Source of the DNA: a virus
IMG/VR virus record: IMGVR_UViG_3300031857_000018
Span: 1 to 64,000 of that record
Direction: 5' to 3' (one strand)
DNA length: 64,000 nucleotides
The notes below the pieces were generated by a model, which was not told the origin of the DNA, searched no databases, and was given only the letters and a program-made list of their open reading frames with translations. Positions 1 through 64,000 of this stretch are shown here, one piece after another; the first letter of the stretch is position 1, and every line of letters begins with the position of its first letter. The position numbers were made by a program, and so were the translations under genes.

Positions 1-15
1 CTTGCTTTTTTCCAT
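1..15 (-). CDS. Start of a gene cut by the left window edge
   Basis: An ATG at 15-13 reads M-E-K-S-K before the window ends. It lies 10 nt after the stop codon of the DpdA-like gene. The bases before it on the minus strand (AAAAGGTAAAA) contain a good ribosome-binding site, as for other genes here. Nothing can be said about the product. Confidence 0.4.
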
Positions 16-24
16 TTTTACCTT

Positions 25-1275
25 TTAAAATTTAAAGAATTCTGCGAATTTATTTGCATCGGTCGTTGATATTGAATCTCCGCCGAATTTTTTATATGTT
101 TTTTTGTATTTTGAGTATACGTGCATTGCATTGTCTGGATCTGAGAACATATCGTGTAATGATAACACTACATTGAATAAATCAGTTGGAATAGCCGTTT
201 CTAACAATTCAACGTGGCTATCAACCATTTTATCAATATCATTTGCAATGTCTACATAAAGGTGCGTGTTGTGCACAACCATACGAGGCATACCTTCTTG
301 TGAATAACGGTCTAATCCGTCTACTGTCTGACCTCCTAGGTATTCATATGTAAAATCCTTACACGCCGGGCAATCTAGGCTACAAGGCACATGTTTTGTC
401 TTGTCAATTTCTACAGACTCTTTGCCTTTCTTGATATGCGTCTTTCTGCGATACTCTGCATTCTTTGGAAAATACAATTCTGTGAATGTTTGTGTTTTAT
501 AGTTACCTGAGTGCAGATATGTTCCATATACTGGATATTGACCCGGAGAAGAAGAATCTGTAGATAATTGCACTCTGCCTTTAGTCAAATCATTGAGCAA
601 TTTTTGCAAAGTTGATAAGATGAAGAAATCCGATATTTTTGAGATACCTAACAAGTGAATGTATTGCACATGGGGCTTTTCAAATTCGCGTTCCTGCAAC
701 ATTAGTGCAATCACATACATGAAATCTACTAGGCGCTTTGGACCTCCAATACACCAACCGTTAAAGTCAAAATCTTTGAACTTGTGGTACCAAGTGTTGT
801 ATTCTTCATTATATGTCCCCTGGATCACATTCAAGAATTTAGTTTTACCTGACTGATGCTTTTCAAACCACTTAAAGTTGTCAAAGGAAATATCCATTGA
901 ATCTTGAAAACGATTCTCAAAAGTAACACGAGGTGGAATATCCAAGTTTGCTGCTACATCGCTGTTTGCTTCTAGCCAATGGAATATCTTTTCTCGAATT
1001 GTGCTGTCCCATTTTAGTGCACCTGTAGCAATCTGGAATCCTCCAGAATCACCAAACACTAACACATCATCATCTAGCCCGATTTGCTGACGGAAATCCA
1101 TTTTCTTGTAATGGTGTCCTGCTGTGATTAGAAAATACGGGTGGCGCCATTCTTCTGGATAATCTTTTCCAAAAAATCGCATCGTAGTGCCATCTTCGAA
1201 TTTTGAATCCTTTTTGAAAGCAGATACCATCGATCCTGCTGACAGCGAAGGATAGTATATAAACTTTTTACTCAT
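25..1275 (-). CDS. dpdA: DpdA-like DNA 7-deazaguanine transglycosylase (TGT superfamily)
   Basis: This 416-aa protein belongs to the queuine/archaeosine tRNA-guanine transglycosylase superfamily, phage DpdA type, which exchanges guanine in DNA for a 7-deazaguanine base. Visible features are the substrate-binding DSGGFQ (residues 76-81), the VIQG motif (about 150-153), an IGG motif (about 176-178), a candidate nucleophile Asp240 in STDSSS, and a zinc site C298-x3-C302-x2-C305 with a His near 335-338. The start at 1275 is chosen because its ATG overlaps the stop of the glycosyltransferase gene (TAATG) and follows AAAGGA. An in-frame extension to 1323 would overlap that gene. FolE, QueD and QueE, which make the base precursor, lie about 6 kb upstream in the same direction. 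A tRNA rather than DNA target cannot be excluded from sequence, but the DpdA role fits the context. Confidence 0.85.
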   Translation of the reverse strand: MSKKFIYYPSLSAGSMVSAFKKDSKFEDGTTMRFFGKDYPEEWRHPYFLITAGHHYKKMDFRQQIGLDDDVLVFGDSGGFQIATGALKWDSTIREKIFHWLEANSDVAANLDIPPRVTFENRFQDSMDISFDNFKWFEKHQSGKTKFLNVIQGTYNEEYNTWYHKFKDFDFNGWCIGGPKRLVDFMYVIALMLQEREFEKPHVQYIHLLGISKISDFFILSTLQKLLNDLTKGRVQLSTDSSSPGQYPVYGTYLHSGNYKTQTFTELYFPKNAEYRRKTHIKKGKESVEIDKTKHVPCSLDCPACKDFTYEYLGGQTVDGLDRYSQEGMPRMVVHNTHLYVDIANDIDKMVDSHVELLETAIPTDLFNVVLSLHDMFSDPDNAMHVYSKYKKTYKKFGGDSISTTDANKFAEFFKF

Positions 1276-2444
1276 TATTTTTGTCCTTTTAATAAATGGG
1301 CACAATATTCTGCTTCGTGCCAAACGTTAATTTCTTGTGTGATATCATTTGCGATAATATATGCTTCCATTTGTCGTCCAATATCCGATATCTTTGCAAA
1401 GTTATATTTCTGCCCCCAATCTTTGCATACTATTTCTAACACATCAATTGCATTAGTCACATCAAATGGTCTATATAAACGATTCTCTGGAATAAATTCT
1501 GGGAATGATCTGAAATTTGGAAATACTACATCACAACCAAATGCGGTGGATTCTAATACGGTCCAAGACACATAATCTTGCAAGGATGAATTGAATTGCA
1601 ATTTTGCAGTTGCTAATTCTCGATAATATTCTTCTTTGGTAAGATTGCTTAGCAGTCGGAATCTAGGTTGTTCTGCTGCTAAGGCTTCCATTGCGTCAAT
1701 AACACCAGGTAGCATTGACTTGAATGACTTACCTGAGGTTGTTACATTCCAAACATACTCTTTGTTCCGTTCCAGGAACTGTTTTGCTACTTCAAGCATA
1801 AAGAACGGATTCTTTTCTTTGTCTAGACGGCTTGAATATACTACTTTGTTTTCGCGTGGGGCAAACCAATCAAATCCAGGCAATTTTGCATGTGTCATAT
1901 CTAAATGCAATGGCAATGATACAACATGTATTGGTGCTTCAAATCCTGCTTGTCGTAATTGATCTCGGTGAATTGTGGAACCTACAAAGATTCCTGTCAT
2001 TCGCGTATCAAGGCCCAATTCAAACCCTCGCATCCATTTACGCATTGGCCAAGTAAAATCATATTCGTCTACACTTTGTGCATGTAGCATTGCATAAATT
2101 TTAATGTTGATACCGTAAAGATCCAATGCATATAATATTGACTCGATTCCTGGGTGCCAATAATCTTGCAAGAAGATGATGTCACCATCTTTGACTTGGT
2201 CTGTATTCAACATGTCCAAGAACGTGCTGCATTGTGACATTGCAAATTTACCTCTGCCCACTGCATCTAATACTGCACCTACCTTAATTTGTTGATCAGG
2301 ATCAAACTCTCCTGCAACATCAATAAATTTTAATTGACCTGCGGCTTCATATGGAGCAAAGGTTGCTGGCATCCATTCCTTACTCAACTGGTAAGTATAA
2401 CGAGCTTTAAGTGGCTCTAATCCAAAATAAAATAAGTTTCTCAT
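1275..2444 (-). CDS. GT-B fold glycosyltransferase (group 1 / GT4-like)
   Basis: This is a 389-aa GT-B glycosyltransferase. The C-terminal half has the family's nucleotide-sugar domain: a strand then SRLDKEKNP (about residue 211), and the region DYVSWTVLESTAFGCDVVFP, which carries the conserved Glu of the E-x7-E type motif. The N-terminal half is a typical acceptor Rossmann domain. It would move a sugar from an activated donor to an unknown acceptor. It overlaps the 116-aa gene upstream (ATGA) and the DpdA-like gene downstream (TAATG), so it is probably translationally coupled to base modification. A DNA-base acceptor is an inference. A virion protein or host surface glycan is the main alternative. 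Confidence 0.75.
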   Translation of the reverse strand: MRNLFYFGLEPLKARYTYQLSKEWMPATFAPYEAAGQLKFIDVAGEFDPDQQIKVGAVLDAVGRGKFAMSQCSTFLDMLNTDQVKDGDIIFLQDYWHPGIESILYALDLYGINIKIYAMLHAQSVDEYDFTWPMRKWMRGFELGLDTRMTGIFVGSTIHRDQLRQAGFEAPIHVVSLPLHLDMTHAKLPGFDWFAPRENKVVYSSRLDKEKNPFFMLEVAKQFLERNKEYVWNVTTSGKSFKSMLPGVIDAMEALAAEQPRFRLLSNLTKEEYYRELATAKLQFNSSLQDYVSWTVLESTAFGCDVVFPNFRSFPEFIPENRLYRPFDVTNAIDVLEIVCKDWGQKYNFAKISDIGRQMEAYIIANDITQEINVWHEAEYCAHLLKGQK

Positions 2445-2791
2445 CTTTCTATAATTGCTCCGTTTTCATTATCTTCCCAAACTTCTACTTTATATAATGC
2501 AGGAAAAAATTCTAACAACCATTCTCCAATATCCTCACAACTCATTCTACCAAACTCTAATATGTTTGTTTCAGAACTAGTAAATCCTATTCGAAGAGCT
2601 TTTTGTATTTTTCGATTCAACAAAATAAATTCTTCATCTCTATCAGTATGTGTTACCGACGCATAGCATTTAAAATGAAACATATGACGATGTCTATCTG
2701 ATAAGAATGCTACTTCTGGAAACACATCTTTAGCTTCTGGCCAACAATGGAATCCTTCAATATTAAATGTTACTACTACGCTGTACTTCAT
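2441..2791 (-). CDS. Small QueD-like / T-fold-like protein
   Basis: A 116-aa protein with a cluster of potential metal ligands, HRHMFH (residues 34-39), and a C-terminal stretch SCEDIGEWLL...VEVWEDNENGA. This parallels the end of QueD/6-pyruvoyl-tetrahydropterin synthases, where an Asn/Glu-containing helix is followed by the V-x-V-x-E strand. It is shorter than the true QueD at 8137-8601 and lacks a clear catalytic cysteine before HGH. The ATG at 2791 is preferred; a TTG at 2797 is also in frame. It overlaps the nucleotidyltransferase gene by about 29 nt and the glycosyltransferase by 4 nt. The family resemblance is seen by eye only, and the function is unknown. A role in pterin or deazapurine chemistry is inference. 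Confidence 0.6.
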   Translation of the reverse strand: MKYSVVVTFNIEGFHCWPEAKDVFPEVAFLSDRHRHMFHFKCYASVTHTDRDEEFILLNRKIQKALRIGFTSSETNILEFGRMSCEDIGEWLLEFFPALYKVEVWEDNENGAIIER

Positions 2792-3179
2792 CTGCAATTA
2801 ATTTTTTAAATTTAGTGGTTGACCAACCATGGTCTCTGTTTATATAATGAATTGGAATATCCAATTGATCACCTGTAAATGATTTACCTACGTAATCATC
2901 GCCTAGGAATCTTACTGCTGGGTTTATTGATTTTAACAACTCCAATAAGTCAGCTTCTGTATTATATGGGCTAACCCAATCTATCATTCGTAAACTTGAA
3001 AGAATTTTATATCGATCTTCAAGTGATAAAATTGGTTTCAATTTATGTGGTCGTTCGGCACTTGGGTCAACATGTAGTAACACAATAAAATGATCGCAGT
3101 TTGCTTTACATTCTTCAAACATATGAATGTAGCCTGGATGTATAACATCAAAGTTACCAGCAATTACTCCTACTTTCAT
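2763..3179 (-). CDS. Cytidylyltransferase-like nucleotidyltransferase
   Basis: A 138-aa single-domain nucleotidyltransferase of the TagD/RfaE-C type, which joins a nucleotide to a phosphorylated small molecule (CDP-glycerol or ADP-heptose type products in relatives). The N-terminus reads GNFDVIHPGY (about residues 8-17), matching the G-x-F-D-x-x-H-x-G-H signature except that the last His is Tyr. Near the C-terminus GWSTTKFK (about 118-125) matches the ISTTxI motif. It overlaps the 148-aa gene upstream by ATGA. Next to a glycosyltransferase, supply of an activated donor is a reasonable inference. The His-to-Tyr change could lower or alter activity. Confidence 0.75.
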   Translation of the reverse strand: MKVGVIAGNFDVIHPGYIHMFEECKANCDHFIVLLHVDPSAERPHKLKPILSLEDRYKILSSLRMIDWVSPYNTEADLLELLKSINPAVRFLGDDYVGKSFTGDQLDIPIHYINRDHGWSTTKFKKLIADEVQRSSNI

Positions 3180-3622
3180 AGTTCCTCGTCAAATTTATAG
3201 TTATCTGGATTGATTTCCATCATGTTACACTTGGTAATCTGATGCACTCGATACCAACCAGCATCTACACTGAACGTATCGGTGTCTTTTAGCAGTTGTA
3301 CTGCATCATCTTGTACTCGATAGATAATGTGGCATCTGTTAAACAGATCCGGGGGCAAGTTCTTAATAGTGCTCGAATTTGCTTCTAAAGTAACCACACA
3401 ATTAGTATCGTCAAGAATTTCACGAATTGCATCAACCATCATTGAAGAATAATTATCTTTGCGTAACATCGCCATAACATATTCAATTGTAAAATAATAA
3501 TGAGGATAATCGCGAAGATCATCTACATTGATACCATCTCCTAACTCCCTGACAAAGTATGTCATGATGTCAGAATAGCGACCTTCTACTTCTTTGCCGC
3601 GCCATTGTTGTTTGCCGTACAT
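3176..3622 (-). CDS. Hypothetical protein, 148 aa
   Basis: I do not recognise this protein. It is soluble in appearance, with no signal peptide or membrane segment, mixed alpha/beta composition and an acidic C-terminus (KFDEEL). It starts 35 nt after the DNA polymerase stop, and its own stop overlaps the nucleotidyltransferase start (ATGA), so it sits at the head of the five-gene group that ends with DpdA. That linkage is the only hint of role. Confidence 0.7.
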   Translation of the reverse strand: MYGKQQWRGKEVEGRYSDIMTYFVRELGDGINVDDLRDYPHYYFTIEYVMAMLRKDNYSSMMVDAIREILDDTNCVVTLEANSSTIKNLPPDLFNRCHIIYRVQDDAVQLLKDTDTFSVDAGWYRVHQITKCNMMEINPDNYKFDEEL

Positions 3623-3657
3623 ATATTTTTTTATTTATTATAAGAAATTTATCGATA

Positions 3658-6168
3658 TTATCCAAATGAAAAGAATTTCTTTGCATTGTTATTTTCTGGT
3701 AATGAACCCCACCCCATAGCTGCATAAAAGTCATCAAACTTGTTGCTAAGGTCAGATGTGAACATTTTATTGTGGTCTAGATACTGGGCTGCGAATGCTA
3801 CTAGCTCAGGTGGATCCTGATACCCGCGCAATGCTAATGTTTCAAACCCATATGGATTATTCAACATGTAACCCCATTTAATCTTTTCTCCGTCTGATAT
3901 TGGCAATACATCTGTTGTTAGTGTAGATAGCATATCATTGAAATTGATTGCTGCTTTTGCATGTGCGGTGGTACCCTTTTGGAATCCTGTGAATGTTTTT
4001 CTGCCTTTAATATATTTAGACAGTTCCTTAACACTTGAATTCTTCATCACATTCAATACTTCTGACTTGCGAATATTGTTTTTGAAATCATGTATCAGTG
4101 TAGATGTGTCTTGCTTGTTGCGTCCCTTAAGAATGTACCACAATGTTTCTTTCATGATCTTTTTGAAATCCTCCGGGAAACTTGATCTTACGACATCTAA
4201 TCCTTTTACATCCAATTTATCCGTAGGTTTGCCTTCTTTGAAAATAACCCATTGGGCATATCTTTTCTTTGCGATCCACAAACCAGATTTAGCAATGTAT
4301 TCCTGCTTAATTTGGAATCGGTGTGTGTCTGTATTGTGTAATACTTTTGCATATTGATTGTACATGGTGTTTACCGTTTGCTGTATCTCAGATGCAATTG
4401 CATTTGTTTGTTCAATCATGAACTGTTCGTCTTCCGTGTCACAGCCCGGGAAGCGATGTCGAATTAGTGGCTCACTGCTACAGAAAGTTGAATCTGTATC
4501 GGTATAAAATGCAAATTCTGCTTTGCCACCTGATGCATTGATAAAATGATCGGTACCTAATTCTTTTGTATATTGATTGTTAATAACCTTTGCTGAGAAC
4601 TTGATAATACTCTGCCCGGTTGCTGTAATTGCTCCGGCATTATCTAAATCATGGAAGCGGAATGTTTTGAGTCCTAATACTCCATAAAATGAATTGAGCA
4701 ATACTTTCTGCGTTAACTGCATTGCATCATAAAATTTATACTCTTCAGAACCAACAGCAAATGTATCTCGTTTATCTTTAAATATAACACGTTCATCAAA
4801 CCATTTCTCCAGGATCGTCGGTAAGAATCCTCGCTGATCATTTCGATACACTGCGCCGTTGCTGGCAACAGAATAATTGTGGTCTACCAACCAACGTTTA
4901 ACGTCTTGAATATATGTGCCATCAATGAACTGCACTTGTGTTGATTCGGACTTTAACAAGCATTCTTCATTCCAATCTTTGATAACCGTTACTTTGGTTT
5001 CTGGTGAAATGTTTAGTGTCATGATGATGCTTGGATACAGTGATGTTAAGTCCAAGTCATATATCCATTTGTATAAGCCCGGGACAGGTGCCATTACATA
5101 TGCTCCTGCTAACACATCATCCACTGATTCATCTTCTACGAAACGGAACTGCTTGTTTGGTGCCACAAATCCATTGCGTTTCAAATCCACAATAGCAGCA
5201 CCGTCTAGATACTTGGATGCATAATATACATCTTCATATGGAACGTGTCCTTTATGACATATGGTGCGAGCCAAACTGATTAATTGTAGTTTATCATCTA
5301 ACTCATAAACCAAGTCTGTATCCGTCATGTTGTAATATGCAAACTTGTGAATATCCTGAGTAAACAAGGTATCCAAATCGCCATCGTATTCAACTTTGCC
5401 GCGGCCTAACTCTTTTTTAGCAACTGTGTCTAATCGATAGTTAGGAAGTTCTGAGTACGTGAAGTTTTTGTATAATTTCAAGTAATCTAAACTAGATACA
5501 CCAAAAATCTTCCATTTTTCCTTTTTAGGATTGTAATCCACAATTCCAGCCGGACTTAGTTTCCTAATTGCTTGTGCTCCTAACACTTTCTTAGATCGTC
5601 CTAACAAATATGGAATATCATATCCATCTGTATTCCAACCTGTAATTACTGTGGGTTGAATTTCGGCAAATTTGTTAATAAATCTAGTTAAAAGATCTCT
5701 TTCATCGCGAAATATTTCTAGAACATAACCATCGCCTTGAATTTCACGTTCTTTTATGCGATTCTGTTCATCTAATATAAGTACCCTGCGGTCATTACCT
5801 GTTTTATCAAAGTATGCAATAGATGTTATAGCAGTGCGTACATCTTGTATAGTGCTATATCCGTTTTCATCCTTTGCTGTTTCAATATCGAAGAAGAAAT
5901 CGCGGTGACCTTTAGACACCATGTCCGAATCATAGTACAAATCAATCAGTGTTCGTACTTCTTCATTTATATCGGATTCATATGATTTTGGATTATCTTT
6001 GTGATTGCCGGGAACCTTAGTTAATTTAGTTCCGTCTAATGATTGATAATCTCCGTCTGCTGCTGGTAAATATGCATATGGCTGAAATGGAAATTTCTGA
6101 TGACCTACTTCATCATCCCACACGTGCATTATACCGTTTTTGCGGTCATAACCTATTGATTGATACAT
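3658..6168 (-). CDS. 43: Family B replicative DNA polymerase (T4 gp43-like)
   Basis: An 836-aa family B polymerase with intact proofreading and synthesis sites. The 3'-5' exonuclease motifs are FFFDIET (Asp94/Glu96), TGWNTDGYDIPYL (about 176-188) and YYNMTDTDL (about 278-286). Polymerase motif A is DLDLTSLYPS (371-380), motif B is KVLLNSFYG (488-496) and motif C is YTDTDS (555-560), followed by a KKRYAQW region. Length fits T4 gp43 (898 aa) and relatives. It copies the phage genome with the helicase, SSB and recombinase encoded at 11496-15915. Its start overlaps the end of the small membrane-protein gene by 16 nt. A second, family A-type polymerase lies at 19432-20754. Confidence 0.97.
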   Translation of the reverse strand: MYQSIGYDRKNGIMHVWDDEVGHQKFPFQPYAYLPAADGDYQSLDGTKLTKVPGNHKDNPKSYESDINEEVRTLIDLYYDSDMVSKGHRDFFFDIETAKDENGYSTIQDVRTAITSIAYFDKTGNDRRVLILDEQNRIKEREIQGDGYVLEIFRDERDLLTRFINKFAEIQPTVITGWNTDGYDIPYLLGRSKKVLGAQAIRKLSPAGIVDYNPKKEKWKIFGVSSLDYLKLYKNFTYSELPNYRLDTVAKKELGRGKVEYDGDLDTLFTQDIHKFAYYNMTDTDLVYELDDKLQLISLARTICHKGHVPYEDVYYASKYLDGAAIVDLKRNGFVAPNKQFRFVEDESVDDVLAGAYVMAPVPGLYKWIYDLDLTSLYPSIIMTLNISPETKVTVIKDWNEECLLKSESTQVQFIDGTYIQDVKRWLVDHNYSVASNGAVYRNDQRGFLPTILEKWFDERVIFKDKRDTFAVGSEEYKFYDAMQLTQKVLLNSFYGVLGLKTFRFHDLDNAGAITATGQSIIKFSAKVINNQYTKELGTDHFINASGGKAEFAFYTDTDSTFCSSEPLIRHRFPGCDTEDEQFMIEQTNAIASEIQQTVNTMYNQYAKVLHNTDTHRFQIKQEYIAKSGLWIAKKRYAQWVIFKEGKPTDKLDVKGLDVVRSSFPEDFKKIMKETLWYILKGRNKQDTSTLIHDFKNNIRKSEVLNVMKNSSVKELSKYIKGRKTFTGFQKGTTAHAKAAINFNDMLSTLTTDVLPISDGEKIKWGYMLNNPYGFETLALRGYQDPPELVAFAAQYLDHNKMFTSDLSNKFDDFYAAMGWGSLPENNNAKKFFSFG

Positions 6169-6389
6169 TTATTTGTCTTTTGATAACGGTGTATACCGTA
6201 AATGTTTATTGCTATTATAACGATGCCAAGCACTAGGTGACTCATGTTGTGAATGTAGATATCATACACTATCCAACCGGCATCTCCAATAATCCACCAG
6301 ACCAAAGCTGGTAGAAAATGTCCGCGGGCATTGACAATGAAACCAATCAATACCAATGCCGTGCAGACCCACCCTAATGCTTCAATCAT
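6153..6389 (-). CDS. Small integral membrane protein, 78 aa
   Basis: This short protein is mostly hydrophobic, with about three membrane spans: roughly residues 3-21, 27-45 and 50-70. A basic tail (HRYQKTNKC) follows. The composition and the aromatic-rich WWIIGDAGWIVYDIYI region are reminiscent of PnuC/YgjV-type small transporters, but I cannot assign a substrate. It overlaps the GroES-like gene by 4 nt and the DNA polymerase by 16 nt, so it is co-translated with them. Confidence 0.7.
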   Translation of the reverse strand: MIEALGWVCTALVLIGFIVNARGHFLPALVWWIIGDAGWIVYDIYIHNMSHLVLGIVIIAINIYGIHRYQKTNKCINQ

Positions 6390-6685
6390 GCTTCTGTATT
6401 TATCATCGCAATCTCATGCTCGCGAATCAAAATAAATTCAGTGTCTCCTAGTTGGACTTTCTTTTGTGACCCCATGTTACCAGAATACACTTTTACTCGG
6501 TCTCCAGCTTTAACTGTCATTGGTATTCTGTTGCCTGTTTGTGTGAATAAACCATCTCCTGCTGCAATTACATCACATTCAACATATTCATCCATACCTG
6601 CCATCATGATGATGCCACTTTTTGTTTTTTCTTGCTTTTCAAGCTGCTTAAGTAGCACTTGATCTCCAATTGGTTTCCAATTCAT
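6386..6685 (-). CDS. GroES-like co-chaperonin (Cpn10)
   Basis: A 99-aa Cpn10 protein. The N-terminal strand KPIGDQVLLKQLEKQEKTKSG, the mobile-loop region around GIIMMAG (about 24-30), the KAGDRVKVYSG segment and the C-terminal EFILIREHEIAMI match GroES almost end to end. In T4, gp31 replaces GroES so that host GroEL can fold the major capsid protein; the same role is likely for gp23 at 44485. A good ribosome-binding site (AAAGGAA) precedes the ATG. It sits between thioredoxin and the membrane protein in the replication/metabolism block rather than near the head genes. Confidence 0.92.
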   Translation of the reverse strand: MNWKPIGDQVLLKQLEKQEKTKSGIIMMAGMDEYVECDVIAAGDGLFTQTGNRIPMTVKAGDRVKVYSGNMGSQKKVQLGDTEFILIREHEIAMINTEA

Positions 6686-6697
6686 AACTTATTCCTT

Positions 6698-6946
6698 TTA
6701 TTTATTATACAAATTTGTAACTGTGTCTTTGGTAATGCCAGTTCCTACTAATCTACCTAATTCTACTCCATTTTTAATTACAATTACTGTTGGAATAGAT
6801 CGCACATTCCATGTTTTACATGTTTCTGCACTTGCATCGGCATCGATGAATGTAATTGACATTTGTGATTGTAACTGTTGCATCATCGGCTTTATCATTT
6901 TGCAAGGACCGCACCACTCTGCTGAAAAATATAATACTTGTTTCAT
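6698..6946 (-). CDS. Thioredoxin
   Basis: An 82-aa minimal thioredoxin with the active site WCGPC (residues 11-15) after the YFSAEW strand, and the conserved cis-proline segment VRSIPTVIV (about 49-57). It is shorter than bacterial TrxA (about 108 aa), as phage versions often are. The likely job is to re-reduce the C-terminal cysteine pair of the phage class II ribonucleotide reductase at 9544-11400. It lies 12 nt upstream of the GroES-like gene. Confidence 0.93.
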   Translation of the reverse strand: MKQVLYFSAEWCGPCKMIKPMMQQLQSQMSITFIDADASAETCKTWNVRSIPTVIVIKNGVELGRLVGTGITKDTVTNLYNK

Positions 6947-7006
6947 CTCGTTATAATATAATTAATTTTAACATTGTTTCCAAATGTCGTTGTTGTGTTC
7001 CACATC

Positions 7007-7795
7007 TTATACTCCTCGTTTAGTGTCAAATGCAATGATATGATCTCTACCTGTCATGTTGTAGCCTCGTTCGGCACACATATCGAATACCAATGGATAC
7101 ATCTTGATAAGCTCTTCTCGGGTGTCACCAGCTGGCATAATATAGGTCTTTTCTTTCGGAATGTCAAGGATTTGTCTCACTTCTTCAATCTCATTTAGAT
7201 TCTTCTCAGTACCATCCCATACTGGCTTGAAATGATAATCTGAATGAAAGTTAATCATTGAATTCATTGCAGTTAGATTCATTCTAAACTTGTTATGTTG
7301 TCTAACCATCTTTTCATCGGTAATATCACCCTGTGGTGTGGGCGTTCCCAATACGGGAATACTATTTGAAAACTTAGGGCTAAGAGATATAAGGCCGATA
7401 GGATAATCGGTCTCAATAAAATGCGAGCCTTCAGTTTCGATCGTAATGAGAATGTCTCGTTCATGTGCAAAATGAGTAAGTTCATTTACCAATGCTGGAT
7501 GCATTGTCGGAGAACCGCCCGTCAACATCATTTCTTTGATATGCGGATTTTCATCGTATATCTTAATGATATCATTAAATGTAAATTGTCCTTTTTCTGG
7601 GTGTATACTTGTGTACCAGGAGTCGCACCAACCACCTTCACCAAAATAGCATCGGTGAGTGCAGCCTGTAGTGCGAACTGCGATTGTAGGTCTACCAAAG
7701 CGCGAACCTTCGGATTGCACACATCGATACAATTCTACAATTGGAAGTGTCTTAGTATAATCTGTAATTCTTTTGTTAGAAGGGGAGGTCGTCAT
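7007..7795 (-). CDS. queE: QueE, 7-carboxy-7-deazaguanine synthase (radical SAM)
   Basis: A 262-aa radical-SAM enzyme that contracts 6-carboxy-tetrahydropterin to 7-carboxy-7-deazaguanine. The N-terminus has the QueE hallmark LYRCVQSEGSRFGRPTIAVR, followed by the cluster cysteines C45-x3-C49-x7-C57. The last cysteine is farther away than in the canonical CxxxCxxC, because of a GEGGW-type insertion. MLTGGSPTMHP is the SAM-binding GGE-like strand. The ATG at 7795 is preferred; in-frame starts up to 7825 overlap the previous gene further. It is the third enzyme of the FolE-QueD-QueE set and shares their direction. The insertion is odd but the family call is firm. Confidence 0.92.
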   Translation of the reverse strand: MTTSPSNKRITDYTKTLPIVELYRCVQSEGSRFGRPTIAVRTTGCTHRCYFGEGGWCDSWYTSIHPEKGQFTFNDIIKIYDENPHIKEMMLTGGSPTMHPALVNELTHFAHERDILITIETEGSHFIETDYPIGLISLSPKFSNSIPVLGTPTPQGDITDEKMVRQHNKFRMNLTAMNSMINFHSDYHFKPVWDGTEKNLNEIEEVRQILDIPKEKTYIMPAGDTREELIKMYPLVFDMCAERGYNMTGRDHIIAFDTKRGV

Positions 7796-8174
7796 CGGTA
7801 TCATGCTCATTACTATTGGTAACATTGTCTAATTTCTTAATTAATTCTGCAAACTGCTTTTCTATAGCTTCTAATCGACCTAACAGATAGATTAAATCGC
7901 TAGAAGGTGGAGTTGTTGTTGTCTGAACGGTAGGTGTCTCTTTACCAAAATATTCATCTAAGAATGATATTGGATATGTTGCTACTCGATTATATTCTTC
8001 ACGTTGCCGTTCTGCTGGTAAATCAGCATAAATAACATGAATGCCTTTCTCCTTAGCTGCATTGTATACTTTTTGTCCTATGCCGGTTTCCCGGGATGAT
8101 TGTCCTCGATAATCGTATAAGGATACATATTGTTCATTACTCTTCATAACTTGCTGAGTTTCGTTCGTGTTCAT
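7776..8174 (-). CDS. Unknown protein ending in an SSB-like DDDLPF tail
   Basis: A 132-aa protein (or 123 aa from the ATG at 8147) lying between QueD and QueE and overlapping both. The N-terminal part has YVSLYDYRGQSSRETG and a YPISFLDEYFG segment that I cannot assign. The C-terminal third has a coiled-coil-like helix (LIYLLGRLEAIEKQFAELIK) and ends in acidic DTDDDLPF. That ending copies the protein-binding tip of bacterial single-stranded DNA-binding proteins (DDDIPF), yet no OB-fold SSB is recognisable. It may therefore bind host factors that dock on SSB, or be a divergent DNA-binding protein. Confidence 0.75.
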   Translation of the reverse strand: MNTNETQQVMKSNEQYVSLYDYRGQSSRETGIGQKVYNAAKEKGIHVIYADLPAERQREEYNRVATYPISFLDEYFGKETPTVQTTTTPPSSDLIYLLGRLEAIEKQFAELIKKLDNVTNSNEHDTDDDLPF

Positions 8175-8601
8175 ATACTTCTACTTTTGTAGCTCGTACT
8201 CTGTTATCAGTTTCTAATTCAAGAAAAGCATTGATATTATCATATAAATATTCTGCAAATCTTTCACAACCAGTTGCTGGTAATATTCGTAATTGTATGA
8301 TACCTTCTACATCCATTTGTTTAAATAAAGTTAAATGAGGATCATCTTCAGCTATGATTGTAGTATGGTCTAGTAGGTATGCAAAATAATCTTTTGGAGA
8401 CATACCATTCATTTTAGTCTTTGCTCTTTTCATACCTCCAAAGTCAAACACCCAGTTGCGATGATCTAGATCACCTTCAAACCATACTCGAAATGATACT
8501 GCGTAACCATGCAGGAAACGACAATGAGTACCATCTGCTCGCCATTGACGGAAACATGTTGAGTAACCATCAAATAATTTTGTGCTGCTATATTTTGCCA
8601 T
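8137..8601 (-). CDS. queD: QueD, 6-carboxy-5,6,7,8-tetrahydropterin synthase
   Basis: A 154-aa T-fold enzyme converting dihydroneopterin triphosphate to 6-carboxy-tetrahydropterin. Features are CFRQWRADGTHCRFLHGY (Cys27 four residues before His31, as in the C-x3-H catalytic/zinc motif), NWVFDFGGMK, LLDHTTIIAEDDP (Asp78-His79) and the closing VEVYEHERNSASY with the substrate-anchoring Glu. HGY replaces the usual HGH. The start overlaps the FolE stop (TAATG), showing tight coupling to the preceding enzyme of the pathway. Confidence 0.92.
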   Translation of the reverse strand: MAKYSSTKLFDGYSTCFRQWRADGTHCRFLHGYAVSFRVWFEGDLDHRNWVFDFGGMKRAKTKMNGMSPKDYFAYLLDHTTIIAEDDPHLTLFKQMDVEGIIQLRILPATGCERFAEYLYDNINAFLELETDNRVRATKVEVYEHERNSASYEE

Positions 8602-9299
8602 TAGTAACCTTTTACAAATTGATAAAACTCTGATCGGGCGTTACCATCATCTAAGAATGCGCCGGAAAGTTTAGCTGTCTTCATGGAAGCACCACCATGT
8701 TTAACTCCGCGACATTGCACACAGTTATGAGTTGCTTCAATCATAATTGCTACACCTTTATTGTTCTCAATAAGTTCGTCAATTGCATGATGAATTGCAA
8801 CTGTCAATTGTTCTTGAATTGCACCTCGCCGGCCAAAATGTTCTACTACTCGATTCAGTTTGCTCAAACCGATAACATTGCTATTCTCACCTGGAATATA
8901 TGCTACATGCACATTACCCATAATTGTCTGATGATGATGTGAGCACATTGATGTTAAAGGAATACCTCCTTCAAACACGATTCCATCATAACCATCACTA
9001 GGAAATGCTGTGATTCCTGACATTGGATTGTATCGACCTGCCCACAAATCATTTACATATGCTTTTGCTACTCGGCGAGGAGTATCTGCAGAATTTGGAT
9101 CTGTTCTCCAGGCAACACCCAGTGCTTCTAGAAATTGGCCATAATGATATGCAGCGTCTGCAATAATTTCTTGCTTTTCTTCGTCGGTCAATGTTGCGTC
9201 TGGTCCAAAGATTGCTTGTTTAACTGCTAATTGAGTTGAGATACCATTAGCAAAACCAGATTTAACTAGTTCTAGATTTTTCTTATTAGTTTCTGTCAT
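8601..9299 (-). CDS. folE: FolE, GTP cyclohydrolase I
   Basis: A 232-aa type I GTP cyclohydrolase, making dihydroneopterin triphosphate from GTP, the first step toward 7-deazaguanines. The zinc and active-site segments are MCSHHHQT (Cys119, His121/122) and HNCVQCRGVKH (Cys193 region), with IGLSKLNRVVEHFGRR between them. Length matches bacterial FolE. It begins the folE-queD-queE group. The 32-nt gap before it (9300-9331) holds only AT-rich sequence with an AAGAAA ribosome-binding site. Confidence 0.96.
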   Translation of the reverse strand: MTETNKKNLELVKSGFANGISTQLAVKQAIFGPDATLTDEEKQEIIADAAYHYGQFLEALGVAWRTDPNSADTPRRVAKAYVNDLWAGRYNPMSGITAFPSDGYDGIVFEGGIPLTSMCSHHHQTIMGNVHVAYIPGENSNVIGLSKLNRVVEHFGRRGAIQEQLTVAIHHAIDELIENNKGVAIMIEATHNCVQCRGVKHGGASMKTAKLSGAFLDDGNARSEFYQFVKGY

Positions 9300-9331
9300 A
9301 ACTTTATTTCTTAATTATAATATAGAATAAA

Positions 9332-9547
9332 TTATTCGGCTTTCAAAGTTTTTGTGCCTTTTTTATGGGCTGGTTCAAAGGGACAATGTCTGCAACCGTT
9401 ACCACAGCAAGTTCCTCTGCGTTGATGATATGATTCAGTCATTACTCGATATCCATCTTCATAGTAAAAGTCCGTAGGAAGGAGCTTGTTGCCAAACTCC
9501 CTCACGAACTGTTGCTGTATCCAATCTTTTGATGCCGGTTGTATCAT
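9332..9547 (-). CDS. Small cysteine-rich DUF5522-like protein
   Basis: A 71-aa protein with the segment GTCCGNGCRHCPF (about residues 45-57), which matches the short cysteine-rich DUF5522 family of unknown function, common in bacteria including Bacteroidota. The four cysteines and a histidine could bind a metal ion. Its start overlaps the ribonucleotide reductase stop (ATGA), so the two are co-translated. Function unknown. Confidence 0.8.
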   Translation of the reverse strand: MIQPASKDWIQQQFVREFGNKLLPTDFYYEDGYRVMTESYHQRRGTCCGNGCRHCPFEPAHKKGTKTLKAE

Positions 9548-11400
9548 TTTATTTCACACGCTCCGCCTGCACAAGCTAATTCGCCTGACAGGTCTGTATT
9601 ATCATCTAACTCAATTACTCGACTTAAATCAATGTTATTCAAAGATTTCATCATGGTGTTGTATGTTTCCTCAGTACAATCTTCAAATGGAGCTTGTGTA
9701 TAAGTTCCTCCATTATATGGTAAAACTGATAGGCCATTATAATGATCCCGGTTTGACCACATCCACTCACCTGCTAAGTCCCACTCATCATCTTTTAATG
9801 ACACGGTTGCTGACACGTTATGAGTATTGTTACCTGTGCGATGTCCCGGTTTAACCCATTCCAAGTGCACCTTTTTGATACGATCTAATAATTGAAAAGG
9901 AGATTCAAAACGCATAATTGCGCCTTCTGGGGCTTTTTGTGGAATTGAAATAACTGCTGTATCATGTGGACGGAAATATTCATCTTCGATAAGCTCTGGA
10001 TGATTGATTGACAAGTAAGAATAAATTGCTTCGTTCTTTCCTACACGAATACGACGAATATAATAATCATTGTGCCAAGCATGAATACCTGATGATGTTC
10101 CTAATGCCAATGATGTTGTTCCCGCAGGTTTAACCGTTGTGGTACGAGCTGATTTGTTGATGCCAATGAGCTCAGCAACACGAGCGTTTTCTTCTTTAAC
10201 TGCTTTTGCTGCCGCTTTCATGTCATATCCTAATACTACCCCAGATCCAATACCTGTCATTGATACACCAATAAGTGCATCTTTCTCAGTTGTGCGTTTC
10301 CACACAGGACGAAGATAATGGAAATCAGTGTATCCTGCTTGAAGTGTTCCAATGAATGCTGCGGCTTTTACACGCATTTCTAGATCTTCTTGTGATTCAA
10401 TGTCAGATGCATTTACTTCACATAGGTTACAGAATTGGAATGGTCGTAGTGCAATTTCGCAACATGGATTAGTTCCCCAATCTTTATCATTTGTAAGATA
10501 GATTCCTGGTTCACCTGCTCCTGACAATTCAACACGTTTCCAAAGATCCATGAAAAATTCTTTTGTCAGTTTGTGACGCATTAAAGTTGCTGAGTTGTTA
10601 GCACGTCCTCGTTGTGGGTTGTTTTCCCACCAGTTGCCTGATTTACATGCAATCATTTCTTCATCATCTGCTGAGAATAAAGAGATAAGAGCCGCTCTAC
10701 GAATTCCGCCGGCTAAAACTGCATCTGCAACGTGACATACCATATCGTGCACTTCAATTGCAGTTAATTTGTCGCCATCTTCTTTTGCATCCAAGATACC
10801 TGCTAATTTAATCAAGCATTCTTTAAGTGGTTGCGGGCCTGGAGCTTTTCCTCCCGATGTAACAAGACGAGCACCTTTTGCACGAATGTCTGAAAAGTCA
10901 AACACAAATGTAGATCCGCCTTCAAAATAAGATTTAACAAGTGCTTTAACTGCATCCGCCCAGCCTTCAATTGAATCTGCAATTAGAAATCTGCGTGTTC
11001 TTTTAGGATTTGGTTTACGAATCTCAGGTAGTTTCTCTACATGGTGTGTTTGCACTGAGTAACCTACTCCTGTACCGCCTAATAACAAAAACATTGCTTC
11101 ACCAAATGCACGATGATCGTCAATTGGCAAATATGCACAGTTATAAATTCGGTTAGGGGAGATTTCAATTGGTTTTCCGCCGAATTGCAAACTACGCATT
11201 GAAGGTAATACTTTTTTGTCATACACAAATGTATACGCATTGCGAATTTCCGATTCTAACTTCGGATATTTTTTAATGTGCATGTTCATGTTTCTTGTAA
11301 CTAGTTCTTCCCAGGTTTCTCGCCGATTGAGTTCAGGAATGTACTTGGCGTATTTCATATACACCGTAATTTCGCTTAAAATTTTGTTTGAAATCTCCAT
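9544..11400 (-). CDS. nrdJ: Class II (adenosylcobalamin-dependent) ribonucleotide reductase
   Basis: A 618-aa monomeric class II reductase, probably acting on ribonucleoside triphosphates to supply dNTPs. Seen are the N-terminal PSMRSLQFGG and NCAY (Cys88), LLLGGTGVGYSVQ, NPCCEIALRP (311-320) with the thiyl-site cysteine, TVKPAGTTSLALGTSSGIH, and the C-terminal redox pair in CAGGACEIK (610-618). It is shorter than the Lactobacillus enzyme (739 aa), as phage forms are. No partner subunit is present. Activity depends on B12 from the host or surroundings, and re-reduction probably uses the phage thioredoxin. An ACGAGA site precedes the start. Confidence 0.93.
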   Translation of the reverse strand: MEISNKILSEITVYMKYAKYIPELNRRETWEELVTRNMNMHIKKYPKLESEIRNAYTFVYDKKVLPSMRSLQFGGKPIEISPNRIYNCAYLPIDDHRAFGEAMFLLLGGTGVGYSVQTHHVEKLPEIRKPNPKRTRRFLIADSIEGWADAVKALVKSYFEGGSTFVFDFSDIRAKGARLVTSGGKAPGPQPLKECLIKLAGILDAKEDGDKLTAIEVHDMVCHVADAVLAGGIRRAALISLFSADDEEMIACKSGNWWENNPQRGRANNSATLMRHKLTKEFFMDLWKRVELSGAGEPGIYLTNDKDWGTNPCCEIALRPFQFCNLCEVNASDIESQEDLEMRVKAAAFIGTLQAGYTDFHYLRPVWKRTTEKDALIGVSMTGIGSGVVLGYDMKAAAKAVKEENARVAELIGINKSARTTTVKPAGTTSLALGTSSGIHAWHNDYYIRRIRVGKNEAIYSYLSINHPELIEDEYFRPHDTAVISIPQKAPEGAIMRFESPFQLLDRIKKVHLEWVKPGHRTGNNTHNVSATVSLKDDEWDLAGEWMWSNRDHYNGLSVLPYNGGTYTQAPFEDCTEETYNTMMKSLNNIDLSRVIELDDNTDLSGELACAGGACEIK

Positions 11401-11443
11401 TGTTGTAATCTCGTTGTTTAAAGTAATATAAATGTTTATTAGA

Positions 11444-11475
11444 CAAAAAAAGGCCGAATATTTCTATTCGGACCT
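11444..11475 (-). terminator. Intrinsic terminator after the helicase gene
   Basis: On the minus strand a GGTCCGAATA / TATTCGGCC stem with one bulged base is followed by seven T residues. It lies 20 nt past the helicase stop and 43 nt before the ribonucleotide reductase start. Confidence 0.75.
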
Positions 11476-11481
11476 TATTTC

Positions 11482-11491
11482 ATATAAATAT
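11482..11491 (-). promoter_or_regulatory. ATATTTATAT box between helicase stop and terminator
   Basis: The same ten bases that precede late genes elsewhere, but here they lie upstream of a terminator. It is therefore doubtful as a promoter at this site. Confidence 0.25.
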
Positions 11492-11495
11492 GATT

Positions 11496-12863
11496 TTATC
11501 CGAAACTTCCGCCCATATCTTTGAATCTTTGAGCTAAATTTTTCTTCATTATGTTTTCTCCGGTTTTCATGACCTGAGTTGTTTGCTTACCTTGGGTAGT
11601 CTGCGGTTCGAAGAACTGAAACTGACCGTTATTCGTGTTAATTTTACTAGGCAAAGTGATACCATCTGGACCAAAACGATTCTTGATAACATGACCTCGA
11701 CCTGTGCCTGACATTTTGTCTTCTACTTTTCTGGAAAGTGACATTAAGAAGTCAGCAACCATCACTTTACCATATGATGACGCAATCTTGTCAGCTTCAA
11801 TAACATCCTCTTCTAACGCACTTCGACCTGCCTGTGATGCGGTCCATACTGGAATGCTATACTCGCCTGCCATTCCGCGTAACTCCTCGTACAGTTCTTC
11901 TAATGCCTCGTGCTTGTCCTTTTTTGCATTGATTTTCAACAAGTCACCGTAATCCACAATAACCAGATCTGGTTTCTTGCCCATCATCATAGTTTTTTCT
12001 AAATGAGCTTTGAGTCCCATTACTCCTACTGACTTAGTTGGAAAATACTTCACAATCAAGTCACCTCGTAACTGCTGCATCTTTTCTTCAACCGTTTCCT
12101 GATGATTCTTTAAACTCTGAGCATTGATACCTGTTAATACAGAATCATAGCGTTGACCTACATAGTTTTCGTTGAGCTCTAGGGTATAATGAATTACAGT
12201 GTGTCCTGCTTTGATTGCATTTGAACCAATATTAATCAGCAACCAAGATTTACCAATACCCGCAGGTGCCATTACTACTCCTAACTCGCCTTCGGCTAAT
12301 CCGCCATCCATTAAATCATCAATAACGTCCCATCCGGTTGTTATGGTATGTCTAGCGGCTTCTGAATAACGAGCTGATATATTGAGTTTATAATCTAATC
12401 CAATATTGGTGTCGGCGCCAGCTTTCATAGCGTTATCCATATTAGTTTTAATTTGATCGTAATTGCCTTGTTGCAAAAGCGGAACCGATTCCATGATTGC
12501 TCGTTTAATTTCCTGATTCTTACAAAATTTAAGAATCTCATCTTTAACGAATGTCAAGTCATCAGATTCCATAAAACGGAATACATCTTTAAGCTGTTCT
12601 AAAATTGCAGCTTTCAATATAGACTCAGGACCATCATCACTTAGTTCAGTCAATTTAACCTTTAATACATCTTTGGATGGGGGTGCTTTATATTCACGGA
12701 AATGTGTTAATATTACTTCTAATAGCCAACTATTTGCATCCGATTCAAAATAATCGGCTTGTATAATGTCTGAAATTTGTTGTAAAAATAATCTATCCGT
12801 AAACATTGCTGCAATCACTTTCACTTGAAAGCCCCAACCATATTCACTTAACTTGTCTGTCAT
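11496..12863 (-). CDS. 41: Replicative DNA helicase (DnaB / T4 gp41-like)
   Basis: A 455-aa hexameric 5'-3' helicase of the DnaB/gp41 family. Residues 1-150 form the helical N-terminal domain. The RecA-like motor begins at TTGWDVIDDLMDGGL, with Walker A APAGIGKS (199-206), Walker B KPDLVIVDYGDLL (about 297-309) and SQAGRSALEE followed by SLSRK as the later DnaB motifs. It unwinds the fork for the family B polymerase. It follows the RNase H-like gene after 37 nt and is closed by the terminator at 11444-11475. No primase is seen in the window. Confidence 0.93.
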   Translation of the reverse strand: MTDKLSEYGWGFQVKVIAAMFTDRLFLQQISDIIQADYFESDANSWLLEVILTHFREYKAPPSKDVLKVKLTELSDDGPESILKAAILEQLKDVFRFMESDDLTFVKDEILKFCKNQEIKRAIMESVPLLQQGNYDQIKTNMDNAMKAGADTNIGLDYKLNISARYSEAARHTITTGWDVIDDLMDGGLAEGELGVVMAPAGIGKSWLLINIGSNAIKAGHTVIHYTLELNENYVGQRYDSVLTGINAQSLKNHQETVEEKMQQLRGDLIVKYFPTKSVGVMGLKAHLEKTMMMGKKPDLVIVDYGDLLKINAKKDKHEALEELYEELRGMAGEYSIPVWTASQAGRSALEEDVIEADKIASSYGKVMVADFLMSLSRKVEDKMSGTGRGHVIKNRFGPDGITLPSKINTNNGQFQFFEPQTTQGKQTTQVMKTGENIMKKNLAQRFKDMGGSFG

Positions 12864-12900
12864 GTAACAATTATATTAAAGTTATTTCGGATATCCAAAA

Positions 12901-13965
12901 TTATTTGTTATGAGTTTGCATTGCAAATGCATTTAATGATAACCAGGTGCTGTTTAGCCACTCTGGCAAGTTCTTCATGGTAGTCCACATTTTGTCTTCC
13001 ATAAACAATCTTTGAAATTCCATTTTGTTCATTGCAGGAATTGGTTGCTGCATAATTCCTCGAATCGTGCTACAATTCTGTGCCGGAATGTTTAACAGTT
13101 TAATGTTCATGAGCTGATAATTTTTATCAATGGTGTCGTAATTATCCAACACCTTTTGAAAAGGCTTACCTTCTTTTAACAAGCGCTTGTCTTCACATTT
13201 TGCATGCAATGCTTCTAGTGTGAATTCTGCATCATCTACTAGTTCTGGAAATGTTTTTAATATAGTCTTAGGACCAAATCCGTCTACACCAGGAATGTTG
13301 TCTGAGTTATCGCCGGTGAATGTTCTGTACACCACATAGTTTTTTGGGTGTACCCCAAACTCTTCAATAAGTGCAGCTTCGTCATACATCTTCTTTTTAA
13401 TCGGAGACCAAACCTGCAGAGTAGGACTAATTAGTTGATAGAAATCTCGGTCTGTGGATACAATTGTAACCTTCTTGCTAATATCTGCATACATTTGTGC
13501 GATATATGCAATAGTGTCATCTGCCTCAATTCCGTCAATTGCTAAAAAAGTAACAGGCAAATTATCCAGGTATGAAACAAGTCGTGAAAACTGATATCGC
13601 ATTGCTTCTTGTTCGTCTTCGATAGTAGCAAATTGCTGATGATCGTGTCTACGCAATCTGGTTTTATTAGCACGATTGCCTTTATAGTCCCCATAAATCT
13701 TTTTTCTGCGGGCACTACCACCTCTACCGTCAAATACGATTACAACTCGACTAGGTCGAAAATCTCGTATTGCTTTACCAATAGAAAAAAGGAATCCTGT
13801 GATTCCTCCAATATGTTCGCCATCTTCATTTGTGGATGGAGTTGCTCCAAAAGCTCTGATAAAGGTATTCAGTCCGTCGAATACCATGATGTGGTCATTA
13901 ACATCCGACGGACCGTTTTCCTTTTCTTCTTGTAACTTTTTGAATAGCTGTTGATACTTATTCAT
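12901..13965 (-). CDS. rnh: 5'-3' exonuclease / flap nuclease (T4 RNase H-like)
   Basis: A 354-aa FEN/PIN-domain nuclease that removes RNA primers and flaps from lagging-strand fragments. Metal-binding acidic motifs are MVFDGLNTF, VVIVFDGRGGSARR, GIEADDTIAYIA, VSTDRDFYQL and TGDNSDNIPGVDGFGPKT, the last being the helix-hairpin-helix DNA-binding loop. This is the complete family order. The start overlaps the recombinase stop (TAATG), so it is coupled to RecA, and the helicase gene follows. Confidence 0.94.
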   Translation of the reverse strand: MNKYQQLFKKLQEEKENGPSDVNDHIMVFDGLNTFIRAFGATPSTNEDGEHIGGITGFLFSIGKAIRDFRPSRVVIVFDGRGGSARRKKIYGDYKGNRANKTRLRRHDHQQFATIEDEQEAMRYQFSRLVSYLDNLPVTFLAIDGIEADDTIAYIAQMYADISKKVTIVSTDRDFYQLISPTLQVWSPIKKKMYDEAALIEEFGVHPKNYVVYRTFTGDNSDNIPGVDGFGPKTILKTFPELVDDAEFTLEALHAKCEDKRLLKEGKPFQKVLDNYDTIDKNYQLMNIKLLNIPAQNCSTIRGIMQQPIPAMNKMEFQRLFMEDKMWTTMKNLPEWLNSTWLSLNAFAMQTHNK

Positions 13966-15128
13966 TAGCCTTCTTCGTCTATAACTGTTTCATCAATTAT
14001 CACATCATCAATTCCGCCATCAATACCTGCTTGGTATTTGAAAATGTATGCGTCACAGATTCTGTTATACAATCGATCTCGTACTTCTTTGCGTTCGATT
14101 ACTTTCTCAACAAAGTTTTTTGATTGAAATTTAATTTCGCCAAACACCTCACCTGTATCAGCATCAACGTCTTCTAAGGTGTAATGTGCTCCGGCCTGTT
14201 TAACCAAATCAAACTTCTTCATGATTTCTAACCAACCACCATAATTGTCAATTCCTGAATCATAATAGATATCATAATTCACTTTGCGGTGTGGTGGTCC
14301 CATACGATTCTTCACAACCTGCACTTCAGTTTTACTTCCAACTACTTGTTCTACTCCGTTAATCTTTGCTTTGATCATTCCGGTGTTCTTTAGTCGCAAT
14401 CTAACTGATGCATGGAATGGAATAGCTTTACCACCTGATGTGGTCCAAGCATCTCCAAATGAAACACCTAATTTAGTTCTCAACTGATTGGTGAAAATCA
14501 AACAAATATTTTCTCGAGCAATCCAGTTAGTAACCTTACGCATTGCTTTTGATAAAATGATTGATTTGCTAGTTGCATAACCATCCTTGTCGTATTCGGC
14601 TGCCATTTCAATTTTTGTGGAAGCACCCATTACTGAATCCACTACAATCGTAACTAAACGATCTTTGTTGGATTTGCGAACACCTTCTACAATTGTCTCA
14701 ATGGTTTCGAAAATCTCTTCGATAGTCTCTAATGGAACATACAGCATTGTTTTTAAATCACAACCAATTGCTTGTAAAAACTCTGTGCTAGTAGCTGACT
14801 CTGTATCAATATACACTGCCAATCCACCTTTCTTCTGAGTTTCTGCTAATGCGTGTGATGCTAACAATGATTTTCCTGATGCTTCTAGCCCGGTAATTTC
14901 AGTTATCCGACCTACTGGGAAGCCTCCGTTCGGTCGGTTTGAAATTGCCAAATCGAGTGAATCGCAACCTGACGAAATCCAATCTTTAACATTGCTTGGT
15001 GCGTCGTCATCGCCATCCAGGAAGAATGCAGTTTTTAATGCTTGACCTTTGAATTGCTTGTTAATGCTATCTGCTAAGGTGTTTGCTAACGCATCTTCCA
15101 GTTCTAGTTTGCTTTTACTCTTTGCCAT
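13965..15128 (-). CDS. uvsX: RecA-like recombinase (T4 UvsX-like)
   Basis: A 387-aa strand-exchange protein. The RecA core has Walker A GLEASGKS (80-87), YIDTESATS, the Walker B-like strand VTIVVDSV, and the LIFTNQLRTKLGV...TTSGGKAIPFHAS stretch, which contains the loop 2 DNA-binding region typical of RecA. The C-terminus is acidic. T4-like phages use this protein for recombination-dependent replication and repair with gp32 and gp46/47; all but gp47 are recognised here. A strong AAGGAG site precedes the ATG. The gene lies 10 nt downstream of the SSB. Confidence 0.95.
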   Translation of the reverse strand: MAKSKSKLELEDALANTLADSINKQFKGQALKTAFFLDGDDDAPSNVKDWISSGCDSLDLAISNRPNGGFPVGRITEITGLEASGKSLLASHALAETQKKGGLAVYIDTESATSTEFLQAIGCDLKTMLYVPLETIEEIFETIETIVEGVRKSNKDRLVTIVVDSVMGASTKIEMAAEYDKDGYATSKSIILSKAMRKVTNWIARENICLIFTNQLRTKLGVSFGDAWTTSGGKAIPFHASVRLRLKNTGMIKAKINGVEQVVGSKTEVQVVKNRMGPPHRKVNYDIYYDSGIDNYGGWLEIMKKFDLVKQAGAHYTLEDVDADTGEVFGEIKFQSKNFVEKVIERKEVRDRLYNRICDAYIFKYQAGIDGGIDDVIIDETVIDEEG

Positions 15129-15138
15129 TTATAACTCC

Positions 15139-15915
15139 TTAATTGAAAAGATCATTGAATGCAGACGAAACATCATCTACTTTTGTCGCCGTAGGCTTCG
15201 AAGCTGATTTAGCTGGTGCAACTGCTGGTGTTTCTTCTTCGTCATCTGAAGCTACATCAGAATCTGCATTTTCTGGATTCATCCATTCTGTTAATGCTTG
15301 TTCTAATTCTTCATAAGTTGGCTCAGGAAAGATATCCGTGATTTGCGGTTGATTCATGATTTTCTCTGCAATTGCTTTGTCTTCAGTTGCAGGTTGAGTG
15401 TTTGGCTTAACACGAATTGCTGTCTTAGGAAATGCAGCACCTTCTGCTGGTGTGAATTCTACATCGATATCACGACCATTCATCAAATCCGTAATGTCAC
15501 CATAATCTGGATCTGAGATGATAGAAAGAAGTTCAGTGTAGATTTGTTTTCCAAAGCCCCAAAACTTAACTCCTTCTGACTCTTTTCCTCGCACGATAAC
15601 AGGAACATAAGTTCTCATTTTAGGCTCGATTTTACGACCCATGATCCATTCATCTTTGTCGCCTGTTTTCTTGAGCTTGTCAGAAAATTCAACAATTGGA
15701 TCTGCGTTTCCGAAAGTGATTGGAGATAGCATTGAACGCTTACCGATATCGTAGTGAAAATACAATTCCAAGAACGGATTGTCTTTGCGATGTACATAAG
15801 GTACGATTCGGATTCTAGTTTTACCTGCTTCAGGTTTCCACAAATTTTGTTTTTTGTCATCAGATTTGTTCAACTGATTTAGTTTCGCCTTAATTGCATC
15901 TAAGTTAAGTGCCAT
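15139..15915 (-). CDS. 32: gp32-like single-stranded DNA-binding protein
   Basis: A 258-aa protein with the architecture of T4 gp32. It has a short basic N-terminus (about 1-25) of the self-association type, an OB-fold core (about 26-190) with LWKPEAGKTRIRIVPY and KFWGFGKQIYTELLSI, and a long acidic, Ala/Pro-rich C-terminal arm (about 215-258) ending FNDLFN. The gp32 zinc cysteines are not obvious. A strong AAAGGAAAG site precedes the start. It heads the SSB-RecA-nuclease-helicase run. Confidence 0.88.
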   Translation of the reverse strand: MALNLDAIKAKLNQLNKSDDKKQNLWKPEAGKTRIRIVPYVHRKDNPFLELYFHYDIGKRSMLSPITFGNADPIVEFSDKLKKTGDKDEWIMGRKIEPKMRTYVPVIVRGKESEGVKFWGFGKQIYTELLSIISDPDYGDITDLMNGRDIDVEFTPAEGAAFPKTAIRVKPNTQPATEDKAIAEKIMNQPQITDIFPEPTYEELEQALTEWMNPENADSDVASDDEEETPAVAPAKSASKPTATKVDDVSSAFNDLFN

Positions 15916-16010
15916 AAGTCTTTCCTTTGTTAATTAGTTAATAAAATATAAAAATATAATTACAATATAAGTAATTAAAACGTTAATTCAAAGTAATTAG
16001 TTAAATTTTT
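15916..16010 (-). promoter_or_regulatory. AT-rich leader upstream of the SSB gene
   Basis: Ninety-five bases without a reading frame, almost wholly A/T. They separate the replication genes from the 16-17 kb cluster and must hold any promoter for gp32-recA. No ATATTTATAT box or clear hairpin is present. Confidence 0.35.
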
Positions 16011-16514
16011 TTAAAATAAAAAATCGTATATTGTTTCGGTAGTTATACCATGTTTTTGTGCTAATGCTTCATCCTGAATATCCACGGTTTTTAAATCACC
16101 GTCTTCTTCAAATACTACTGTAAAATTAATTGTGTCAGAACCCACTTTCAAATCACAATCAAATTCAATGTCAGACACTAAGCGTGTTTGATCATATGCA
16201 CCAGTTGGATCATTTTGACTGGCAACATCTTGTTTGATGTCATTGATGATGTCTCGAAATGTATCTTTTGTGTCCGGAGTGGAACCTTGAAATGTCAAAC
16301 TAACAATACCAGCAATATTAGTATCATAATCAGCACGGTTAATGTGAAGTTTAAAGTTGTTAGGATCTACTCGCAAGTTACCTGTTCTAGGATCGCGGTT
16401 AGCTCCACTATCAAATCCTAATTTATTTTCTAAGTCATTTAAATCAACTTCGCGCAGATTCTTAGTACCAAATCGACGCATATTTTCTGCTAGGATGTTT
16501 TCTAGTTTTTTCAT
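16011..16514 (-). CDS. Unknown protein with a capsid-targeting-like leader (167 aa)
   Basis: Not recognised beyond its first 20 residues, which are identical to those of the next protein upstream (16522-17364) and read M-K-K-L-E-N-I-L-A-E then NMRRFGTKNL. The leader ends NLRE-V, a (L/I)-x-E site of the kind cut by T4 gp21 prohead protease (after Glu22). The remainder is acidic, with two beta-rich halves. By analogy with T4 internal proteins it may be packaged in the head and trimmed. That is inference. Confidence 0.75.
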   Translation of the reverse strand: MKKLENILAENMRRFGTKNLREVDLNDLENKLGFDSGANRDPRTGNLRVDPNNFKLHINRADYDTNIAGIVSLTFQGSTPDTKDTFRDIINDIKQDVASQNDPTGAYDQTRLVSDIEFDCDLKVGSDTINFTVVFEEDGDLKTVDIQDEALAQKHGITTETIYDFLF

Positions 16515-16521
16515 AGGTATC

Positions 16522-17364
16522 TTAACTTAGTTTAATATTCTTTAATGCTGCATACTGTTGTTCTTCATTCTGTCGCGATTTGATATATTGTGTAGTTGTA
16601 ATCATACCTTTAGCAAACGCATGATTCCATAAGTCAACCATCTGGCCTTCTTCTTTAATCCACCACATCACACTTTTTTTGTATTTTGAATAAAATGCTT
16701 CATTGACTGTGATTAAATCTTTGGTTGTTTTTATTTGTGTGATTAGTCCCCATAATAATGGAACATTGGTACTAAAATCAGGAAAGTTTCCTGGGGTTTC
16801 AAATGATTTCTTAAACTTATCAGCCATTTCCATTGCTTTTTGTGTAGAAATGGTACTCATTGATTGATCTTTAAATTGCATTCGATTGACTAATATATCC
16901 TTCACTGAAAATTTTTGTGCTCCAGCGTTATTTGTATTATAAATCGTACCTGATGATAGATTTGGATCTAATTTGCCCCTATAGATGTTGGTGTCAGTGT
17001 CAGTAATAGTTTTAACTTGCACATTGCCGTTAATATCGACAATGCATTGTCGTTGATATCCTGCTGAATTATCTAAATGAAATGCTGGCTCGATAAATAA
17101 TGCCTGTATATTATGTTCAGCATCTTGTTTCTTTTCCCAATCTCCTCGATCAGCCATGTTAATGTTGAATTCACGCAACCACACATATTCCGGTTTAGAA
17201 AAATAAGTTTTAAATGTTTTGAATAACATTGCAACTTTTACTAGAAATGGATTAATCGAATTATCTTGGGTTGTTGTATCTGATGGGTTGTTTTCGGCTT
17301 CGTGTAGATTCTTGGTACCGAAGCGACGCATATTTTCTGCTAGTATATTTTCTAGTTTTTTCAT
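16522..17364 (-). CDS. Unknown protein with the same N-terminal leader (280 aa)
   Basis: Shares residues 1-20 exactly with the protein encoded just downstream, then diverges completely. The leader ends NLHE-A (after Glu22), a good prohead-protease site. The body has FLVKVAMLFKTFKTYFSKP and a C-terminal helical part (KSVMWWIKEEGQMVDLW) with no known motif. The two genes are 7 nt apart. Duplication of the leader onto unrelated bodies suggests a delivery tag. Confidence 0.75.
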   Translation of the reverse strand: MKKLENILAENMRRFGTKNLHEAENNPSDTTTQDNSINPFLVKVAMLFKTFKTYFSKPEYVWLREFNINMADRGDWEKKQDAEHNIQALFIEPAFHLDNSAGYQRQCIVDINGNVQVKTITDTDTNIYRGKLDPNLSSGTIYNTNNAGAQKFSVKDILVNRMQFKDQSMSTISTQKAMEMADKFKKSFETPGNFPDFSTNVPLLWGLITQIKTTKDLITVNEAFYSKYKKSVMWWIKEEGQMVDLWNHAFAKGMITTTQYIKSRQNEEQQYAALKNIKLS

Positions 17365-17376
17365 AATTTACTTTAC

Positions 17377-17781
17377 TTATTTAGAAAAACGGTATCCGTA
17401 ATTGCTGGTATCTCCGGCTTGGATTGAATGTGCGTGTTGCAACATACGATTAAGATTATTTCTTACATCTCGATAAGTTCCTTGCCATCCGCTATATGTT
17501 TTTGAATATGGATATAATTCTAAAAATGCATCTATAAAATCCATGGTAGTCGCACTTCCGGGCGTTTTATCTTTATAGATCGATAACAAATCCATCACAT
17601 CATTTTTAAACTCAGCCATATCAATACGAGCTCGTTTTATTCTAGAATAGTTTTGTTCTAGTTTAGTTAGAAAACTATCTTGTATTTTTTGATCTGCTTC
17701 GGCATCTAACCCATCTGTTTCACCTCGTTGAAATGGGGTTTGATATTCGTCTTCGTTTAATAAATGTTTTAATTTTAACAT
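17377..17781 (-). CDS. Unknown 134-aa protein with leader-like N-terminus
   Basis: The start MLKLKHLLNE-D resembles the short basic/hydrophobic targeting peptides of T4 internal head proteins, with a possible LNE cleavage site after residue 10. The rest is helical and charged, without a recognisable domain. It lies 12 nt upstream of the 280-aa leader-bearing protein. An ATATTTATAT box sits 17 nt before its ATG. Confidence 0.7.
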   Translation of the reverse strand: MLKLKHLLNEDEYQTPFQRGETDGLDAEADQKIQDSFLTKLEQNYSRIKRARIDMAEFKNDVMDLLSIYKDKTPGSATTMDFIDAFLELYPYSKTYSGWQGTYRDVRNNLNRMLQHAHSIQAGDTSNYGYRFSK

Positions 17782-17798
17782 AGTTATTCCTATTACTT

Positions 17799-17808
17799 AT
17801 ATAAATAT
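17799..17808 (-). promoter_or_regulatory. Late-promoter-like ATATTTATAT box
   Basis: Ends 17 nt before the ATG at 17781 and overlaps the stop codon of the upstream gene. Confidence 0.5.
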
Positions 17809-18197
17809 CAATGCCAAGAAAATTTCTTGAAAAATACCAGATTAATAACACGATATCCATCATCATCCGTTAAAATGAATGAATTCTGATATGCTGACCA
17901 ATCTAATTGATATGTCTTATCTAATACACCATTATTCACTGCTCGAATCACTTCATTTAAAGCATTTACCGTGTACAGCGTGTTTGTTTCTTTTTTACGG
18001 TGGATGCTAATAGTATTTTGTCCTCTGCGTCCTGAGTCAATAGCATTGTATGTGCAATACAAGTTATCAGATACTTCTGCATTGGAAAACACAAATATTC
18101 TGCGTTCCGGAATTTGGTAGTTTGTTTGTATGTATTCTGTGATTATGTTTAAATCTGTACGGTGCGCAAAGGTGCAAAGTAGCTGAGTCTTTACCAT
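17808..18197 (-). CDS. Hypothetical protein, 129 aa
   Basis: Not recognised. The N-terminus (TQLLCTFAHRTDLNIITEYI) looks like an alpha/beta domain, and no signal or membrane segment is present. It overlaps the 414-aa gene upstream by 7 nt, so the two are probably translated together. Confidence 0.7.
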   Translation of the reverse strand: MVKTQLLCTFAHRTDLNIITEYIQTNYQIPERRIFVFSNAEVSDNLYCTYNAIDSGRRGQNTISIHRKKETNTLYTVNALNEVIRAVNNGVLDKTYQLDWSAYQNSFILTDDDGYRVINLVFFKKFSWH

Positions 18198-19435
18198 TCA
18201 TTTTCCTCATTTATGTCGACGTCACTTAAGTCAATTTTATCAGCGCCAATAGCCTTTTCAATTATTCGTATTTTACCTGCATCTATCACAACATATCGAA
18301 AATCTCTAGTAACTCGTATTCTGTCTTTTCTAAACACAATGAATTGTAAATCATTGCCTACGATAGAATCAACTGCTTCTTGCAAATCTGTTTCCAATGC
18401 TTCTGGGACGCGTACGTATTTTAAACGTCGCAATTCTGCATTGATATATGTTATATCTTGACTGCCGTCGCCAATTGGTTTTATTACAATATTACCATCG
18501 GGTGTTTTAGTTAATGGTTCAATTGACATTTCAATTGGTGTTGCATTTGGTCCTCGTAGAATGACATTGGTATAACCTTGTATGTCTGAATTTAATGCGT
18601 TTGCTTCTCGATAAAACTGCATTAAAAACTGTTTGTCTTTCATGTTCAAGTTACCTGCTAAAATAAAAGCACGACGGTCATCTAAATATGCAATTGAACT
18701 TAGTAATTCTTCATTAAAATATTTATGGAAATCAAATTTTGGATTTTCCATTGTGCCTCTTAGCTGATCTAATCGTTTCAGGGTGGTTACAATTTCATCC
18801 CAAAATTTAAATCGAGTAACACTGCCTTTAGTTCCTAATCTGATTGATTTTGCGTTGCCTTTTCCTCCGGTATAATCTTTTATTTCATAAGATTGACCAT
18901 TTGCTGTCATATCAAAAGATGTAGTACCACCATTAATTTGTGAAGTATTAATTATAGTAGCTAATAAAATTTCACCTTTTCCTAATCCTTTTGGTTCAAG
19001 CTTGAATAAATCATGGCTTAATCCATTTCTAAAGTCTATAGTATTCAATGCTTCTTCAGAAACGCCGTTTTGAGAATATAATAATGATGCAAATTGCATA
19101 CATTGATCATAACGCAAATTATTTAAAAACTTTAAAGTAATATCATTTGCTTCTGTAGGCAATAATCCTAAAAATTCTCGAAATTCATCAATTTTACCTG
19201 CTCGAACAACTGCAGCTTCCAACATTTTATTTTCAATAGAATCAAATTGTATGGCTTCTGCAATAACTTGTTTGTTAGAACCTTGTGCTCGCTCAACAAT
19301 TTGGCGTGCGTCATCGGCTGATATATTGGCTACTTCTAAAAGAACATGATATAGTATTTCATAATCCTTAGCATTAGTAGGATAACCTTTCGGTAATCGA
19401 TAACACCATTCTGTTAAAATTAAATCAATGTTCAT
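18191..19435 (-). CDS. Unknown 414-aa protein with a possible PD-(D/E)xK-like core
   Basis: I cannot name this protein. Around residues 150-200 it reads GLGKGEILLATI, then SFDMTANGQSYEIKDYTGG and SIRLGTKG. The Glu, a later Asp and the E-x-K are spaced as in PD-(D/E)xK nuclease folds, which often also have a Gly-rich strand and RLG. The rest is helical and charged. The start lies inside the family A polymerase gene's stop (ATGA overlap), suggesting coupled synthesis with that polymerase. A nuclease role is a weak inference; a virion protein is equally possible. Confidence 0.7.
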   Translation of the reverse strand: MNIDLILTEWCYRLPKGYPTNAKDYEILYHVLLEVANISADDARQIVERAQGSNKQVIAEAIQFDSIENKMLEAAVVRAGKIDEFREFLGLLPTEANDITLKFLNNLRYDQCMQFASLLYSQNGVSEEALNTIDFRNGLSHDLFKLEPKGLGKGEILLATIINTSQINGGTTSFDMTANGQSYEIKDYTGGKGNAKSIRLGTKGSVTRFKFWDEIVTTLKRLDQLRGTMENPKFDFHKYFNEELLSSIAYLDDRRAFILAGNLNMKDKQFLMQFYREANALNSDIQGYTNVILRGPNATPIEMSIEPLTKTPDGNIVIKPIGDGSQDITYINAELRRLKYVRVPEALETDLQEAVDSIVGNDLQFIVFRKDRIRVTRDFRYVVIDAGKIRIIEKAIGADKIDLSDVDINEENEW

Positions 19436-20754
19436 AACGTGATAGTTTTCATTTTACTATAAATATGTCCGGCTTTTGTTTTTACCGGGAAATTGCCTTG
19501 TTCTAATACGTGCTTGATTGCAGGTATTATGTGTTGTGCTTCTGCAGTGGGAACATCGAACAACACGGAATCATAAGTATACAATACCATGCAGGTTTCA
19601 TGTCCTTCTAGCAGTGTTTGACATTGCCGTAACTTTTGCACCGATACCTCAGTTTCAACGGCTTGCAAATAATAATTAAACAGCTTGTTTGCTGTCATGT
19701 TTTTCACTGTGTCTGATGTTATTGGTCTTTGCAGTATGGGTGTTTTTATACGTCCTTTAGCTTTCCATTGTCTCCACAAATCATACACAAACGTGTTTAC
19801 TTGCTGAAAGAATGGTATAGATAAAAACTCAGTATCAATACCTCCATACAACAATCGAAAAGTTATCTGCTTGCTTTGTTCATATTGTTCCTCAGTCAAT
19901 TCTGTCGTGCTAAAATAAAATCGCCCAAAGTATTCATGCACAGATCCCGCAGGCAATGCATATCCAATTAATCGGGCTATTAATCTAACGTGGTATGCAT
20001 CAAAGTCCATTTCTACCAAAGCACCATTATCAAATCGACTACAAAATGCATCGCGGGTACCATCTTCTTTGTTCATTGCAGCAAAATTAAATCCTCGATA
20101 TGCATTGCTAGGTCGTCCTGTTACAGTATGATAATTGTAACTTGAGTACACTTTGTTCTGTGTTATTAAATCTGGCATTCTGAACGTGTCGGTTACTGAC
20201 AACCCTGCAGATTCAATTGCAGCAAATGTTTCTGGATATGTTGCATTGAATTGTAAATACGAATCCGTTAACTTTGCGTTCATACACATTGGCCAGGCAT
20301 AATGTCGAATTTTCTGACACATTGCTAAATGTTGTTGCAATGGCACTACTGCATTTACTTGTGCCAATGACGAATGTCGGCGCCAATAAAATGTATGTGC
20401 CGCGGTAGGATAATAAGACTCATCATATGCTTCGCCGTAAGTGTACCACCACAAAGTTTTTACATCCCATACGGCAGCGTTTCCTCCGATTTGAAGCCAG
20501 GCCTTTTTATCATGAACAAAGATATTCTGCAATGCAAGAAACCTCGGCAGATGTTCAGGAAAGCCCCTTAGTTGTTCAGTATGTCGGAATGGCACAATAC
20601 GTTCTACATCATCTTCGGTATAAACATATAAAGCAATTACTGGATTCTGAGTAGGGTGCAATGCTGGACTAGAAAAAATAGGTACTACTAGGGTGCGTTT
20701 ATCTGCCACACATTGTAATAACGCGTCAATTTCTTCTACATGATCCAGTACCAT
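19432..20754 (-). CDS. Divergent family A DNA polymerase-like protein
   Basis: A 440-aa protein whose C-terminal 240 residues follow the Pol I palm/fingers plan. It has HTVTGRPSNAYRGFNFAAMN (TGR-x-S...N-x-x motif, about 209-228), motif A VEMDFDAYHVRLIARL with Asp250, motif B SKQITFRLLYGG with Lys295, Phe299 and Tyr303, and motif C VLYTYDSVLFDV with Asp395. Both catalytic aspartates are kept. The sugar-gate Glu of motif A is His255, the O-helix Arg is missing, and the HDE of motif C is YDS. The N-terminal part could be a worn proofreading domain without catalytic acids. It coexists with a full family B polymerase, so a specialised or repair role is inferred. Confidence 0.82.
   Translation of the reverse strand: MVLDHVEEIDALLQCVADKRTLVVPIFSSPALHPTQNPVIALYVYTEDDVERIVPFRHTEQLRGFPEHLPRFLALQNIFVHDKKAWLQIGGNAAVWDVKTLWWYTYGEAYDESYYPTAAHTFYWRRHSSLAQVNAVVPLQQHLAMCQKIRHYAWPMCMNAKLTDSYLQFNATYPETFAAIESAGLSVTDTFRMPDLITQNKVYSSYNYHTVTGRPSNAYRGFNFAAMNKEDGTRDAFCSRFDNGALVEMDFDAYHVRLIARLIGYALPAGSVHEYFGRFYFSTTELTEEQYEQSKQITFRLLYGGIDTEFLSIPFFQQVNTFVYDLWRQWKAKGRIKTPILQRPITSDTVKNMTANKLFNYYLQAVETEVSVQKLRQCQTLLEGHETCMVLYTYDSVLFDVPTAEAQHIIPAIKHVLEQGNFPVKTKAGHIYSKMKTITL
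19458..19466 (-). promoter_or_regulatory. Late-promoter-like ATATTTATA box inside the polymerase gene's 3' end
   Basis: Ends 22 nt before the ATG at 19435, the same spacing as intergenic copies, although it lies within coding sequence. Confidence 0.4.
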
Positions 20755-20790
20755 ACATTAAATATATGGAAAAAAATGCAGAAATCCAAG

Positions 20791-21405
20791 TTAATTGATA
20801 TCTTCTGGAATTATGTATGTGGTATCTGTATATAATTCTACTAGATTTGCTAGCTTAGTTTGAATGTTTGGTATACTTTGTTTTGCAAATTCAATTTGCT
20901 GCAGATTACGTTGTTGCACACTCAATGTTTGCACCGTGCCAGTTGTAGATGGTACCAATGTGCCTGTAATATACCAACGCATTGTAACTGTGCGATACAT
21001 GTTAGGATCGATTACTTGCTGTGATATATCCGTGTATTGTTTTACATCAATTTCAGTAATTCCGTATTCATTGTGTTTTTGTGCAAAGTATCTTGTCAAA
21101 TATCCAACTCGTATTTCTTGCTGTGTAGGCGATGGGACGTATGAAGTAAGTGATGTTTTATATCTAGTTTGTTGACTAGGCTTCAGATTGCTATACACTA
21201 TTTCAGTGGCTGTCATATCTTCATATGGTATCAACTTTTTTGATAGAGTTGCGTCATATGTTCCTAATGTGAATGCATCGCCATTAGTATATGTATGATA
21301 AAATCCAAAGTATTCTGCAAAATCTGACTCAATCATCCACTCAGATCCGGTAGTATACAAATACTCTGTTATCTCATCTGGCGAATAATATAATTTAGTT
21401 CTCAT
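20791..21405 (-). CDS. Predicted baseplate or tail structural protein, 204 aa
   Basis: A 204-aa protein directly after the hub-like gene (start and stop share a base). It opens with RTKLYYSPDEITEYLYTTG and has a FGFYHTYTNGDAFTLGTYD stretch similar in style to virion proteins of diverged T4-like phages. No enzyme motif is seen. Placement in the baseplate gene run is the main evidence. Confidence 0.55.
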   Translation of the reverse strand: MRTKLYYSPDEITEYLYTTGSEWMIESDFAEYFGFYHTYTNGDAFTLGTYDATLSKKLIPYEDMTATEIVYSNLKPSQQTRYKTSLTSYVPSPTQQEIRVGYLTRYFAQKHNEYGITEIDVKQYTDISQQVIDPNMYRTVTMRWYITGTLVPSTTGTVQTLSVQQRNLQQIEFAKQSIPNIQTKLANLVELYTDTTYIIPEDIN

Positions 21406-23579
21406 TATTGTCCAATTCTAGGTCTCATTATACATCTAACCACAGTAGTCCATTGACCGTCTTGTGTCACATCATGTTCAATTCCTATAACACTAAATAC
21501 CGTGTTGATTCGATATCGGTATGGTAATATATCAAATGTAACAACATCACCATAACGAAATCCATTAACACCATCAATTGTAAATTCTGCTTCAAATGGA
21601 AATATTGGGGCAGTTATTTGCTGAGCTTGTTTGAGTTCTGGTTTTGGATACTGTAAATATTTCACTAATGCTTCATTTAATGCTTGTTGTTTAGTAACAT
21701 CACTCATACTTTTACCGTAATCTTCTCGATGTCTAGTTAATTCTTCTAAAAACTTTGCATTATTTTTTTTATAAATTGCATCTGCCGTTTTTATTTTTTC
21801 TGGATCAGATGAATTATACATGTAATTTAAATATGGCGCAATTTGGTCTTCAGAAATTTCATCTGGATTCTGATTTAACACATATGACAATGTAGATACG
21901 CTATCTGGGATCTTAGCTGACAGTTTAAAGTCTTGCACAATGCTACCAATTGCCCCATTAGTTACGCCAGATGGATATTGTGCACTCATCGGGACATGAT
22001 ACGGTTGTACCTTATCTGTTTCGCTCGGAGTACCTAGAAAATTTTCATCATAAAATGCTAACAACGTATCATTCTTAGGGTGTGTTATTAATTTTAAACT
22101 GATTGCCCCGCCGGTTGCAGATGAAATTACTCCACTAATGCCAGATAAAAAATCAGAAACCTTAAATGATCCGGCACTTGTTAATGATGTTAGTACGGAT
22201 TCAATTTTTTCTAAATTTAAAAAAATACGAGCAGGATATCCTACTTCACGACCTTGGTATCCTAACCAATTGGCATTTTTAGTATTTTCAAAATAAATTT
22301 TACTACCATAACGTTCAGTTGTGCCGCGGTCTGTGTCTTTTGGCAGTAATAACACGTTATGTGGGTCACTAGAACATAAATGCTCATAATAGTTGCTATA
22401 GCAAATAAAACTGCTACATATAACTGCAGGGAATGGTACCGCATCTTTAACTTTGATCGTAACGATGCGATTAATATAATCTATTAAATAACCTAGTGTT
22501 ATGTAACGAGAGAATGTTTTTTGTTCTTTTGTTGTTGGCTTTTCTGTTTGTGACCAAGCATCCCCAATTAAATACCAAATGTCTTCATTTCCTTCTAACT
22601 GATTTCTAACATCACCTTTGAGCATGTTAATTCGTTGGAATTTTTGATCTACTTCATCATATAATTTTGAGTAAAATGATTTATCTGCAGGTGCATTTGC
22701 TGCGGCTGCTTTTTGCTCAACTGTTGCGGTGTATGTGTCAGGTGATGTTATTGGGCTAGGTGTTGCTGTTGCATTAGTACCAGCTTTTGTGGTTGCATTT
22801 GCATTAATGAACATTGAAACATCGGTATATACATTGCTAGTTCCTCGCATACTAATAGTTGCTTGAACTGAATAATCGGTATTATAACTAAACGTGAATG
22901 ATGTTATCAATCCTTCAAATGAAATATTGTTTAATCGGGATATTTCTTTTTGTTTGTCTACGATATTAATATCCTTACCGTATAAAGATTGTAGTTTTTC
23001 AGCATTCGGAATAGTTGTTGGTTCTAAACTTAATCCGGTAATCACAGCAGATGGTGGATATTCAAACTGCATTTTAACATATCGACCAGCACGAAAGAAT
23101 ATTTCTTCAATGAAATCTAAATCGCGTTCTGGATTTGAAATTTCAATAACAAATGTAGCAGTGTTTAATAAACCCATCGAATGGTCACCAACTGATATAT
23201 TTGCACTAGAAATATAAGGTGGTACACGATTATTTGAATTTTGACGAACGGTATCTTTTAATGTAGGCACGAATGTTGCTTTATCTCCAACTCCATCAGC
23301 TACCCATGATAGTTCTTTAAGTGTTCTAGTTGCACCGTCAGTTAAAAATCCTTCTACCCCGCCAGGCTGATAACTAGCTCCGCGTACGGTTTCTCCGCCT
23401 AAGGTAAATAATTCTTTACCCGTAGACCCATTACCTTCATATGCAGTAATTTTAACATTAGCAACTTTGCCAACCATATAGTCAATAGATTTATTATCTC
23501 GTGTACGTCCTGCTAACGCTCGAGTATCTAGTTCGGATGCTAGATTTTTGTCCAATTGCGTGTAAAATATTTCACTCAT
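21405..23579 (-). CDS. Baseplate hub-like structural protein, 724 aa
   Basis: A large virion protein. Around residues 120-180 it has ISVGDHSMGLLNTATFVIEI and a FFRAGRYVKMQFEYP segment. The C-terminus has FTIDGVNGFRYGDVVTFDIL followed by a strand ending VRCIMRPRIGQ. This pattern of an early ring domain plus a late beta domain is that of tail-hub (gp27-type) proteins. It overlaps the LysM-like small baseplate gene (ATGA) and the 204-aa gene. The exact T4 counterpart is uncertain. Confidence 0.6.
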   Translation of the reverse strand: MSEIFYTQLDKNLASELDTRALAGRTRDNKSIDYMVGKVANVKITAYEGNGSTGKELFTLGGETVRGASYQPGGVEGFLTDGATRTLKELSWVADGVGDKATFVPTLKDTVRQNSNNRVPPYISSANISVGDHSMGLLNTATFVIEISNPERDLDFIEEIFFRAGRYVKMQFEYPPSAVITGLSLEPTTIPNAEKLQSLYGKDINIVDKQKEISRLNNISFEGLITSFTFSYNTDYSVQATISMRGTSNVYTDVSMFINANATTKAGTNATATPSPITSPDTYTATVEQKAAAANAPADKSFYSKLYDEVDQKFQRINMLKGDVRNQLEGNEDIWYLIGDAWSQTEKPTTKEQKTFSRYITLGYLIDYINRIVTIKVKDAVPFPAVICSSFICYSNYYEHLCSSDPHNVLLLPKDTDRGTTERYGSKIYFENTKNANWLGYQGREVGYPARIFLNLEKIESVLTSLTSAGSFKVSDFLSGISGVISSATGGAISLKLITHPKNDTLLAFYDENFLGTPSETDKVQPYHVPMSAQYPSGVTNGAIGSIVQDFKLSAKIPDSVSTLSYVLNQNPDEISEDQIAPYLNYMYNSSDPEKIKTADAIYKKNNAKFLEELTRHREDYGKSMSDVTKQQALNEALVKYLQYPKPELKQAQQITAPIFPFEAEFTIDGVNGFRYGDVVTFDILPYRYRINTVFSVIGIEHDVTQDGQWTTVVRCIMRPRIGQ

Positions 23580-23878
23580 CGTTGTTTGTTAATCTGCGAT
23601 ATACGATCTTGAATTCCGGTATCTCTAGGTATTCTAACTCTGGTATTTGGTGGTACTACCAATGTGCCTTTGCCTAAACCATTTGCCGCGGCGATAACCC
23701 ACCACATTGATGCATCATCATAAAAATCCAATGCTAATTTATCTAATCGTTCCATGCTAACAGTGCGAATATATAAATCATTGCCGGTAACCGCGGTTGG
23801 CGGTATTATGGTAGTTTCTGCACGACGAGTACCTTTTTCGTCTTTTATTTGCAATGTTGTTTGATATCTACTGCTCAT
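23576..23878 (-). CDS. LysM-like baseplate protein (gp53/gpX type)
   Basis: A 100-aa protein with a LysM-type fold signature: RLDKLALDFYDDASMWWVIA, then NGLG and a closing VVPPNTRVRIP strand. Small baseplate proteins with this domain (T4 gp53, P2 gpX) hold the tube and baseplate together. It overlaps the hub-like gene by 4 nt and follows the 525-aa baseplate gene. Confidence 0.7.
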   Translation of the reverse strand: MSSRYQTTLQIKDEKGTRRAETTIIPPTAVTGNDLYIRTVSMERLDKLALDFYDDASMWWVIAAANGLGKGTLVVPPNTRVRIPRDTGIQDRISQINKQR

Positions 23879-23886
23879 AATATAAT

Positions 23887-25464
23887 CTATTTTGGTGCTT
23901 TATCTCGAATTGACTGTTGAGTTAATGGTGTATTAGTATCACTTAACCAGTTATCATTTCCGGTCAATGTTCCGAATTGATCGGCTTGCTTAGCTAATGT
24001 GTACATTGACCCGCCAAATTCTGGCAATGCATCCGTAATTAAATACATGCTCATCTGCACGTCAATTTTATGTGGTACCTGCATCATTTCTGGATCGTCT
24101 TCAATGTTAATTTCCCATGTTGTGTCAGAATCTACAAATGTATACCCTAAGCTGTTAATTAGCACAGGTTGAGATACTAACAGGTCACCAATTGTGATTC
24201 GAAGCCATGGAGCTTTCAATGAAAATGAATCTGCGTTATATGCTGGAGCTGTATAACCAGCTAATGCATTTAATTTTCTGTATATGAATTTTAACTCATC
24301 ACGGTCTGTTGCATATACTGTGAATGATACATCAATATCGCGACTGTATCCTGAATAATGATAATTAGGATCAGGTCGGCCTAATATATTCACCGGACTC
24401 CAACTAGGCGAAAATTGGTCACCAAATGATGTTAATGCTGCACGAAACACAATTACATCATCTTCTACATCTTTAGATCCTAAGGATAATTTTGGACCGG
24501 TAAAGAAGAATTTAATAAAGTCCTTAGTAAGACCATATGGGTTTGCGCCTAATACTGTGCTTGCTCCTTGCACTAGGTTGGTAAACCCAGTATCGCTACT
24601 TAAAACTGAGTTAGGTACCCATCGATAAATGTTCTCCCAATTTCTTTGACCAAAATCAATAACAGTTACACGATCTCCGCGGAACGGTGTTAATGCTTCT
24701 AATCCTTTAACCGTTTTGTTCCAAAAGGCAGTACGACGTTCTTTACCCTTTGGAACATCTTTTAATTTACCTTTTGGCCATTTTGTAGATACATGAGATC
24801 TTAAGGTAAAGTCATTTCGATCTGCCATTGGGTCACTGTGATTTCCCCAACCATATTTAGAATCTAAATTAAATACAGTATATGCACCTATAGTAGCGCT
24901 CTGTGCTGCATATGTTGCTGCTGTGACAGAACCTCGGAGTGCAGCACTTAATCCATCTCTGCGTTTTGCTAAAGTTAATGCAGCAATTTCAGTTGCTAAT
25001 TCTGCACCTGGTTTTGCTTTTGTTTTGATGGAATTTATAGAACTAAGTAAACTAATTTTTTTAGTACGGAAATCTGGATTTGGTAATGGAAATTTAACTC
25101 CGGTACTAATAAAGGCGTTTAAATTATCATATGGTGCAGTTGCATATATAGCATCGCCGCCCAATGCACCAGCTACGCCGGCGCCGAATTGAGATATTGA
25201 CGGAATTCCTAATGCGCCTATAGCACCAACTGCTTTACCAGCCAATCGGGATAAGGCATTGCCAGCAATATTTGTGTTGTTAGTGCCGGCCTGTGTGTTA
25301 CTAGAAAACAATGAATTCTGTGTTAATTTACCATCAGCAGAATTAATAGTTAATGTTCCTGCTGGCGTGTTGCTAAATGCATATATTCCGCCTGGTACAG
25401 GTGGTATTGAAATGCTATAGGGAGTGAACTGGCTTTCGTACCCCTTTGTTGGATTGGTTTGCAT
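23887..25464 (-). CDS. Baseplate / tail-tube junction protein candidate, 525 aa
   Basis: A virion protein with a long Gly/Ala-rich N-terminal half (about 1-200) and a folded C-terminal half. The latter includes RDIDVSFTVYATDRDELKFI, GYTAPAY and a strand-rich end with EINIEDDPEMMQVPHKIDV. Such a domain occurs in proteins that cap the tail tube at the baseplate (T4 gp48/gp54 position). It starts where the tape measure gene stops. The specific gp number is not certain. Confidence 0.55.
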   Translation of the reverse strand: MQTNPTKGYESQFTPYSISIPPVPGGIYAFSNTPAGTLTINSADGKLTQNSLFSSNTQAGTNNTNIAGNALSRLAGKAVGAIGALGIPSISQFGAGVAGALGGDAIYATAPYDNLNAFISTGVKFPLPNPDFRTKKISLLSSINSIKTKAKPGAELATEIAALTLAKRRDGLSAALRGSVTAATYAAQSATIGAYTVFNLDSKYGWGNHSDPMADRNDFTLRSHVSTKWPKGKLKDVPKGKERRTAFWNKTVKGLEALTPFRGDRVTVIDFGQRNWENIYRWVPNSVLSSDTGFTNLVQGASTVLGANPYGLTKDFIKFFFTGPKLSLGSKDVEDDVIVFRAALTSFGDQFSPSWSPVNILGRPDPNYHYSGYSRDIDVSFTVYATDRDELKFIYRKLNALAGYTAPAYNADSFSLKAPWLRITIGDLLVSQPVLINSLGYTFVDSDTTWEINIEDDPEMMQVPHKIDVQMSMYLITDALPEFGGSMYTLAKQADQFGTLTGNDNWLSDTNTPLTQQSIRDKAPK

Positions 25465-27452
25465 TAGCTATATCTCCCTCGATTTAATTTGTTTGCTGCG
25501 TATAATGGATCGGACATAACTGACATTTTAATGGTTGGTAATGTTTCTTTAAGTGTGGATGCGATCGCTGCAGCTAATCGACTAATTTGATTATCACTAA
25601 TTCCACCTCCACCGGATAATTGCCGTGCTAAACGACGGTTACCATCCACATTAGTGCCGGCAATCATGGTACCGTCATTTACCTGTGTAAATTTATCACG
25701 TGGGTTAAATCTTATAAGACCATCATTCATTATGATTGCGTCATTTGCACCCGTTCCACCGGCTGCTGGGACAGTTACAGTTTCAGCTGATTCAATAGTC
25801 ATGTCTGTTAAATTAGTACCCAGGCCTGTTGCTAATGCGTCTGTTATGGTAGTACCTAAACCGGCTAATTTGTTACCCCAGATTGGAATTTGTTCAGTCA
25901 TTGTAGTGATTACGCTACCTAATCCGTTAACGGTTGTTCTGAATGTCGACATTGTTCCAACAGCTTCTTTCATGGTTTCAACAACTTTAAAATAGCCACC
26001 TCCAACACCGGCTGCGTCTGGGCCTTTAAGCATTGCCGTTTTAAATGTGTTCAATGTGTTCTCTAAACTATCAGAGACTCCTTGAAATGCATCGGTAAAT
26101 CCTTTTGAATCTGGGAACTGTGCTACAATACCTCGAGTTTGAATTGACTCTAATGCTTCTGCCATTCTTGTTTGTACATCCCGTGTGTCATCAGCTTTCA
26201 TGATTTCATCGATTTGGGTTGTAGAAACTTCGCCTTGTTTTTGTAATTTTTCTAATTCTGTTTTTAAGTCTGCTCCGGTTTTGCCAAACAGTGATTTTGC
26301 TCCAATATCTGACAGCAATTTTCTCTTCTGAAGCATACGTGCCAATGTCTCTTCTTCAAGCCCCAATGTTTTAGCAAGTTGTTTACGAGCTAACATGTTA
26401 TCTTTAATAGTATCACCCTGGGTATCTAAAATAGTGTTCATTACATCAGCTTGCTTATTTGCATCTCCTTGTAATGCAGCTTCTCGATACATGTTGGTTA
26501 AACTTTTACCAGATACTTCATCCACTAAACGTTTACCGGATAATAATTGATATTCTAATTCATCCCCTACACTTGATTCAATGCTTAATAATGTTTCACC
26601 TGTTTTATTTAGTTGGGCCATTGAGACACCTAACTGTTTAGCTTTCATTACTGCGAGACCTAAGGTTGCAGGATATCGACCGTATTGCATTTGTACTTCT
26701 GCACCCAACCCTCCAATTTCTTCCATGATTTCTCTTTGAAGAGTTGTTTGCTCATTCATGTCCATGGTTAAACCTAATTGCGTACCAATTAATTTTGCAG
26801 ATTCGCGTTCTTGGTTTAATCTAGTTTCGATGCCCTTGCCCTTATTGTCTGTTCCGCCGGCTGCTTGTGCATTATAATAACGCATTTCTTCAGCGGCTTC
26901 TTCAGATATACCAATAATATCAGTCAGGTATCGTTGGGTTTTTAGTAAACTAGTACCAAATTTTCCGTCATTTTTAATATTTAGTGCCTGTACTCCAAGT
27001 AATCCTTTAAGGCTTTTAATATACTGTTCTGTATTGGCACGACCGTACTCTAAACTTCCGGCAATTTGATCTAGTTGAAATCCATATCTTTGAGCGGCTT
27101 TTGTGGATAATCCAAATGATTTTCCTAATTCATTGTTTCTCTGAAATAATTTTGTTACCTGATCAGTTTGATCTGTTATAATTTTAGAAAATTGCTGATA
27201 TACACCTATTAATTTTTGTACTCCGGTAACAGCTGCAACAGTACCTGTTTGTAAATTATTTAATGAATCATATACATCGCTTAATACACTTGTTAAACTT
27301 AAACCCGATGTTGTCATCCGAGTAAATGCAGTATCAAATTCTCCTAGAGCATCTGCAGCATCAGCTGGAATATCAGAAACTTTCTTTGGGGTTGCTCCAT
27401 AGCGGGGCTGAAGTTTTAATCGAGCTATAATATGTTTAGTGTTATCTATCAT
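25464..27452 (-). CDS. Tail tape measure protein
   Basis: A 662-aa protein, almost wholly helical and rich in Ala, Leu, Gln and Thr, with a Gly-rich hydrophobic segment near 490-550. It follows the gp26-like/frameshift pair, the usual place for the tape measure in contractile phages. At about 1.5 angstrom per residue it predicts a tail near 100 nm, close to T4-type tails. It occupies the role of T4 gp29. Confidence 0.75.
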   Translation of the reverse strand: MIDNTKHIIARLKLQPRYGATPKKVSDIPADAADALGEFDTAFTRMTTSGLSLTSVLSDVYDSLNNLQTGTVAAVTGVQKLIGVYQQFSKIITDQTDQVTKLFQRNNELGKSFGLSTKAAQRYGFQLDQIAGSLEYGRANTEQYIKSLKGLLGVQALNIKNDGKFGTSLLKTQRYLTDIIGISEEAAEEMRYYNAQAAGGTDNKGKGIETRLNQERESAKLIGTQLGLTMDMNEQTTLQREIMEEIGGLGAEVQMQYGRYPATLGLAVMKAKQLGVSMAQLNKTGETLLSIESSVGDELEYQLLSGKRLVDEVSGKSLTNMYREAALQGDANKQADVMNTILDTQGDTIKDNMLARKQLAKTLGLEEETLARMLQKRKLLSDIGAKSLFGKTGADLKTELEKLQKQGEVSTTQIDEIMKADDTRDVQTRMAEALESIQTRGIVAQFPDSKGFTDAFQGVSDSLENTLNTFKTAMLKGPDAAGVGGGYFKVVETMKEAVGTMSTFRTTVNGLGSVITTMTEQIPIWGNKLAGLGTTITDALATGLGTNLTDMTIESAETVTVPAAGGTGANDAIIMNDGLIRFNPRDKFTQVNDGTMIAGTNVDGNRRLARQLSGGGGISDNQISRLAAAIASTLKETLPTIKMSVMSDPLYAANKLNRGRYS

Positions 27453-27458
27453 CTTAAT

Positions 27459-27467
27459 AATAAATAT
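27459..27467 (-). promoter_or_regulatory. Late-promoter-like ATATTTATT box
   Basis: Lies directly after the TAG stop of the 91-aa frame and only 6 nt before the tape measure ATG, tighter than other copies. Confidence 0.3.
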
Positions 27468-27743
27468 CTATTTTTTAGATTTCGATACTGTTGGCATTTG
27501 TGGTAGATCTTTAGTAACGTTGGTTGTTGGTTCTGTTGGCGTTAATTTATCATTAATTTTGTTTATCCAAAACTTTCGGGTGTTAACCGGCAAATTATAA
27601 ACAGTTTCCCAGCTCCAACGACCTTCACCTTGCCACACTAAATCAAATAACGTTGAGTGTAATGCTACACGGTCTTGGGGCTTAAACCCAAAGAAGGTCT
27701 GATCCAATTTGAAACACTGAACTGAAGGTGCTCCCTTTTTCAC
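27468..27743 (-). CDS. Frameshift-expressed C-terminal part of the gp26-like chaperone
   Basis: A 91-codon frame overlapping the end of the gp26-like gene by 62 nt in the +1 frame. A stop lies only a few codons before its GTG. The product has ALHSTLFDLVWQGEGRWSWE and VYNLPVNTRKFW, a pattern seen in short proteins just before the tape measure in T4-like phages. Because of the overlap, the weak start and the AAAAAGGG run, I read it mainly as the extension of a gp26-like protein made by frameshifting (about 330 aa total). Independent initiation at the GTG remains possible. Confidence 0.7.
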   Translation of the reverse strand: MKKGAPSVQCFKLDQTFFGFKPQDRVALHSTLFDLVWQGEGRWSWETVYNLPVNTRKFWINKINDKLTPTEPTTNVTKDLPQMPTVSKSKK

Positions 27744-28458
27744 CTTCGAATTCTACAAGTAAATCTACAGCTGGAGTATTTTCTTCAACAAAGCCTCGAA
27801 ATTTGCGTGAATCTACTGCTAAGAATGAATATTTAATATACTGTGTAATATCTGCTGATTTTCTGGTATCATTAACTTGTTGTATCATCATTGTTAATAT
27901 ATCAGAAATTGTGTGTTCTGGTGATATACTTTTTATTTGTGCATTCGATAAAAACTTAAATTTAAGTGTAACCGAATCATTAACAATGTATGTAAACTCC
28001 CCGTTTTCATCTGACTCTAAATCAAATGGTTTATGTTTTAATTTACGCAAATCAACCGTACGTTCTAATTGTGTTTTACTTGTAGGGTCAGTTATGATTA
28101 CAGGATATTCTGGACCATATGACATTATTCTGGATTGTATGATAAGTGCATCGCGATCGCATTGTGCAATTTCATCAATGTTGACATCTGGTGTTACAAT
28201 AATACTTTCTAATAAACGATCCAATATTACACCTTCTCGGGCATAAGACATATTAGTTAGAATATCTTCATCATATGCAGTCATGTAACGCATTTCTAAC
28301 ACCCCGCTTCGAAGAGGGCTACTAGTAGCATACAATTTTCCTTGTGATGGTAATCTTACCAACTCAGTTGGAATAGATTTTCTTTGTTCAGATTCAAATT
28401 GCTGTTTAGCAATATTGATGATGTTTTGTTTGTCAATTCGATTTGTAAGTTGTGACAT
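27682..28458 (-). CDS. 26: gp26-like baseplate hub / tail assembly protein
   Basis: A 258-aa protein matching the T4 baseplate protein gp26 family. The signature is LPSQGKLYATSSPLRSGVLE followed by MRYMTAYDEDILTNMSYARE and VILDRLLESI. It is longer than T4 gp26 (208 aa). It precedes the tape measure gene, where phages usually encode a tail assembly chaperone pair with a frameshift, and the last 20 codons overlap another frame. Ribosome-binding AAAGGA precedes the ATG. Confidence 0.85.
   Translation of the reverse strand: MSQLTNRIDKQNIINIAKQQFESEQRKSIPTELVRLPSQGKLYATSSPLRSGVLEMRYMTAYDEDILTNMSYAREGVILDRLLESIIVTPDVNIDEIAQCDRDALIIQSRIMSYGPEYPVIITDPTSKTQLERTVDLRKLKHKPFDLESDENGEFTYIVNDSVTLKFKFLSNAQIKSISPEHTISDILTMMIQQVNDTRKSADITQYIKYSFLAVDSRKFRGFVEENTPAVDLLVEFEGEKGSTFSSVFQIGSDLLWV
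27733..27741 (-). other. Candidate programmed frameshift site
   Basis: On the minus strand the codons are GAA AAA GGG. A +1 slip of the AAA codon (codon 241 of the gp26-like gene) onto AAG keeps lysine pairing and enters the 91-codon frame. A -2 slip (AAA to AAA) is also possible. The open overlap is under 30 nt upstream of this run. Confidence 0.5.
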
Positions 28459-28479
28459 AATGATCCTTTATAACCTTTA

Positions 28480-28489
28480 ATATAAATAT
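28480..28489 (-). promoter_or_regulatory. Late-promoter-like ATATTTATAT box
   Basis: Ends 21 nt before the gp26-like ATG at 28458, followed by TAAAGG, and comes just after the tail-tube terminator, as expected for a new transcript. Confidence 0.6.
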
Positions 28490-28503
28490 GTAAGAACACA
28501 GAA

Positions 28504-28525
28504 AATGGGAGCCGAAACTCCCATT
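28504..28525 (-). terminator. Intrinsic terminator after the tail tube gene
   Basis: Perfect 8-bp stem AATGGGAG / CTCCCATT with a TTTCGG loop on the minus strand, followed by a short T-rich run, 19 nt past the gp19 stop. Confidence 0.75.
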
Positions 28526-28544
28526 CTAGATACTAGTGTGTTTA

Positions 28545-29075
28545 TTAGAATTCTAATCTTGCCCAATCGTAGCGAAGAGTCAATTCAATGTTAACTACAT
28601 CTTCTGTTGACCAATCCAATGAACCAAAGTTTGCATCAACGATGTATGTACCATTCAATGTCCATTCTTCAATCACTTCACCTAATGGCGACAATGATTT
28701 TAATCGAACTTCTTTTTTGTAGTATGATGAATATCCGTCGCGTCCTGTTGCAGATTCGTGGTGTAAGCGTACCCATTCCATTACTGCTTGTGCTCCCGAC
28801 GGAACAATTGCATCATACAATGTCACTGAAATTGTGTTCCAAACCGTTTTACCTTTAACGTAACGCTGAACATTGATATGATCCAATGTGATTTCACCGT
28901 TTGCTACAGATGGTTTTGATGATGCTTTAATTAAATATGCAGGTATGCCATCTACTGACATAATAAATTGATGCGCTTTTTTTGGTTCCCAAGAATATGC
29001 ATTGTAATAAAAATTATCCGGTTGGTCGCCAGCATAATCCGTTAGATTATTATTCACTTGATCTTGTAGTGCCAT
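28545..29075 (-). CDS. 19: Tail tube protein (T4 gp19-like)
   Basis: A 176-aa inner tail tube protein. FYYNAYSWEPKKAHQFIM, YVKGKTVWNTISVTLYD and the closing VNIELTLRYDWARLEF match the gp19 family in order and length (T4 gp19 is 163 aa). Six-fold rings of it form the tube inside the sheath encoded just upstream. It has its own promoter-like box, ACAAGGAT ribosome site and terminator. Confidence 0.9.
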   Translation of the reverse strand: MALQDQVNNNLTDYAGDQPDNFYYNAYSWEPKKAHQFIMSVDGIPAYLIKASSKPSVANGEITLDHINVQRYVKGKTVWNTISVTLYDAIVPSGAQAVMEWVRLHHESATGRDGYSSYYKKEVRLKSLSPLGEVIEEWTLNGTYIVDANFGSLDWSTEDVVNIELTLRYDWARLEF

Positions 29076-29095
29076 TTTTTATCCTTGTTATTTTT

Positions 29096-29105
29096 ATATA
29101 AATAT
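29096..29105 (-). promoter_or_regulatory. Late-promoter-like ATATTTATAT box
   Basis: Ends 20 nt before the tail tube ATG at 29075, directly after the sheath terminator. Confidence 0.6.
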
Positions 29106-29114
29106 CAACAAAGT

Positions 29115-29143
29115 AAAAAAGGCAGAACCGAAGTCCTGCCTTT
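29115..29143 (-). terminator. Intrinsic terminator after the tail sheath gene
   Basis: Minus strand AAAGGCAG-GAC, TTCG loop, GTT-CTGCCTTT, then TTTT. A strong UUCG-capped hairpin 23 nt past the sheath stop. Confidence 0.88.
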
Positions 29144-29165
29144 CCTAGAATTTTATTTTGAATTA

Positions 29166-31628
29166 CTATTCAGGGAATGCTGCTCCCGTTGGTTGAATAT
29201 TGAAATCAAGAATAATAAATTCTGCTGTGCGAGTTGGCTGAAGGAAAATTTGTCCGTAAAGGATGTTTCGGTCAATCAAATCTGGAGTGTTATTTGTTGA
29301 ATCCATTACTACACGGAATGCAGATAAACCTTGCTGTGCGCGCACTTGCTCTAGGTATGGATTAACAATTGATAAGAATCTGTCACGCGTCTGAGACGTG
29401 TTTTGCTCGAATACTAGGTAACGTGTTGCAGAAGCAATAAACTTCTTAACCGTGATAAGTAAACGACGCACATTGACGCGGTCTAATGCACTTGGTCGAG
29501 CCTGCAATGTCTTTTGCCCCCAAATTACTATTCCATCGTTAGGGAAGTTGGCAATAGGGTTAATACGAGCATCATACAATGTATTACGATCTGCTTGTGA
29601 AAGAGTTTGATATGTATCAGAAACTGATGTTAATCCGCCTCGATTCAATCCTGCAGGTGCATACCATGGTGCCGCCACTGTATCATTGAATGACAATGCT
29701 CCTGGCACTACAACACTTGGTGGAACCCATAATGGAACATTTTTTGCTGGATTCACAATACGAACCCATGGCCAATATGTTGCTGTGTAATTGTTATCAA
29801 GTGTAGTAACATCACTAACAACTGTGGAAATACTATCCGACAATGCATTTGAATCCATCACATAGAATGTATCTTGACGAGATGTTACCAAGTTTCTTGC
29901 CAATGTTGTTACAGCGCTATGTTTGCTTTGCAAGATACCTGGAGTCAATAACATGTTTATGTCATAGTAATCTGTGTTTGATAACAATGTGAATGCTTTG
30001 TTATATGCTTTTGTTCCTGTGGATGTAGATGTGCTACAATCAAACCCAAATGTGTTTGTAGACGCAATATTACCTCCAGAATATTTAGGTAAGTTTGGAC
30101 GAGCTCCATCAAATCCACCTTGGAATGGTACCATGAACTTTCTGGTTGTGCTAGCTACATTCGATGTGAAGTAAGTTGTACCAGTTGTCAATGCAGTTTC
30201 TAAAGATCCAGTATATGGAGCAGATAATGACGGGAATGCTGCTTGTGCATCTTGTGTGACATTACCTAGATAGAAATCTGCGTTGCTACCTGTGTTTGAA
30301 CCCGATGATGGTAATGGTGCTAAATAGTTCAAGTTGTTTGTTGCAGTAAAATCAAATCCTAAATAGTTGTTTGAACTAAAGTTACTTGATACTACTTGTG
30401 ATGTGTTATAAGACACAGCCGATAAATTCAATGAACCAGATACTAATGGCATAGGTGCATTAGGTGCACGGAATCCAAATGGAATCAAAGTTCGTTCATT
30501 GGTTTTATTTGCAACACCATCTGTCACTTCGATACGAATATAGCTTGAAAGATTTGGATAATCACCATTAACAAGAATATTACCAGCATCAGTTACTGTT
30601 TGATAACGATTACCAATTTTTCTTGCAATATAGTTTTGGGAATCTGGATCTAGATTACAATTTAAATATGTTTCAACGATATCCGGTGTCTGATCAGTAT
30701 CAGTAGATGCATATGGAGATGTTGGAATGTTTGATGTATTAACACGACGAACTTCTACTGTGAATGAACCATATCCGTTTGGATCTGATACTTCTGCTGC
30801 AGTTTTAATGTCGCGAATACCGACTTTAACTTCATAGTTAACTGCTGTACCATGACTCAATGTATGGAACTTGAACAAGTTCTTAACAGTGCTACCAATT
30901 TTTTGCGATGTAATCCACGGTGTTCCTGCTGTTGAATAATCATTCAAGAAATAGTAATTATTTATTAAACCTAATTCAACAGTAACTGCACCTAGATTAT
31001 TAAACAAGCTTGTTGCATTTTGATTTTCATATTGCACATAAACCGGATAATCCAAAGATTTTGGAGAATTACCAAATATCTTGGTTACATAGTTATTTTT
31101 GCTTGAATCAATCGATGCTGAAATTGCTGATCCGGTTGCAGTTAAGAATGAACTAAATCCTGGTACCAATGTAATACCATATGATCCAGACACATTAATA
31201 ACAAAACTACCTGATGGGCCGCTGTTAATAACGGAATCAGCAAATACATTTGTTGTGGAATCAACATATGTTACTGGTTGGGTTGGGTGCAACAAGTGTG
31301 TTACTACTTGCACTGATGCTGATTTTGCGATAACGGCTAATGCACCGTTTCTTAATCCGTAACCATCTTCATATAAAAGACGAGTTACAGTCATTGAATT
31401 TCCGTTTCTTAGATATTCTTCAACTGTGAAAGGTACATATGAATCATCTGTATATGATCCGAACAATTGTTGAAATTCTGAGAAAGATGAAATTTGTGTC
31501 GGTACTAATGCAGGACCTTTTACTGTTGGTCCAACAATTGCAGCACCGATTTGACCGATTGCTCTAGGTAAAAACGACTGATCTACTTCATTCGTAAATA
31601 CCCCAGCTGATACAATTCTTTCTGCCAT
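29166..31628 (-). CDS. 18: Contractile tail sheath protein (T4 gp18-like)
   Basis: An 820-aa sheath protein, longer than T4 gp18 (659 aa). The N-terminus (VSAGVFTNEVDQSFLP...AAIVGPTVKGPALVP...FSEFQQLFGSY) and C-terminus (VNVRRLLITVKKFI, TRDRFLSIVNPYLEQVRAQQG, then a closing EFIILDFNIQPTG) are the conserved handshake and core regions. The middle about 300 residues are extra surface domains rich in Ser, Thr and Asn. AAAGGAG precedes the ATG. Confidence 0.95.
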   Translation of the reverse strand: MAERIVSAGVFTNEVDQSFLPRAIGQIGAAIVGPTVKGPALVPTQISSFSEFQQLFGSYTDDSYVPFTVEEYLRNGNSMTVTRLLYEDGYGLRNGALAVIAKSASVQVVTHLLHPTQPVTYVDSTTNVFADSVINSGPSGSFVINVSGSYGITLVPGFSSFLTATGSAISASIDSSKNNYVTKIFGNSPKSLDYPVYVQYENQNATSLFNNLGAVTVELGLINNYYFLNDYSTAGTPWITSQKIGSTVKNLFKFHTLSHGTAVNYEVKVGIRDIKTAAEVSDPNGYGSFTVEVRRVNTSNIPTSPYASTDTDQTPDIVETYLNCNLDPDSQNYIARKIGNRYQTVTDAGNILVNGDYPNLSSYIRIEVTDGVANKTNERTLIPFGFRAPNAPMPLVSGSLNLSAVSYNTSQVVSSNFSSNNYLGFDFTATNNLNYLAPLPSSGSNTGSNADFYLGNVTQDAQAAFPSLSAPYTGSLETALTTGTTYFTSNVASTTRKFMVPFQGGFDGARPNLPKYSGGNIASTNTFGFDCSTSTSTGTKAYNKAFTLLSNTDYYDINMLLTPGILQSKHSAVTTLARNLVTSRQDTFYVMDSNALSDSISTVVSDVTTLDNNYTATYWPWVRIVNPAKNVPLWVPPSVVVPGALSFNDTVAAPWYAPAGLNRGGLTSVSDTYQTLSQADRNTLYDARINPIANFPNDGIVIWGQKTLQARPSALDRVNVRRLLITVKKFIASATRYLVFEQNTSQTRDRFLSIVNPYLEQVRAQQGLSAFRVVMDSTNNTPDLIDRNILYGQIFLQPTRTAEFIILDFNIQPTGAAFPE

Positions 31629-31652
31629 TAAATTACTCCTTTGATTTGTTTA

Positions 31653-31662
31653 ATATAAATAT
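31653..31662 (-). promoter_or_regulatory. Late-promoter-like ATATTTATAT box
   Basis: Ends 24 nt before the sheath ATG at 31628. Confidence 0.6.
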
Positions 31663-31682
31663 GGTAAGCTCTGTGCTGACCA

Positions 31683-31952
31683 TTACTCGGTTGGAGTAAA
31701 TGTACCTTGAGCGATATTGATTTCTCCATCGCCGTAACGTTCTTTAAGCGTTGCAATAAGTTGCTGTTCATCTTCTCGAAGCGAATCAAATTGTTGCATT
31801 AATTCTTCTTGTTGTGATTCTAATTGGGCTTGTTGGCGTTCAATCATTTTTAAATCGATTGCAACACTACCAAGCCATGATGCATTCTGCGCAAAACGAT
31901 TTTGTAGATCCTGTATTGCGTCTAGATGTTCTTTGTCTAATTTTTTTGTCAT
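31683..31952 (-). CDS. Small coiled-coil protein, 89 aa
   Basis: A short, highly charged helical protein (about residues 5-70) with heptad-like Leu/Ile/Gln spacing (QQAQLESQQEELMQQFDSLR), then a YGDGEINIAQGTFTP tail. Function unknown. It lies between the sheath and fibre genes and may assist virion assembly. Confidence 0.7.
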   Translation of the reverse strand: MTKKLDKEHLDAIQDLQNRFAQNASWLGSVAIDLKMIERQQAQLESQQEELMQQFDSLREDEQQLIATLKERYGDGEINIAQGTFTPTE

Positions 31953-31994
31953 TGGTAACCTTTTCTAGATATAATAAGAAGAATTATGTTAAAA

Positions 31995-32309
31995 TCAAAC
32001 CAAATCAATAGTTACGTTGTATCCTAATGACTCATACCAAGTTTTTGCTAGTTCGTGGGCTGCTGTTAAACCTTGAGACTGAGTTTGTGGATCAATGTCA
32101 CCGTTAAGATTTTCGGTAGGTAAATCAGTTGGTACAGAGTTTCCTGCTATGAAGCTGGCGTGATCAGCGTAAGTGTAGAATGCAATTTCAATTGTTGTAC
32201 CATTTGGTCTGCATCCAATTTCTAAACGGTTGTATACGCTTTCGAGTTCGATTTGTGTACCTTGCACATGAATCTTTTTTTCGGTGGTTGGTGTAATGAT
32301 TAAAGCCAT
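31995..32309 (-). CDS. Hypothetical protein, 104 aa
   Basis: Starts at the ATG at 32309 (MALIITPTTEKK). The longer frame to 32378 would overlap the fibre gene. The sequence is beta-rich with a single-domain look: EKKIHVQGTQIELESVY near the start and HELAKTWYESLGYNV near the end. Short proteins of this size after a fibre gene can be fibre assembly factors. No firm family. Confidence 0.6.
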   Translation of the reverse strand: MALIITPTTEKKIHVQGTQIELESVYNRLEIGCRPNGTTIEIAFYTYADHASFIAGNSVPTDLPTENLNGDIDPQTQSQGLTAAHELAKTWYESLGYNVTIDLV

Positions 32310-32336
32310 GATTTTATTTCTACAATAATTGTTTCT

Positions 32337-32345
32337 AATAAATAT
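32337..32345 (-). promoter_or_regulatory. Late-promoter-like ATATTTATT box
   Basis: Immediately follows the fibre gene stop and ends 27 nt before the ATG at 32309. Confidence 0.45.
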
Positions 32346-32346
32346 G

Positions 32347-34872
32347 TTAAGACAATGATCCAGATCTCCAGGCTCCACCTAACCAAACATATATTTTATA
32401 ATTTCCGCCGGCTTGCCCAAATATGATTTGTCCATCTGTACCAGGACTTGTAGGTGCGCCTGACGCAGTAGGGGTCAAAATAAGTGAGCCAGAAATTGTA
32501 ACACTTCCTGATGCTGCTACTAGTAGATTATGACGTGTTGAATCATCAACACCATCTCCTACAATGAATGCACTAGGTTGAGATATAGGTTGATTCCATT
32601 GGCCAACTACGGATTGATAGTATCCTAATGCACGATTGTTATTACCAGCCGCATGCGAAAATTCGCCAAGTGCTTGCGTTTCTAAACCTTCTGCGTGAGA
32701 ATAACCCCCAATTGACACGTTAGCTGCTGTTGGTGCTACTACTCCGTAAATTCCAATACGAGCTTTGTTGCTAGCAGTATTAACGCTAGTGTCAACTAAT
32801 GTTATTTCTGTAGCAGGCGTACCATTGAATGCCGATGATGAAATTTCATAGATATATGTTGTTTTAACCCCAGGTACAATTTCTCCGTTGTAGTCATCAA
32901 CTATTACAAACCCGCCAGCAACAAATTGTGCAGTTTGGTCTCCATATATTGCATCTAGTTCAATAACACCGGATGTGATTGGGATTGCCATGGCAAATCC
33001 TAACACACCAGCTATTCCTGAGCCTTCTGCGTGGGAGTAGTTACCATATGCATAGCCACCACCTTCTGCGTGAGAAGTACCACCAAACGCCTGTCCGTCG
33101 CCTTCTGCGTGGGAGTAGTTACCATATGCATAGCCACCACCTTCTGCGTGAGAGTAGTTACCATATGCATAGCCACTGCCTTCTGCATGAGCGCTGAATC
33201 CTATTGCGAAGGTGCCATTTCCTTCGGCATGAGCTGACCAGCCGCCCCAGTACTGGTCTCCCGTATTAGAACCAAAATTAGATATACTTCCAATAGATGC
33301 AGAAGTGGTTGATGTACCGGTCTCGACTAAGTTGATTGTGGTATTTGTTCCATTGAAAGAACTTGATAGTATTATTTGACTAGTAAATGTAAAAGAATTA
33401 TCATAAGCAGAATCATCTATACCTAACGTGGTACCTGCTGTAAAAAGACCGGTACCCGTTCCCGTTAAGTCTCCGTATGATGCATTTACCACAATCACTC
33501 CAGATGTTGGCATAGTTGCTAGATAACCATACTGACTACCTGCTGCTGTACTATTACCTTCAGCGTGAGAGGCCTGGCCGTTGGATGTTGTATTAGTGCC
33601 TTCTACGTGTGATGCATATCCATTAGCTGTTGTGTAATATCCCTCTGCATGAGAGAATTGTCCGGTTGCCGTTGTAGTATTACCTTCAGCATGTGAATTG
33701 GATCCGCTCGCCGTTGCATAAAATCCTTCAGCGTGAGAGGCCTGGCCGTTGGATGTTGTGCCCTCGCCTTCAGCGTGTGATGCATATCCAGCTGCTGTTG
33801 TATCCACGCCTTCAGCGTGAGAATAGATTCCGTTGGCTGTAGTAGTTCGTCCTTCAGCATGTGAAAAACTTCCGCTAGATATCGTTAAGTAGCCTTCCGC
33901 ATGTGATCCATCACCCTTTGCTTGAGTTTCACGTCCTTCGGCGTGTGAGTATTGTCCAAAGGTTTTTGCATTTCTACCTTCCGCGTGTGAATATGTACCG
34001 TTTGCTTGTGTACCGTCTCCTTCGGCGTGTGAATATCTTGCAAATGTTTGTGTTTGGGATCCTTCCGCATGCGACCAATCTGCTACTGCGGTTGTGTAGA
34101 ATCCTTCGGCATGACCCCCATCAGCCGATGATGGTTGATTGCCTCCCCAGCTGGTATATAGGTAATCTAAACTTCCAACAACAAAGTTACTGTCAGTGAT
34201 ACCAGTGTTAGTTAAGGTTATGGTTGTATTTACTCCTCCAAAAACTGAAGTATCAACTACAAATGTAGTATTGTCTGGATATGCAGCACTGTTATAGTAT
34301 AACCTATTACCTGGAGCAAAGACAGCCGTTACATCACCAGCTAATTGAAATACACCGGAAGTGATTGTGTTAGATTTTACCCCGTACAACGTAGATGTAC
34401 TAGTAAATGAGCCAGAACCTTCTGCATGTGATCCAAATCCTGATGCATTGGTACTAGATCCCTCTGCATGGGAGTATGCACCGTTTGCACTCACAGCTAA
34501 TCCTTGTGCATGAGAATATGAACCATTAGCTGCTCCTCCTGGTGATTGTTGTATTCTACCAATACCAGCACCAGATCCTGTAAATGTTAGGATACCATTG
34601 GTTAAAGTCAGTACTGTCGAATCAAATGTTAAATTAGTTTCAGCATATATATCTGTTCCTCCAGTAGCTGTCAGCACTCGGTTGTTGCTGTTGTTTGTTA
34701 CTGCGTTGGCAATCCCTAACGCTTGGAGTGCAGTTGTTGCGTATGATGCCGATTCGGCATATGCTGCTGTACCTTGCAAAGATCCGGTTATGCCCCCAGT
34801 TACGTTGAGTGATCCGGTGACTTCACTGTTACCTTGTGAACGGAAGCCGTTCTTGATTATAAATTCATTCAT
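32347..34872 (-). CDS. SHAEG-repeat tail fibre / adhesin
   Basis: An 841-aa fibre. Residues 1-60 form an attachment region with GSLNVTGGITGSLQGTAAYA, followed by about 25 short repeats of the form (x)SHAEG-(x7-12), interrupted by two or three beta-rich inserts. The repeats resemble the YadA-like head of trimeric adhesins. The C-terminal part (FIVGDGVDDSTRHNLLVA to the end) looks like a fibre tip base. Next to LamG proteins and a second fibre, it is probably involved in host recognition. Repeat number is likely variable between relatives. Confidence 0.8.
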   Translation of the reverse strand: MNEFIIKNGFRSQGNSEVTGSLNVTGGITGSLQGTAAYAESASYATTALQALGIANAVTNNSNNRVLTATGGTDIYAETNLTFDSTVLTLTNGILTFTGSGAGIGRIQQSPGGAANGSYSHAQGLAVSANGAYSHAEGSSTNASGFGSHAEGSGSFTSTSTLYGVKSNTITSGVFQLAGDVTAVFAPGNRLYYNSAAYPDNTTFVVDTSVFGGVNTTITLTNTGITDSNFVVGSLDYLYTSWGGNQPSSADGGHAEGFYTTAVADWSHAEGSQTQTFARYSHAEGDGTQANGTYSHAEGRNAKTFGQYSHAEGRETQAKGDGSHAEGYLTISSGSFSHAEGRTTTANGIYSHAEGVDTTAAGYASHAEGEGTTSNGQASHAEGFYATASGSNSHAEGNTTTATGQFSHAEGYYTTANGYASHVEGTNTTSNGQASHAEGNSTAAGSQYGYLATMPTSGVIVVNASYGDLTGTGTGLFTAGTTLGIDDSAYDNSFTFTSQIILSSSFNGTNTTINLVETGTSTTSASIGSISNFGSNTGDQYWGGWSAHAEGNGTFAIGFSAHAEGSGYAYGNYSHAEGGGYAYGNYSHAEGDGQAFGGTSHAEGGGYAYGNYSHAEGSGIAGVLGFAMAIPITSGVIELDAIYGDQTAQFVAGGFVIVDDYNGEIVPGVKTTYIYEISSSAFNGTPATEITLVDTSVNTASNKARIGIYGVVAPTAANVSIGGYSHAEGLETQALGEFSHAAGNNNRALGYYQSVVGQWNQPISQPSAFIVGDGVDDSTRHNLLVAASGSVTISGSLILTPTASGAPTSPGTDGQIIFGQAGGNYKIYVWLGGAWRSGSLS
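32648..34516 (-). repeat. SHAEG-coding degenerate repeat tract
   Basis: The DNA encodes about 25 copies of a GCNTCNGCRTG-like pentapeptide block (SHAEG/SHAQG/SAHAEG) spaced mostly 14-17 codons. Repeats vary in codon use, so the tract is old rather than freshly expanded, except in its 33 kb part. Confidence 0.85.
33023..33190 (-). repeat. Near-identical tandem copies within the SHAEG tract
   Basis: A block reading (plus strand) CCTTCTGCGTGGGAGTAGTT then ACCATATGCATAGCCACCA occurs at about 33023 and 33101, with a third copy at about 33139 starting CCTTCTGCGTGAGAGTAG. Near-identity at DNA level shows recent duplication or gene conversion. Confidence 0.8.
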
Positions 34873-34912
34873 ATGTTAAATCTTTTCACTGTCCAAGATT
34901 AATACTAGCTTT

Positions 34913-34923
34913 ATTATAAATAT
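34913..34923 (-). promoter_or_regulatory. Late-promoter-like ATATTTATAAT box
   Basis: Follows the stop of the first LamG gene and ends 40 nt before the SHAEG fibre ATG, the longest spacing seen. Confidence 0.4.
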
Positions 34924-34925
34924 GG

Positions 34926-35606
34926 TTAAAGACCGAAACGTGCTCTAGTTGCGTTGAAGTTTTGAAGTATTTCTTGGTCAGATAATGCTCTATTGTACAT
35001 ATGTGTAAATGAAATATTCCCTTTAAATACACTTGGCCCAACAGTGAATTCTCTACCTAGAGCAAGAGTAGATGTACTTAAAGCAGTTGCTGGCACAGTG
35101 CCTGATGTTGTGTTGATTATTCCGTCTCCAAAAACAGTATGTGTAGTTCCTAGTCTTCTAAATACTATATAATGCCATTGATTATCTGTTAAGGTAATAA
35201 ATCTTCCATATGGTGCTGTAGGTTCACAAATACCTCCACCCCAACTATTTGCCAATGTAGTATTTCTTCCTATCCAAAAACCGCTAGTATAGTTTTTATC
35301 TAATACTCGTTGGTATCCACTCACATTTGTAGATTTAAACCATACCCCAACAGTAAAATCAGTTAATGCAGTGTTATAATTTGTTGAAACATAATCATCA
35401 ACTCCATCAAATACAATTGTACCACCGTTTGCAGAATCATATGTTGGTCCATTTGTTAAAGTACCAATATGCCCATTTCCTGAGGTGTCTTTCCAAGTTG
35501 CACCAGCTGTTGGGGGATAAAATGAGTTAGGTGAACCAGCATCTAAATAAAATACTAATCCGTCTTTAACTATGTTAGGTCCTCTCCAATTTCCAACTGT
35601 ACTCAT
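34926..35606 (-). CDS. LamG / concanavalin-like lectin protein 1
   Basis: A 226-aa single LamG-like domain. Hallmarks are IVKDGLVFYLDAGSP, ATWKDTSGNGHIGTLTNGP, the strand IVFDGVDDYVS, then DFTVGVWFKST and WHYIVFRR. The C-terminus is HMYNRALSDQEILQNFNATR. Such domains bind glycans, so this is a candidate receptor-binding or virion-decoration protein. It is the third in a tandem set of paralogues and overlaps the 90-aa gene by 4 nt. Confidence 0.8.
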   Translation of the reverse strand: MSTVGNWRGPNIVKDGLVFYLDAGSPNSFYPPTAGATWKDTSGNGHIGTLTNGPTYDSANGGTIVFDGVDDYVSTNYNTALTDFTVGVWFKSTNVSGYQRVLDKNYTSGFWIGRNTTLANSWGGGICEPTAPYGRFITLTDNQWHYIVFRRLGTTHTVFGDGIINTTSGTVPATALSTSTLALGREFTVGPSVFKGNISFTHMYNRALSDQEILQNFNATRARFGL

Positions 35607-35875
35607 GGCATCTCGTTACTTGTCCATTCCAGTGTAGATAGTATTTCTAGAATTTCTGTGTAAGTGTATGGACCTTGCTTTGTAGTTAAATCTGCAACAC
35701 ATTGTGGTGTTGTACCTTCCCATTTTACAAATGTAAGGGTACCATCAATAGAGCATCTAACAGTTTCTGCCGATGTTTCTAGTACTTGTGTGAAATCAAT
35801 GTTGTCTAATTCAGACACACTGAATATCATGAATTCTCTGTTTTCGTAGTCTTGTGTTTCCATGTTAATATCCAT
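35603..35875 (-). CDS. Small protein within the lectin cluster, 90 aa
   Basis: A 90-aa acidic protein lying between the second and first LamG genes, coupled to both (TAATG before, ATGA after). It has FMIFSVSELDNIDFTQV, VKWEGTTPQCV and YTYTEILEILSTLEW. I recall similar short frames near fibre genes of other marine phages, but with no known job. A fibre chaperone is one guess. Confidence 0.65.
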   Translation of the reverse strand: MDINMETQDYENREFMIFSVSELDNIDFTQVLETSAETVRCSIDGTLTFVKWEGTTPQCVADLTTKQGPYTYTEILEILSTLEWTSNEMP

Positions 35876-36573
35876 TACATTTCAAATCTGGTTTTGTATG
35901 CATTGTATGTTTGCAATATTTCATCACTACTTAGTTCTCTGTTGTAGATCAAATGAATGCCAATTGAAACTGCATTAAACCGGCCGGCGACACCAGAATC
36001 GCTAGCTAACCAGTTGCCTTGAGACGAGTTAGTGTCAGTTCTGGTTATGGCGGTAGTTGATGTGCCTATCAATGCTCCATTCAAGTATCTTTTGTGAGAA
36101 TTTGTACCGTTGGTGGTTAATGCATAAAAGTTGTAGTTCGTAATATTTGACGGAGTTACTGAGCCGATATCGGTATAGCCGCCTGTGCTGCCAATTACAT
36201 AAAAAGTTACAGATGTAACACTTGGGTAGTTGTTATGTATAATGTATCCGTTGTTTACACGAGCAGAACCTAGTCCTGCGTACTGGTTCCATGTTGCATT
36301 GGTAGATTTGGCTATTGTTATTACTGTTAACTTTTGCGTAAACCCACTACTAATTGAGTTCAAGCAGTAATCATCTACCCCATCGAACCGCAATATCCCT
36401 CCGTTGGTGTTATTAAACGTAGGCGAATTGAGCAATGTGCCATTATTCTGCTTGCCGCTTAAATCTCGCCATATAGTTCCGGTACCTGGGTATGAGTCTC
36501 GTTTGCCGGCATCTAGTCGCAAGACAGCACCATCTTGTACACTTTGACCGTAGTATGCCACTCTTCCTGCCAT
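35875..36573 (-). CDS. LamG / concanavalin-like lectin protein 2
   Basis: A 232-aa paralogue of the neighbouring LamG proteins: GAVLRLDAGKRDSYP, WRDLSGKQNNGTLLNSP, LRFDGVDDYCL, and C-terminal HLIYNRELSSDEILQTYNAY. Start and stop are coupled to the neighbours (TAATG on both sides). The ligand-facing middle differs strongly from copies 1 and 3, consistent with diversified binding. Confidence 0.8.
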   Translation of the reverse strand: MAGRVAYYGQSVQDGAVLRLDAGKRDSYPGTGTIWRDLSGKQNNGTLLNSPTFNNTNGGILRFDGVDDYCLNSISSGFTQKLTVITIAKSTNATWNQYAGLGSARVNNGYIIHNNYPSVTSVTFYVIGSTGGYTDIGSVTPSNITNYNFYALTTNGTNSHKRYLNGALIGTSTTAITRTDTNSSQGNWLASDSGVAGRFNAVSIGIHLIYNRELSSDEILQTYNAYKTRFEM

Positions 36574-37259
36574 TATAGTCCAAATCTAGTTTTAGTTGCG
36601 TTGTAGTTTTGTAAGACTTCTGTTGCTGTAAGAGCGCGATTATAAATTAATGTTGTTGATATATTACCATTATGATATCCTCCAGCTGAAACTTGGCCTC
36701 CTAATCTTACGGGTTGAGATGTATTTGATGTATTCATAGTGCCTGTTTTTGAGGTTGAATTATGAAATACTCCATTAACATAAAAAATTTGGGAAATTCC
36801 ATCATATACGCCTGTAAAATTATACCAGGTATTTAATAATACTGGTGAAAATGGGACTGCAGAAGCGAAGGAATTTGTTAAAAGATACCACTGTATTGTA
36901 TTAGAATCAGTAATGTAAAAAATCCATCTATCAGTTGCACCATTTTGATGCCAATCAGATAATGCTCTTACGTTTGCAACCATGGCATTGAATCGGATCC
37001 AAGTCGAAACAGTAATTGATGTTGTTGGTTTTAAATTTAAACTTCCACCTAAATCAACGTAATCATTTGTTCCATCAAAAACAATTGACCCACCATGTGC
37101 ACTTGAAAATGTAGGACCATTTACCAATGTTCCGTTATTTCCACCACGTGATAAATCTACCCATGAAGTTGACCCAGACGTATATGAACGTGGATTTGCT
37201 GCATCTAAATACAGTATCAATCCATCTGTTACTATTTTCGGTGAATAATTAAACGCCAT
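36573..37259 (-). CDS. LamG / concanavalin-like lectin protein 3
   Basis: A 228-aa LamG-like protein: IVTDGLILYLDAANPRSY, WVDLSRGGNNGTLVNGP, IVFDGTNDYVDLGG, TSITVSTWIRF and TLIYNRALTATEVLQNYNAT. Closest in plan to copy 1. It follows the 1041-aa fibre by 4 nt, so fibre and lectins form one operon and perhaps one receptor-binding apparatus. Confidence 0.8.
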   Translation of the reverse strand: MAFNYSPKIVTDGLILYLDAANPRSYTSGSTSWVDLSRGGNNGTLVNGPTFSSAHGGSIVFDGTNDYVDLGGSLNLKPTTSITVSTWIRFNAMVANVRALSDWHQNGATDRWIFYITDSNTIQWYLLTNSFASAVPFSPVLLNTWYNFTGVYDGISQIFYVNGVFHNSTSKTGTMNTSNTSQPVRLGGQVSAGGYHNGNISTTLIYNRALTATEVLQNYNATKTRFGL

Positions 37260-37263
37260 AACC

Positions 37264-40200
37264 TTAAATTCCTCTTACTATACATTTTGTTGTCCATGCT
37301 CCTGAAGTTGAAGATCCTGTTAATGCCATGTTTGATCCTGTAATAAATACTCCGAATGAAACTGCGGAAGTGTTACCAAAATCAGTTGTTGTAGTTTCTG
37401 TGAAGTTTACGGATGACCCACTCTGAATTGCCATGATTGTACCTGCTCGTGCATTTGAACCCGATCGTACAGAGTATTCAAAGAATGCAGTGTCATAAGA
37501 TGCTGTTGGTAAACTATACACCGTAAACGAACCTGAGTTTGTTTGCGTGATTTTAGCCGTTGTGATCAACATCGGATCTAGATAGTTACCAATCAGTGTG
37601 GTGTTATCAGAGAATACTTCTAAAATTGGCAAACCAGAAATATCATTAACTGAGAATAAAGAGCCACTTAAACTATCTGTTATGCTAAACAATTCACCTT
37701 GTGAACCTTGTACTGTGAATACTGGTAAGGCTGAACCTGATCCGTACACTGTTAGGGAAGAACCTGATGCTGTGTTTTGTGAACTTGATATAATTGTGCG
37801 AGATGCCGTTACGTTGAATAAGCGTGATTCATCTCCTAACCAAACCGTAGTACCGTTTCCTGTTCGGAAGTGTGGTCTTGTGTTGTTTGTTAGCGATCCG
37901 GTTGCTGCATACATTTGGAATGCACCGGATACCGTAGTTGCTGGTATTGAACCTGAGTGTATGGTTAGGGTGTTGGTTGCAGTAGTATCCCAATGCGTTC
38001 CAGAAGTTAATTGTGTGCTATTTCTAAATACGAGATTTGCTTTATTTGTCAAAAGCATGGTCTGACTATTTGCTCCAGAAGGATCAACACAAAAAGCTAA
38101 TGTTTGACCTAGTGCATTGGTATAAGATGATTGTCCTACTGCAATGATACCACTTAAAAGTGCAGATGCTCTTGCACCAAAACCAATGGCCAGTGATTGA
38201 TATCCAGAAGTACCATCTGCGATCGCAGTTGCACCAATTGCGGTGGAACTTATTCCGGCAATGGCGCTAGCGCCAATGGCCACACCTTGTATCCCAGTGA
38301 TTGATGTATTCGCTCCAATTGCAGTACCTCCATTATTTGATACAGCATTGTATCCAAATGCAACAGCATTTTCAGTTACCCCAGCTGATGCTATATCCTT
38401 TGCACCACCACCGATAACAACATTCTTAAACGCATCAGTCGTACCTAGTATTTGAGCATTCAATCCAATTGCGACTCTACCATCGCCGGTAATGGACATT
38501 AAGTTTTGAGTATCCGCACTATTTCTAACTCGGAACACAGTATCTGTGGATAATGCACCTTGGGCTTTTACGTCAAGTCTTGCGGCTGGTGTTAAAATTC
38601 CCACTCCAACGAACCTTGTTGTACCATTTAAGTTAATAATTGGATTTGTCGTATCAGTCGTTGGGCATATTCTTAATTGACCACTTTCATTTCTAAATTC
38701 CCAAAGATTTGTAACACTTGCGCCCGTAAAGCGGAATGTTCTTGAACCTGAATTGTTAATCAGGAAGCCATTTGAAACGACTTCCATTCCCGTTCCAGTT
38801 CCATAAAGACCATTTCCCGAATTTAAAGAAAATCCATCGGCATCAGTTCTTGGGTTTAGAGAGTATGTACTTACCCCATTTGCAAAAACAATAGAAGCGT
38901 TACCTCTTGCTTCAATTATATTAGCAGTACTAGCACTATTTCTAACGTTAAATATAGTGGAAGTTGTTGAAGTTGTAGCCAATAATGACATAGAACCTGT
39001 TACACCTAACGATCCAGTAATTAAAGCAGAACCGGTATATGGAAAAGTTGTGTCCGGAGCATATGATGCACTTACTGCTTGTAATACGTATGATGCAGTA
39101 CTAGCAAATGAACTGCTTAACACAGTCATTGATGCAGTATTCGAAGTTAGCACATATGGTAACAACATTGAACCGGTTGCACTAGTTAACACGTAGTTTG
39201 GAGCATGTGACGCAGTTACGGCATTACTTGCCCAACTAGAAGTACCAAACAAAGATCCGGTAAATGATGTAGCAGTTAATGAACCAGTTAAACCATATGA
39301 TCCAGTTAATTGGTTTGTGTTAATCCAAACACCGGTAGCATTACTCCCACTTCTAACTAGAAGTTGTCCTGGTGTAAGTGACCCGGTTGTTATTTTAACA
39401 TTGTGTAATTCATCTATTTCATATCCATTATCTACTTTAACAAATATCGTACCATTGTTTGAATGGGCGTATACTACATACCCTATAATTACAGTGTGTT
39501 GTGGAGCTTGTGGTTTTGTTGTTGTTATACCTCCAGCCGTTGTTGGTGATAGGTACAATACATCACCATCCACCCAAGTTTCTCCCTGCAATGCTCCGGT
39601 AGTGTTTATGCCTCTGACTAATCCACTATTAGTAATGAAACCTTCTTGGTTTACGTCGATATTCTCAGTTACTAGGCCTAATGTGTCCACTGAGTTAGCA
39701 TCATTGTCAGCTTGAGCCAGTACAATGGCTAATCGTTGGCCTTGAGATCCACCTTCGTCTACTCTTCGTATACGAGCAGCTTTATATTCAGATTCTAATA
39801 GATTAGTTCCGGTTTTGTTTACTGCCCTAACAACTTGCTCTTGACCTACTTGCAGAGTTACATTGCCACCTTTTAATCCTAAATTTAAGGTACCATCTGT
39901 ATCGTTCCACACCAATCGACTTGCTGCGGATGATCCTGAAAAATATACGGATGCTACTTCTGGTGTTGCTAAGTATAATGAGCCGGTTAGTTGTACGTTT
40001 TGATTGAGTGGATTAACATAAGATGCAGTCGCTGCATTCGTAGCCCAACTCGCAGTACCAAATAAACTTCCAGTAATGCTTCCTTGCACACGCAGTGACC
40101 CGGTTATCTCAACATCGCCTTGACGTGATATAGGATTCGATCCAGTCCATTTTGATGAAACAATGCCTGTTAATTGAGATCCATCACCTTTAAACGACCC

Positions 40201-40389
40201 AGTAAACGACCCGGTGGTATATGATGCAGTGAATGCATTAAATGAGCTTGTGGTTACAAATGAACCGGTGTTTATAGTAGTGCCACTTCCGCCACCACCA
40301 TTCAATGCAAATGATGCCGTTAACGCATAGCTTGACGAAATATTATATAAAGAACCGGTTTGTAATTGTCCTGGTTTGAACTGTCTCAT
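37264..40389 (-). CDS. Long tail fibre protein, 1041 aa
   Basis: A fibre with repeated N-terminal modules of the type TGSLFGTASWATNAATASY (at least four between residues 1 and 470), which occur in fibres of many marine T4-like phages. About residues 640-760 hold YadA-like head repeats: AVAFGYNAVS, TAIGANTSI, GVAIGASAIAG and STAIGATAIAD. The ATG at 40389 is preferred because it overlaps the upstream stop (TAATG); a GTG at 40398 is in frame. It is likely a trimeric host-binding fibre. Confidence 0.82.
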   Translation of the reverse strand: MRQFKPGQLQTGSLYNISSSYALTASFALNGGGGSGTTINTGSFVTTSSFNAFTASYTTGSFTGSFKGDGSQLTGIVSSKWTGSNPISRQGDVEITGSLRVQGSITGSLFGTASWATNAATASYVNPLNQNVQLTGSLYLATPEVASVYFSGSSAASRLVWNDTDGTLNLGLKGGNVTLQVGQEQVVRAVNKTGTNLLESEYKAARIRRVDEGGSQGQRLAIVLAQADNDANSVDTLGLVTENIDVNQEGFITNSGLVRGINTTGALQGETWVDGDVLYLSPTTAGGITTTKPQAPQHTVIIGYVVYAHSNNGTIFVKVDNGYEIDELHNVKITTGSLTPGQLLVRSGSNATGVWINTNQLTGSYGLTGSLTATSFTGSLFGTSSWASNAVTASHAPNYVLTSATGSMLLPYVLTSNTASMTVLSSSFASTASYVLQAVSASYAPDTTFPYTGSALITGSLGVTGSMSLLATTSTTSTIFNVRNSASTANIIEARGNASIVFANGVSTYSLNPRTDADGFSLNSGNGLYGTGTGMEVVSNGFLINNSGSRTFRFTGASVTNLWEFRNESGQLRICPTTDTTNPIINLNGTTRFVGVGILTPAARLDVKAQGALSTDTVFRVRNSADTQNLMSITGDGRVAIGLNAQILGTTDAFKNVVIGGGAKDIASAGVTENAVAFGYNAVSNNGGTAIGANTSITGIQGVAIGASAIAGISSTAIGATAIADGTSGYQSLAIGFGARASALLSGIIAVGQSSYTNALGQTLAFCVDPSGANSQTMLLTNKANLVFRNSTQLTSGTHWDTTATNTLTIHSGSIPATTVSGAFQMYAATGSLTNNTRPHFRTGNGTTVWLGDESRLFNVTASRTIISSSQNTASGSSLTVYGSGSALPVFTVQGSQGELFSITDSLSGSLFSVNDISGLPILEVFSDNTTLIGNYLDPMLITTAKITQTNSGSFTVYSLPTASYDTAFFEYSVRSGSNARAGTIMAIQSGSSVNFTETTTTDFGNTSAVSFGVFITGSNMALTGSSTSGAWTTKCIVRGI

Positions 40390-41615
40390 TATGCCCACCT
40401 TCCATTAATAATTATCGTATCTGTGGAATCTATGGTGTATCCTAAAGTCGCAGTATCGAATATAATGGTCTGGTTTGCAATGTCTGATGGTGTCCAAGTA
40501 TATGCCACTTTATCTATGTATTGGCCGTTGATGTATACATTGAATTCGTTCTTGGTTGCCGTTAAATTAGTTACTGGATTGATTGCAGCAAATGCATTAA
40601 CTGTCACAGTTGTGCTAGATGAATATGTTGCTTGTCGATCTGAAACCGCGATTATATAAGATAGAGTTGCAGCATCAATCGTCGTGCTAGTTCCACCGCC
40701 GGTTACAGTTATATTACCTCCCCCTAATATTACACTCTGCACTTGTAATAGTTGTATTGGCACATTTACTGTAGCAAACATATCAGTTGTGCCTATATCA
40801 ACTACGGTATCATATGACACTCGTTTAACTGAGTACATTTTTTTAATAGTTGATATCCTGGTTTCTTGTTCTGATAACAGGGTACCTTGTACTGTTAATG
40901 GAATTGTCGCTCGCACTAATCGATCTTCTCCAACCGTATTCACAATTTCAAATGAAGTTTGACCAATGGCTGTTTCAAATCGGTTTGCTTCATTGCCCCA
41001 TAAAAATCTACCATATGGAAGTATTTGGTCAATTAAATCATTGAGTTGCGTGGTGAAATCACACCAAAGCATCATATCGTATTCAACAGTAACGTATTTT
41101 GGAATATCCACAACATAAAACTGTTCACTTGGTTGTGGCTCTGAATTTGGTATTGGAAATAATACATCTTCATACCGATTTCGAGCATTGTATTTACTTT
41201 TATATACTATCTGATTTCCAGCTGGCATACGATTAACATCCAATGTTCTCAATGAGTCTCGTTCTACCACACTGTTTCGTTTCAACATGATTAATGGAGA
41301 TTGAAGCATTCCTTTTTCATCTCGCAAATAACCTAATCTACGAACATTGTCCCATTTTTCACCGTTAGCAAAAATTACCGGGACTGGAATTAATTCAGTG
41401 TTATGATTAATCTGAGGTTGTATTTCATTATCAACATACCACTTAATTGCATAATCAATATCATACAATGTGCGTTGCACTGTTCGTACTACATCATCAT
41501 CTCGTCTTATTTGATTAGCTCGATTCAACAGTTGATCGTTTGTTAAGCCTTCTGTTCTGTATGGCTCTGGCTTATTAGTTTTACGATCAATATTTTTTCT
41601 ATTTAATCTAGGCAT
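40389..41615 (-). CDS. 15: Tail terminator / sheath stabiliser (gp15-like) with C-terminal extension
   Basis: A 408-aa protein. Residues about 70-270 match the T4 gp15 plan: ELIPVPVIFANGEKWDNVRR parallels the gp15 strand after its N-terminal helix, and YDMMLWCDFTTQLNDLIDQI followed by LPYGRF parallels its central segment, with a later IPLTVQGTLL strand. About 130 extra residues at the C-terminus form an Ig-like, Thr-rich beta domain absent in T4 gp15 (272 aa). It sits just after the gp14-like gene, as in T4 order. Confidence 0.7.
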   Translation of the reverse strand: MPRLNRKNIDRKTNKPEPYRTEGLTNDQLLNRANQIRRDDDVVRTVQRTLYDIDYAIKWYVDNEIQPQINHNTELIPVPVIFANGEKWDNVRRLGYLRDEKGMLQSPLIMLKRNSVVERDSLRTLDVNRMPAGNQIVYKSKYNARNRYEDVLFPIPNSEPQPSEQFYVVDIPKYVTVEYDMMLWCDFTTQLNDLIDQILPYGRFLWGNEANRFETAIGQTSFEIVNTVGEDRLVRATIPLTVQGTLLSEQETRISTIKKMYSVKRVSYDTVVDIGTTDMFATVNVPIQLLQVQSVILGGGNITVTGGGTSTTIDAATLSYIIAVSDRQATYSSSTTVTVNAFAAINPVTNLTATKNEFNVYINGQYIDKVAYTWTPSDIANQTIIFDTATLGYTIDSTDTIIINGRWA

Positions 41616-42136
41616 TATTTATTACCTTTGTATGCAAAATTATTGTTTCCGCCTCGACGAAGATCTTTGATACCATGTGGTGTTTGTCTTGTTGCATGTG
41701 CATCACATAATACAGATATACTGTATCCATGCTGTGAACCGTTTGGCCATGTTTCAGGATTTTTACCAGCAAAGTATTGATTTGCATCTACATTGTCTAG
41801 TTCATAGTATTCATTATCCCAAAACACAATATCGCCTACTTCTGGGAAGAAATCAGCTCGTTCTAAAATATCTCTTGATATTCCAAATTGGGCTGTTCGT
41901 GTATATGAATGACCATAATCATCCATAGTCGCAGTTTTTGATTCTTTAGTTATTAAACACGGAAGCAATATAGAATCATAATATGATTTAGATGGAGATT
42001 CTCCATACATGTTAGAATCTGATGATTCGATAATTAATTTGAAAAATTCTATTTCTGTATCGACAATTGCATTTAATAATTCTGCGTTAACAGAAGCTAA
42101 GAATTTAGCGTCTCTAATTCCTCCAAACAGTGCCAT
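41615..42136 (-). CDS. 14: Neck protein (gp14-like)
   Basis: A 173-aa protein shorter than T4 gp14 (256 aa) but sharing its core. The FFPEVGDIVFWDNEYYELDN region corresponds to the gp14 segment EGDLIYFPMDNSLFEI and to its Tyr/Gln-rich sequel. It follows the gp13-like gene and precedes gp15, as in T4. Gp13 and gp14 form the neck that seals the filled head and joins the tail. Confidence 0.68.
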   Translation of the reverse strand: MALFGGIRDAKFLASVNAELLNAIVDTEIEFFKLIIESSDSNMYGESPSKSYYDSILLPCLITKESKTATMDDYGHSYTRTAQFGISRDILERADFFPEVGDIVFWDNEYYELDNVDANQYFAGKNPETWPNGSQHGYSISVLCDAHATRQTPHGIKDLRRGGNNNFAYKGNK

Positions 42137-42145
42137 ATCTTACTC

Positions 42146-43390
42146 CTATCCAACATATATTTTTAATGGAATTTTACCTAGTATTTCAGTCATTTGGGTA
42201 GCTTCGGTATTTTGGCGGGTCAACATTTTTTCTTTTGTTAATTCTGCTAAAAATTCACGAAGTTGTGTTACTAGAGCTTCTTTTTCTGATTGGCCCTGTG
42301 TTACTAGTTCCGACCCATTTAATGTTACTTCTGAATTTGGAATTGGTATCGATGAATATTTACCTCGTACATATCCCAACATTTCTTTCACAGTTGCAAC
42401 ACCGTATTTAAATATCCAAGAACGGCCCATATCATTAATTGTCCTGTACTGATGATTCGTATATGGTATATTTGCTGCGTCACTTACGACCCCAGTTAAA
42501 AGTGCTGTATTCCCAAACAAAATAGCTTGTTTGCTTTTTTCTTCTTCAAGCAAATATTCAATCCATACATTATTATAAAATAAAGAAGATGCAGATGATC
42601 CCGTACCAGATGATGGTATAGGCCAAAACTTAATGTCATCTCCGTGTATTTCAAATGAGTAATGTGACTTACGTACTTGGTCATTGAATTCAATTGCCTG
42701 CAATCTTAATAAATCTGCGTGTATTGGCATCATCATAAAACTAATTGAAGGTGAAAATCCTCCAAAGTTAAATGAATCTAATAATTGTTGCGAACCTAGA
42801 CCTGTTCCAACAAATGGATCAAAATATCTTGTAATTGCCGGCGGTGGATTATGCAATACTCTGCGAATTTCAATTGAACTAGTATTGGATAAACTAGAAC
42901 TGTTTGCTGATAATGATGCAGATACTGCTTCGCGAATACTATATGTTTGTTGTCCAGGAATAATGTTAACAACAGCTTTACGCCATTTTACATCACCCCC
43001 CGAGTCAGCTTCAGTACCATATGCTCTAGATAGTTTAGTTATGTATCCTAAAGATTGCCCAATATTAACACCAGTCATGGATCCACCATTGCCTGTTAAA
43101 TAATCAGAACCGGTTTGAACTCCTAACGTGTTAATCAGGTTATTAACAATGTTAACTTGATTAATCTGGTTTGAATATTCTAGTACTGCGGCTTCAAATG
43201 CAGTATAAAAATTTATATCTAAAAGTTCAACATCCATAATTGGATATCCAACATGTTGTGCTGCAAACTTTGCAAATCGATCTGCATGGTTCTGGAACAT
43301 CGGATCAGTATCAAAGAATCCAAATGGTGTAGATCCAGTTGTAAATGAAGAGGAACCTGGCCAAATTGGTTTATTTTCTGAGTAATCCAT
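42146..43390 (-). CDS. 13: Neck protein (gp13-like)
   Basis: A 414-aa protein, longer than T4 gp13 (309 aa). The C-terminus keeps gp13 features: VKEMLGYVRGKYSSIPIPNS, VTLNGSELVTQGQSEKEALV and an ending ILGKIPLKIYVG. A membrane-like run is absent. The middle carries an extra Ser/Gly-rich part. Gene position next to gp14 supports the call. Confidence 0.8.
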   Translation of the reverse strand: MDYSENKPIWPGSSSFTTGSTPFGFFDTDPMFQNHADRFAKFAAQHVGYPIMDVELLDINFYTAFEAAVLEYSNQINQVNIVNNLINTLGVQTGSDYLTGNGGSMTGVNIGQSLGYITKLSRAYGTEADSGGDVKWRKAVVNIIPGQQTYSIREAVSASLSANSSSLSNTSSIEIRRVLHNPPPAITRYFDPFVGTGLGSQQLLDSFNFGGFSPSISFMMMPIHADLLRLQAIEFNDQVRKSHYSFEIHGDDIKFWPIPSSGTGSSASSLFYNNVWIEYLLEEEKSKQAILFGNTALLTGVVSDAANIPYTNHQYRTINDMGRSWIFKYGVATVKEMLGYVRGKYSSIPIPNSEVTLNGSELVTQGQSEKEALVTQLREFLAELTKEKMLTRQNTEATQMTEILGKIPLKIYVG

Positions 43391-43406
43391 TTGTTTTACC
43401 TTTTAT

Positions 43407-43416
43407 ATATAAATAT
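43407..43416 (-). promoter_or_regulatory. Late-promoter-like ATATTTATAT box
   Basis: Ends 16 nt before the gp13 ATG at 43390, just after the PhoH stop. Confidence 0.6.
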
Positions 43417-43420
43417 GTTA

Positions 43421-44080
43421 TTAATCATTTAATCTGGTTAAAATATCATCTAATGCTTCATGGCGGTGATTATCCAATAAAATGATTTCATTCACCCATT
43501 TTGAGTCTCGAAGTTTAGGAACTTCATGTGTAGCAGAATCATTTTTAAATTTTAAATCTACCTGATATTTGTCACCACATAGTATCATGATGCTATCTTT
43601 ACCTAATCGAGACAACACCATTTTAAGTTGCTCTTTAGTTAAGTTTTGAAACTCATCCACAATACAAACTGCATGGTCAAATGTACGTCCTCGAAAGTGT
43701 GCTAATGATACTAATTCAATATTTTCTTCTTTTTCCATTTTTTCTAGAAGCTCTGGCTTGTTATACACTTTACGCATATTGCTTCGAATTGGAACTAACC
43801 ATGGTTCCATTTTTTCTGTGAGCGACCCGGGTAAGAATCCGTTGTCTTCATTTGAAACAGTAGGACGAGTAATGATAATTTTGTTTGTTTGTCGTTTAAA
43901 AAACATGTCCAATGCAATTTGAACTGCTAACAATGTTTTACCCGATCCAGCTTTACCTAATATAAAGTTAAATGGCGTTTCTATAATCTTTGCTTTTGCT
44001 TCTTTTTGTTCGTCTGATAATGTAATTGAAAATTTAATATCGTTCTTTGGTGGAGTTTTCTCCTTATTAGTTGTAGCCAT
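43421..44080 (-). CDS. phoH: PhoH-like P-loop ATPase
   Basis: A 219-aa PhoH-family ATPase. Walker A is LGKAGSGKT (41-49), Walker B CIVDEFQNLT, with RPTVSNEDNGFLPGSLTEKM and ILCGDKYQVDL as further family motifs. PhoH is common in T4-like marine phages; its role (RNA-related or phosphate-linked) is unsettled. It lies between the capsid and neck genes. Confidence 0.9.
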   Translation of the reverse strand: MATTNKEKTPPKNDIKFSITLSDEQKEAKAKIIETPFNFILGKAGSGKTLLAVQIALDMFFKRQTNKIIITRPTVSNEDNGFLPGSLTEKMEPWLVPIRSNMRKVYNKPELLEKMEKEENIELVSLAHFRGRTFDHAVCIVDEFQNLTKEQLKMVLSRLGKDSIMILCGDKYQVDLKFKNDSATHEVPKLRDSKWVNEIILLDNHRHEALDDILTRLND

Positions 44081-44104
44081 TGATAACCTTTTGTTGTAAC
44101 GTGA

Positions 44105-44380
44105 TTAAAATAATTTTGTAAGTGTTGTTTCTTTGAGTTGCATATCTTTTAGTGTTTCTATTTTACCTAAACACATTTGACGAACTGCTTGAAATGTTTT
44201 ACGAGCTGGATATGGTGTCATTATCTTGAGTGTGATTAATTCTTTGTCTGGTCCTAAATCTTGTTCGATATGAACCATTAATACTAAACGAATTGCCCGA
44301 ATTCGATCCAATACATCTACTAGACGACCATCATATCGGATAACCGCTTGCATTGAGTATTTACTTCTAGGTACTGCCAT
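44105..44380 (-). CDS. Hypothetical protein, 91 aa
   Basis: A basic 91-aa protein (RSKYSMQAVIRYDGRLVDVL...ITLKIMTPYPARKTFQAVRQ) without a recognised family. It has its own promoter-like box right after the capsid terminator and precedes PhoH by 24 nt. Function unknown. Confidence 0.65.
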   Translation of the reverse strand: MAVPRSKYSMQAVIRYDGRLVDVLDRIRAIRLVLMVHIEQDLGPDKELITLKIMTPYPARKTFQAVRQMCLGKIETLKDMQLKETTLTKLF

Positions 44381-44392
44381 ATTATTCTTTTA

Positions 44393-44402
44393 ATATAAAT
44401 AT
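44393..44402 (-). promoter_or_regulatory. Late-promoter-like ATATTTATAT box
   Basis: Ends 12 nt before the ATG at 44380 and follows the major capsid terminator. Confidence 0.6.
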
Positions 44403-44410
44403 AGCACAGT

Positions 44411-44440
44411 AAAAAAGGGATGACCGAAGCCATCCCCTTT
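44411..44440 (-). terminator. Intrinsic terminator after the major capsid gene
   Basis: Minus strand AAAGGGGATGGC, TTCG loop, GTCATCCCTTT, then TTT. A strong UUCG hairpin 45 nt past the gp23 stop. Confidence 0.88.
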
Positions 44441-44484
44441 AATTCATTCTTTAATTTGTTAAGTCAATTAAATTCAATTAACTA

Positions 44485-46149
44485 TTAAAGAGTGTTTAAT
44501 CCGTGAACGTATACTTTTCCGTAGAATTCAGAACGAACTACTTTCTTCGCGTAACGTGTCATGACACCTTTACGTGGAGTGAAGTTAACTGGATCGTATA
44601 CAAGTGGAGTCATAATCAATGGAATGTATGGGCTAAATACAGCACCTGTTTCCAAGAATTGTGAACCTCTAAAGCCCATTAAGATTACATTTTCTAACAT
44701 GTATGGGTTTTTATAAACTGTGTAACGGTTATTGATTGCACCAATTTTTTGTACACCTGCTGCAAATTCCATTTTAGTACCATCTGTGTCAGCGGCAAAT
44801 CCTGGGATAGACTCAAGAACAGTTGCTACTGCAGGAGAACATACTAGGAAGTTAGCACCACCACGCAATGTTTTTTGGTGAATCTTATTAGATACTTTTT
44901 GAAGTTTAGTACCTAAAGTTTGGAACCATCCACCTTGAGTGTTATAGAAACCATCACCTAAACCAGTTGCTGATACAGCACCAGCTGCTACTTGTTCAAA
45001 TGCAGTACCATTCCAAAGTGTATTGTTACGAGCTGACCAATACTCAGTTGTTGGAGCTGCTGCGATCAACATATCAAGGATTTCAAGATCGATTTCCATT
45101 GATACATACTCAGACAACATTGAAGTCAATTCAGCTTCAGCATCAATTGAGTGGTAAGCATTTAAATCTTGAGCAAACTCAGGAGTCCAAACTGCTTTCA
45201 ACTTACGAGTCTTAGCAACAATTGGCTCAGATTGCATTTCAAGGTTAATTTCTGGGATATCAATATCCGTACCTTGGTTAATACCAGATGTACCATAAGC
45301 AGTACCTTTGAATGGATTTGCATCTTCAAAATCACCACGAGTGATATCTGTAGGTTGTTTGCTATAGTTTAATCTCAATGTACCTGCTGAAATCGATGCA
45401 CTAACTGCAGTTAATTGTGCGTTTGTTACAACGAATGATGCGGTGTAATTGCTTGTGATAGTAGAGAATGCTTGTACCGGTACAATTTCTGTAGATCCAG
45501 ACAAGAATGTGAATGAACGTACTGCATAAAGATCTGCATTTGTAGGAACGTTAACTGTTACCACTTTAAATGCAGAAGATCCAGAGTATGCAGAATCACC
45601 ATTAACTTGCGTAGCTGTTGGAGTAGAACCAGTAGTTGCTGTTACAATTGAAGCTGTTTCGTTGATTGAATATCCGAAACGACCTGCACCGTAAAGACCT
45701 CCTGATGCATCATTAGCAGTAGTAGTAACACCGAACATTGAATCGTCTGCGTTTGGAGAACCAAATGGATCACCTGTGCGGTTCAAGTTATCATTGTCAA
45801 ATCCAGGCTGAGCTGTACCATACTTAAAATCTAGATAGAAAATAAGTCCTGATGGTAAGTTCATTGGCTGAACTGAAACGAATTCTTTTGCTGCAAACTC
45901 AGCAAAGATACGACGTACCAATGGAAGTGCAACACCTGCCCACTCTTCAGATCCTGCTGTTGTACCAGTTGAAGTAGCTTCTTTTACTAATTGACGTGCT
46001 TGGTTTTCAAGCAACTGAGCCATACCTGCTTTTTCGGTTTCGCCCTTAAGACCTTCTAATAGACCGGTCTTTTCCCATTTGCTAGCTAACGCTTTTGCTT
46101 GATTTCTTTGTACAAAATCGTTAGTTTGCAATAAATTTGAAATACTCAT
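44485..46149 (-). CDS. 23: Major capsid protein (T4 gp23-like)
   Basis: A 554-aa HK97-fold major head protein. The N-terminal 57 residues are a helical delta-domain (NLLQTNDFVQRNQAKALASK), and LVKE-A at Glu57/Ala58 is the likely gp21 cleavage site. Then comes WAGVALPLVRRIFAEFAAKE, with a VSVQPMNLPSGLIFYLDFKY strand typical of gp23. The C-terminus (KGVMTRYAKKVVRSEFYGKV) is conserved. T4 gp23 is 521 aa. Folding probably needs the phage GroES-like protein. Located right after the scaffold gene, as in T4. Confidence 0.95.
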   Translation of the reverse strand: MSISNLLQTNDFVQRNQAKALASKWEKTGLLEGLKGETEKAGMAQLLENQARQLVKEATSTGTTAGSEEWAGVALPLVRRIFAEFAAKEFVSVQPMNLPSGLIFYLDFKYGTAQPGFDNDNLNRTGDPFGSPNADDSMFGVTTTANDASGGLYGAGRFGYSINETASIVTATTGSTPTATQVNGDSAYSGSSAFKVVTVNVPTNADLYAVRSFTFLSGSTEIVPVQAFSTITSNYTASFVVTNAQLTAVSASISAGTLRLNYSKQPTDITRGDFEDANPFKGTAYGTSGINQGTDIDIPEINLEMQSEPIVAKTRKLKAVWTPEFAQDLNAYHSIDAEAELTSMLSEYVSMEIDLEILDMLIAAAPTTEYWSARNNTLWNGTAFEQVAAGAVSATGLGDGFYNTQGGWFQTLGTKLQKVSNKIHQKTLRGGANFLVCSPAVATVLESIPGFAADTDGTKMEFAAGVQKIGAINNRYTVYKNPYMLENVILMGFRGSQFLETGAVFSPYIPLIMTPLVYDPVNFTPRKGVMTRYAKKVVRSEFYGKVYVHGLNTL

Positions 46150-46177
46150 TTTTGTGTTTCCTTTTCTTTTTGTTTTG

Positions 46178-47179
46178 TTATAGCAATCCTGCTAATTTTT
46201 TCCAACGTTCTGCTTGCTCAAATCCTTCATTAAGAATTGGTGCTTTTTTAGGAGCCGTAGTTGCAGTCGCTTTAGACGCATACGATTCTTTAACAACACG
46301 TTTCTTAGTTACTGGTCTTGAGAAAGATTCAGCTAATGTTGTAAATACTAATTTTACTTCTCTTGTATTAACTGAACGATCGAAGTTTTCAATCACTTTC
46401 ATTTTCTGTGCTTCAGTTAATTCAAAATTGCGGAACAATTTGTTTGTGTAAAGAAGTTTTGCATTAAGAAGATTAACCTCATTGATGATGCTAGTAAGTT
46501 TTTTAACCGTACGATAAGCTTCTGCTAATTCTTCGTCTTTTTTAGCAACTTCATCATCTTTAACTTCTGGCTCGTCTTCCATATCATCTTCTTCACGAAG
46601 AATTGATTCAATGATTTCATCGATATCCATATCACCAGCTTCTGGCTCATATCCATCCGATACCATATCGTCTTCTGGCATTTCCATTTCGTCTTCTGAC
46701 ATTTCCATGTCCATATCGCCTTCTAACTCACGAATGATTCCTTCAAGATCTAGATCGTCATGATCATAGCCTTCGTTGTACTCTGCATCCATCTCATCAT
46801 CAGACATTGGCATTTCTTCTGCTGGAAGTTCTTCACCACCTAATTCTTCTTCTTCTCCACCGGCCATGCCAACTTCGAAATCGTAAGTGCTTCCACCTAC
46901 TTCTGCAGATAGATCATTGTCTACCCAATTAAAATCATCGCCACCTTCAGCATCCATGTCCATTTCCATATCAGCTTCTGGTGCAGCATCTAATGCTTCT
47001 TCACCGGTTGCATCAATTTCTTCTTCGCCGTCGATTTCATTTGTTAGTTTAGTTGCTAACATTCTTTCTAGACGAGGAGCAAATGCTTCTTGTAAGGCGA
47101 TCTTTGCGTTTGCTAATGCAGTTTCTTTAACAGCGTTAGCATCAGCGATTGCTTGTTTTAGCAAATCTGATTTTGCCAT
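46178..47179 (-). CDS. 22: Prohead core scaffold protein (gp22-like)
   Basis: A 333-aa scaffold. The N-terminal 50 residues are helical (SDLLKQAIADANAVKETALA). Residues about 50-215 are extremely acidic (Asp/Glu/Met/Gly), and the last 120 residues are helical with VNLLNAKLLYTNKLFRNFEL, a gp22 hallmark in T4-like phages. The acidic low-complexity centre suits a removable core digested by gp21. Located between the leader-bearing genes and gp23. Confidence 0.85.
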   Translation of the reverse strand: MAKSDLLKQAIADANAVKETALANAKIALQEAFAPRLERMLATKLTNEIDGEEEIDATGEEALDAAPEADMEMDMDAEGGDDFNWVDNDLSAEVGGSTYDFEVGMAGGEEEELGGEELPAEEMPMSDDEMDAEYNEGYDHDDLDLEGIIRELEGDMDMEMSEDEMEMPEDDMVSDGYEPEAGDMDIDEIIESILREEDDMEDEPEVKDDEVAKKDEELAEAYRTVKKLTSIINEVNLLNAKLLYTNKLFRNFELTEAQKMKVIENFDRSVNTREVKLVFTTLAESFSRPVTKKRVVKESYASKATATTAPKKAPILNEGFEQAERWKKLAGLL

Positions 47180-47374
47180 AGTTTTTCCCCTAAATTTTGT
47201 TTTTGGAAGTAAGATTATTTGAAATCTTAATAGAATTTTAAAATTATATAAACGCTATATAATAAGAACGGAATAGCGTATTCTTTAATATATATCAGCC
47301 AGTTTGAAAAAACAGTAAAAAAGTCCCAACTTTTTCAAGCTAGGACTTAATTTAATACTTTTGTGGTAAAGATA
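47180..47374 (-). other. Longest gap: leader of gp22 and terminator of bS21
   Basis: Holds no frame. From high to low coordinates: the bS21 terminator (47317-47348), then about 135 bases of A/T-rich sequence that must contain the gp22-gp23 promoter. An imperfect inverted repeat (TACGCTATTCCGTTCTTATT then ATATAGCGT on the minus strand) lies about 75-105 nt before the gp22 ATG. The ATATTTATAT box is not present in perfect form. Confidence 0.5.
47317..47348 (-). terminator. Intrinsic terminator after bS21
   Basis: Minus strand AAGTCCTAGCTT, loop GAAA, then AAGTTGGGACTT with a T-run (TTTTTT). It isolates the head capsid operon from upstream genes. Confidence 0.8.
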
Positions 47375-47620
47375 TTATTTTGAATGCATTGTGCGAATAT
47401 GTTGCATATATGCTGCGTTTGCGTGTTGTTGTCGTTTTAGCACACTTGGCTTAATGAATTCTTTTCGATCTTTAGTTGCCTCTAACACTCCAGACATTTT
47501 TACTTTGCGTTTCCATGTTTTAAGTGCGGCTGCTAAATCTTCTCTAGTGCTCCCCGGTACATGCACTGCCATTGATTGACCGGGAACAATCATTTGATGT
47601 TGTTTTTGTTTTTTACTCAT
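47375..47620 (-). CDS. rpsU: Ribosomal protein bS21 homologue
   Basis: An 81-aa phage-encoded bS21. After a 22-residue extra N-terminus, LAAALKTWKRKVKMSGVLEA and RKEFIKPSVLKRQQ align with bacterial bS21 (LKRFKRxxEKxGVL...R...FxKPSxxRxR). The end AAYMQHIRT matches the Bacteroidota type, including the tyrosine (Tyr71) that in flavobacterial ribosomes lies near the anti-Shine-Dalgarno sequence. It may replace host bS21 in ribosomes during late infection. It sits in the head operon and is followed by its own terminator. Confidence 0.8.
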   Translation of the reverse strand: MSKKQKQHQMIVPGQSMAVHVPGSTREDLAAALKTWKRKVKMSGVLEATKDRKEFIKPSVLKRQQHANAAYMQHIRTMHSK

Positions 47621-47629
47621 ATAACTGGT

Positions 47630-48145
47630 TTAAATATTTGCTTGTGGTTGTTGAGGTGTTGGCTCAGGCGTAGGTTCAGGAGCTGGCTTTTCACCTCTTA
47701 CGTTAAAACGGAAATGTTTAATTTCTGGCTTTTGTGCAATATACCCTTGAATACGTTGTGATTCGCGTCCTGGATCTTGTCCTAATCGAAAATAGAAATA
47801 TCCAACTTTACCAGATGGTGACGCAACATGTTTAACTATAGTAAATCCTTTTTTGGTAGCCCATTCGCGGATTTCATTTGCAACAGCTTCTGCCTCTGCT
47901 GGGTTACGAAGCACATATTCAACTCCACCTCGATAATCAACAATATTATTAATTAATTGTGCTTCGTCAACCATATCTTCAGTTTCGATAAGGCCGGCAT
48001 TTTTCATTGCATCGCCATATTTTTCTACAGCTTTTATACTTTTTTCAATTTCACCAGCTGGTAAGATTTTTGGAATATTTGACGTTGGAGTTGCTGCCTC
48101 AGTTAATCCAAAGAAATCGCGATACAATTTTTTTAATTTGTTCAT
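47630..48145 (-). CDS. Leader-bearing structural protein, 171 aa
   Basis: Begins MNKLKKLYRDFFGLTE-A, a basic/hydrophobic leader ending in LTE-A (after Glu16), a likely prohead-protease site. The rest is a folded alpha/beta part with KVGYFYFRLGQDPG and a Pro/Gln-rich tail (EPTPEPTPQQPQ). It lies between the protease-linked genes and bS21. Candidate head core protein; no family recognised. Confidence 0.65.
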   Translation of the reverse strand: MNKLKKLYRDFFGLTEAATPTSNIPKILPAGEIEKSIKAVEKYGDAMKNAGLIETEDMVDEAQLINNIVDYRGGVEYVLRNPAEAEAVANEIREWATKKGFTIVKHVASPSGKVGYFYFRLGQDPGRESQRIQGYIAQKPEIKHFRFNVRGEKPAPEPTPEPTPQQPQANI

Positions 48146-48188
48146 CTTTATACCTTATAATATAAGTAATTAGTTATCAATATCCAAA

Positions 48189-48566
48189 TTATTGCACATC
48201 AAAATATTTACTTAAACCTTGTGCAATATCTTCATATGCTGCACTTAATCTTTGTTGCAACATGTTCATTTCCTTTGCAGTCGATTCAAACACTTTGTAT
48301 GAGTCGTTCAAATTTTTCATGTGACGTTTTACAGTAACACCATCAAACCAATCTCCTGATTCTGATGCAATCTGATCTGCTTTATTTATGATATCTCGAA
48401 CTCTGGTTGTTAGTTGTTCTAAATCGCCTTTACCGTAAACAGAATCACCTAATTCACTAAATCTTTTTACTTGATCGATGAATTCTTGTTTTTCTTGTTT
48501 AGATAACGGTGTTGGTTGATCCTCTAACAAAGTTTCTAAAATATATTTTAAATTTGGTGTTTTCAT
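48189..48566 (-). CDS. Leader-bearing helical protein, 125 aa
   Basis: The ATG at 48566 is chosen: it gives MKTPNLKYILETLLE, a short targeting-like N-terminus with ILE-T or LLE-D cleavage options, and avoids a long overlap with the protease gene. The rest is one long run of amphipathic helices (LNDSYKVFESTAKEMNMLQQ), as in prohead core proteins. It starts just after the gp21 stop. Confidence 0.7.
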   Translation of the reverse strand: MKTPNLKYILETLLEDQPTPLSKQEKQEFIDQVKRFSELGDSVYGKGDLEQLTTRVRDIINKADQIASESGDWFDGVTVKRHMKNLNDSYKVFESTAKEMNMLQQRLSAAYEDIAQGLSKYFDVQ

Positions 48567-48567
48567 G

Positions 48568-49194
48568 TTATATCCTACATTTTCCATCTTCACATAGTAT
48601 AGATGTAATTGCATCATGTACTCGTGCGTATTTATTTGTTATTGTTTTATTTACTGATTCATTCATCGATGTTGGACGCATAAATGCACCATGGGTTGAT
48701 GGGTTTGATACAAAGTCCCAACAAATCAATTCAAAATCTTCTTGCACTTCAACTGTGCCTTCTGATCTAAGTTCTTTAACAGATCCTAATCCACGTGATG
48801 AAATTCCTAATGTGATTCCAGCCTTGAAAAGTTCTTTAAGAATCTTACCTGACGGCGTATCTAAGATTTGCACTGCTCCTAATAAATCATCACCTTTCCA
48901 CCATATCTTCAACACGTTATGTGACACGTTGTTCAAGTTAACAACCGATGACTCTGGATGATCTAATTCGCCTAATGCACGATGTTGATTGATGTATTCT
49001 TGTTGGTATCGTTGACATTCACGTTCCAAGATGCTTCTAGGATATACTCGGCCGTTTTGATTTTTTGCGCCTGCTCTTTGCAAAACTCCTTGCACTACAA
49101 AACCACCTGGTATTCCATATGCAGCACCGCTTGATTCAGTAAGTGAACCAACTGGCTTAAATGGCATATATTCTACTATAAGTTGTTTTGACAT
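48568..49194 (-). CDS. 21: Prohead core protease (T4 gp21-like)
   Basis: A 208-aa serine protease that trims scaffold, capsid and internal proteins after (L/I)xE. The catalytic region is ALGELDHPES with His79 and GITLGISSRGLGSV with Ser132/133; a candidate third residue is Asp160 in CWDFVSNP. NGRVYPRSILERE is the conserved N-terminal strand/helix. T4 gp21 is 212 aa. It is coupled to the next two genes. Confidence 0.92.
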   Translation of the reverse strand: MSKQLIVEYMPFKPVGSLTESSGAAYGIPGGFVVQGVLQRAGAKNQNGRVYPRSILERECQRYQQEYINQHRALGELDHPESSVVNLNNVSHNVLKIWWKGDDLLGAVQILDTPSGKILKELFKAGITLGISSRGLGSVKELRSEGTVEVQEDFELICWDFVSNPSTHGAFMRPTSMNESVNKTITNKYARVHDAITSILCEDGKCRI

Positions 49195-49195
49195 A

Positions 49196-49888
49196 TTATT
49201 CCCCTAATGCTCTTACTCGTTCTGATATTTTTACTAATCGTTCTGATATTTTTTGTAACGCTTTTTTTGTGCTATTACCATATGCAGATGATGTTACTCC
49301 AGATTCTGTTTTTAATCTGGAATTATAATTCACCATTGTTTCAATTTCTTGAAGTTTACGTGCAACTTCTTTAATTGTGTTTTTTACTTTTTGTTCCGGT
49401 GTTGTTTTAGAATCAGCCGTAGCAAAAGAACGATATCCTTCAATTAGTTGCTCGTATTTTCGTTCTAACACATCTTCAACTTTAAGTTTAGTTCCGGAAT
49501 CTCGATCTTTTTTATGTGATGTTCCTGGTGAATTAGTTATATCTTTTGATGGGTATTCTAATTCTTTATTCCACCATTTTGTATCGTCAATTGAAAATGA
49601 AAATTTGTCGTTCTGTACCTCTTCGTCAAATTCAACTGTTTGATAATGACCAGGTTTATATGTTTTAGAAACTGGCTTTGTGTTTTCTTCTAGTCCAGAT
49701 GCATATCCTACATGTTTAACAGTTTTACGGAAAGCTGCAGGAGTATTATATCCAGCTACCCCGCCTGTTGCTGATACTTCATCAAGTTCTTCACAAACAC
49801 ATTCGTCAGAAGGTTTATTACACGCTTCACACTGATTTTCTAATTCAACAAATTTTTCTTCCATTTCTCGTAAAAATGACTTCATCAT
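49196..49888 (-). CDS. Predicted head-associated protein with CxxC zinc-like motif, 230 aa
   Basis: Starts at ATG-ATG (49888/49885) after AAGAGG. Residues about 19-33 are CEACNKPSDECVCEE, a possible zinc knuckle. Then comes LDEVSATGGVAGYNTPAAFR, where the GGVAGYNTPAAF segment is one I associate with head proteins of T4-like phages, and which has an LDE-V cleavage site. The C-terminal third is helical. It lies between the 282-aa gene and gp21. Function not established. Confidence 0.65.
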   Translation of the reverse strand: MMKSFLREMEEKFVELENQCEACNKPSDECVCEELDEVSATGGVAGYNTPAAFRKTVKHVGYASGLEENTKPVSKTYKPGHYQTVEFDEEVQNDKFSFSIDDTKWWNKELEYPSKDITNSPGTSHKKDRDSGTKLKVEDVLERKYEQLIEGYRSFATADSKTTPEQKVKNTIKEVARKLQEIETMVNYNSRLKTESGVTSSAYGNSTKKALQKISERLVKISERVRALGE

Positions 49889-50733
49889 TTAACCTCTTTT
49901 AATTCGCGAATCAAATCATAATAACGTAACAACGAAAGAATATGTGATTCTTTTATTGTTTTTAAATTTTCTACATTGCATAACATTTCTGAAAGCTTTT
50001 GCACTTTAATTTTAATAACTTTATCATCAACTGGGTTTGCTAAATCAGCAAGTTGCTTTTTGATATTAGGAATTATCGTATGTACATATTCTCGCAGTGT
50101 AGCTGTATCATTAACGTGTGTAATGTATTTATTTAATAAATGTTTTTGTGATTCATCTAACCCAGAATATTTTTCATTGAATTTGTCAATTAAAAGTTTG
50201 TACGTTAATAAACGCATTTCCTTTGGTTGTGATTCAAAGTTTTCTAATACTGGATCTTTTGTTGGTTTTACTCGTTCTTGAATAATTCCATTATCAATAA
50301 TAGCACTTTTACATTCCATTAATTGTTTTGGATTATCCGTTTCTGCATATTCAAAAATCATGTTAATTGATGCTAACACTTTGTAATTGTTGATGTGCAT
50401 TTTTGACATGTTATCAAATACAAACCGATCTGAAATTTCTTTTACAAGATTATATCTTTGGCGCTTAAGCACTGTTTGATTTAGTTTTTCATGAGCAGCT
50501 TTAACTGTACGTATATAATCTAGAGCTTGTGCTTCACTACGAAATTGTTCTTTTAATAGTGCATTATATAATTGCAGTTCCTTTGATAATTCAGTATTTC
50601 TACCAAAATATTTTTTTATGATGTCAATTGTAACTGATTTATTAGATGACAATGTTTCTGAAGTTAATTTCCTAACTAACATTTCAAATAAAATACCCGT
50701 ATTCTTATATTTTGAATGTTTTAGTTTCTTCAT
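49885..50733 (-). CDS. Conserved-looking unknown protein, 282 aa
   Basis: A basic, mostly helical protein: KYKNTGILFEMLVRKLTSET, then IIKKYFGRNTELSKELQLYN. Proteins of this type occur next to the portal gene in diverged T4-like marine phages, as far as I recall. No enzyme motif is visible. Overlaps the next gene by 4 nt. Confidence 0.65.
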   Translation of the reverse strand: MKKLKHSKYKNTGILFEMLVRKLTSETLSSNKSVTIDIIKKYFGRNTELSKELQLYNALLKEQFRSEAQALDYIRTVKAAHEKLNQTVLKRQRYNLVKEISDRFVFDNMSKMHINNYKVLASINMIFEYAETDNPKQLMECKSAIIDNGIIQERVKPTKDPVLENFESQPKEMRLLTYKLLIDKFNEKYSGLDESQKHLLNKYITHVNDTATLREYVHTIIPNIKKQLADLANPVDDKVIKIKVQKLSEMLCNVENLKTIKESHILSLLRYYDLIRELKEVK

Positions 50734-50758
50734 TTGGTATACGATGCCTTATGGTTTT

Positions 50759-50768
50759 ATATAAATAT
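50759..50768 (-). promoter_or_regulatory. Late-promoter-like ATATTTATAT box
   Basis: Ends 25 nt before the ATG at 50733, between portal stop and the 282-aa gene. Confidence 0.6.
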
Positions 50769-50776
50769 GTTTATAA

Positions 50777-52606
50777 TTATAAAATGTTATTTTCATCTAA
50801 CATAGTTCCAGCGTCAGCGTCGTGGTCGGATGATTTTTTAAACGTTTCAGTGATGATATTAACACCTGGTTTTGTTTTCATTCCTTTAACAATATTCTCA
50901 GTTCGAGTCATAGAAAGTTTAGATCTAAAATTTGGATCTGGTTGGAATGCTGTTTTTTGATTTTCCGGATTAAATTGTTGTTTCAATTCTTTTTTACCTG
51001 TCGGATCCCATCCAAATGCATTACGGTGTTGTCCTGATTTAATTCCTTCTTTTGGTCGACCTCCCAGATCTTTATCTTCTACGTCATTGCTTGACATATG
51101 CACGGTTGCTAGGTCATGTGGTGTACCAAAAGACACTCCCGTAACAGCTGGGTCATTTCCTTCTTGTTCAATCTGATTTTGACGGAAACGAAGTTTAAGA
51201 TCCTCAATAACATCGTTACGTTCTTGCAACCACTGATCCTCAGACATATTAAAGATATACTCATAAATGTATCGATCTGATACTAATTTTGAATCTTTCA
51301 TTGTGTTTGCTAATGTAATTTTTTCATTCATTAACGCCACTTTTTGCTGATCGTATATAATTGATGGTGCTGTTAATTCTAGTTCAAATCCAACTAAATC
51401 TTCACCCTCAAATCCTTGTGAATATAAATGCACGATTGCAATTTTAGATAATTCAGAAACTACAATTTTCTGTATGCGTTCAATTGTACGAGCAAAACGA
51501 ATATCAATTGATGCTAAGTTAACTTTGCCTTCTTGCGACTCACCATACCCTAAAAACGGTTTAGGAATCTTAAGAGCAGCCATCATTTTATCTTTGATGT
51601 ATTCGATATCATCCATACCAGTAAATGTCATACCTGGCAATGTATCAATCTGAGTTGATGATTGACCTCCTCGCACTGGCAAGTAATAATCTTCCAACAT
51701 GTTGTTAAGATTAAACTTTAAATTGTAATTTCCGGTTTGTGGATCAATGTGTGGAATTTTTTTCATTTTATTGATAATTGTTTCCATGAATGTATCAACT
51801 TCATTTGGTGGAATGTTACCAATATCAATTTTGAAAATACGTTTTTCTGGTGCACGCATAATACGATGTATAAGCATCGCATCTTCCATCATCATTAATT
51901 TTTGGAATTCTTTACGGGCTCCTTCGAGCATGGATCTACCATATGGCAAGAAGTTTGAGTCTGATAACATGCGGAAGTGTGCAACTTCGTATGTGTCATA
52001 TGTCATTTGTTCTGACGCAATATTTTTGAATTTAATATCATATTCGCCAGTTGCATTGTCATATTCTTCCCAACGTTCCATTTCATAACTAGAAAATGGA
52101 CGCACATTGATAATACCTAATTCATCAGCAATATCTAGTTTTAAAAAGAAATCCCCATACTTGGTCATGTTACGAATCCATGTCCATAAATTGAATTCTA
52201 CGTTTAAGATATCGTAAAATAAATTGTATAGAATTTTTTGGAGTTGGGTATTATTTGTTTTAATTGTTAAGATTTCACCGAACTGATCTGCTAATGTAGA
52301 TTCATCTGAATATATGTCTAATGCTGCAGAAATAATTGGGTCTTTATCCATCATTTCGTAATCAGCATAAAGTTGCATACGATTCTGATGCATGTAGTAA
52401 TTAGAATCATAGCCACCCATTCCACCTACACGATGCTTATTTGCACCATGCAAACGTGTATATCGGTCTGCTACTTTGCTTTGTGCTAAATTACCTACAG
52501 ATTGTAAACGGTTTGTATCAACTACACGCAGTTTATCTTTACCATATGTTCTAACAATAACATTGGTACTAAACAGGTTTTGTAATCGTTTTCTTAATGA
52601 CGCCAT
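50777..52606 (-). CDS. 20: Portal vertex protein (T4 gp20-like)
   Basis: A 609-aa portal. Characteristic stretches are YADYEMMDKDPIISAALDIY, LPYGRSMLEGARKEFQKLMM and MMEDAMLIHRIMRAPEKRIF, and the clip region with NLNNMLEDYYLPVRGGQSST. This is the gp20 order; T4 gp20 is 524 aa. The C-terminal extra of about 90 residues (DVEDKDLGGRPKEGIKS) is hydrophilic. It forms the dodecameric DNA channel and is encoded just after the terminase. Confidence 0.94.
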   Translation of the reverse strand: MASLRKRLQNLFSTNVIVRTYGKDKLRVVDTNRLQSVGNLAQSKVADRYTRLHGANKHRVGGMGGYDSNYYMHQNRMQLYADYEMMDKDPIISAALDIYSDESTLADQFGEILTIKTNNTQLQKILYNLFYDILNVEFNLWTWIRNMTKYGDFFLKLDIADELGIINVRPFSSYEMERWEEYDNATGEYDIKFKNIASEQMTYDTYEVAHFRMLSDSNFLPYGRSMLEGARKEFQKLMMMEDAMLIHRIMRAPEKRIFKIDIGNIPPNEVDTFMETIINKMKKIPHIDPQTGNYNLKFNLNNMLEDYYLPVRGGQSSTQIDTLPGMTFTGMDDIEYIKDKMMAALKIPKPFLGYGESQEGKVNLASIDIRFARTIERIQKIVVSELSKIAIVHLYSQGFEGEDLVGFELELTAPSIIYDQQKVALMNEKITLANTMKDSKLVSDRYIYEYIFNMSEDQWLQERNDVIEDLKLRFRQNQIEQEGNDPAVTGVSFGTPHDLATVHMSSNDVEDKDLGGRPKEGIKSGQHRNAFGWDPTGKKELKQQFNPENQKTAFQPDPNFRSKLSMTRTENIVKGMKTKPGVNIITETFKKSSDHDADAGTMLDENNIL

Positions 52607-52617
52607 ATTTTCTTTTA

Positions 52618-52627
52618 ATATAAATAT
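52618..52627 (-). promoter_or_regulatory. Late-promoter-like ATATTTATAT box
   Basis: Ends 11 nt before the portal ATG at 52606, followed by TAAAAG. Confidence 0.55.
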
Positions 52628-52654
52628 AACTAGTTACAGAACCGGTGGTGTTTT

Positions 52655-54235
52655 TTATCTGATCAACCAAGTTAGGTCTTGATCTCCATCACCTGGGTTC
52701 CAGTTCCATCCGGTGTTGTCCATATTTGGCTTTCCGGTGTAAATAACTGGGTTAGTTTTTTGAAATGATGATAGTGCTCGTTTATTTAGGTCAATACCCT
52801 GTTGTCGTAGTTTTAATGCTGTATCTCGTAACCACAATGTAATTGCATACGCCATCACAAGGTCATCATTATATCCTTGCTGTGCTTGTGCTTTACCATT
52901 AAGCCATACAAATACTAATAGTTCTTGTATTAGCCTCTTACTGCGTATAACCGGGGTTCTTTCACGCATATACATTTCTAATGCAGATATCATTAATGGT
53001 CGTGTACGTGATGTAGTTGATACTCCAGGAACCATTTGGCTCTTATCTTTCATATCATAACCTTTACGAAGTTGCACGGATGCATCAGTGTATCCATCGT
53101 CTTTGTATGTGTAATGTAGGTTCTGATATCCTCGGTCAAGTGCCGGTTGAATTGCGGCCCATCCGATGTTTGCATTTTCAATTGCTAGCAAAGCATTGTT
53201 CCATTCGGTTGCAACTGTGACGAGCATGTTACCAAAATCATTCGGCGCAATCTTGCCTTTATACTCAGCAACTTGTCGTACGTCCTGAACATCAAATATT
53301 TGAAATGTTGAAAAGTCACCACCATCGCCTCGGGCAACGTCAGCCACAACCGTGTAATCTTTTGCATAGTCTGGATATTCCCATACCCAATAATTTCCAT
53401 CAAAACCTCTACGTTCAAGTGGTTCTTCTGTTAAATTATCATACTCTAGGAGCAATGGACCATCCACGACAGTATGACCTGAACTAACAAAGTCACAGTC
53501 ACATTCTTGTGCTGCACCTCGTTCACCTAACAGCTGTGTTTGTTCATCACGCCATTGTTGATCTCGTTCTGGATGCACCGTCCAATGCAGTTTAATTGTG
53601 TGGAATCCATTAATGGCTGCTTCGGCATCTGCCCATGTTTGATGAAACCAGTTACCAACTCCATTCGGAGTAGAAAGAACAATTGCACCTCCACCTGTTG
53701 ATAGTGTTGCTTGCGATGCTATCCATATTTCTTCAATGTTTCTGATGAACGCGGCCTCATCTACTATTAGCAATGATAATGCTTCTGAACGTGCTCCTGT
53801 GGTTGCTGATGATACTGCTTTGATTTGTGAGCCGTTCTTAAATTTCAATGATAATTTGTTATCGGCTTCAACTGTACCCTTCAACCAACTTGGCAAGTTG
53901 TCATGCATCACTCGCACTTTGGTTACTAGGTTTTTTGCTACTTCTTGTGTAGTTGCGATAACTAACACGTTGAAGTCTTCTGCAAACAACATGCTCCATA
54001 ATGCAAATCCGGCAGATAGAGTTGAGATACCTAGCTGACGAGACTTAAGAATAACATTGTATCGATTATCTCGTAATTCAGTTAATGAATCTTCCTGAAA
54101 CGGGAATAAATTAAATTTGATCTTGCCTCGTTTAGGATGTTGAATATAACAATAGTTACGCATAAAAAACACAGGATCTTTAGCACATTGCATGTACTGC
54201 TGTTGAATGATCTGTTTTATGCTTGGTTGTGCCAT
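52655..54235 (-). CDS. 17: Terminase large subunit (T4 gp17-like)
   Basis: A 526-aa packaging motor and nuclease. ATPase: NVILKSRQLGIST (Walker A-like, about 60-72) and SLLIVDEAAF (Walker B, Asp159-Glu160), with LSTPNGVGNWFHQTW as coupling motif. Nuclease: TVVADVARGDGGDFSTFQIF (Asp299 with Asp305/307) and the late Asp in YNDDLVMAYAITLWL. T4 gp17 is 610 aa. The small terminase gp16 is not clearly recognised; candidates lie just upstream. Confidence 0.95.
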   Translation of the reverse strand: MAQPSIKQIIQQQYMQCAKDPVFFMRNYCYIQHPKRGKIKFNLFPFQEDSLTELRDNRYNVILKSRQLGISTLSAGFALWSMLFAEDFNVLVIATTQEVAKNLVTKVRVMHDNLPSWLKGTVEADNKLSLKFKNGSQIKAVSSATTGARSEALSLLIVDEAAFIRNIEEIWIASQATLSTGGGAIVLSTPNGVGNWFHQTWADAEAAINGFHTIKLHWTVHPERDQQWRDEQTQLLGERGAAQECDCDFVSSGHTVVDGPLLLEYDNLTEEPLERRGFDGNYWVWEYPDYAKDYTVVADVARGDGGDFSTFQIFDVQDVRQVAEYKGKIAPNDFGNMLVTVATEWNNALLAIENANIGWAAIQPALDRGYQNLHYTYKDDGYTDASVQLRKGYDMKDKSQMVPGVSTTSRTRPLMISALEMYMRERTPVIRSKRLIQELLVFVWLNGKAQAQQGYNDDLVMAYAITLWLRDTALKLRQQGIDLNKRALSSFQKTNPVIYTGKPNMDNTGWNWNPGDGDQDLTWLIR

Positions 54236-54236
54236 A

Positions 54237-54608
54237 TTACTTTGCTACTTGAAATATTAATATAGTAGATAGAATTCCGCCAGTAAACCAAATTGCTTTA
54301 TTATCATACCAACGTGGTTGTAATCTCTTTTCACGTTCTACATACAAATCAATGTTAGTTTTAAGCAATTTAGATTGTGTAGTTAAATAATTAATTTGCA
54401 ATGAATCTAAATTTATTAAATGCTTTTGATCTGATATTAATGCTCGTTGTTCGTCAATAATTTTATCATTGATATCACAAACTGCATACAATGAATCAAG
54501 CGTAAATGAAATATCTAGTATTTGTTCTTCAGTAAAACATGTATCTGTTTTTTCTTGTCCGTAACTAAATAACGGCAAAAAACATAATATGATTAATAGT
54601 TTTTTCAT
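54237..54608 (-). CDS. Secreted, coiled-coil, membrane-anchored protein, 123 aa
   Basis: A signal peptide MKKLLIILCFLPLFSYGQ is followed by a charged coiled coil (about 35-95) and a C-terminal membrane span (AIWFTGGILSTILIFQV). The SYGQ end is typical of Bacteroidota signal peptides. It overlaps the next upstream gene by 4 nt. Two adjacent small proteins with membrane anchors and coiled coils resemble spanin pairs, so a part in lysis is possible, but no lipobox is clear. Confidence 0.65.
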   Translation of the reverse strand: MKKLLIILCFLPLFSYGQEKTDTCFTEEQILDISFTLDSLYAVCDINDKIIDEQRALISDQKHLINLDSLQINYLTTQSKLLKTNIDLYVEREKRLQPRWYDNKAIWFTGGILSTILIFQVAK

Positions 54609-54952
54609 TTGTTTTTTGATTTTCTTCCACGACGGCTTGTTTTGTTCAGAATGTTTTCTTTAGCAACATTAACATCGGTTGGTTCTTGGATTACGATATT
54701 TTCTTTTTTCTCTTCCAATTCCTCAATTAATTCTTCATGCTGTGTAATTTCTTCTTTAACCTCAGCTCGTTGTTCTTCTACTACTTCGATTTTGCCTTGT
54801 AGTTCATCAATTTGTTGTTTGTTATCATCAATCTTTTGTTTAATCTTGTCAGATTTTTTTTCATTTTGTTTTTTTGAAATGATAACAAATAATCCGAATA
54901 CTGCAGCCAATGCAGCAACGATTATTGCCCAATACTTTTTAATTGTTTTCAT
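54605..54952 (-). CDS. N-terminal membrane anchor plus long coiled coil (inner spanin-like), 115 aa
   Basis: One membrane span (YWAIIVAALAAVFGLFVIIS, about 7-26) followed by a strongly charged coiled coil (about 35-90) and a basic tail (TSRRGRKSKNK). The topology is that of i-spanins, which link inner and outer membranes during lysis of Gram-negative cells. A basic tail is unusual for a spanin. Overlaps the previous gene by 14 nt and the next by 4 nt. Confidence 0.6.
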   Translation of the reverse strand: MKTIKKYWAIIVAALAAVFGLFVIISKKQNEKKSDKIKQKIDDNKQQIDELQGKIEVVEEQRAEVKEEITQHEELIEELEEKKENIVIQEPTDVNVAKENILNKTSRRGRKSKNK

Positions 54953-55589
54953 GTTGTGATTCTTTATCTAAGTTTGCTAAAAATTTTTCTTTGAATGTAT
55001 TAAATTGTGCTTGCACTGTTTCTTCAAATTCTTCTGGTGTCATTCGAGCGGTCCAATTTTCTTTTTCGCCTTCTGAATTTGTTACGAATTGTGAAGCTTG
55101 TGTATACGTTTCTTTTAATAATGCAACATCTCGTTCTGCCTCTGCTAACCAAGCTAATGCATTTTCTCGAATTTTGTTTCGTTCATATTCTTCATAACGA
55201 CCTTCTTTTTTCAATTCATGTTCCATTTCAATCACACAATCAAAACACATTCCGTGTAGCTTACGCATCTTTTCATTGAGTGGATGTTTTTCTAAACAAG
55301 TGCAAGTCTCTTTGCGACAGTTTGGATATGAACGAAGTTCTTCACGTACCGATTGTAACACATCTGATGCTTTTGTTTTTTTAATACGAAAACCATCTCG
55401 TTGTTCAATTATGTATGTAGTACCACTTACTGGATCTGTTTCTTCCCAAACATCACCAACGTCATGGCGTTCATTTTTCTTAGCAGCAGAATCTGCATCA
55501 GAAAAACCCACAGTTTTTTTAGTTTGAAACTTGTGGTTACCATCCAACATTTGTTGAATGGCTTTGACATTTTGTAACTTTTTAGACAT
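54939..55589 (-). CDS. Unknown protein with Cys-rich metal-site-like region, 216 aa
   Basis: Starts with LQNVKAIQQMLDGNHKFQTK then VGFSDADSAAKKNERHDVGD and DVWEETDPVSGTTYIIEQRD. The centre has CRKETCTC and, 25 residues on, GMCFDCV, four to six cysteines that could bind zinc. The C-terminal half is helical and acidic. I associate this type with a conserved gene beside the terminase in marine T4-like phages; a small terminase role is conceivable, not shown. Confidence 0.65.
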   Translation of the reverse strand: MSKKLQNVKAIQQMLDGNHKFQTKKTVGFSDADSAAKKNERHDVGDVWEETDPVSGTTYIIEQRDGFRIKKTKASDVLQSVREELRSYPNCRKETCTCLEKHPLNEKMRKLHGMCFDCVIEMEHELKKEGRYEEYERNKIRENALAWLAEAERDVALLKETYTQASQFVTNSEGEKENWTARMTPEEFEETVQAQFNTFKEKFLANLDKESQHENN

Positions 55590-55595
55590 ATAACT

Positions 55596-56462
55596 TTATT
55601 TTTTATTGTTTACTTCAGCATTTAATGATGCTAATTTTTTAACCATTGCAATTCGAATCATTTTATAAAAATTTGCTTGATCTGCTGGCTCTGCATCTTT
55701 AAGTGCTAAATTAATTGCTTTCAACGTAATTTTAGCTCGAGCAATATTTCCTTCTTGTGTTTTTAAATAATTAACAAAACGATCTAGATCCATCACCGCA
55801 GTTGTCTCTGCAGATGCTTCGGGGGCAGCTGCTGGTGCTTCTGCTGATGTGTCCGGTGCCGGAGTTTCGGCAGGAGTTTCTGCTGGTACGTCAGTTGGTA
55901 CTTCTGCAGACATATCAGGTGCTGGTGGAGCAGCCATATCAGGTGCAGGAGGTGTAGTTGTGTCAGTAGCGGCTGCATCGGCAGGTGGTGTTTCAGCTGC
56001 AGGCTCTTCTACTGGTGGCTCTTCTACTGGTGCTTCTTCTTCAGGCGCTGTTACAGGTTGCTCAATTAACATTGAAGCAATTTTTCTACGTACATATTCT
56101 CTAACTAAACGTTCTTTTTGTTCGCGAGTTAAGTTTTCAATTTTATCTTTAAGAACGTCTGCAGTTTCTTTTTCTTCCGCATCTTGACGCTTTTTAAGTT
56201 TTTTAGCAGCATCCTTTGGTTCGTATTCTGCTTTTTCTAAATCTTTGTATAAACGATCTTCAGCGTTATATTTAACATTTAAATCGCCAGTATCAACCAT
56301 TTCTTTGTCTGTTTTACGTAATACGTTAAGATGTTTTTCACCCGTAGATTTTGGATTCATTCCTCCATCTTTGTCATCCATTGTGTAATCTTTAAGATCT
56401 TTTCTGGATTTGTATTTTGTGTTTTCTGGTTTTTTATACTTGCTTTTATGTTTTTCAGCCAT
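55596..56462 (-). CDS. Protein with Pro/Ala/Glu-rich disordered centre, 288 aa
   Basis: A basic N-terminal 100 residues, a helix with EQKERLVREYVRRKIASMLI, then about 80 residues almost only Pro, Ala, Glu, Thr and Asp (about 138-220), then a folded C-terminal 65 residues (MDLDRFVNYLKTQEGNIARA). No family recognised. The layout resembles a scaffold or flexible linker protein. DNA of the centre is repetitive and gives an artefactual open frame on the other strand. Confidence 0.6.
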   Translation of the reverse strand: MAEKHKSKYKKPENTKYKSRKDLKDYTMDDKDGGMNPKSTGEKHLNVLRKTDKEMVDTGDLNVKYNAEDRLYKDLEKAEYEPKDAAKKLKKRQDAEEKETADVLKDKIENLTREQKERLVREYVRRKIASMLIEQPVTAPEEEAPVEEPPVEEPAAETPPADAAATDTTTPPAPDMAAPPAPDMSAEVPTDVPAETPAETPAPDTSAEAPAAAPEASAETTAVMDLDRFVNYLKTQEGNIARAKITLKAINLALKDAEPADQANFYKMIRIAMVKKLASLNAEVNNKK

Positions 56463-56483
56463 CAGTTTATTCCTTATTATTTA

Positions 56484-56493
56484 ATATAAATAT
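56484..56493 (-). promoter_or_regulatory. Late-promoter-like ATATTTATAT box
   Basis: Overlaps the ligase-fusion stop codon and ends 21 nt before the ATG at 56462. Confidence 0.6.
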
Positions 56494-58988
56494 CAGCGTG
56501 CGTATTTTAACACCCCTAAAATTTGGTTCACTGGTGCAAATGCGCCTGTCATTTTATATGTATTGCCTTGATATGTGAATACAACCCCTTCAGACGGTAC
56601 TATAGCATCAAATCCGCCAAGTTTTTGAATTCGTCCTAATTCATGTTTAAGTTTTGTTAGAGTTGCCTCATCACCTTTGGTTTGCAAATCTTTGATGAGT
56701 TGTGCTAATTCTGTTTTAATATCCTGCACCGTTTTTGTTGGATTTGCTGCGAGATAATTTGTTGCATTTTGTAATACCAATACACCTAATCGCAAAAAGA
56801 TAGATTCGAATGGTTCCAAGTTTTGTTTGCGATACTGTTTGAAATCTTTTTTATCAAATGCATCAACCCAGGTAACAAATTCTGGATTATCTATTTGTTT
56901 TTTAAGTACTGAGATGTTTGTAGATTTATCATCAAATGCCCAACGATATATTAATGCAGTTAATATAGTATCAGGAATTTCATATCCTACCTCTTTTGCT
57001 TTTGTTTGAATAACATCTCTCCACCATGCTTTATGATAATCACTCAATAGGTCTGTATCTTTTAATCCGTAGCGATCACGAAGTTGATCAATTTCATTGT
57101 AGAATGCAGATTGCTGATCTTCAAAATCATACACTCGGCCTAATTTAATACGTTGTGGCGGAATGAATGAAAATGTGTTTTGCATGTGTGCATTTGCATC
57201 TTGAATAATTTTTTGCATCATAGCACCACCTGTTAAATCGGTTTCGACTACATTGCCTTTTTCATCGTATTCAACTAGGTTATGAAATTGTAAATGTGCT
57301 TTGTCATATGCAATTACATTTTTAGTTGCTGGATAAATAATTTCCATGTTTGCAAATACTCGGCCGCCTTTGAATATTTGTTCTAGTTTGTCTGCCGGTA
57401 AAGCTGACATTGCCCCGGTAATATCTTGTGCCATTTCTCGAAATGCATCAACAACTAGTTTGTATCCTTCTGCAGCTGCTGCACCGGATTTTGTAATAGT
57501 TTCTTGATATTTACGTTCAAAATCAGCAACTAGTTGATCTGGCGTCATTGGATTAATTATCGTGCCTTTGTTACGAGCAAATCCAGGTTGTCCATTTTTC
57601 CATGTAAATTGTATGTTTTGACCATCTGTCTTTTCAGTGACAGCTTCTTCAATATCTAGACGACCTGACAAAGCACGAGACACAATTTCACGGACATCAT
57701 TAAATGTTAATCCGTGATCGTCCCATGGGTGTGCCATATGTCCTGCTGCACCGCCCTCAGTTAAAATACCTCCGGTTTTCATTCGTGACTCGATAGTATA
57801 AATAATATCATTCGGGTCATTTGCTTTCCAACGAGATCTTTGTTTTTTAACTGTTTTAGGTCGCAGTTCAATCATTTTTTTACTAGAATTCCATACTAAC
57901 ATGAATGGCATATGTATTGGAATATCAAACTGATAATCAGATCCTACACCGCTAGGTCGATTTTGTTTTAATTGACTAGCAATTCGATCTCCATACTCAT
58001 TGGCTAAATCTTCAAAGAAATCTCGAAGTTCATCCATATAAATAGGAGCTTCATTACGAGGATCGTTTAATCGTTCTATAAAATGAGTAAACTGTCCTTG
58101 AAAATTCACATCAATACCATATTCACGGAAGAATCCATCTACGGCATTTTCAATTGATGCTAATTCTTGTCTGGTAATATAGTTTTCTGCAATAATACCT
58201 TCTACAAGTTTTGCACCAACCACTGTTTTAGCAAAATCATCAAAATCATATACAAATGATTTGCTTGTATGTTGGTCTAGGAAGTTTCTTAGTTTATTAA
58301 TTTTTTCTGCATGCCGTTTCTTTTCACGTGGAAACATCATTGATTCAACTACATCATCAACATCTTCTTGCAATGCAGATTTCCACCAATCTTTTGTGAA
58401 CACCGCTTCTTGCATACCAGTAACAACTTGCCATGCATTTTTAACAGCTGCTTCATCAAATTGAGGATATGATGCCCGGAATTGTGCAAAATTATTGTTT
58501 GCAATTGCATCTCGTACCATGGTCGCAGATACCGGTTCTCCATTGCCATATGCTAATGGATCTACATTAATACTCAATTCAGTAGCATCAATACCACCAG
58601 GAATAGTACGTCCTTTTTTGTCGCCTATAGTAGCATATTTATCTACATTTGGCACAAAATCTTTAGCCCGAACATAATCATCTCCTTTTGCAGAAGCCGC
58701 CATTGCAAATCTACCTGTTGCATCTTGTGGCAATGCAAACAAGTATTCATATGCCGCCATGATAGGAGAATTAAAATCAGTTGGTTGTATTTCAATGTTT
58801 GGATTATCGTTTAAGATGTTAAACAATTCCATGGTTTTTTCACGTGTAATTCCATCGCGCTCTTTAGGGCCAATCAACATGATTACGCGTTCTACTTGTG
58901 GATCTGTAGCATATCGATTTGCTAAATCTAGATGAGCACCAGTTAATGGTTTAAAACCTCCTGGGAATAGTACTGTTATTTTGTTCAT
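56493..58988 (-). CDS. Nucleotidyltransferase - nucleic acid ligase-like fusion, 831 aa
   Basis: Two enzymatic modules appear in one chain. Residues 1-190 form a nucleotidyltransferase of the NMNAT/cytidylyltransferase type: VLFPGGFKPLTGAHLDL (7-23, with T-G-A-H as the HxGH motif) and PVSATMVRDAI (152-162, as the ISSTxIR motif). Residues about 400-831 look like a covalent nucleotidyltransferase/ligase: GHMAHPWDD (416-424), EKTDG with Lys453 (motif I), ARNKG (471-475), VFANMEI (544-550, motif III), PSEGVVF (798-804, motif IV) and TYKMTG (810-815, motif V). A 250-residue insertion separates motifs III and IV. The first half may supply or recycle the nucleotide cofactor for the second. Biological substrate unknown. 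Confidence 0.75.
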   Translation of the reverse strand: MNKITVLFPGGFKPLTGAHLDLANRYATDPQVERVIMLIGPKERDGITREKTMELFNILNDNPNIEIQPTDFNSPIMAAYEYLFALPQDATGRFAMAASAKGDDYVRAKDFVPNVDKYATIGDKKGRTIPGGIDATELSINVDPLAYGNGEPVSATMVRDAIANNNFAQFRASYPQFDEAAVKNAWQVVTGMQEAVFTKDWWKSALQEDVDDVVESMMFPREKKRHAEKINKLRNFLDQHTSKSFVYDFDDFAKTVVGAKLVEGIIAENYITRQELASIENAVDGFFREYGIDVNFQGQFTHFIERLNDPRNEAPIYMDELRDFFEDLANEYGDRIASQLKQNRPSGVGSDYQFDIPIHMPFMLVWNSSKKMIELRPKTVKKQRSRWKANDPNDIIYTIESRMKTGGILTEGGAAGHMAHPWDDHGLTFNDVREIVSRALSGRLDIEEAVTEKTDGQNIQFTWKNGQPGFARNKGTIINPMTPDQLVADFERKYQETITKSGAAAAEGYKLVVDAFREMAQDITGAMSALPADKLEQIFKGGRVFANMEIIYPATKNVIAYDKAHLQFHNLVEYDEKGNVVETDLTGGAMMQKIIQDANAHMQNTFSFIPPQRIKLGRVYDFEDQQSAFYNEIDQLRDRYGLKDTDLLSDYHKAWWRDVIQTKAKEVGYEIPDTILTALIYRWAFDDKSTNISVLKKQIDNPEFVTWVDAFDKKDFKQYRKQNLEPFESIFLRLGVLVLQNATNYLAANPTKTVQDIKTELAQLIKDLQTKGDEATLTKLKHELGRIQKLGGFDAIVPSEGVVFTYQGNTYKMTGAFAPVNQILGVLKYAR

Positions 58989-59004
58989 TTCATGTTTCTT
59001 TTAT

Positions 59005-59014
59005 ATATAAATAT
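59005..59014 (-). promoter_or_regulatory. Late-promoter-like ATATTTATAT box
   Basis: Ends 16 nt before the fusion gene ATG at 58988. Confidence 0.6.
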
Positions 59015-59015
59015 A

Positions 59016-62000
59016 TTATGACCAAGTACCGGTTTCATTTATAGAAATCCATCCAGCAATAGAGCTACTACCAGGTGCTAATAATTGTATCGATGCATAT
59101 TGTGTTGATGTTGTCCTCGAAGTATCTGCGGCTGCAGAACCAGCAATATATATACCACCGGTTATAGTAACAGTGCCTGTTTGTCTGTTAATAATTCTTA
59201 TAATACGGCCGGCGTCTGCATCAGTTGGTGTTCCTAAATCAATAGTCATTGTTCCTGATGAATGATTGCAAATAATAATACTATCCGAAGTTTCCAATGT
59301 AATATCTGGTGATCCGCCGGTTGCTGTTACCACGCGTTGCCCGTAATGTGTAGCTCCGTTAATTAATATTCTACGATCTTGTCCATTAGCTGAACCAGAT
59401 ACTGCAATGTAAGGTCTAATAGCAACGCTGTTATTGGTTATCGTGTACGATTGCCCCCAATTTCCTAAAGTTCGATTGCCGATTATCGTAGCTGTTGTAC
59501 TACTTACATTAGCTGGGTTTATATTCAATTGACCATAAGAATTATTTTTTAATTGTATTCTAGGTTGATTTACACCAGAGCCGCCGGCAACTCCGGAGCT
59601 GGATATAGTTAAGATACCTCCATTGGTGTCACCATCACCTATTTTCAAATTACGTTTAAACGAAAAATCTAAAGGGTTTTCGGTGCCAGCAGTAATGAAA
59701 TATGAATCGCCTGTGTTTCCAGCAGTTACCAATGTTATTACAGCTGCTTCATCTAATGTTATTTGATCATATGTCGTTGGCGGTGCTGTACGATTAAAGA
59801 ATGTGTCTAAAATTTTATTTTGAAAAACCGTTTCCAGAATAAAATCTATTCGTTCTGTCGCGCCAATACTAGGTAAAAGAAAATCTCCTATAGGTCTTGA
59901 TAATGCTATATTTACTCGTACTCTGCGTACAATTTCGCCACCTAACGATCCATCCATTACTATTCGAACTGCCGGGGTGTTGGTAAAATCGTTTTCGATA
60001 TAATTTTGCAAATATGAACCAGAATTTGCATTTGTAATTATTACAGTTTTATCACGTATTACATTTGCTAAAGCAACACCAGTAAATAATGCGTTGCTAG
60101 CAGTAACGTTTCCTTCTGCTGACAAATGAAAATTGCTAGCTGAAATTTCAATATTTCCATTAGCCCCGCTTATAAATGGCGCAGGATATTGTCCAAAGAA
60201 GAATTTATCCGTACGTACATCAATTTCACTGTCTGTGGTACTATATCTAAAATAACTTGAAGTATTTGCATATAATTCTAAACCAACGCCGCTATACGGC
60301 ACTCCCCCTTTAGTTCCCAGAGAACCAGATAAAGCAGATCCACTCCACAATAAGAAGCCAGGAAATCCTGCAGTAAAGCCTTCATATCCTAATGAACGAA
60401 TAAATCCAGTATTCTTATATCCGGATATAGCAACTCCAGTTTCTAATGAATCTGCTACATATAAAGAACCGGTGAGCATTGAATAATCACCATCGATATA
60501 TCGGTTACCTCCTGCCCAATCTTTGTTATACACATAACTAATTTGTTTGCTTTTTTCTCCATTAACATTGTAATACTCTGCTTTGAATGTTAATTGGTTT
60601 TTAGATTTATGTGCGGTTGGAACTAGGGTTCGTAGTCTGGTGTAATTAGGAGAATATCCAGCATCATTGTCAGTTGTAGTTCGAATATCAGCAACCTGCC
60701 ATAATCCTTCTTCTGCTACAAGTAGTAATACACCATCACCATCATGATCTGCAGTAAAATTAAATACGGTATCATCCCAACGCTGTGATGTTTCTGCAAT
60801 TTGCAATTCACCGACACGTTTTCCAAATTTAACTGGAAATTCCTGATTAAAATAATCTGTAGGATTATAATCAAATGCACTGCCTGATAAATACAAAGAT
60901 AATTTTGCAGTGGATGACCCAGATACTGTACCTATAGCATCCAATGTAATTTTATACTCAGAATTCGCAATAAATATCCCATTGTATGCAGAATTAATTT
61001 TTGCAACTGTAACTGAATTCAGAGCAGATATATTTGCAGTATTTTGTATTAACATGGAATTGTTAAGTGATTGGGTTGTCCATGTTAATATTGGAGCTGA
61101 TGATACTGCACTGTTTACATATGTGATGCCTTGCCAATATGTATTAATAGTACTTTGAGTAACAAACATACCAATACTGGTATCCGGATATAATGATGCA
61201 GTGCTAGCAATAAACATTTCTGTTTCATCTAATTCAACATCATTTAATAGTTCCCATGTACCAACCGTGCCTGTGTTGTTCATAAACACTTTAACTCTAG
61301 AAACATCTCCGGTTGCTGGATCTAATCCTTTAATTTGCATTAACGCAAATGATTCAGAATTCTGAGTAGCTACATATTCCGGTGTTGCTTCATATGCAAT
61401 ACTATAAGAACTTGCTGCAAATTCTGTATATGTATGTTGTGATATGCTTTGGCTACTATACGCCGTATACTCTGTGTCTAATAAGGCTACGGTTCCGGTT
61501 AATATCTTTTTAATCGTACTGGTGTACGTAGTTGTAGATATAGGGAAATTGGGCGTAGGCGTTGGATTAACAGGCGATGGTACAGTTAATGTGCCTGTAC
61601 TCATATCATTTGTAAATGTTCCACCGATTAACTCAATAGCCGGCTGATTGTTATATAAAAAATAACGAACCGTACCAGATGAATATGTAGGAAATTGTCC
61701 TGCCGGAGAATATACTCGATCTAAATGAACTCCGACATTTTCACTGATTACTAGTTCCGGAATTTGTTCAAAAATAATTTCAGATATATTTGATACATTC
61801 GGATTAACCGGGACTGTGCGTGTCCATTTTATATTTGATTTACCTTGCCAATCTGCGGGAACATTGATAGCTTCGCCAGTAACAGTAATAGTACAATCAC
61901 CAGGCGATGTTTCTTCATAAATAAAGATTGCAATTACACGGCTTTTATCTTCATCAATAAAATTGACAATTTCAGAATAAATTGGATCGCCATTGTAATC

Positions 62001-62195
62001 TAATACTTCAATGTTTAAATATGATCCAGGGCGTAGATTTGTTGGATGTCCTCGAAGTTTGAACAAGTTCTTACCAGCAGTTAAGCGTGTAGGAAACTCG
62101 GTAATTTGGAAGTAATCAGGTGATGTTAATGATGTATCTTCAAACCAAACCGGAACAAATTGTAAACCCTTATATACTGCTTCTTTACGTTTCAT
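59016..62195 (-). CDS. Large virion fibre or structural protein, 1059 aa
   Basis: A beta-rich, Thr/Ser/Asn-rich protein. The N-terminal 120 residues look like stacked small beta domains (FPTRLTAGKNLFKLRGHPTN). The centre has SMLTGSLYVADSLETGVAIS, a fibre-type segment, and the C-terminus (about 880-1059) contains ITISSSGVAG and IICNHSSGTMTIDLG, typical of phage fibre ends. It is not an enzyme by sight. It lies at the start of the late cluster, upstream of the ligase fusion. Confidence 0.65.
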   Translation of the reverse strand: MKRKEAVYKGLQFVPVWFEDTSLTSPDYFQITEFPTRLTAGKNLFKLRGHPTNLRPGSYLNIEVLDYNGDPIYSEIVNFIDEDKSRVIAIFIYEETSPGDCTITVTGEAINVPADWQGKSNIKWTRTVPVNPNVSNISEIIFEQIPELVISENVGVHLDRVYSPAGQFPTYSSGTVRYFLYNNQPAIELIGGTFTNDMSTGTLTVPSPVNPTPTPNFPISTTTYTSTIKKILTGTVALLDTEYTAYSSQSISQHTYTEFAASSYSIAYEATPEYVATQNSESFALMQIKGLDPATGDVSRVKVFMNNTGTVGTWELLNDVELDETEMFIASTASLYPDTSIGMFVTQSTINTYWQGITYVNSAVSSAPILTWTTQSLNNSMLIQNTANISALNSVTVAKINSAYNGIFIANSEYKITLDAIGTVSGSSTAKLSLYLSGSAFDYNPTDYFNQEFPVKFGKRVGELQIAETSQRWDDTVFNFTADHDGDGVLLLVAEEGLWQVADIRTTTDNDAGYSPNYTRLRTLVPTAHKSKNQLTFKAEYYNVNGEKSKQISYVYNKDWAGGNRYIDGDYSMLTGSLYVADSLETGVAISGYKNTGFIRSLGYEGFTAGFPGFLLWSGSALSGSLGTKGGVPYSGVGLELYANTSSYFRYSTTDSEIDVRTDKFFFGQYPAPFISGANGNIEISASNFHLSAEGNVTASNALFTGVALANVIRDKTVIITNANSGSYLQNYIENDFTNTPAVRIVMDGSLGGEIVRRVRVNIALSRPIGDFLLPSIGATERIDFILETVFQNKILDTFFNRTAPPTTYDQITLDEAAVITLVTAGNTGDSYFITAGTENPLDFSFKRNLKIGDGDTNGGILTISSSGVAGGSGVNQPRIQLKNNSYGQLNINPANVSSTTATIIGNRTLGNWGQSYTITNNSVAIRPYIAVSGSANGQDRRILINGATHYGQRVVTATGGSPDITLETSDSIIICNHSSGTMTIDLGTPTDADAGRIIRIINRQTGTVTITGGIYIAGSAAADTSRTTSTQYASIQLLAPGSSSIAGWISINETGTWS

Positions 62196-62213
62196 TCACT
62201 GATATTCTTTTAA

Positions 62214-62223
62214 ATATAAATAT
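62214..62223 (-). promoter_or_regulatory. Late-promoter-like ATATTTATAT box
   Basis: Overlaps the stop of the gp46-like gene and ends 18 nt before the ATG at 62195. Confidence 0.6.
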
Positions 62224-64000
62224 CAGTTGTGTGAAATCTGGCTGAATCCGTTTAGTTTGTTTACTTCGATTAAGTTGTCGACCATATCTCGCATTGAATC
62301 GACGTGTGAAATGATTATGGAGAAATCAAATTTAATTCTGAAATAATCAAATAGATTAACTACTGCAGAAATATGTTCTGTGTCTAAACTTCCCCAACCT
62401 TCATCAATTGCAATAAAATTAGGACGTGGTAGTGCTGATACATTGATAAGTGCTATGCGAATTGCAAGTGATGAAATAAATCGTTCCATACCGCTTGTTA
62501 ATTCCAATGGCCAGAAATTATCTTCATCATAAATAATATACCCGTTGATATTCTTACCGTCGCTCTGAAGCACCATGTTAAAATCAACTACCTGATTCAG
62601 CACATTGTTAATTTCTGCTTCAATCTTTGGCATTGCTTTTGCAATTAACTCGTATGGAACCCCATCACGTTTAACTGATTCTAGATAATATTCGTATGCT
62701 TTGTATTCAGTCTCTAGTTGTTTGTATGTGTCTAATGACTCAATTGCTGTTTTCTTTGTGGTCTTAGCAACTTCAATTTTACCATGTTTACTACGAATTG
62801 TGTCTGTAATTGTTTTTATTTTAATCGTAGCTGAATCAATTGATGTTTTTAACTTGTTAATTTTTTCATCAATTAGTTCATTATGTGTTATTGCAGTGGC
62901 ATTAGCTTTAAATGATTCTTGACGTTCTAAACATGTTTCTAATTCTGATTCTCGAGTTTGTAATTCGCCTTCAATGATTTGAATTTGCAATTCTTGTTTT
63001 TCAATTGCTAAACGCTTTGTTTCATGTTTTTGTTTTAATATTGCTAATGCATTGGCATCTGTTCTAACATCTGAATATGTTGAAATTGTTGTTTTTAATT
63101 GTAATTGGGTCGCAGATAATTCAGTTAATATGTCTCTATCTGCAATAATCGTATTTTGTGCTTCAATTGCATTTTGTACGAAAACGTTAGATACACAGTA
63201 TTTACAGTTCGGATCATATTCATGGTCGGAAAGGTGATTAATTTTTTCTTGTTTTGCATTGATAATTCCTTGTTGTTTTTTAATACTCGAATCTATCTGT
63301 GCTAATTCCTTTTCGAGTTTTTCTAATTGTTGAAGTTTATCTGATAAGTCCGTTTCATTGTACTTGCGCTTATCTTTTTTAATGATTAAGTATTCACTTG
63401 TTAGTGTTTCTAAAGTCGTTTCTTCGGTTTCAATATCAGCTTGTAATTGTGATATTTTTTTAGTTAACTCAGTTTCAATTTTAGTTAATTCATTAATATT
63501 AGGCCCTGTATATGTTGTTGGCTGTTTTGTTTGAATTAAGTCTACAATCTCATTTTGATAATCATTGCGCTTTTCTTGCAATTCATCTTCTTGAGTTTCT
63601 AATGAAGTTATATCTTGTTGATTGTTTGAAATAATAGTATCTGCATCATTGATAATAACATCAAAATCTGTTTTCTTATATGATTTTAACTTACCAGCAG
63701 TCTCTTTAATTTCATCGGATGCTAACTGATAAAGCTGTTCGAATACCGTAATATCTAAAAACTGTGAAAGAAGATCTTTGCGTTCTCTTTGTGACTTTTC
63801 AATGAAGTTATTGTTGTCTGCCTGCAGTGAAAATGCAGTTAAAATGAAATCATCATAAGTTCCTAAATAACGGCGGATCGATTTGTTTGTGTCACTACGT
63901 TCTTCACCATTTAGGTTTTCTGTGTCAGTATAAAAATCTACTAGCACTTTAACGTGACCATTCTTCTGCTTGATTCCATTGCGTTCAATAGTGTAAGTAA
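62223..64000 (-). CDS. 46: gp46 / SbcC / Rad50-like recombination subunit, 5' end outside the window
   Basis: The frame is open to the right window edge, so the Walker A part is missing (an internal GTG at 63947 is not the true start). Seen are long coiled-coil arms, a zinc hook DPNCKYC in the middle, the ABC signature LTSGMERFISSLAIRIAL and Walker B FIAIDEGWGSLD, then IIISHVDSM with the H-loop His. It would pair with a gp47 nuclease to process DNA ends for recombination-dependent replication with UvsX and gp32. Confidence 0.92.
   Translation of the reverse strand, partial: TYTIERNGIKQKNGHVKVLVDFYTDTENLNGEERSDTNKSIRRYLGTYDDFILTAFSLQADNNNFIEKSQRERKDLLSQFLDITVFEQLYQLASDEIKETAGKLKSYKKTDFDVIINDADTIISNNQQDITSLETQEDELQEKRNDYQNEIVDLIQTKQPTTYTGPNINELTKIETELTKKISQLQADIETEETTLETLTSEYLIIKKDKRKYNETDLSDKLQQLEKLEKELAQIDSSIKKQQGIINAKQEKINHLSDHEYDPNCKYCVSNVFVQNAIEAQNTIIADRDILTELSATQLQLKTTISTYSDVRTDANALAILKQKHETKRLAIEKQELQIQIIEGELQTRESELETCLERQESFKANATAITHNELIDEKINKLKTSIDSATIKIKTITDTIRSKHGKIEVAKTTKKTAIESLDTYKQLETEYKAYEYYLESVKRDGVPYELIAKAMPKIEAEINNVLNQVVDFNMVLQSDGKNINGYIIYDEDNFWPLELTSGMERFISSLAIRIALINVSALPRPNFIAIDEGWGSLDTEHISAVVNLFDYFRIKFDFSIIISHVDSMRDMVDNLIEVNKLNGFSQISHN

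Follow-up and report, generated by a model that had tools for sequence, protein, structure and literature searches.

We identified a 129-aa gene that pairs almost perfectly with the divergent family A DNA polymerase divPolA1, and sequence conservation, structure models and analogy make it probable that the two proteins act as an accessory DNA polymerase for short gap filling, a 'split Pol I' with the 129-aa protein as second subunit. Both genes lie on the minus strand of the window, a stretch of 64,000 nucleotides (positions 1 to 64,000) of the 169,328 bp virus record IMGVR_UViG_3300031857_000018. The polymerase (440 aa, ATG start) occupies 19432–20754, and its near-obligate partner, a beta-rich candidate grip or single-stranded DNA (ssDNA) subunit, 17808–18197. 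The plus strand at 19432–20754 is full of stops and holds no such ORF. The original prediction had placed a second, divergent family A polymerase at exactly these positions, beside a full family B polymerase, and it is borne out both in this and in the residues it named (TGR, D250, H255, K295, F299, Y303, D395 and S396), though the ORF is on the minus strand. The family B enzyme, the regular gp43-like replicase of 836 aa, is encoded at 3658–6168 on the minus strand (Pfam; PHROG 262, E = 8e-175).

As a single sequence, the 440-aa protein matched Pfam DNA_pol_A with E = 1.7e-6 and 27.7 bits, which falls under the curated cut-off of 34.3 bits; PHROG 17 was matched with E = 6e-9. A phmmer search of the PDB with the single sequence gave no match, and only the family profile succeeded, recovering Klenow with E = 1.9e-9, a result confirmed with a 90-sequence profile. 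Profile–profile comparison of the family with five phage PolAs gave 99.2% probability. Judged from these alignments, homology to family A is beyond chance. The AlphaFold2 model (90 relatives) had a pLDDT of 93.5 and a pTM of 0.91, and its best Foldseek match in the PDB was Klenow 1kfd (E = 2e-18, TM 0.76 on the query); the 50 best PDB matches listed were all DNA polymerases. Profile, AlphaFold2 model and Foldseek all point to a predicted Klenow-type palm and fingers. The original prediction named a lacking structural match to the Pol I palm and fingers as its refutation, and the match obtained here leaves it standing.

The protein belongs to divPolA1, a family published in 2024 with a protein of Flavobacterium phage immuto as type member (Yutin et al., PMC11348598), so its kind was already known. 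The text on the family describes a kept palm, a lost thumb, a dead exonuclease domain, a regular DNA polymerase of family A, B or C elsewhere in the genome and replication genes downstream, and as to function goes no further than 'likely involved in replication' (PMC11348598). The immuto protein and the window polymerase share 30.1% identity over 90% of their length (tblastn, E = 2e-52), which establishes full-length homology. A separate regular DNA polymerase was found in 16/16 divPolA1 records (PolB in 11, full-length PolA in five), the window's being the PolB described above. The catalytic residues of the palm are conserved, the thumb is truncated, the 3'-5' exonuclease domain lacks its acidic residues (all detailed below) and conserved replication genes lie downstream. 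The divPolA1 genomes described in that text span 155–190 kb (PMC11348598), a range that the window's own record of 169 kb fits, and nothing in the window polymerase excludes membership as the family is characterized there. All features of the published family are thus present, which makes the window polymerase an added member of an established family. The lost thumb, the dead exonuclease domain and the 2024 family description were absent from the original prediction.

Among 50,697 phage records, a collection from which the published reference genome LR796625 is absent, full-length divPolA1 was found by tblastn in six, namely four Flavobacterium immuto records, Microcystis phage Mel-JY01 and a 484-kb uncultured phage, which represent only three independent lineages; the remaining matches were partial and weak. 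IMG/VR held hundreds more relatives, and most divPolA1 relatives are metagenomic fragments. The copy in the 484-kb phage (LR756508.1) had no IMG/VR relatives by its own peptide patterns; this phage carries a PolIII-alpha-like bacterial gene and two PolB ORFs together with divPolA1 (47415–48068 and about 260600–266900). A 190-aa palm fragment surrounded by unrelated ORFs was observed on a Flammeovirgaceae MAG contig (L387, CAJXAT010000086.1, 7977–8547); the contig gave no match to the 129-aa partner, and we treat this piece as a fragment, relic or assembly chimera. Our additions to the family are hundreds of IMG/VR contigs, the Microcystis isolate, the 484-kb phage, invariant His and Tyr substitutions, a subgroup of 336–339 aa and the 129-aa partner.

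Conservation was counted over 246 distinct divPolA1 sequences. Residue reading and the family alignment place the TGR motif at residues 212–214 (Klenow 'TGR', R668; 20113–20121), motif A at D250-F-D-A-Y-H255-V-R (Klenow D705 to E710; 19984–20007), motif B with the O-helix at residues 291–304 (Y291, K295, F299, Y303, G304; 19843–19884) and motif C at Y392-T-Y394-D395-S396 (Klenow QVHDE; 19567–19581), all on the minus strand. D250, H255, Y303, Q364, Y394 and D395 were present in 246/246 sequences, D252, K295 and G304 had one exception each (for K295, kept in 245, an ambiguous residue X) and F299 (Klenow F762) was kept in 243. Both metal aspartates and the Lys, Phe and Tyr of the fingers are therefore retained as originally predicted, and the predicted replacement of the motif A Glu710 by His extends to every relative. 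Because the catalytic core is near-invariant in these relatives, down to about 25–30% identity, divPolA1 is almost certainly an active enzyme under selection, as judged from this conservation. Position 291 (Klenow R754, which contacts the dNTP phosphate) is Tyr in most members, including the window's, and Arg in some. With H255 and Y394 invariant, the changes E710 to His and H881 to Tyr are thus family traits and the distinctive changes of divPolA1. The Ser in place of the motif C Glu is present as predicted; the reading of it as a sign of unusual chemistry does not stand, since the phage PolAs CRP-3, HMO-2011, SPO1L1 and Eleri have HDS at this motif, and the E883 to Ser/Ala change of divPolA1 is of the same kind as theirs.

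The spacing between a conserved 'IExxG' helix (IESAGL in the window) and the TGR motif is 23–41 residues in all 246 sequences, compared to 171 and 216 in the full-length phage PolAs of SPO1L1 and of immuto itself, and in the model of the window polymerase the stretch from residue 187 to 216 contains no pair of helices. By this difference in spacing, and in the model, the thumb is missing. The N-terminal residues 1–165 (20260–20754, minus strand) can be aligned, if loosely, with the 3'-5' exonuclease domain of Klenow and have lost its catalytic acids: I26, S28, W86 and C146 stand at Klenow D355, E357, D424 and D501, where motifs II and III (W86, C146) were placed partly by visual inspection of sequence alignments, not by superposition of coordinates. 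Across the family, position 86 is W, L, M, F or I and position 146 mainly C or A. The domain is thus a putatively dead proofreading domain without proofreading residues, in accordance with the published family description (PMC11348598). Three marine IMG/VR contigs (L361, L375, L379) encode divPolA1 of 336–339 aa from which nearly the entire exonuclease-like domain is absent, and the core of divPolA1 is therefore palm plus fingers; these copies are among the smallest family A polymerases of divPolA1 type seen here.

Phage PolAs of the HMO-2011/CRP and SPO1 types are the closest canonical sequences (99.2% in the profile–profile comparison above). Unlike divPolA1, these enzymes retain the thumb, E710 and H881 together with an N-terminal region of full length, annotated in HMO-2011 as a 3'-5' exonuclease, and their motif C HDS reads YDS or YDA in divPolA1. 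The divPolA2 proteins of barbaviruses resemble divPolA1 as divergent, thumbless family A proteins beside PolB; their N-terminal domain is unrelated and their gene context variable, as far as the text of PMC11348598 describes them. No similarity was detectable between the divPolA1 profile and divPolA2, a weak negative with single sequences on one side. Kinship with divPolA2 or with T7 RNA polymerase (RNAP) was rejected for want of profile similarity, the latter at an hhalign probability of 0.1%, likewise a weak negative with a single sequence on one side; the comparison with T7 DNA polymerase has the same scope. The hallmarks of TV-Pol, a minimal family A polymerase of mobile elements, are a thumb of two helices and the finger motif RxxxK (PMC2579912); divPolA1 has neither, the R being Tyr in most members.

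The 129-aa gene was present in exactly the same six of the 50,697 phage records as full-length divPolA1, with two different seeds and E values up to 1, whereas control genes of the same cluster were found in 1,868 (5' nuclease) and 145 (SSB) phage records. In immuto, the two proteins are gp001 (YP_010114413.1) and gp002 (YP_010114414.1). In the forward direction, the 129-aa gene was encoded at 97/97 divPolA1 loci with enough flank. In the reverse direction, with the aligned 129-aa family as query and a minimum of 2.5 kb of upstream sequence, divPolA1 was found at 41/42 loci, including marine groups not seen before; the lone exception has only 2.8 kb upstream. The 129-aa protein is also the better conserved of the two, with 37–38% identity between the window, Mel and immuto lineages against 26–29% for the polymerase, and has the invariant core CTF ... 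HRKKE.NTLYTINALN. Its AlphaFold2 model (pLDDT 94) has the order beta-alpha-beta-beta, hairpin, alpha, beta-beta and is vaguely ferredoxin-like. Foldseek against the PDB gave no significant match (best E = 0.24), and Pfam, PHROGs and PDB profiles contained nothing convincing; because the fold matches nothing in the PDB, a DNA-binding role is a guess. Mirror-tree co-evolution was mixed, with the highest partial correlation for the 129-aa gene in two clades, not including the window's, and no fusion of the two genes was present among the ORFs at hand. The linkage does not prove contact between divPolA1 and the 129-aa protein. The text of PMC11348598 makes no mention of the 129-aa gene, and on that textual basis the partner link is a new result.

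Downstream of the pair on the minus strand follow genes for a gp32-like ssDNA-binding protein (SSB, 15139–15915), a UvsX/RecA-like recombinase (13965–15128, assigned by blastp to the Mel-JY01 and immuto recombinases), a separate 5'-3' nuclease of the Pol I N-terminal/FEN type (12901–13965) and a DnaB-like, gp41-type replicative helicase (11496–12863). This order, polymerase – 129-aa gene – SSB – UvsX – 5' nuclease – helicase, is shared by four lineages with only 25–31% polymerase identity, including the 484-kb phage, and at loci with flank SSB and UvsX were present in 97/97, the nuclease in 96/97 and the helicase in 94/97. The window record also encodes a DnaG-like primase (65354–66298) and an ATP-dependent ligase; a DnaG-like primase (PHROG 47) was found in 13/16 divPolA1 genomes and was absent only from three incomplete records of 110–123 kb. 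Between polymerase and partner, the window has a 414-aa gene (18191–19435, minus strand), originally proposed as a coupled, possible nuclease gene. The coupling and the nuclease-like signature are upheld: its start overlaps the polymerase stop (ATGA), as it does at 98/112 loci of the window clade, and D175 and K186, both invariant, form together with an acidic residue close by a PD-(D/E)XK-like pattern, for which Pfam, PHROG and PDB searches gave no support. It is confined to the window clade, very divergent even there and without a relative among the 50,697 phage records; it was rejected as functional partner and is regarded as a clade-restricted passenger, the constant partner being the 129-aa gene.

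Several further genes were observed around the module. A ribonucleotide reductase with a match to the B12-dependent (class II) insertion domain adjoins it (9544–11400, minus strand) and is 69% identical to its counterpart in Microcystis phage Mel-JY01. Three ORFs at 16011–16514, 16522–17364 and 17377–17781 (minus strand) have common N-terminal leaders (ILAENMRRFGTKNL or RLKHILAE types), and the same leader types recur in G000 at 87031–87339 (plus strand), 97669–98088 and 98116–98577 (both minus strand). The six leaders, attached to unrelated bodies, look like capsid-targeting leaders of T4-like internal head proteins with [LI]xE cleavage sites. QueE (7007–7825, E = 1e-49), GTP cyclohydrolase (8601–9299, E = 7e-61) and a weak, below cut-off TGT/DpdA-like match (25–1323, E = 4e-5), all on the minus strand, likely constitute a 7-deazaguanine DNA modification set.

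We propose that divPolA1 is a phage Pol I without thumb or proofreading in which the palm and fingers active site would still work, and that the 129-aa protein would supply, as second subunit, the hold on the template or primer duplex usually provided by the thumb. The pair would make short DNA stretches from dNTPs, while PolB, or a full PolA, would copy the genome; an accessory role is suggested because divPolA1 persists whichever polymerase family does the bulk copying. Its most likely job would be to fill short gaps once the neighbouring 5' nuclease has removed RNA primers; alternatively, it may extend recombination intermediates on gp32/UvsX-coated DNA. Taken together, these two jobs are reasonably likely, and they are preferred over de novo priming, which we rate as unlikely, since these genomes normally encode a DnaG-like primase and the module itself includes a Pol I-type 5' nuclease. 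The proposal is also weakened by the Tyr that most members have in place of Klenow R754, and by T4, which fills gaps with gp43, so that it is not evident why a second polymerase would be needed.

The 129-aa protein was proposed as grip candidate by analogy with CCPol-MP and PolA-SSB enzymes. The SCCmec polymerase CCPol depends for ssDNA binding on MP, a small beta-rich partner that enables it to prime (PMC7581432), and in the related PolA-SSB pairs the N-terminal domains are truncated (PMC10061031). The divPolA1 locus shares with them a family A domain with a truncated or degenerate N-terminal exonuclease region, an adjacent gene for a small beta-rich protein that is hard to recognise, and a nearby helicase. 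This layout would also suit a two-component primase-polymerase in which divPolA1 and the 129-aa protein start strands de novo, the absent thumb leaving room for the initiating nucleotide; in de novo-initiating family A enzymes, Bebel et al. saw a shortened last thumb helix. Such an activity seems unlikely. Priming is already covered by the DnaG-like primase in the window's own genome and most other records, for which we lowered the idea that the pair replaces a primase. CCPol and the PolA-SSB polymerases, from mobile elements of Bacillota, keep a full polymerase domain including the thumb as well as E710, have an OB-fold partner and go with D5/COG3378 or DUF927 helicases, whereas divPolA1 has no thumb, a His at E710, a DnaB-like helicase, usually a separate DnaG-like primase and a partner without recognisable fold that is not OB-like by Foldseek, its modelled strand and helix order not being that of an OB barrel. 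A pair of novel design, in which a small protein of unrecognised fold replaces the thumb and which starts or re-starts DNA strands in the course of phage replication independently of the DnaG-like primase, is a similarly slim prospect; if true, it would be a phage counterpart of the SCCmec CCPol-MP primases, not homologous to them.

The remaining explanations are less probable than gap filling by the pair by a wide measure. With E710 replaced by His in every member, the lost steric gate could make divPolA1 an RNA-making or ribonucleotide-tolerant polymerase, and its motif C (YDS/YDA) departs from HDE, with T7 RNAP having HDS. HDS is usual in phage DNA polymerases too, the profile comparison with a single sequence on one side showed no relation to T7 RNAP, and the 50 best PDB matches listed were DNA polymerases only. 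A His at E710 would not on its own point to ribonucleotides as substrates: it is bulky, so that the 2'-OH could still be excluded, and F762 is kept almost throughout (F299). We regard this activity as improbable. About equally improbable is a polymerase for lesion bypass or for modified templates of 7-deazaguanine DNA, a link raised in the original prediction. The candidate modification genes described above speak for it, and the absent proofreading fits bypass, but DpdA-type modification is post-replicative, and QueE was found in only 10/16 divPolA1 genomes, the six without a match including all Mel-clade records and LR756508; the base-modification link is thereby unsupported and was rejected. 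Least probable of all is a catalytically dead structural or regulatory replisome subunit, for which the lost thumb and exonuclease functions and the non-conserved R754 would speak, because a non-catalytic role imposes no such constraint and the polymerase site should have drifted as freely as the exonuclease residues did, whereas all of its residues that bind metal, and most that contact the nucleotide, are near-invariant in hundreds of divergent copies.

The near-obligate 129-aa partner is the first concrete and cheap handle on divPolA1 function. Should the pair be active, it would illustrate how a family A polymerase can dispense with its thumb; it would also either account for the maturation of lagging strands in these phages, by way of a split Pol I, or represent a second, independent origin of priming by PolA enzymes.
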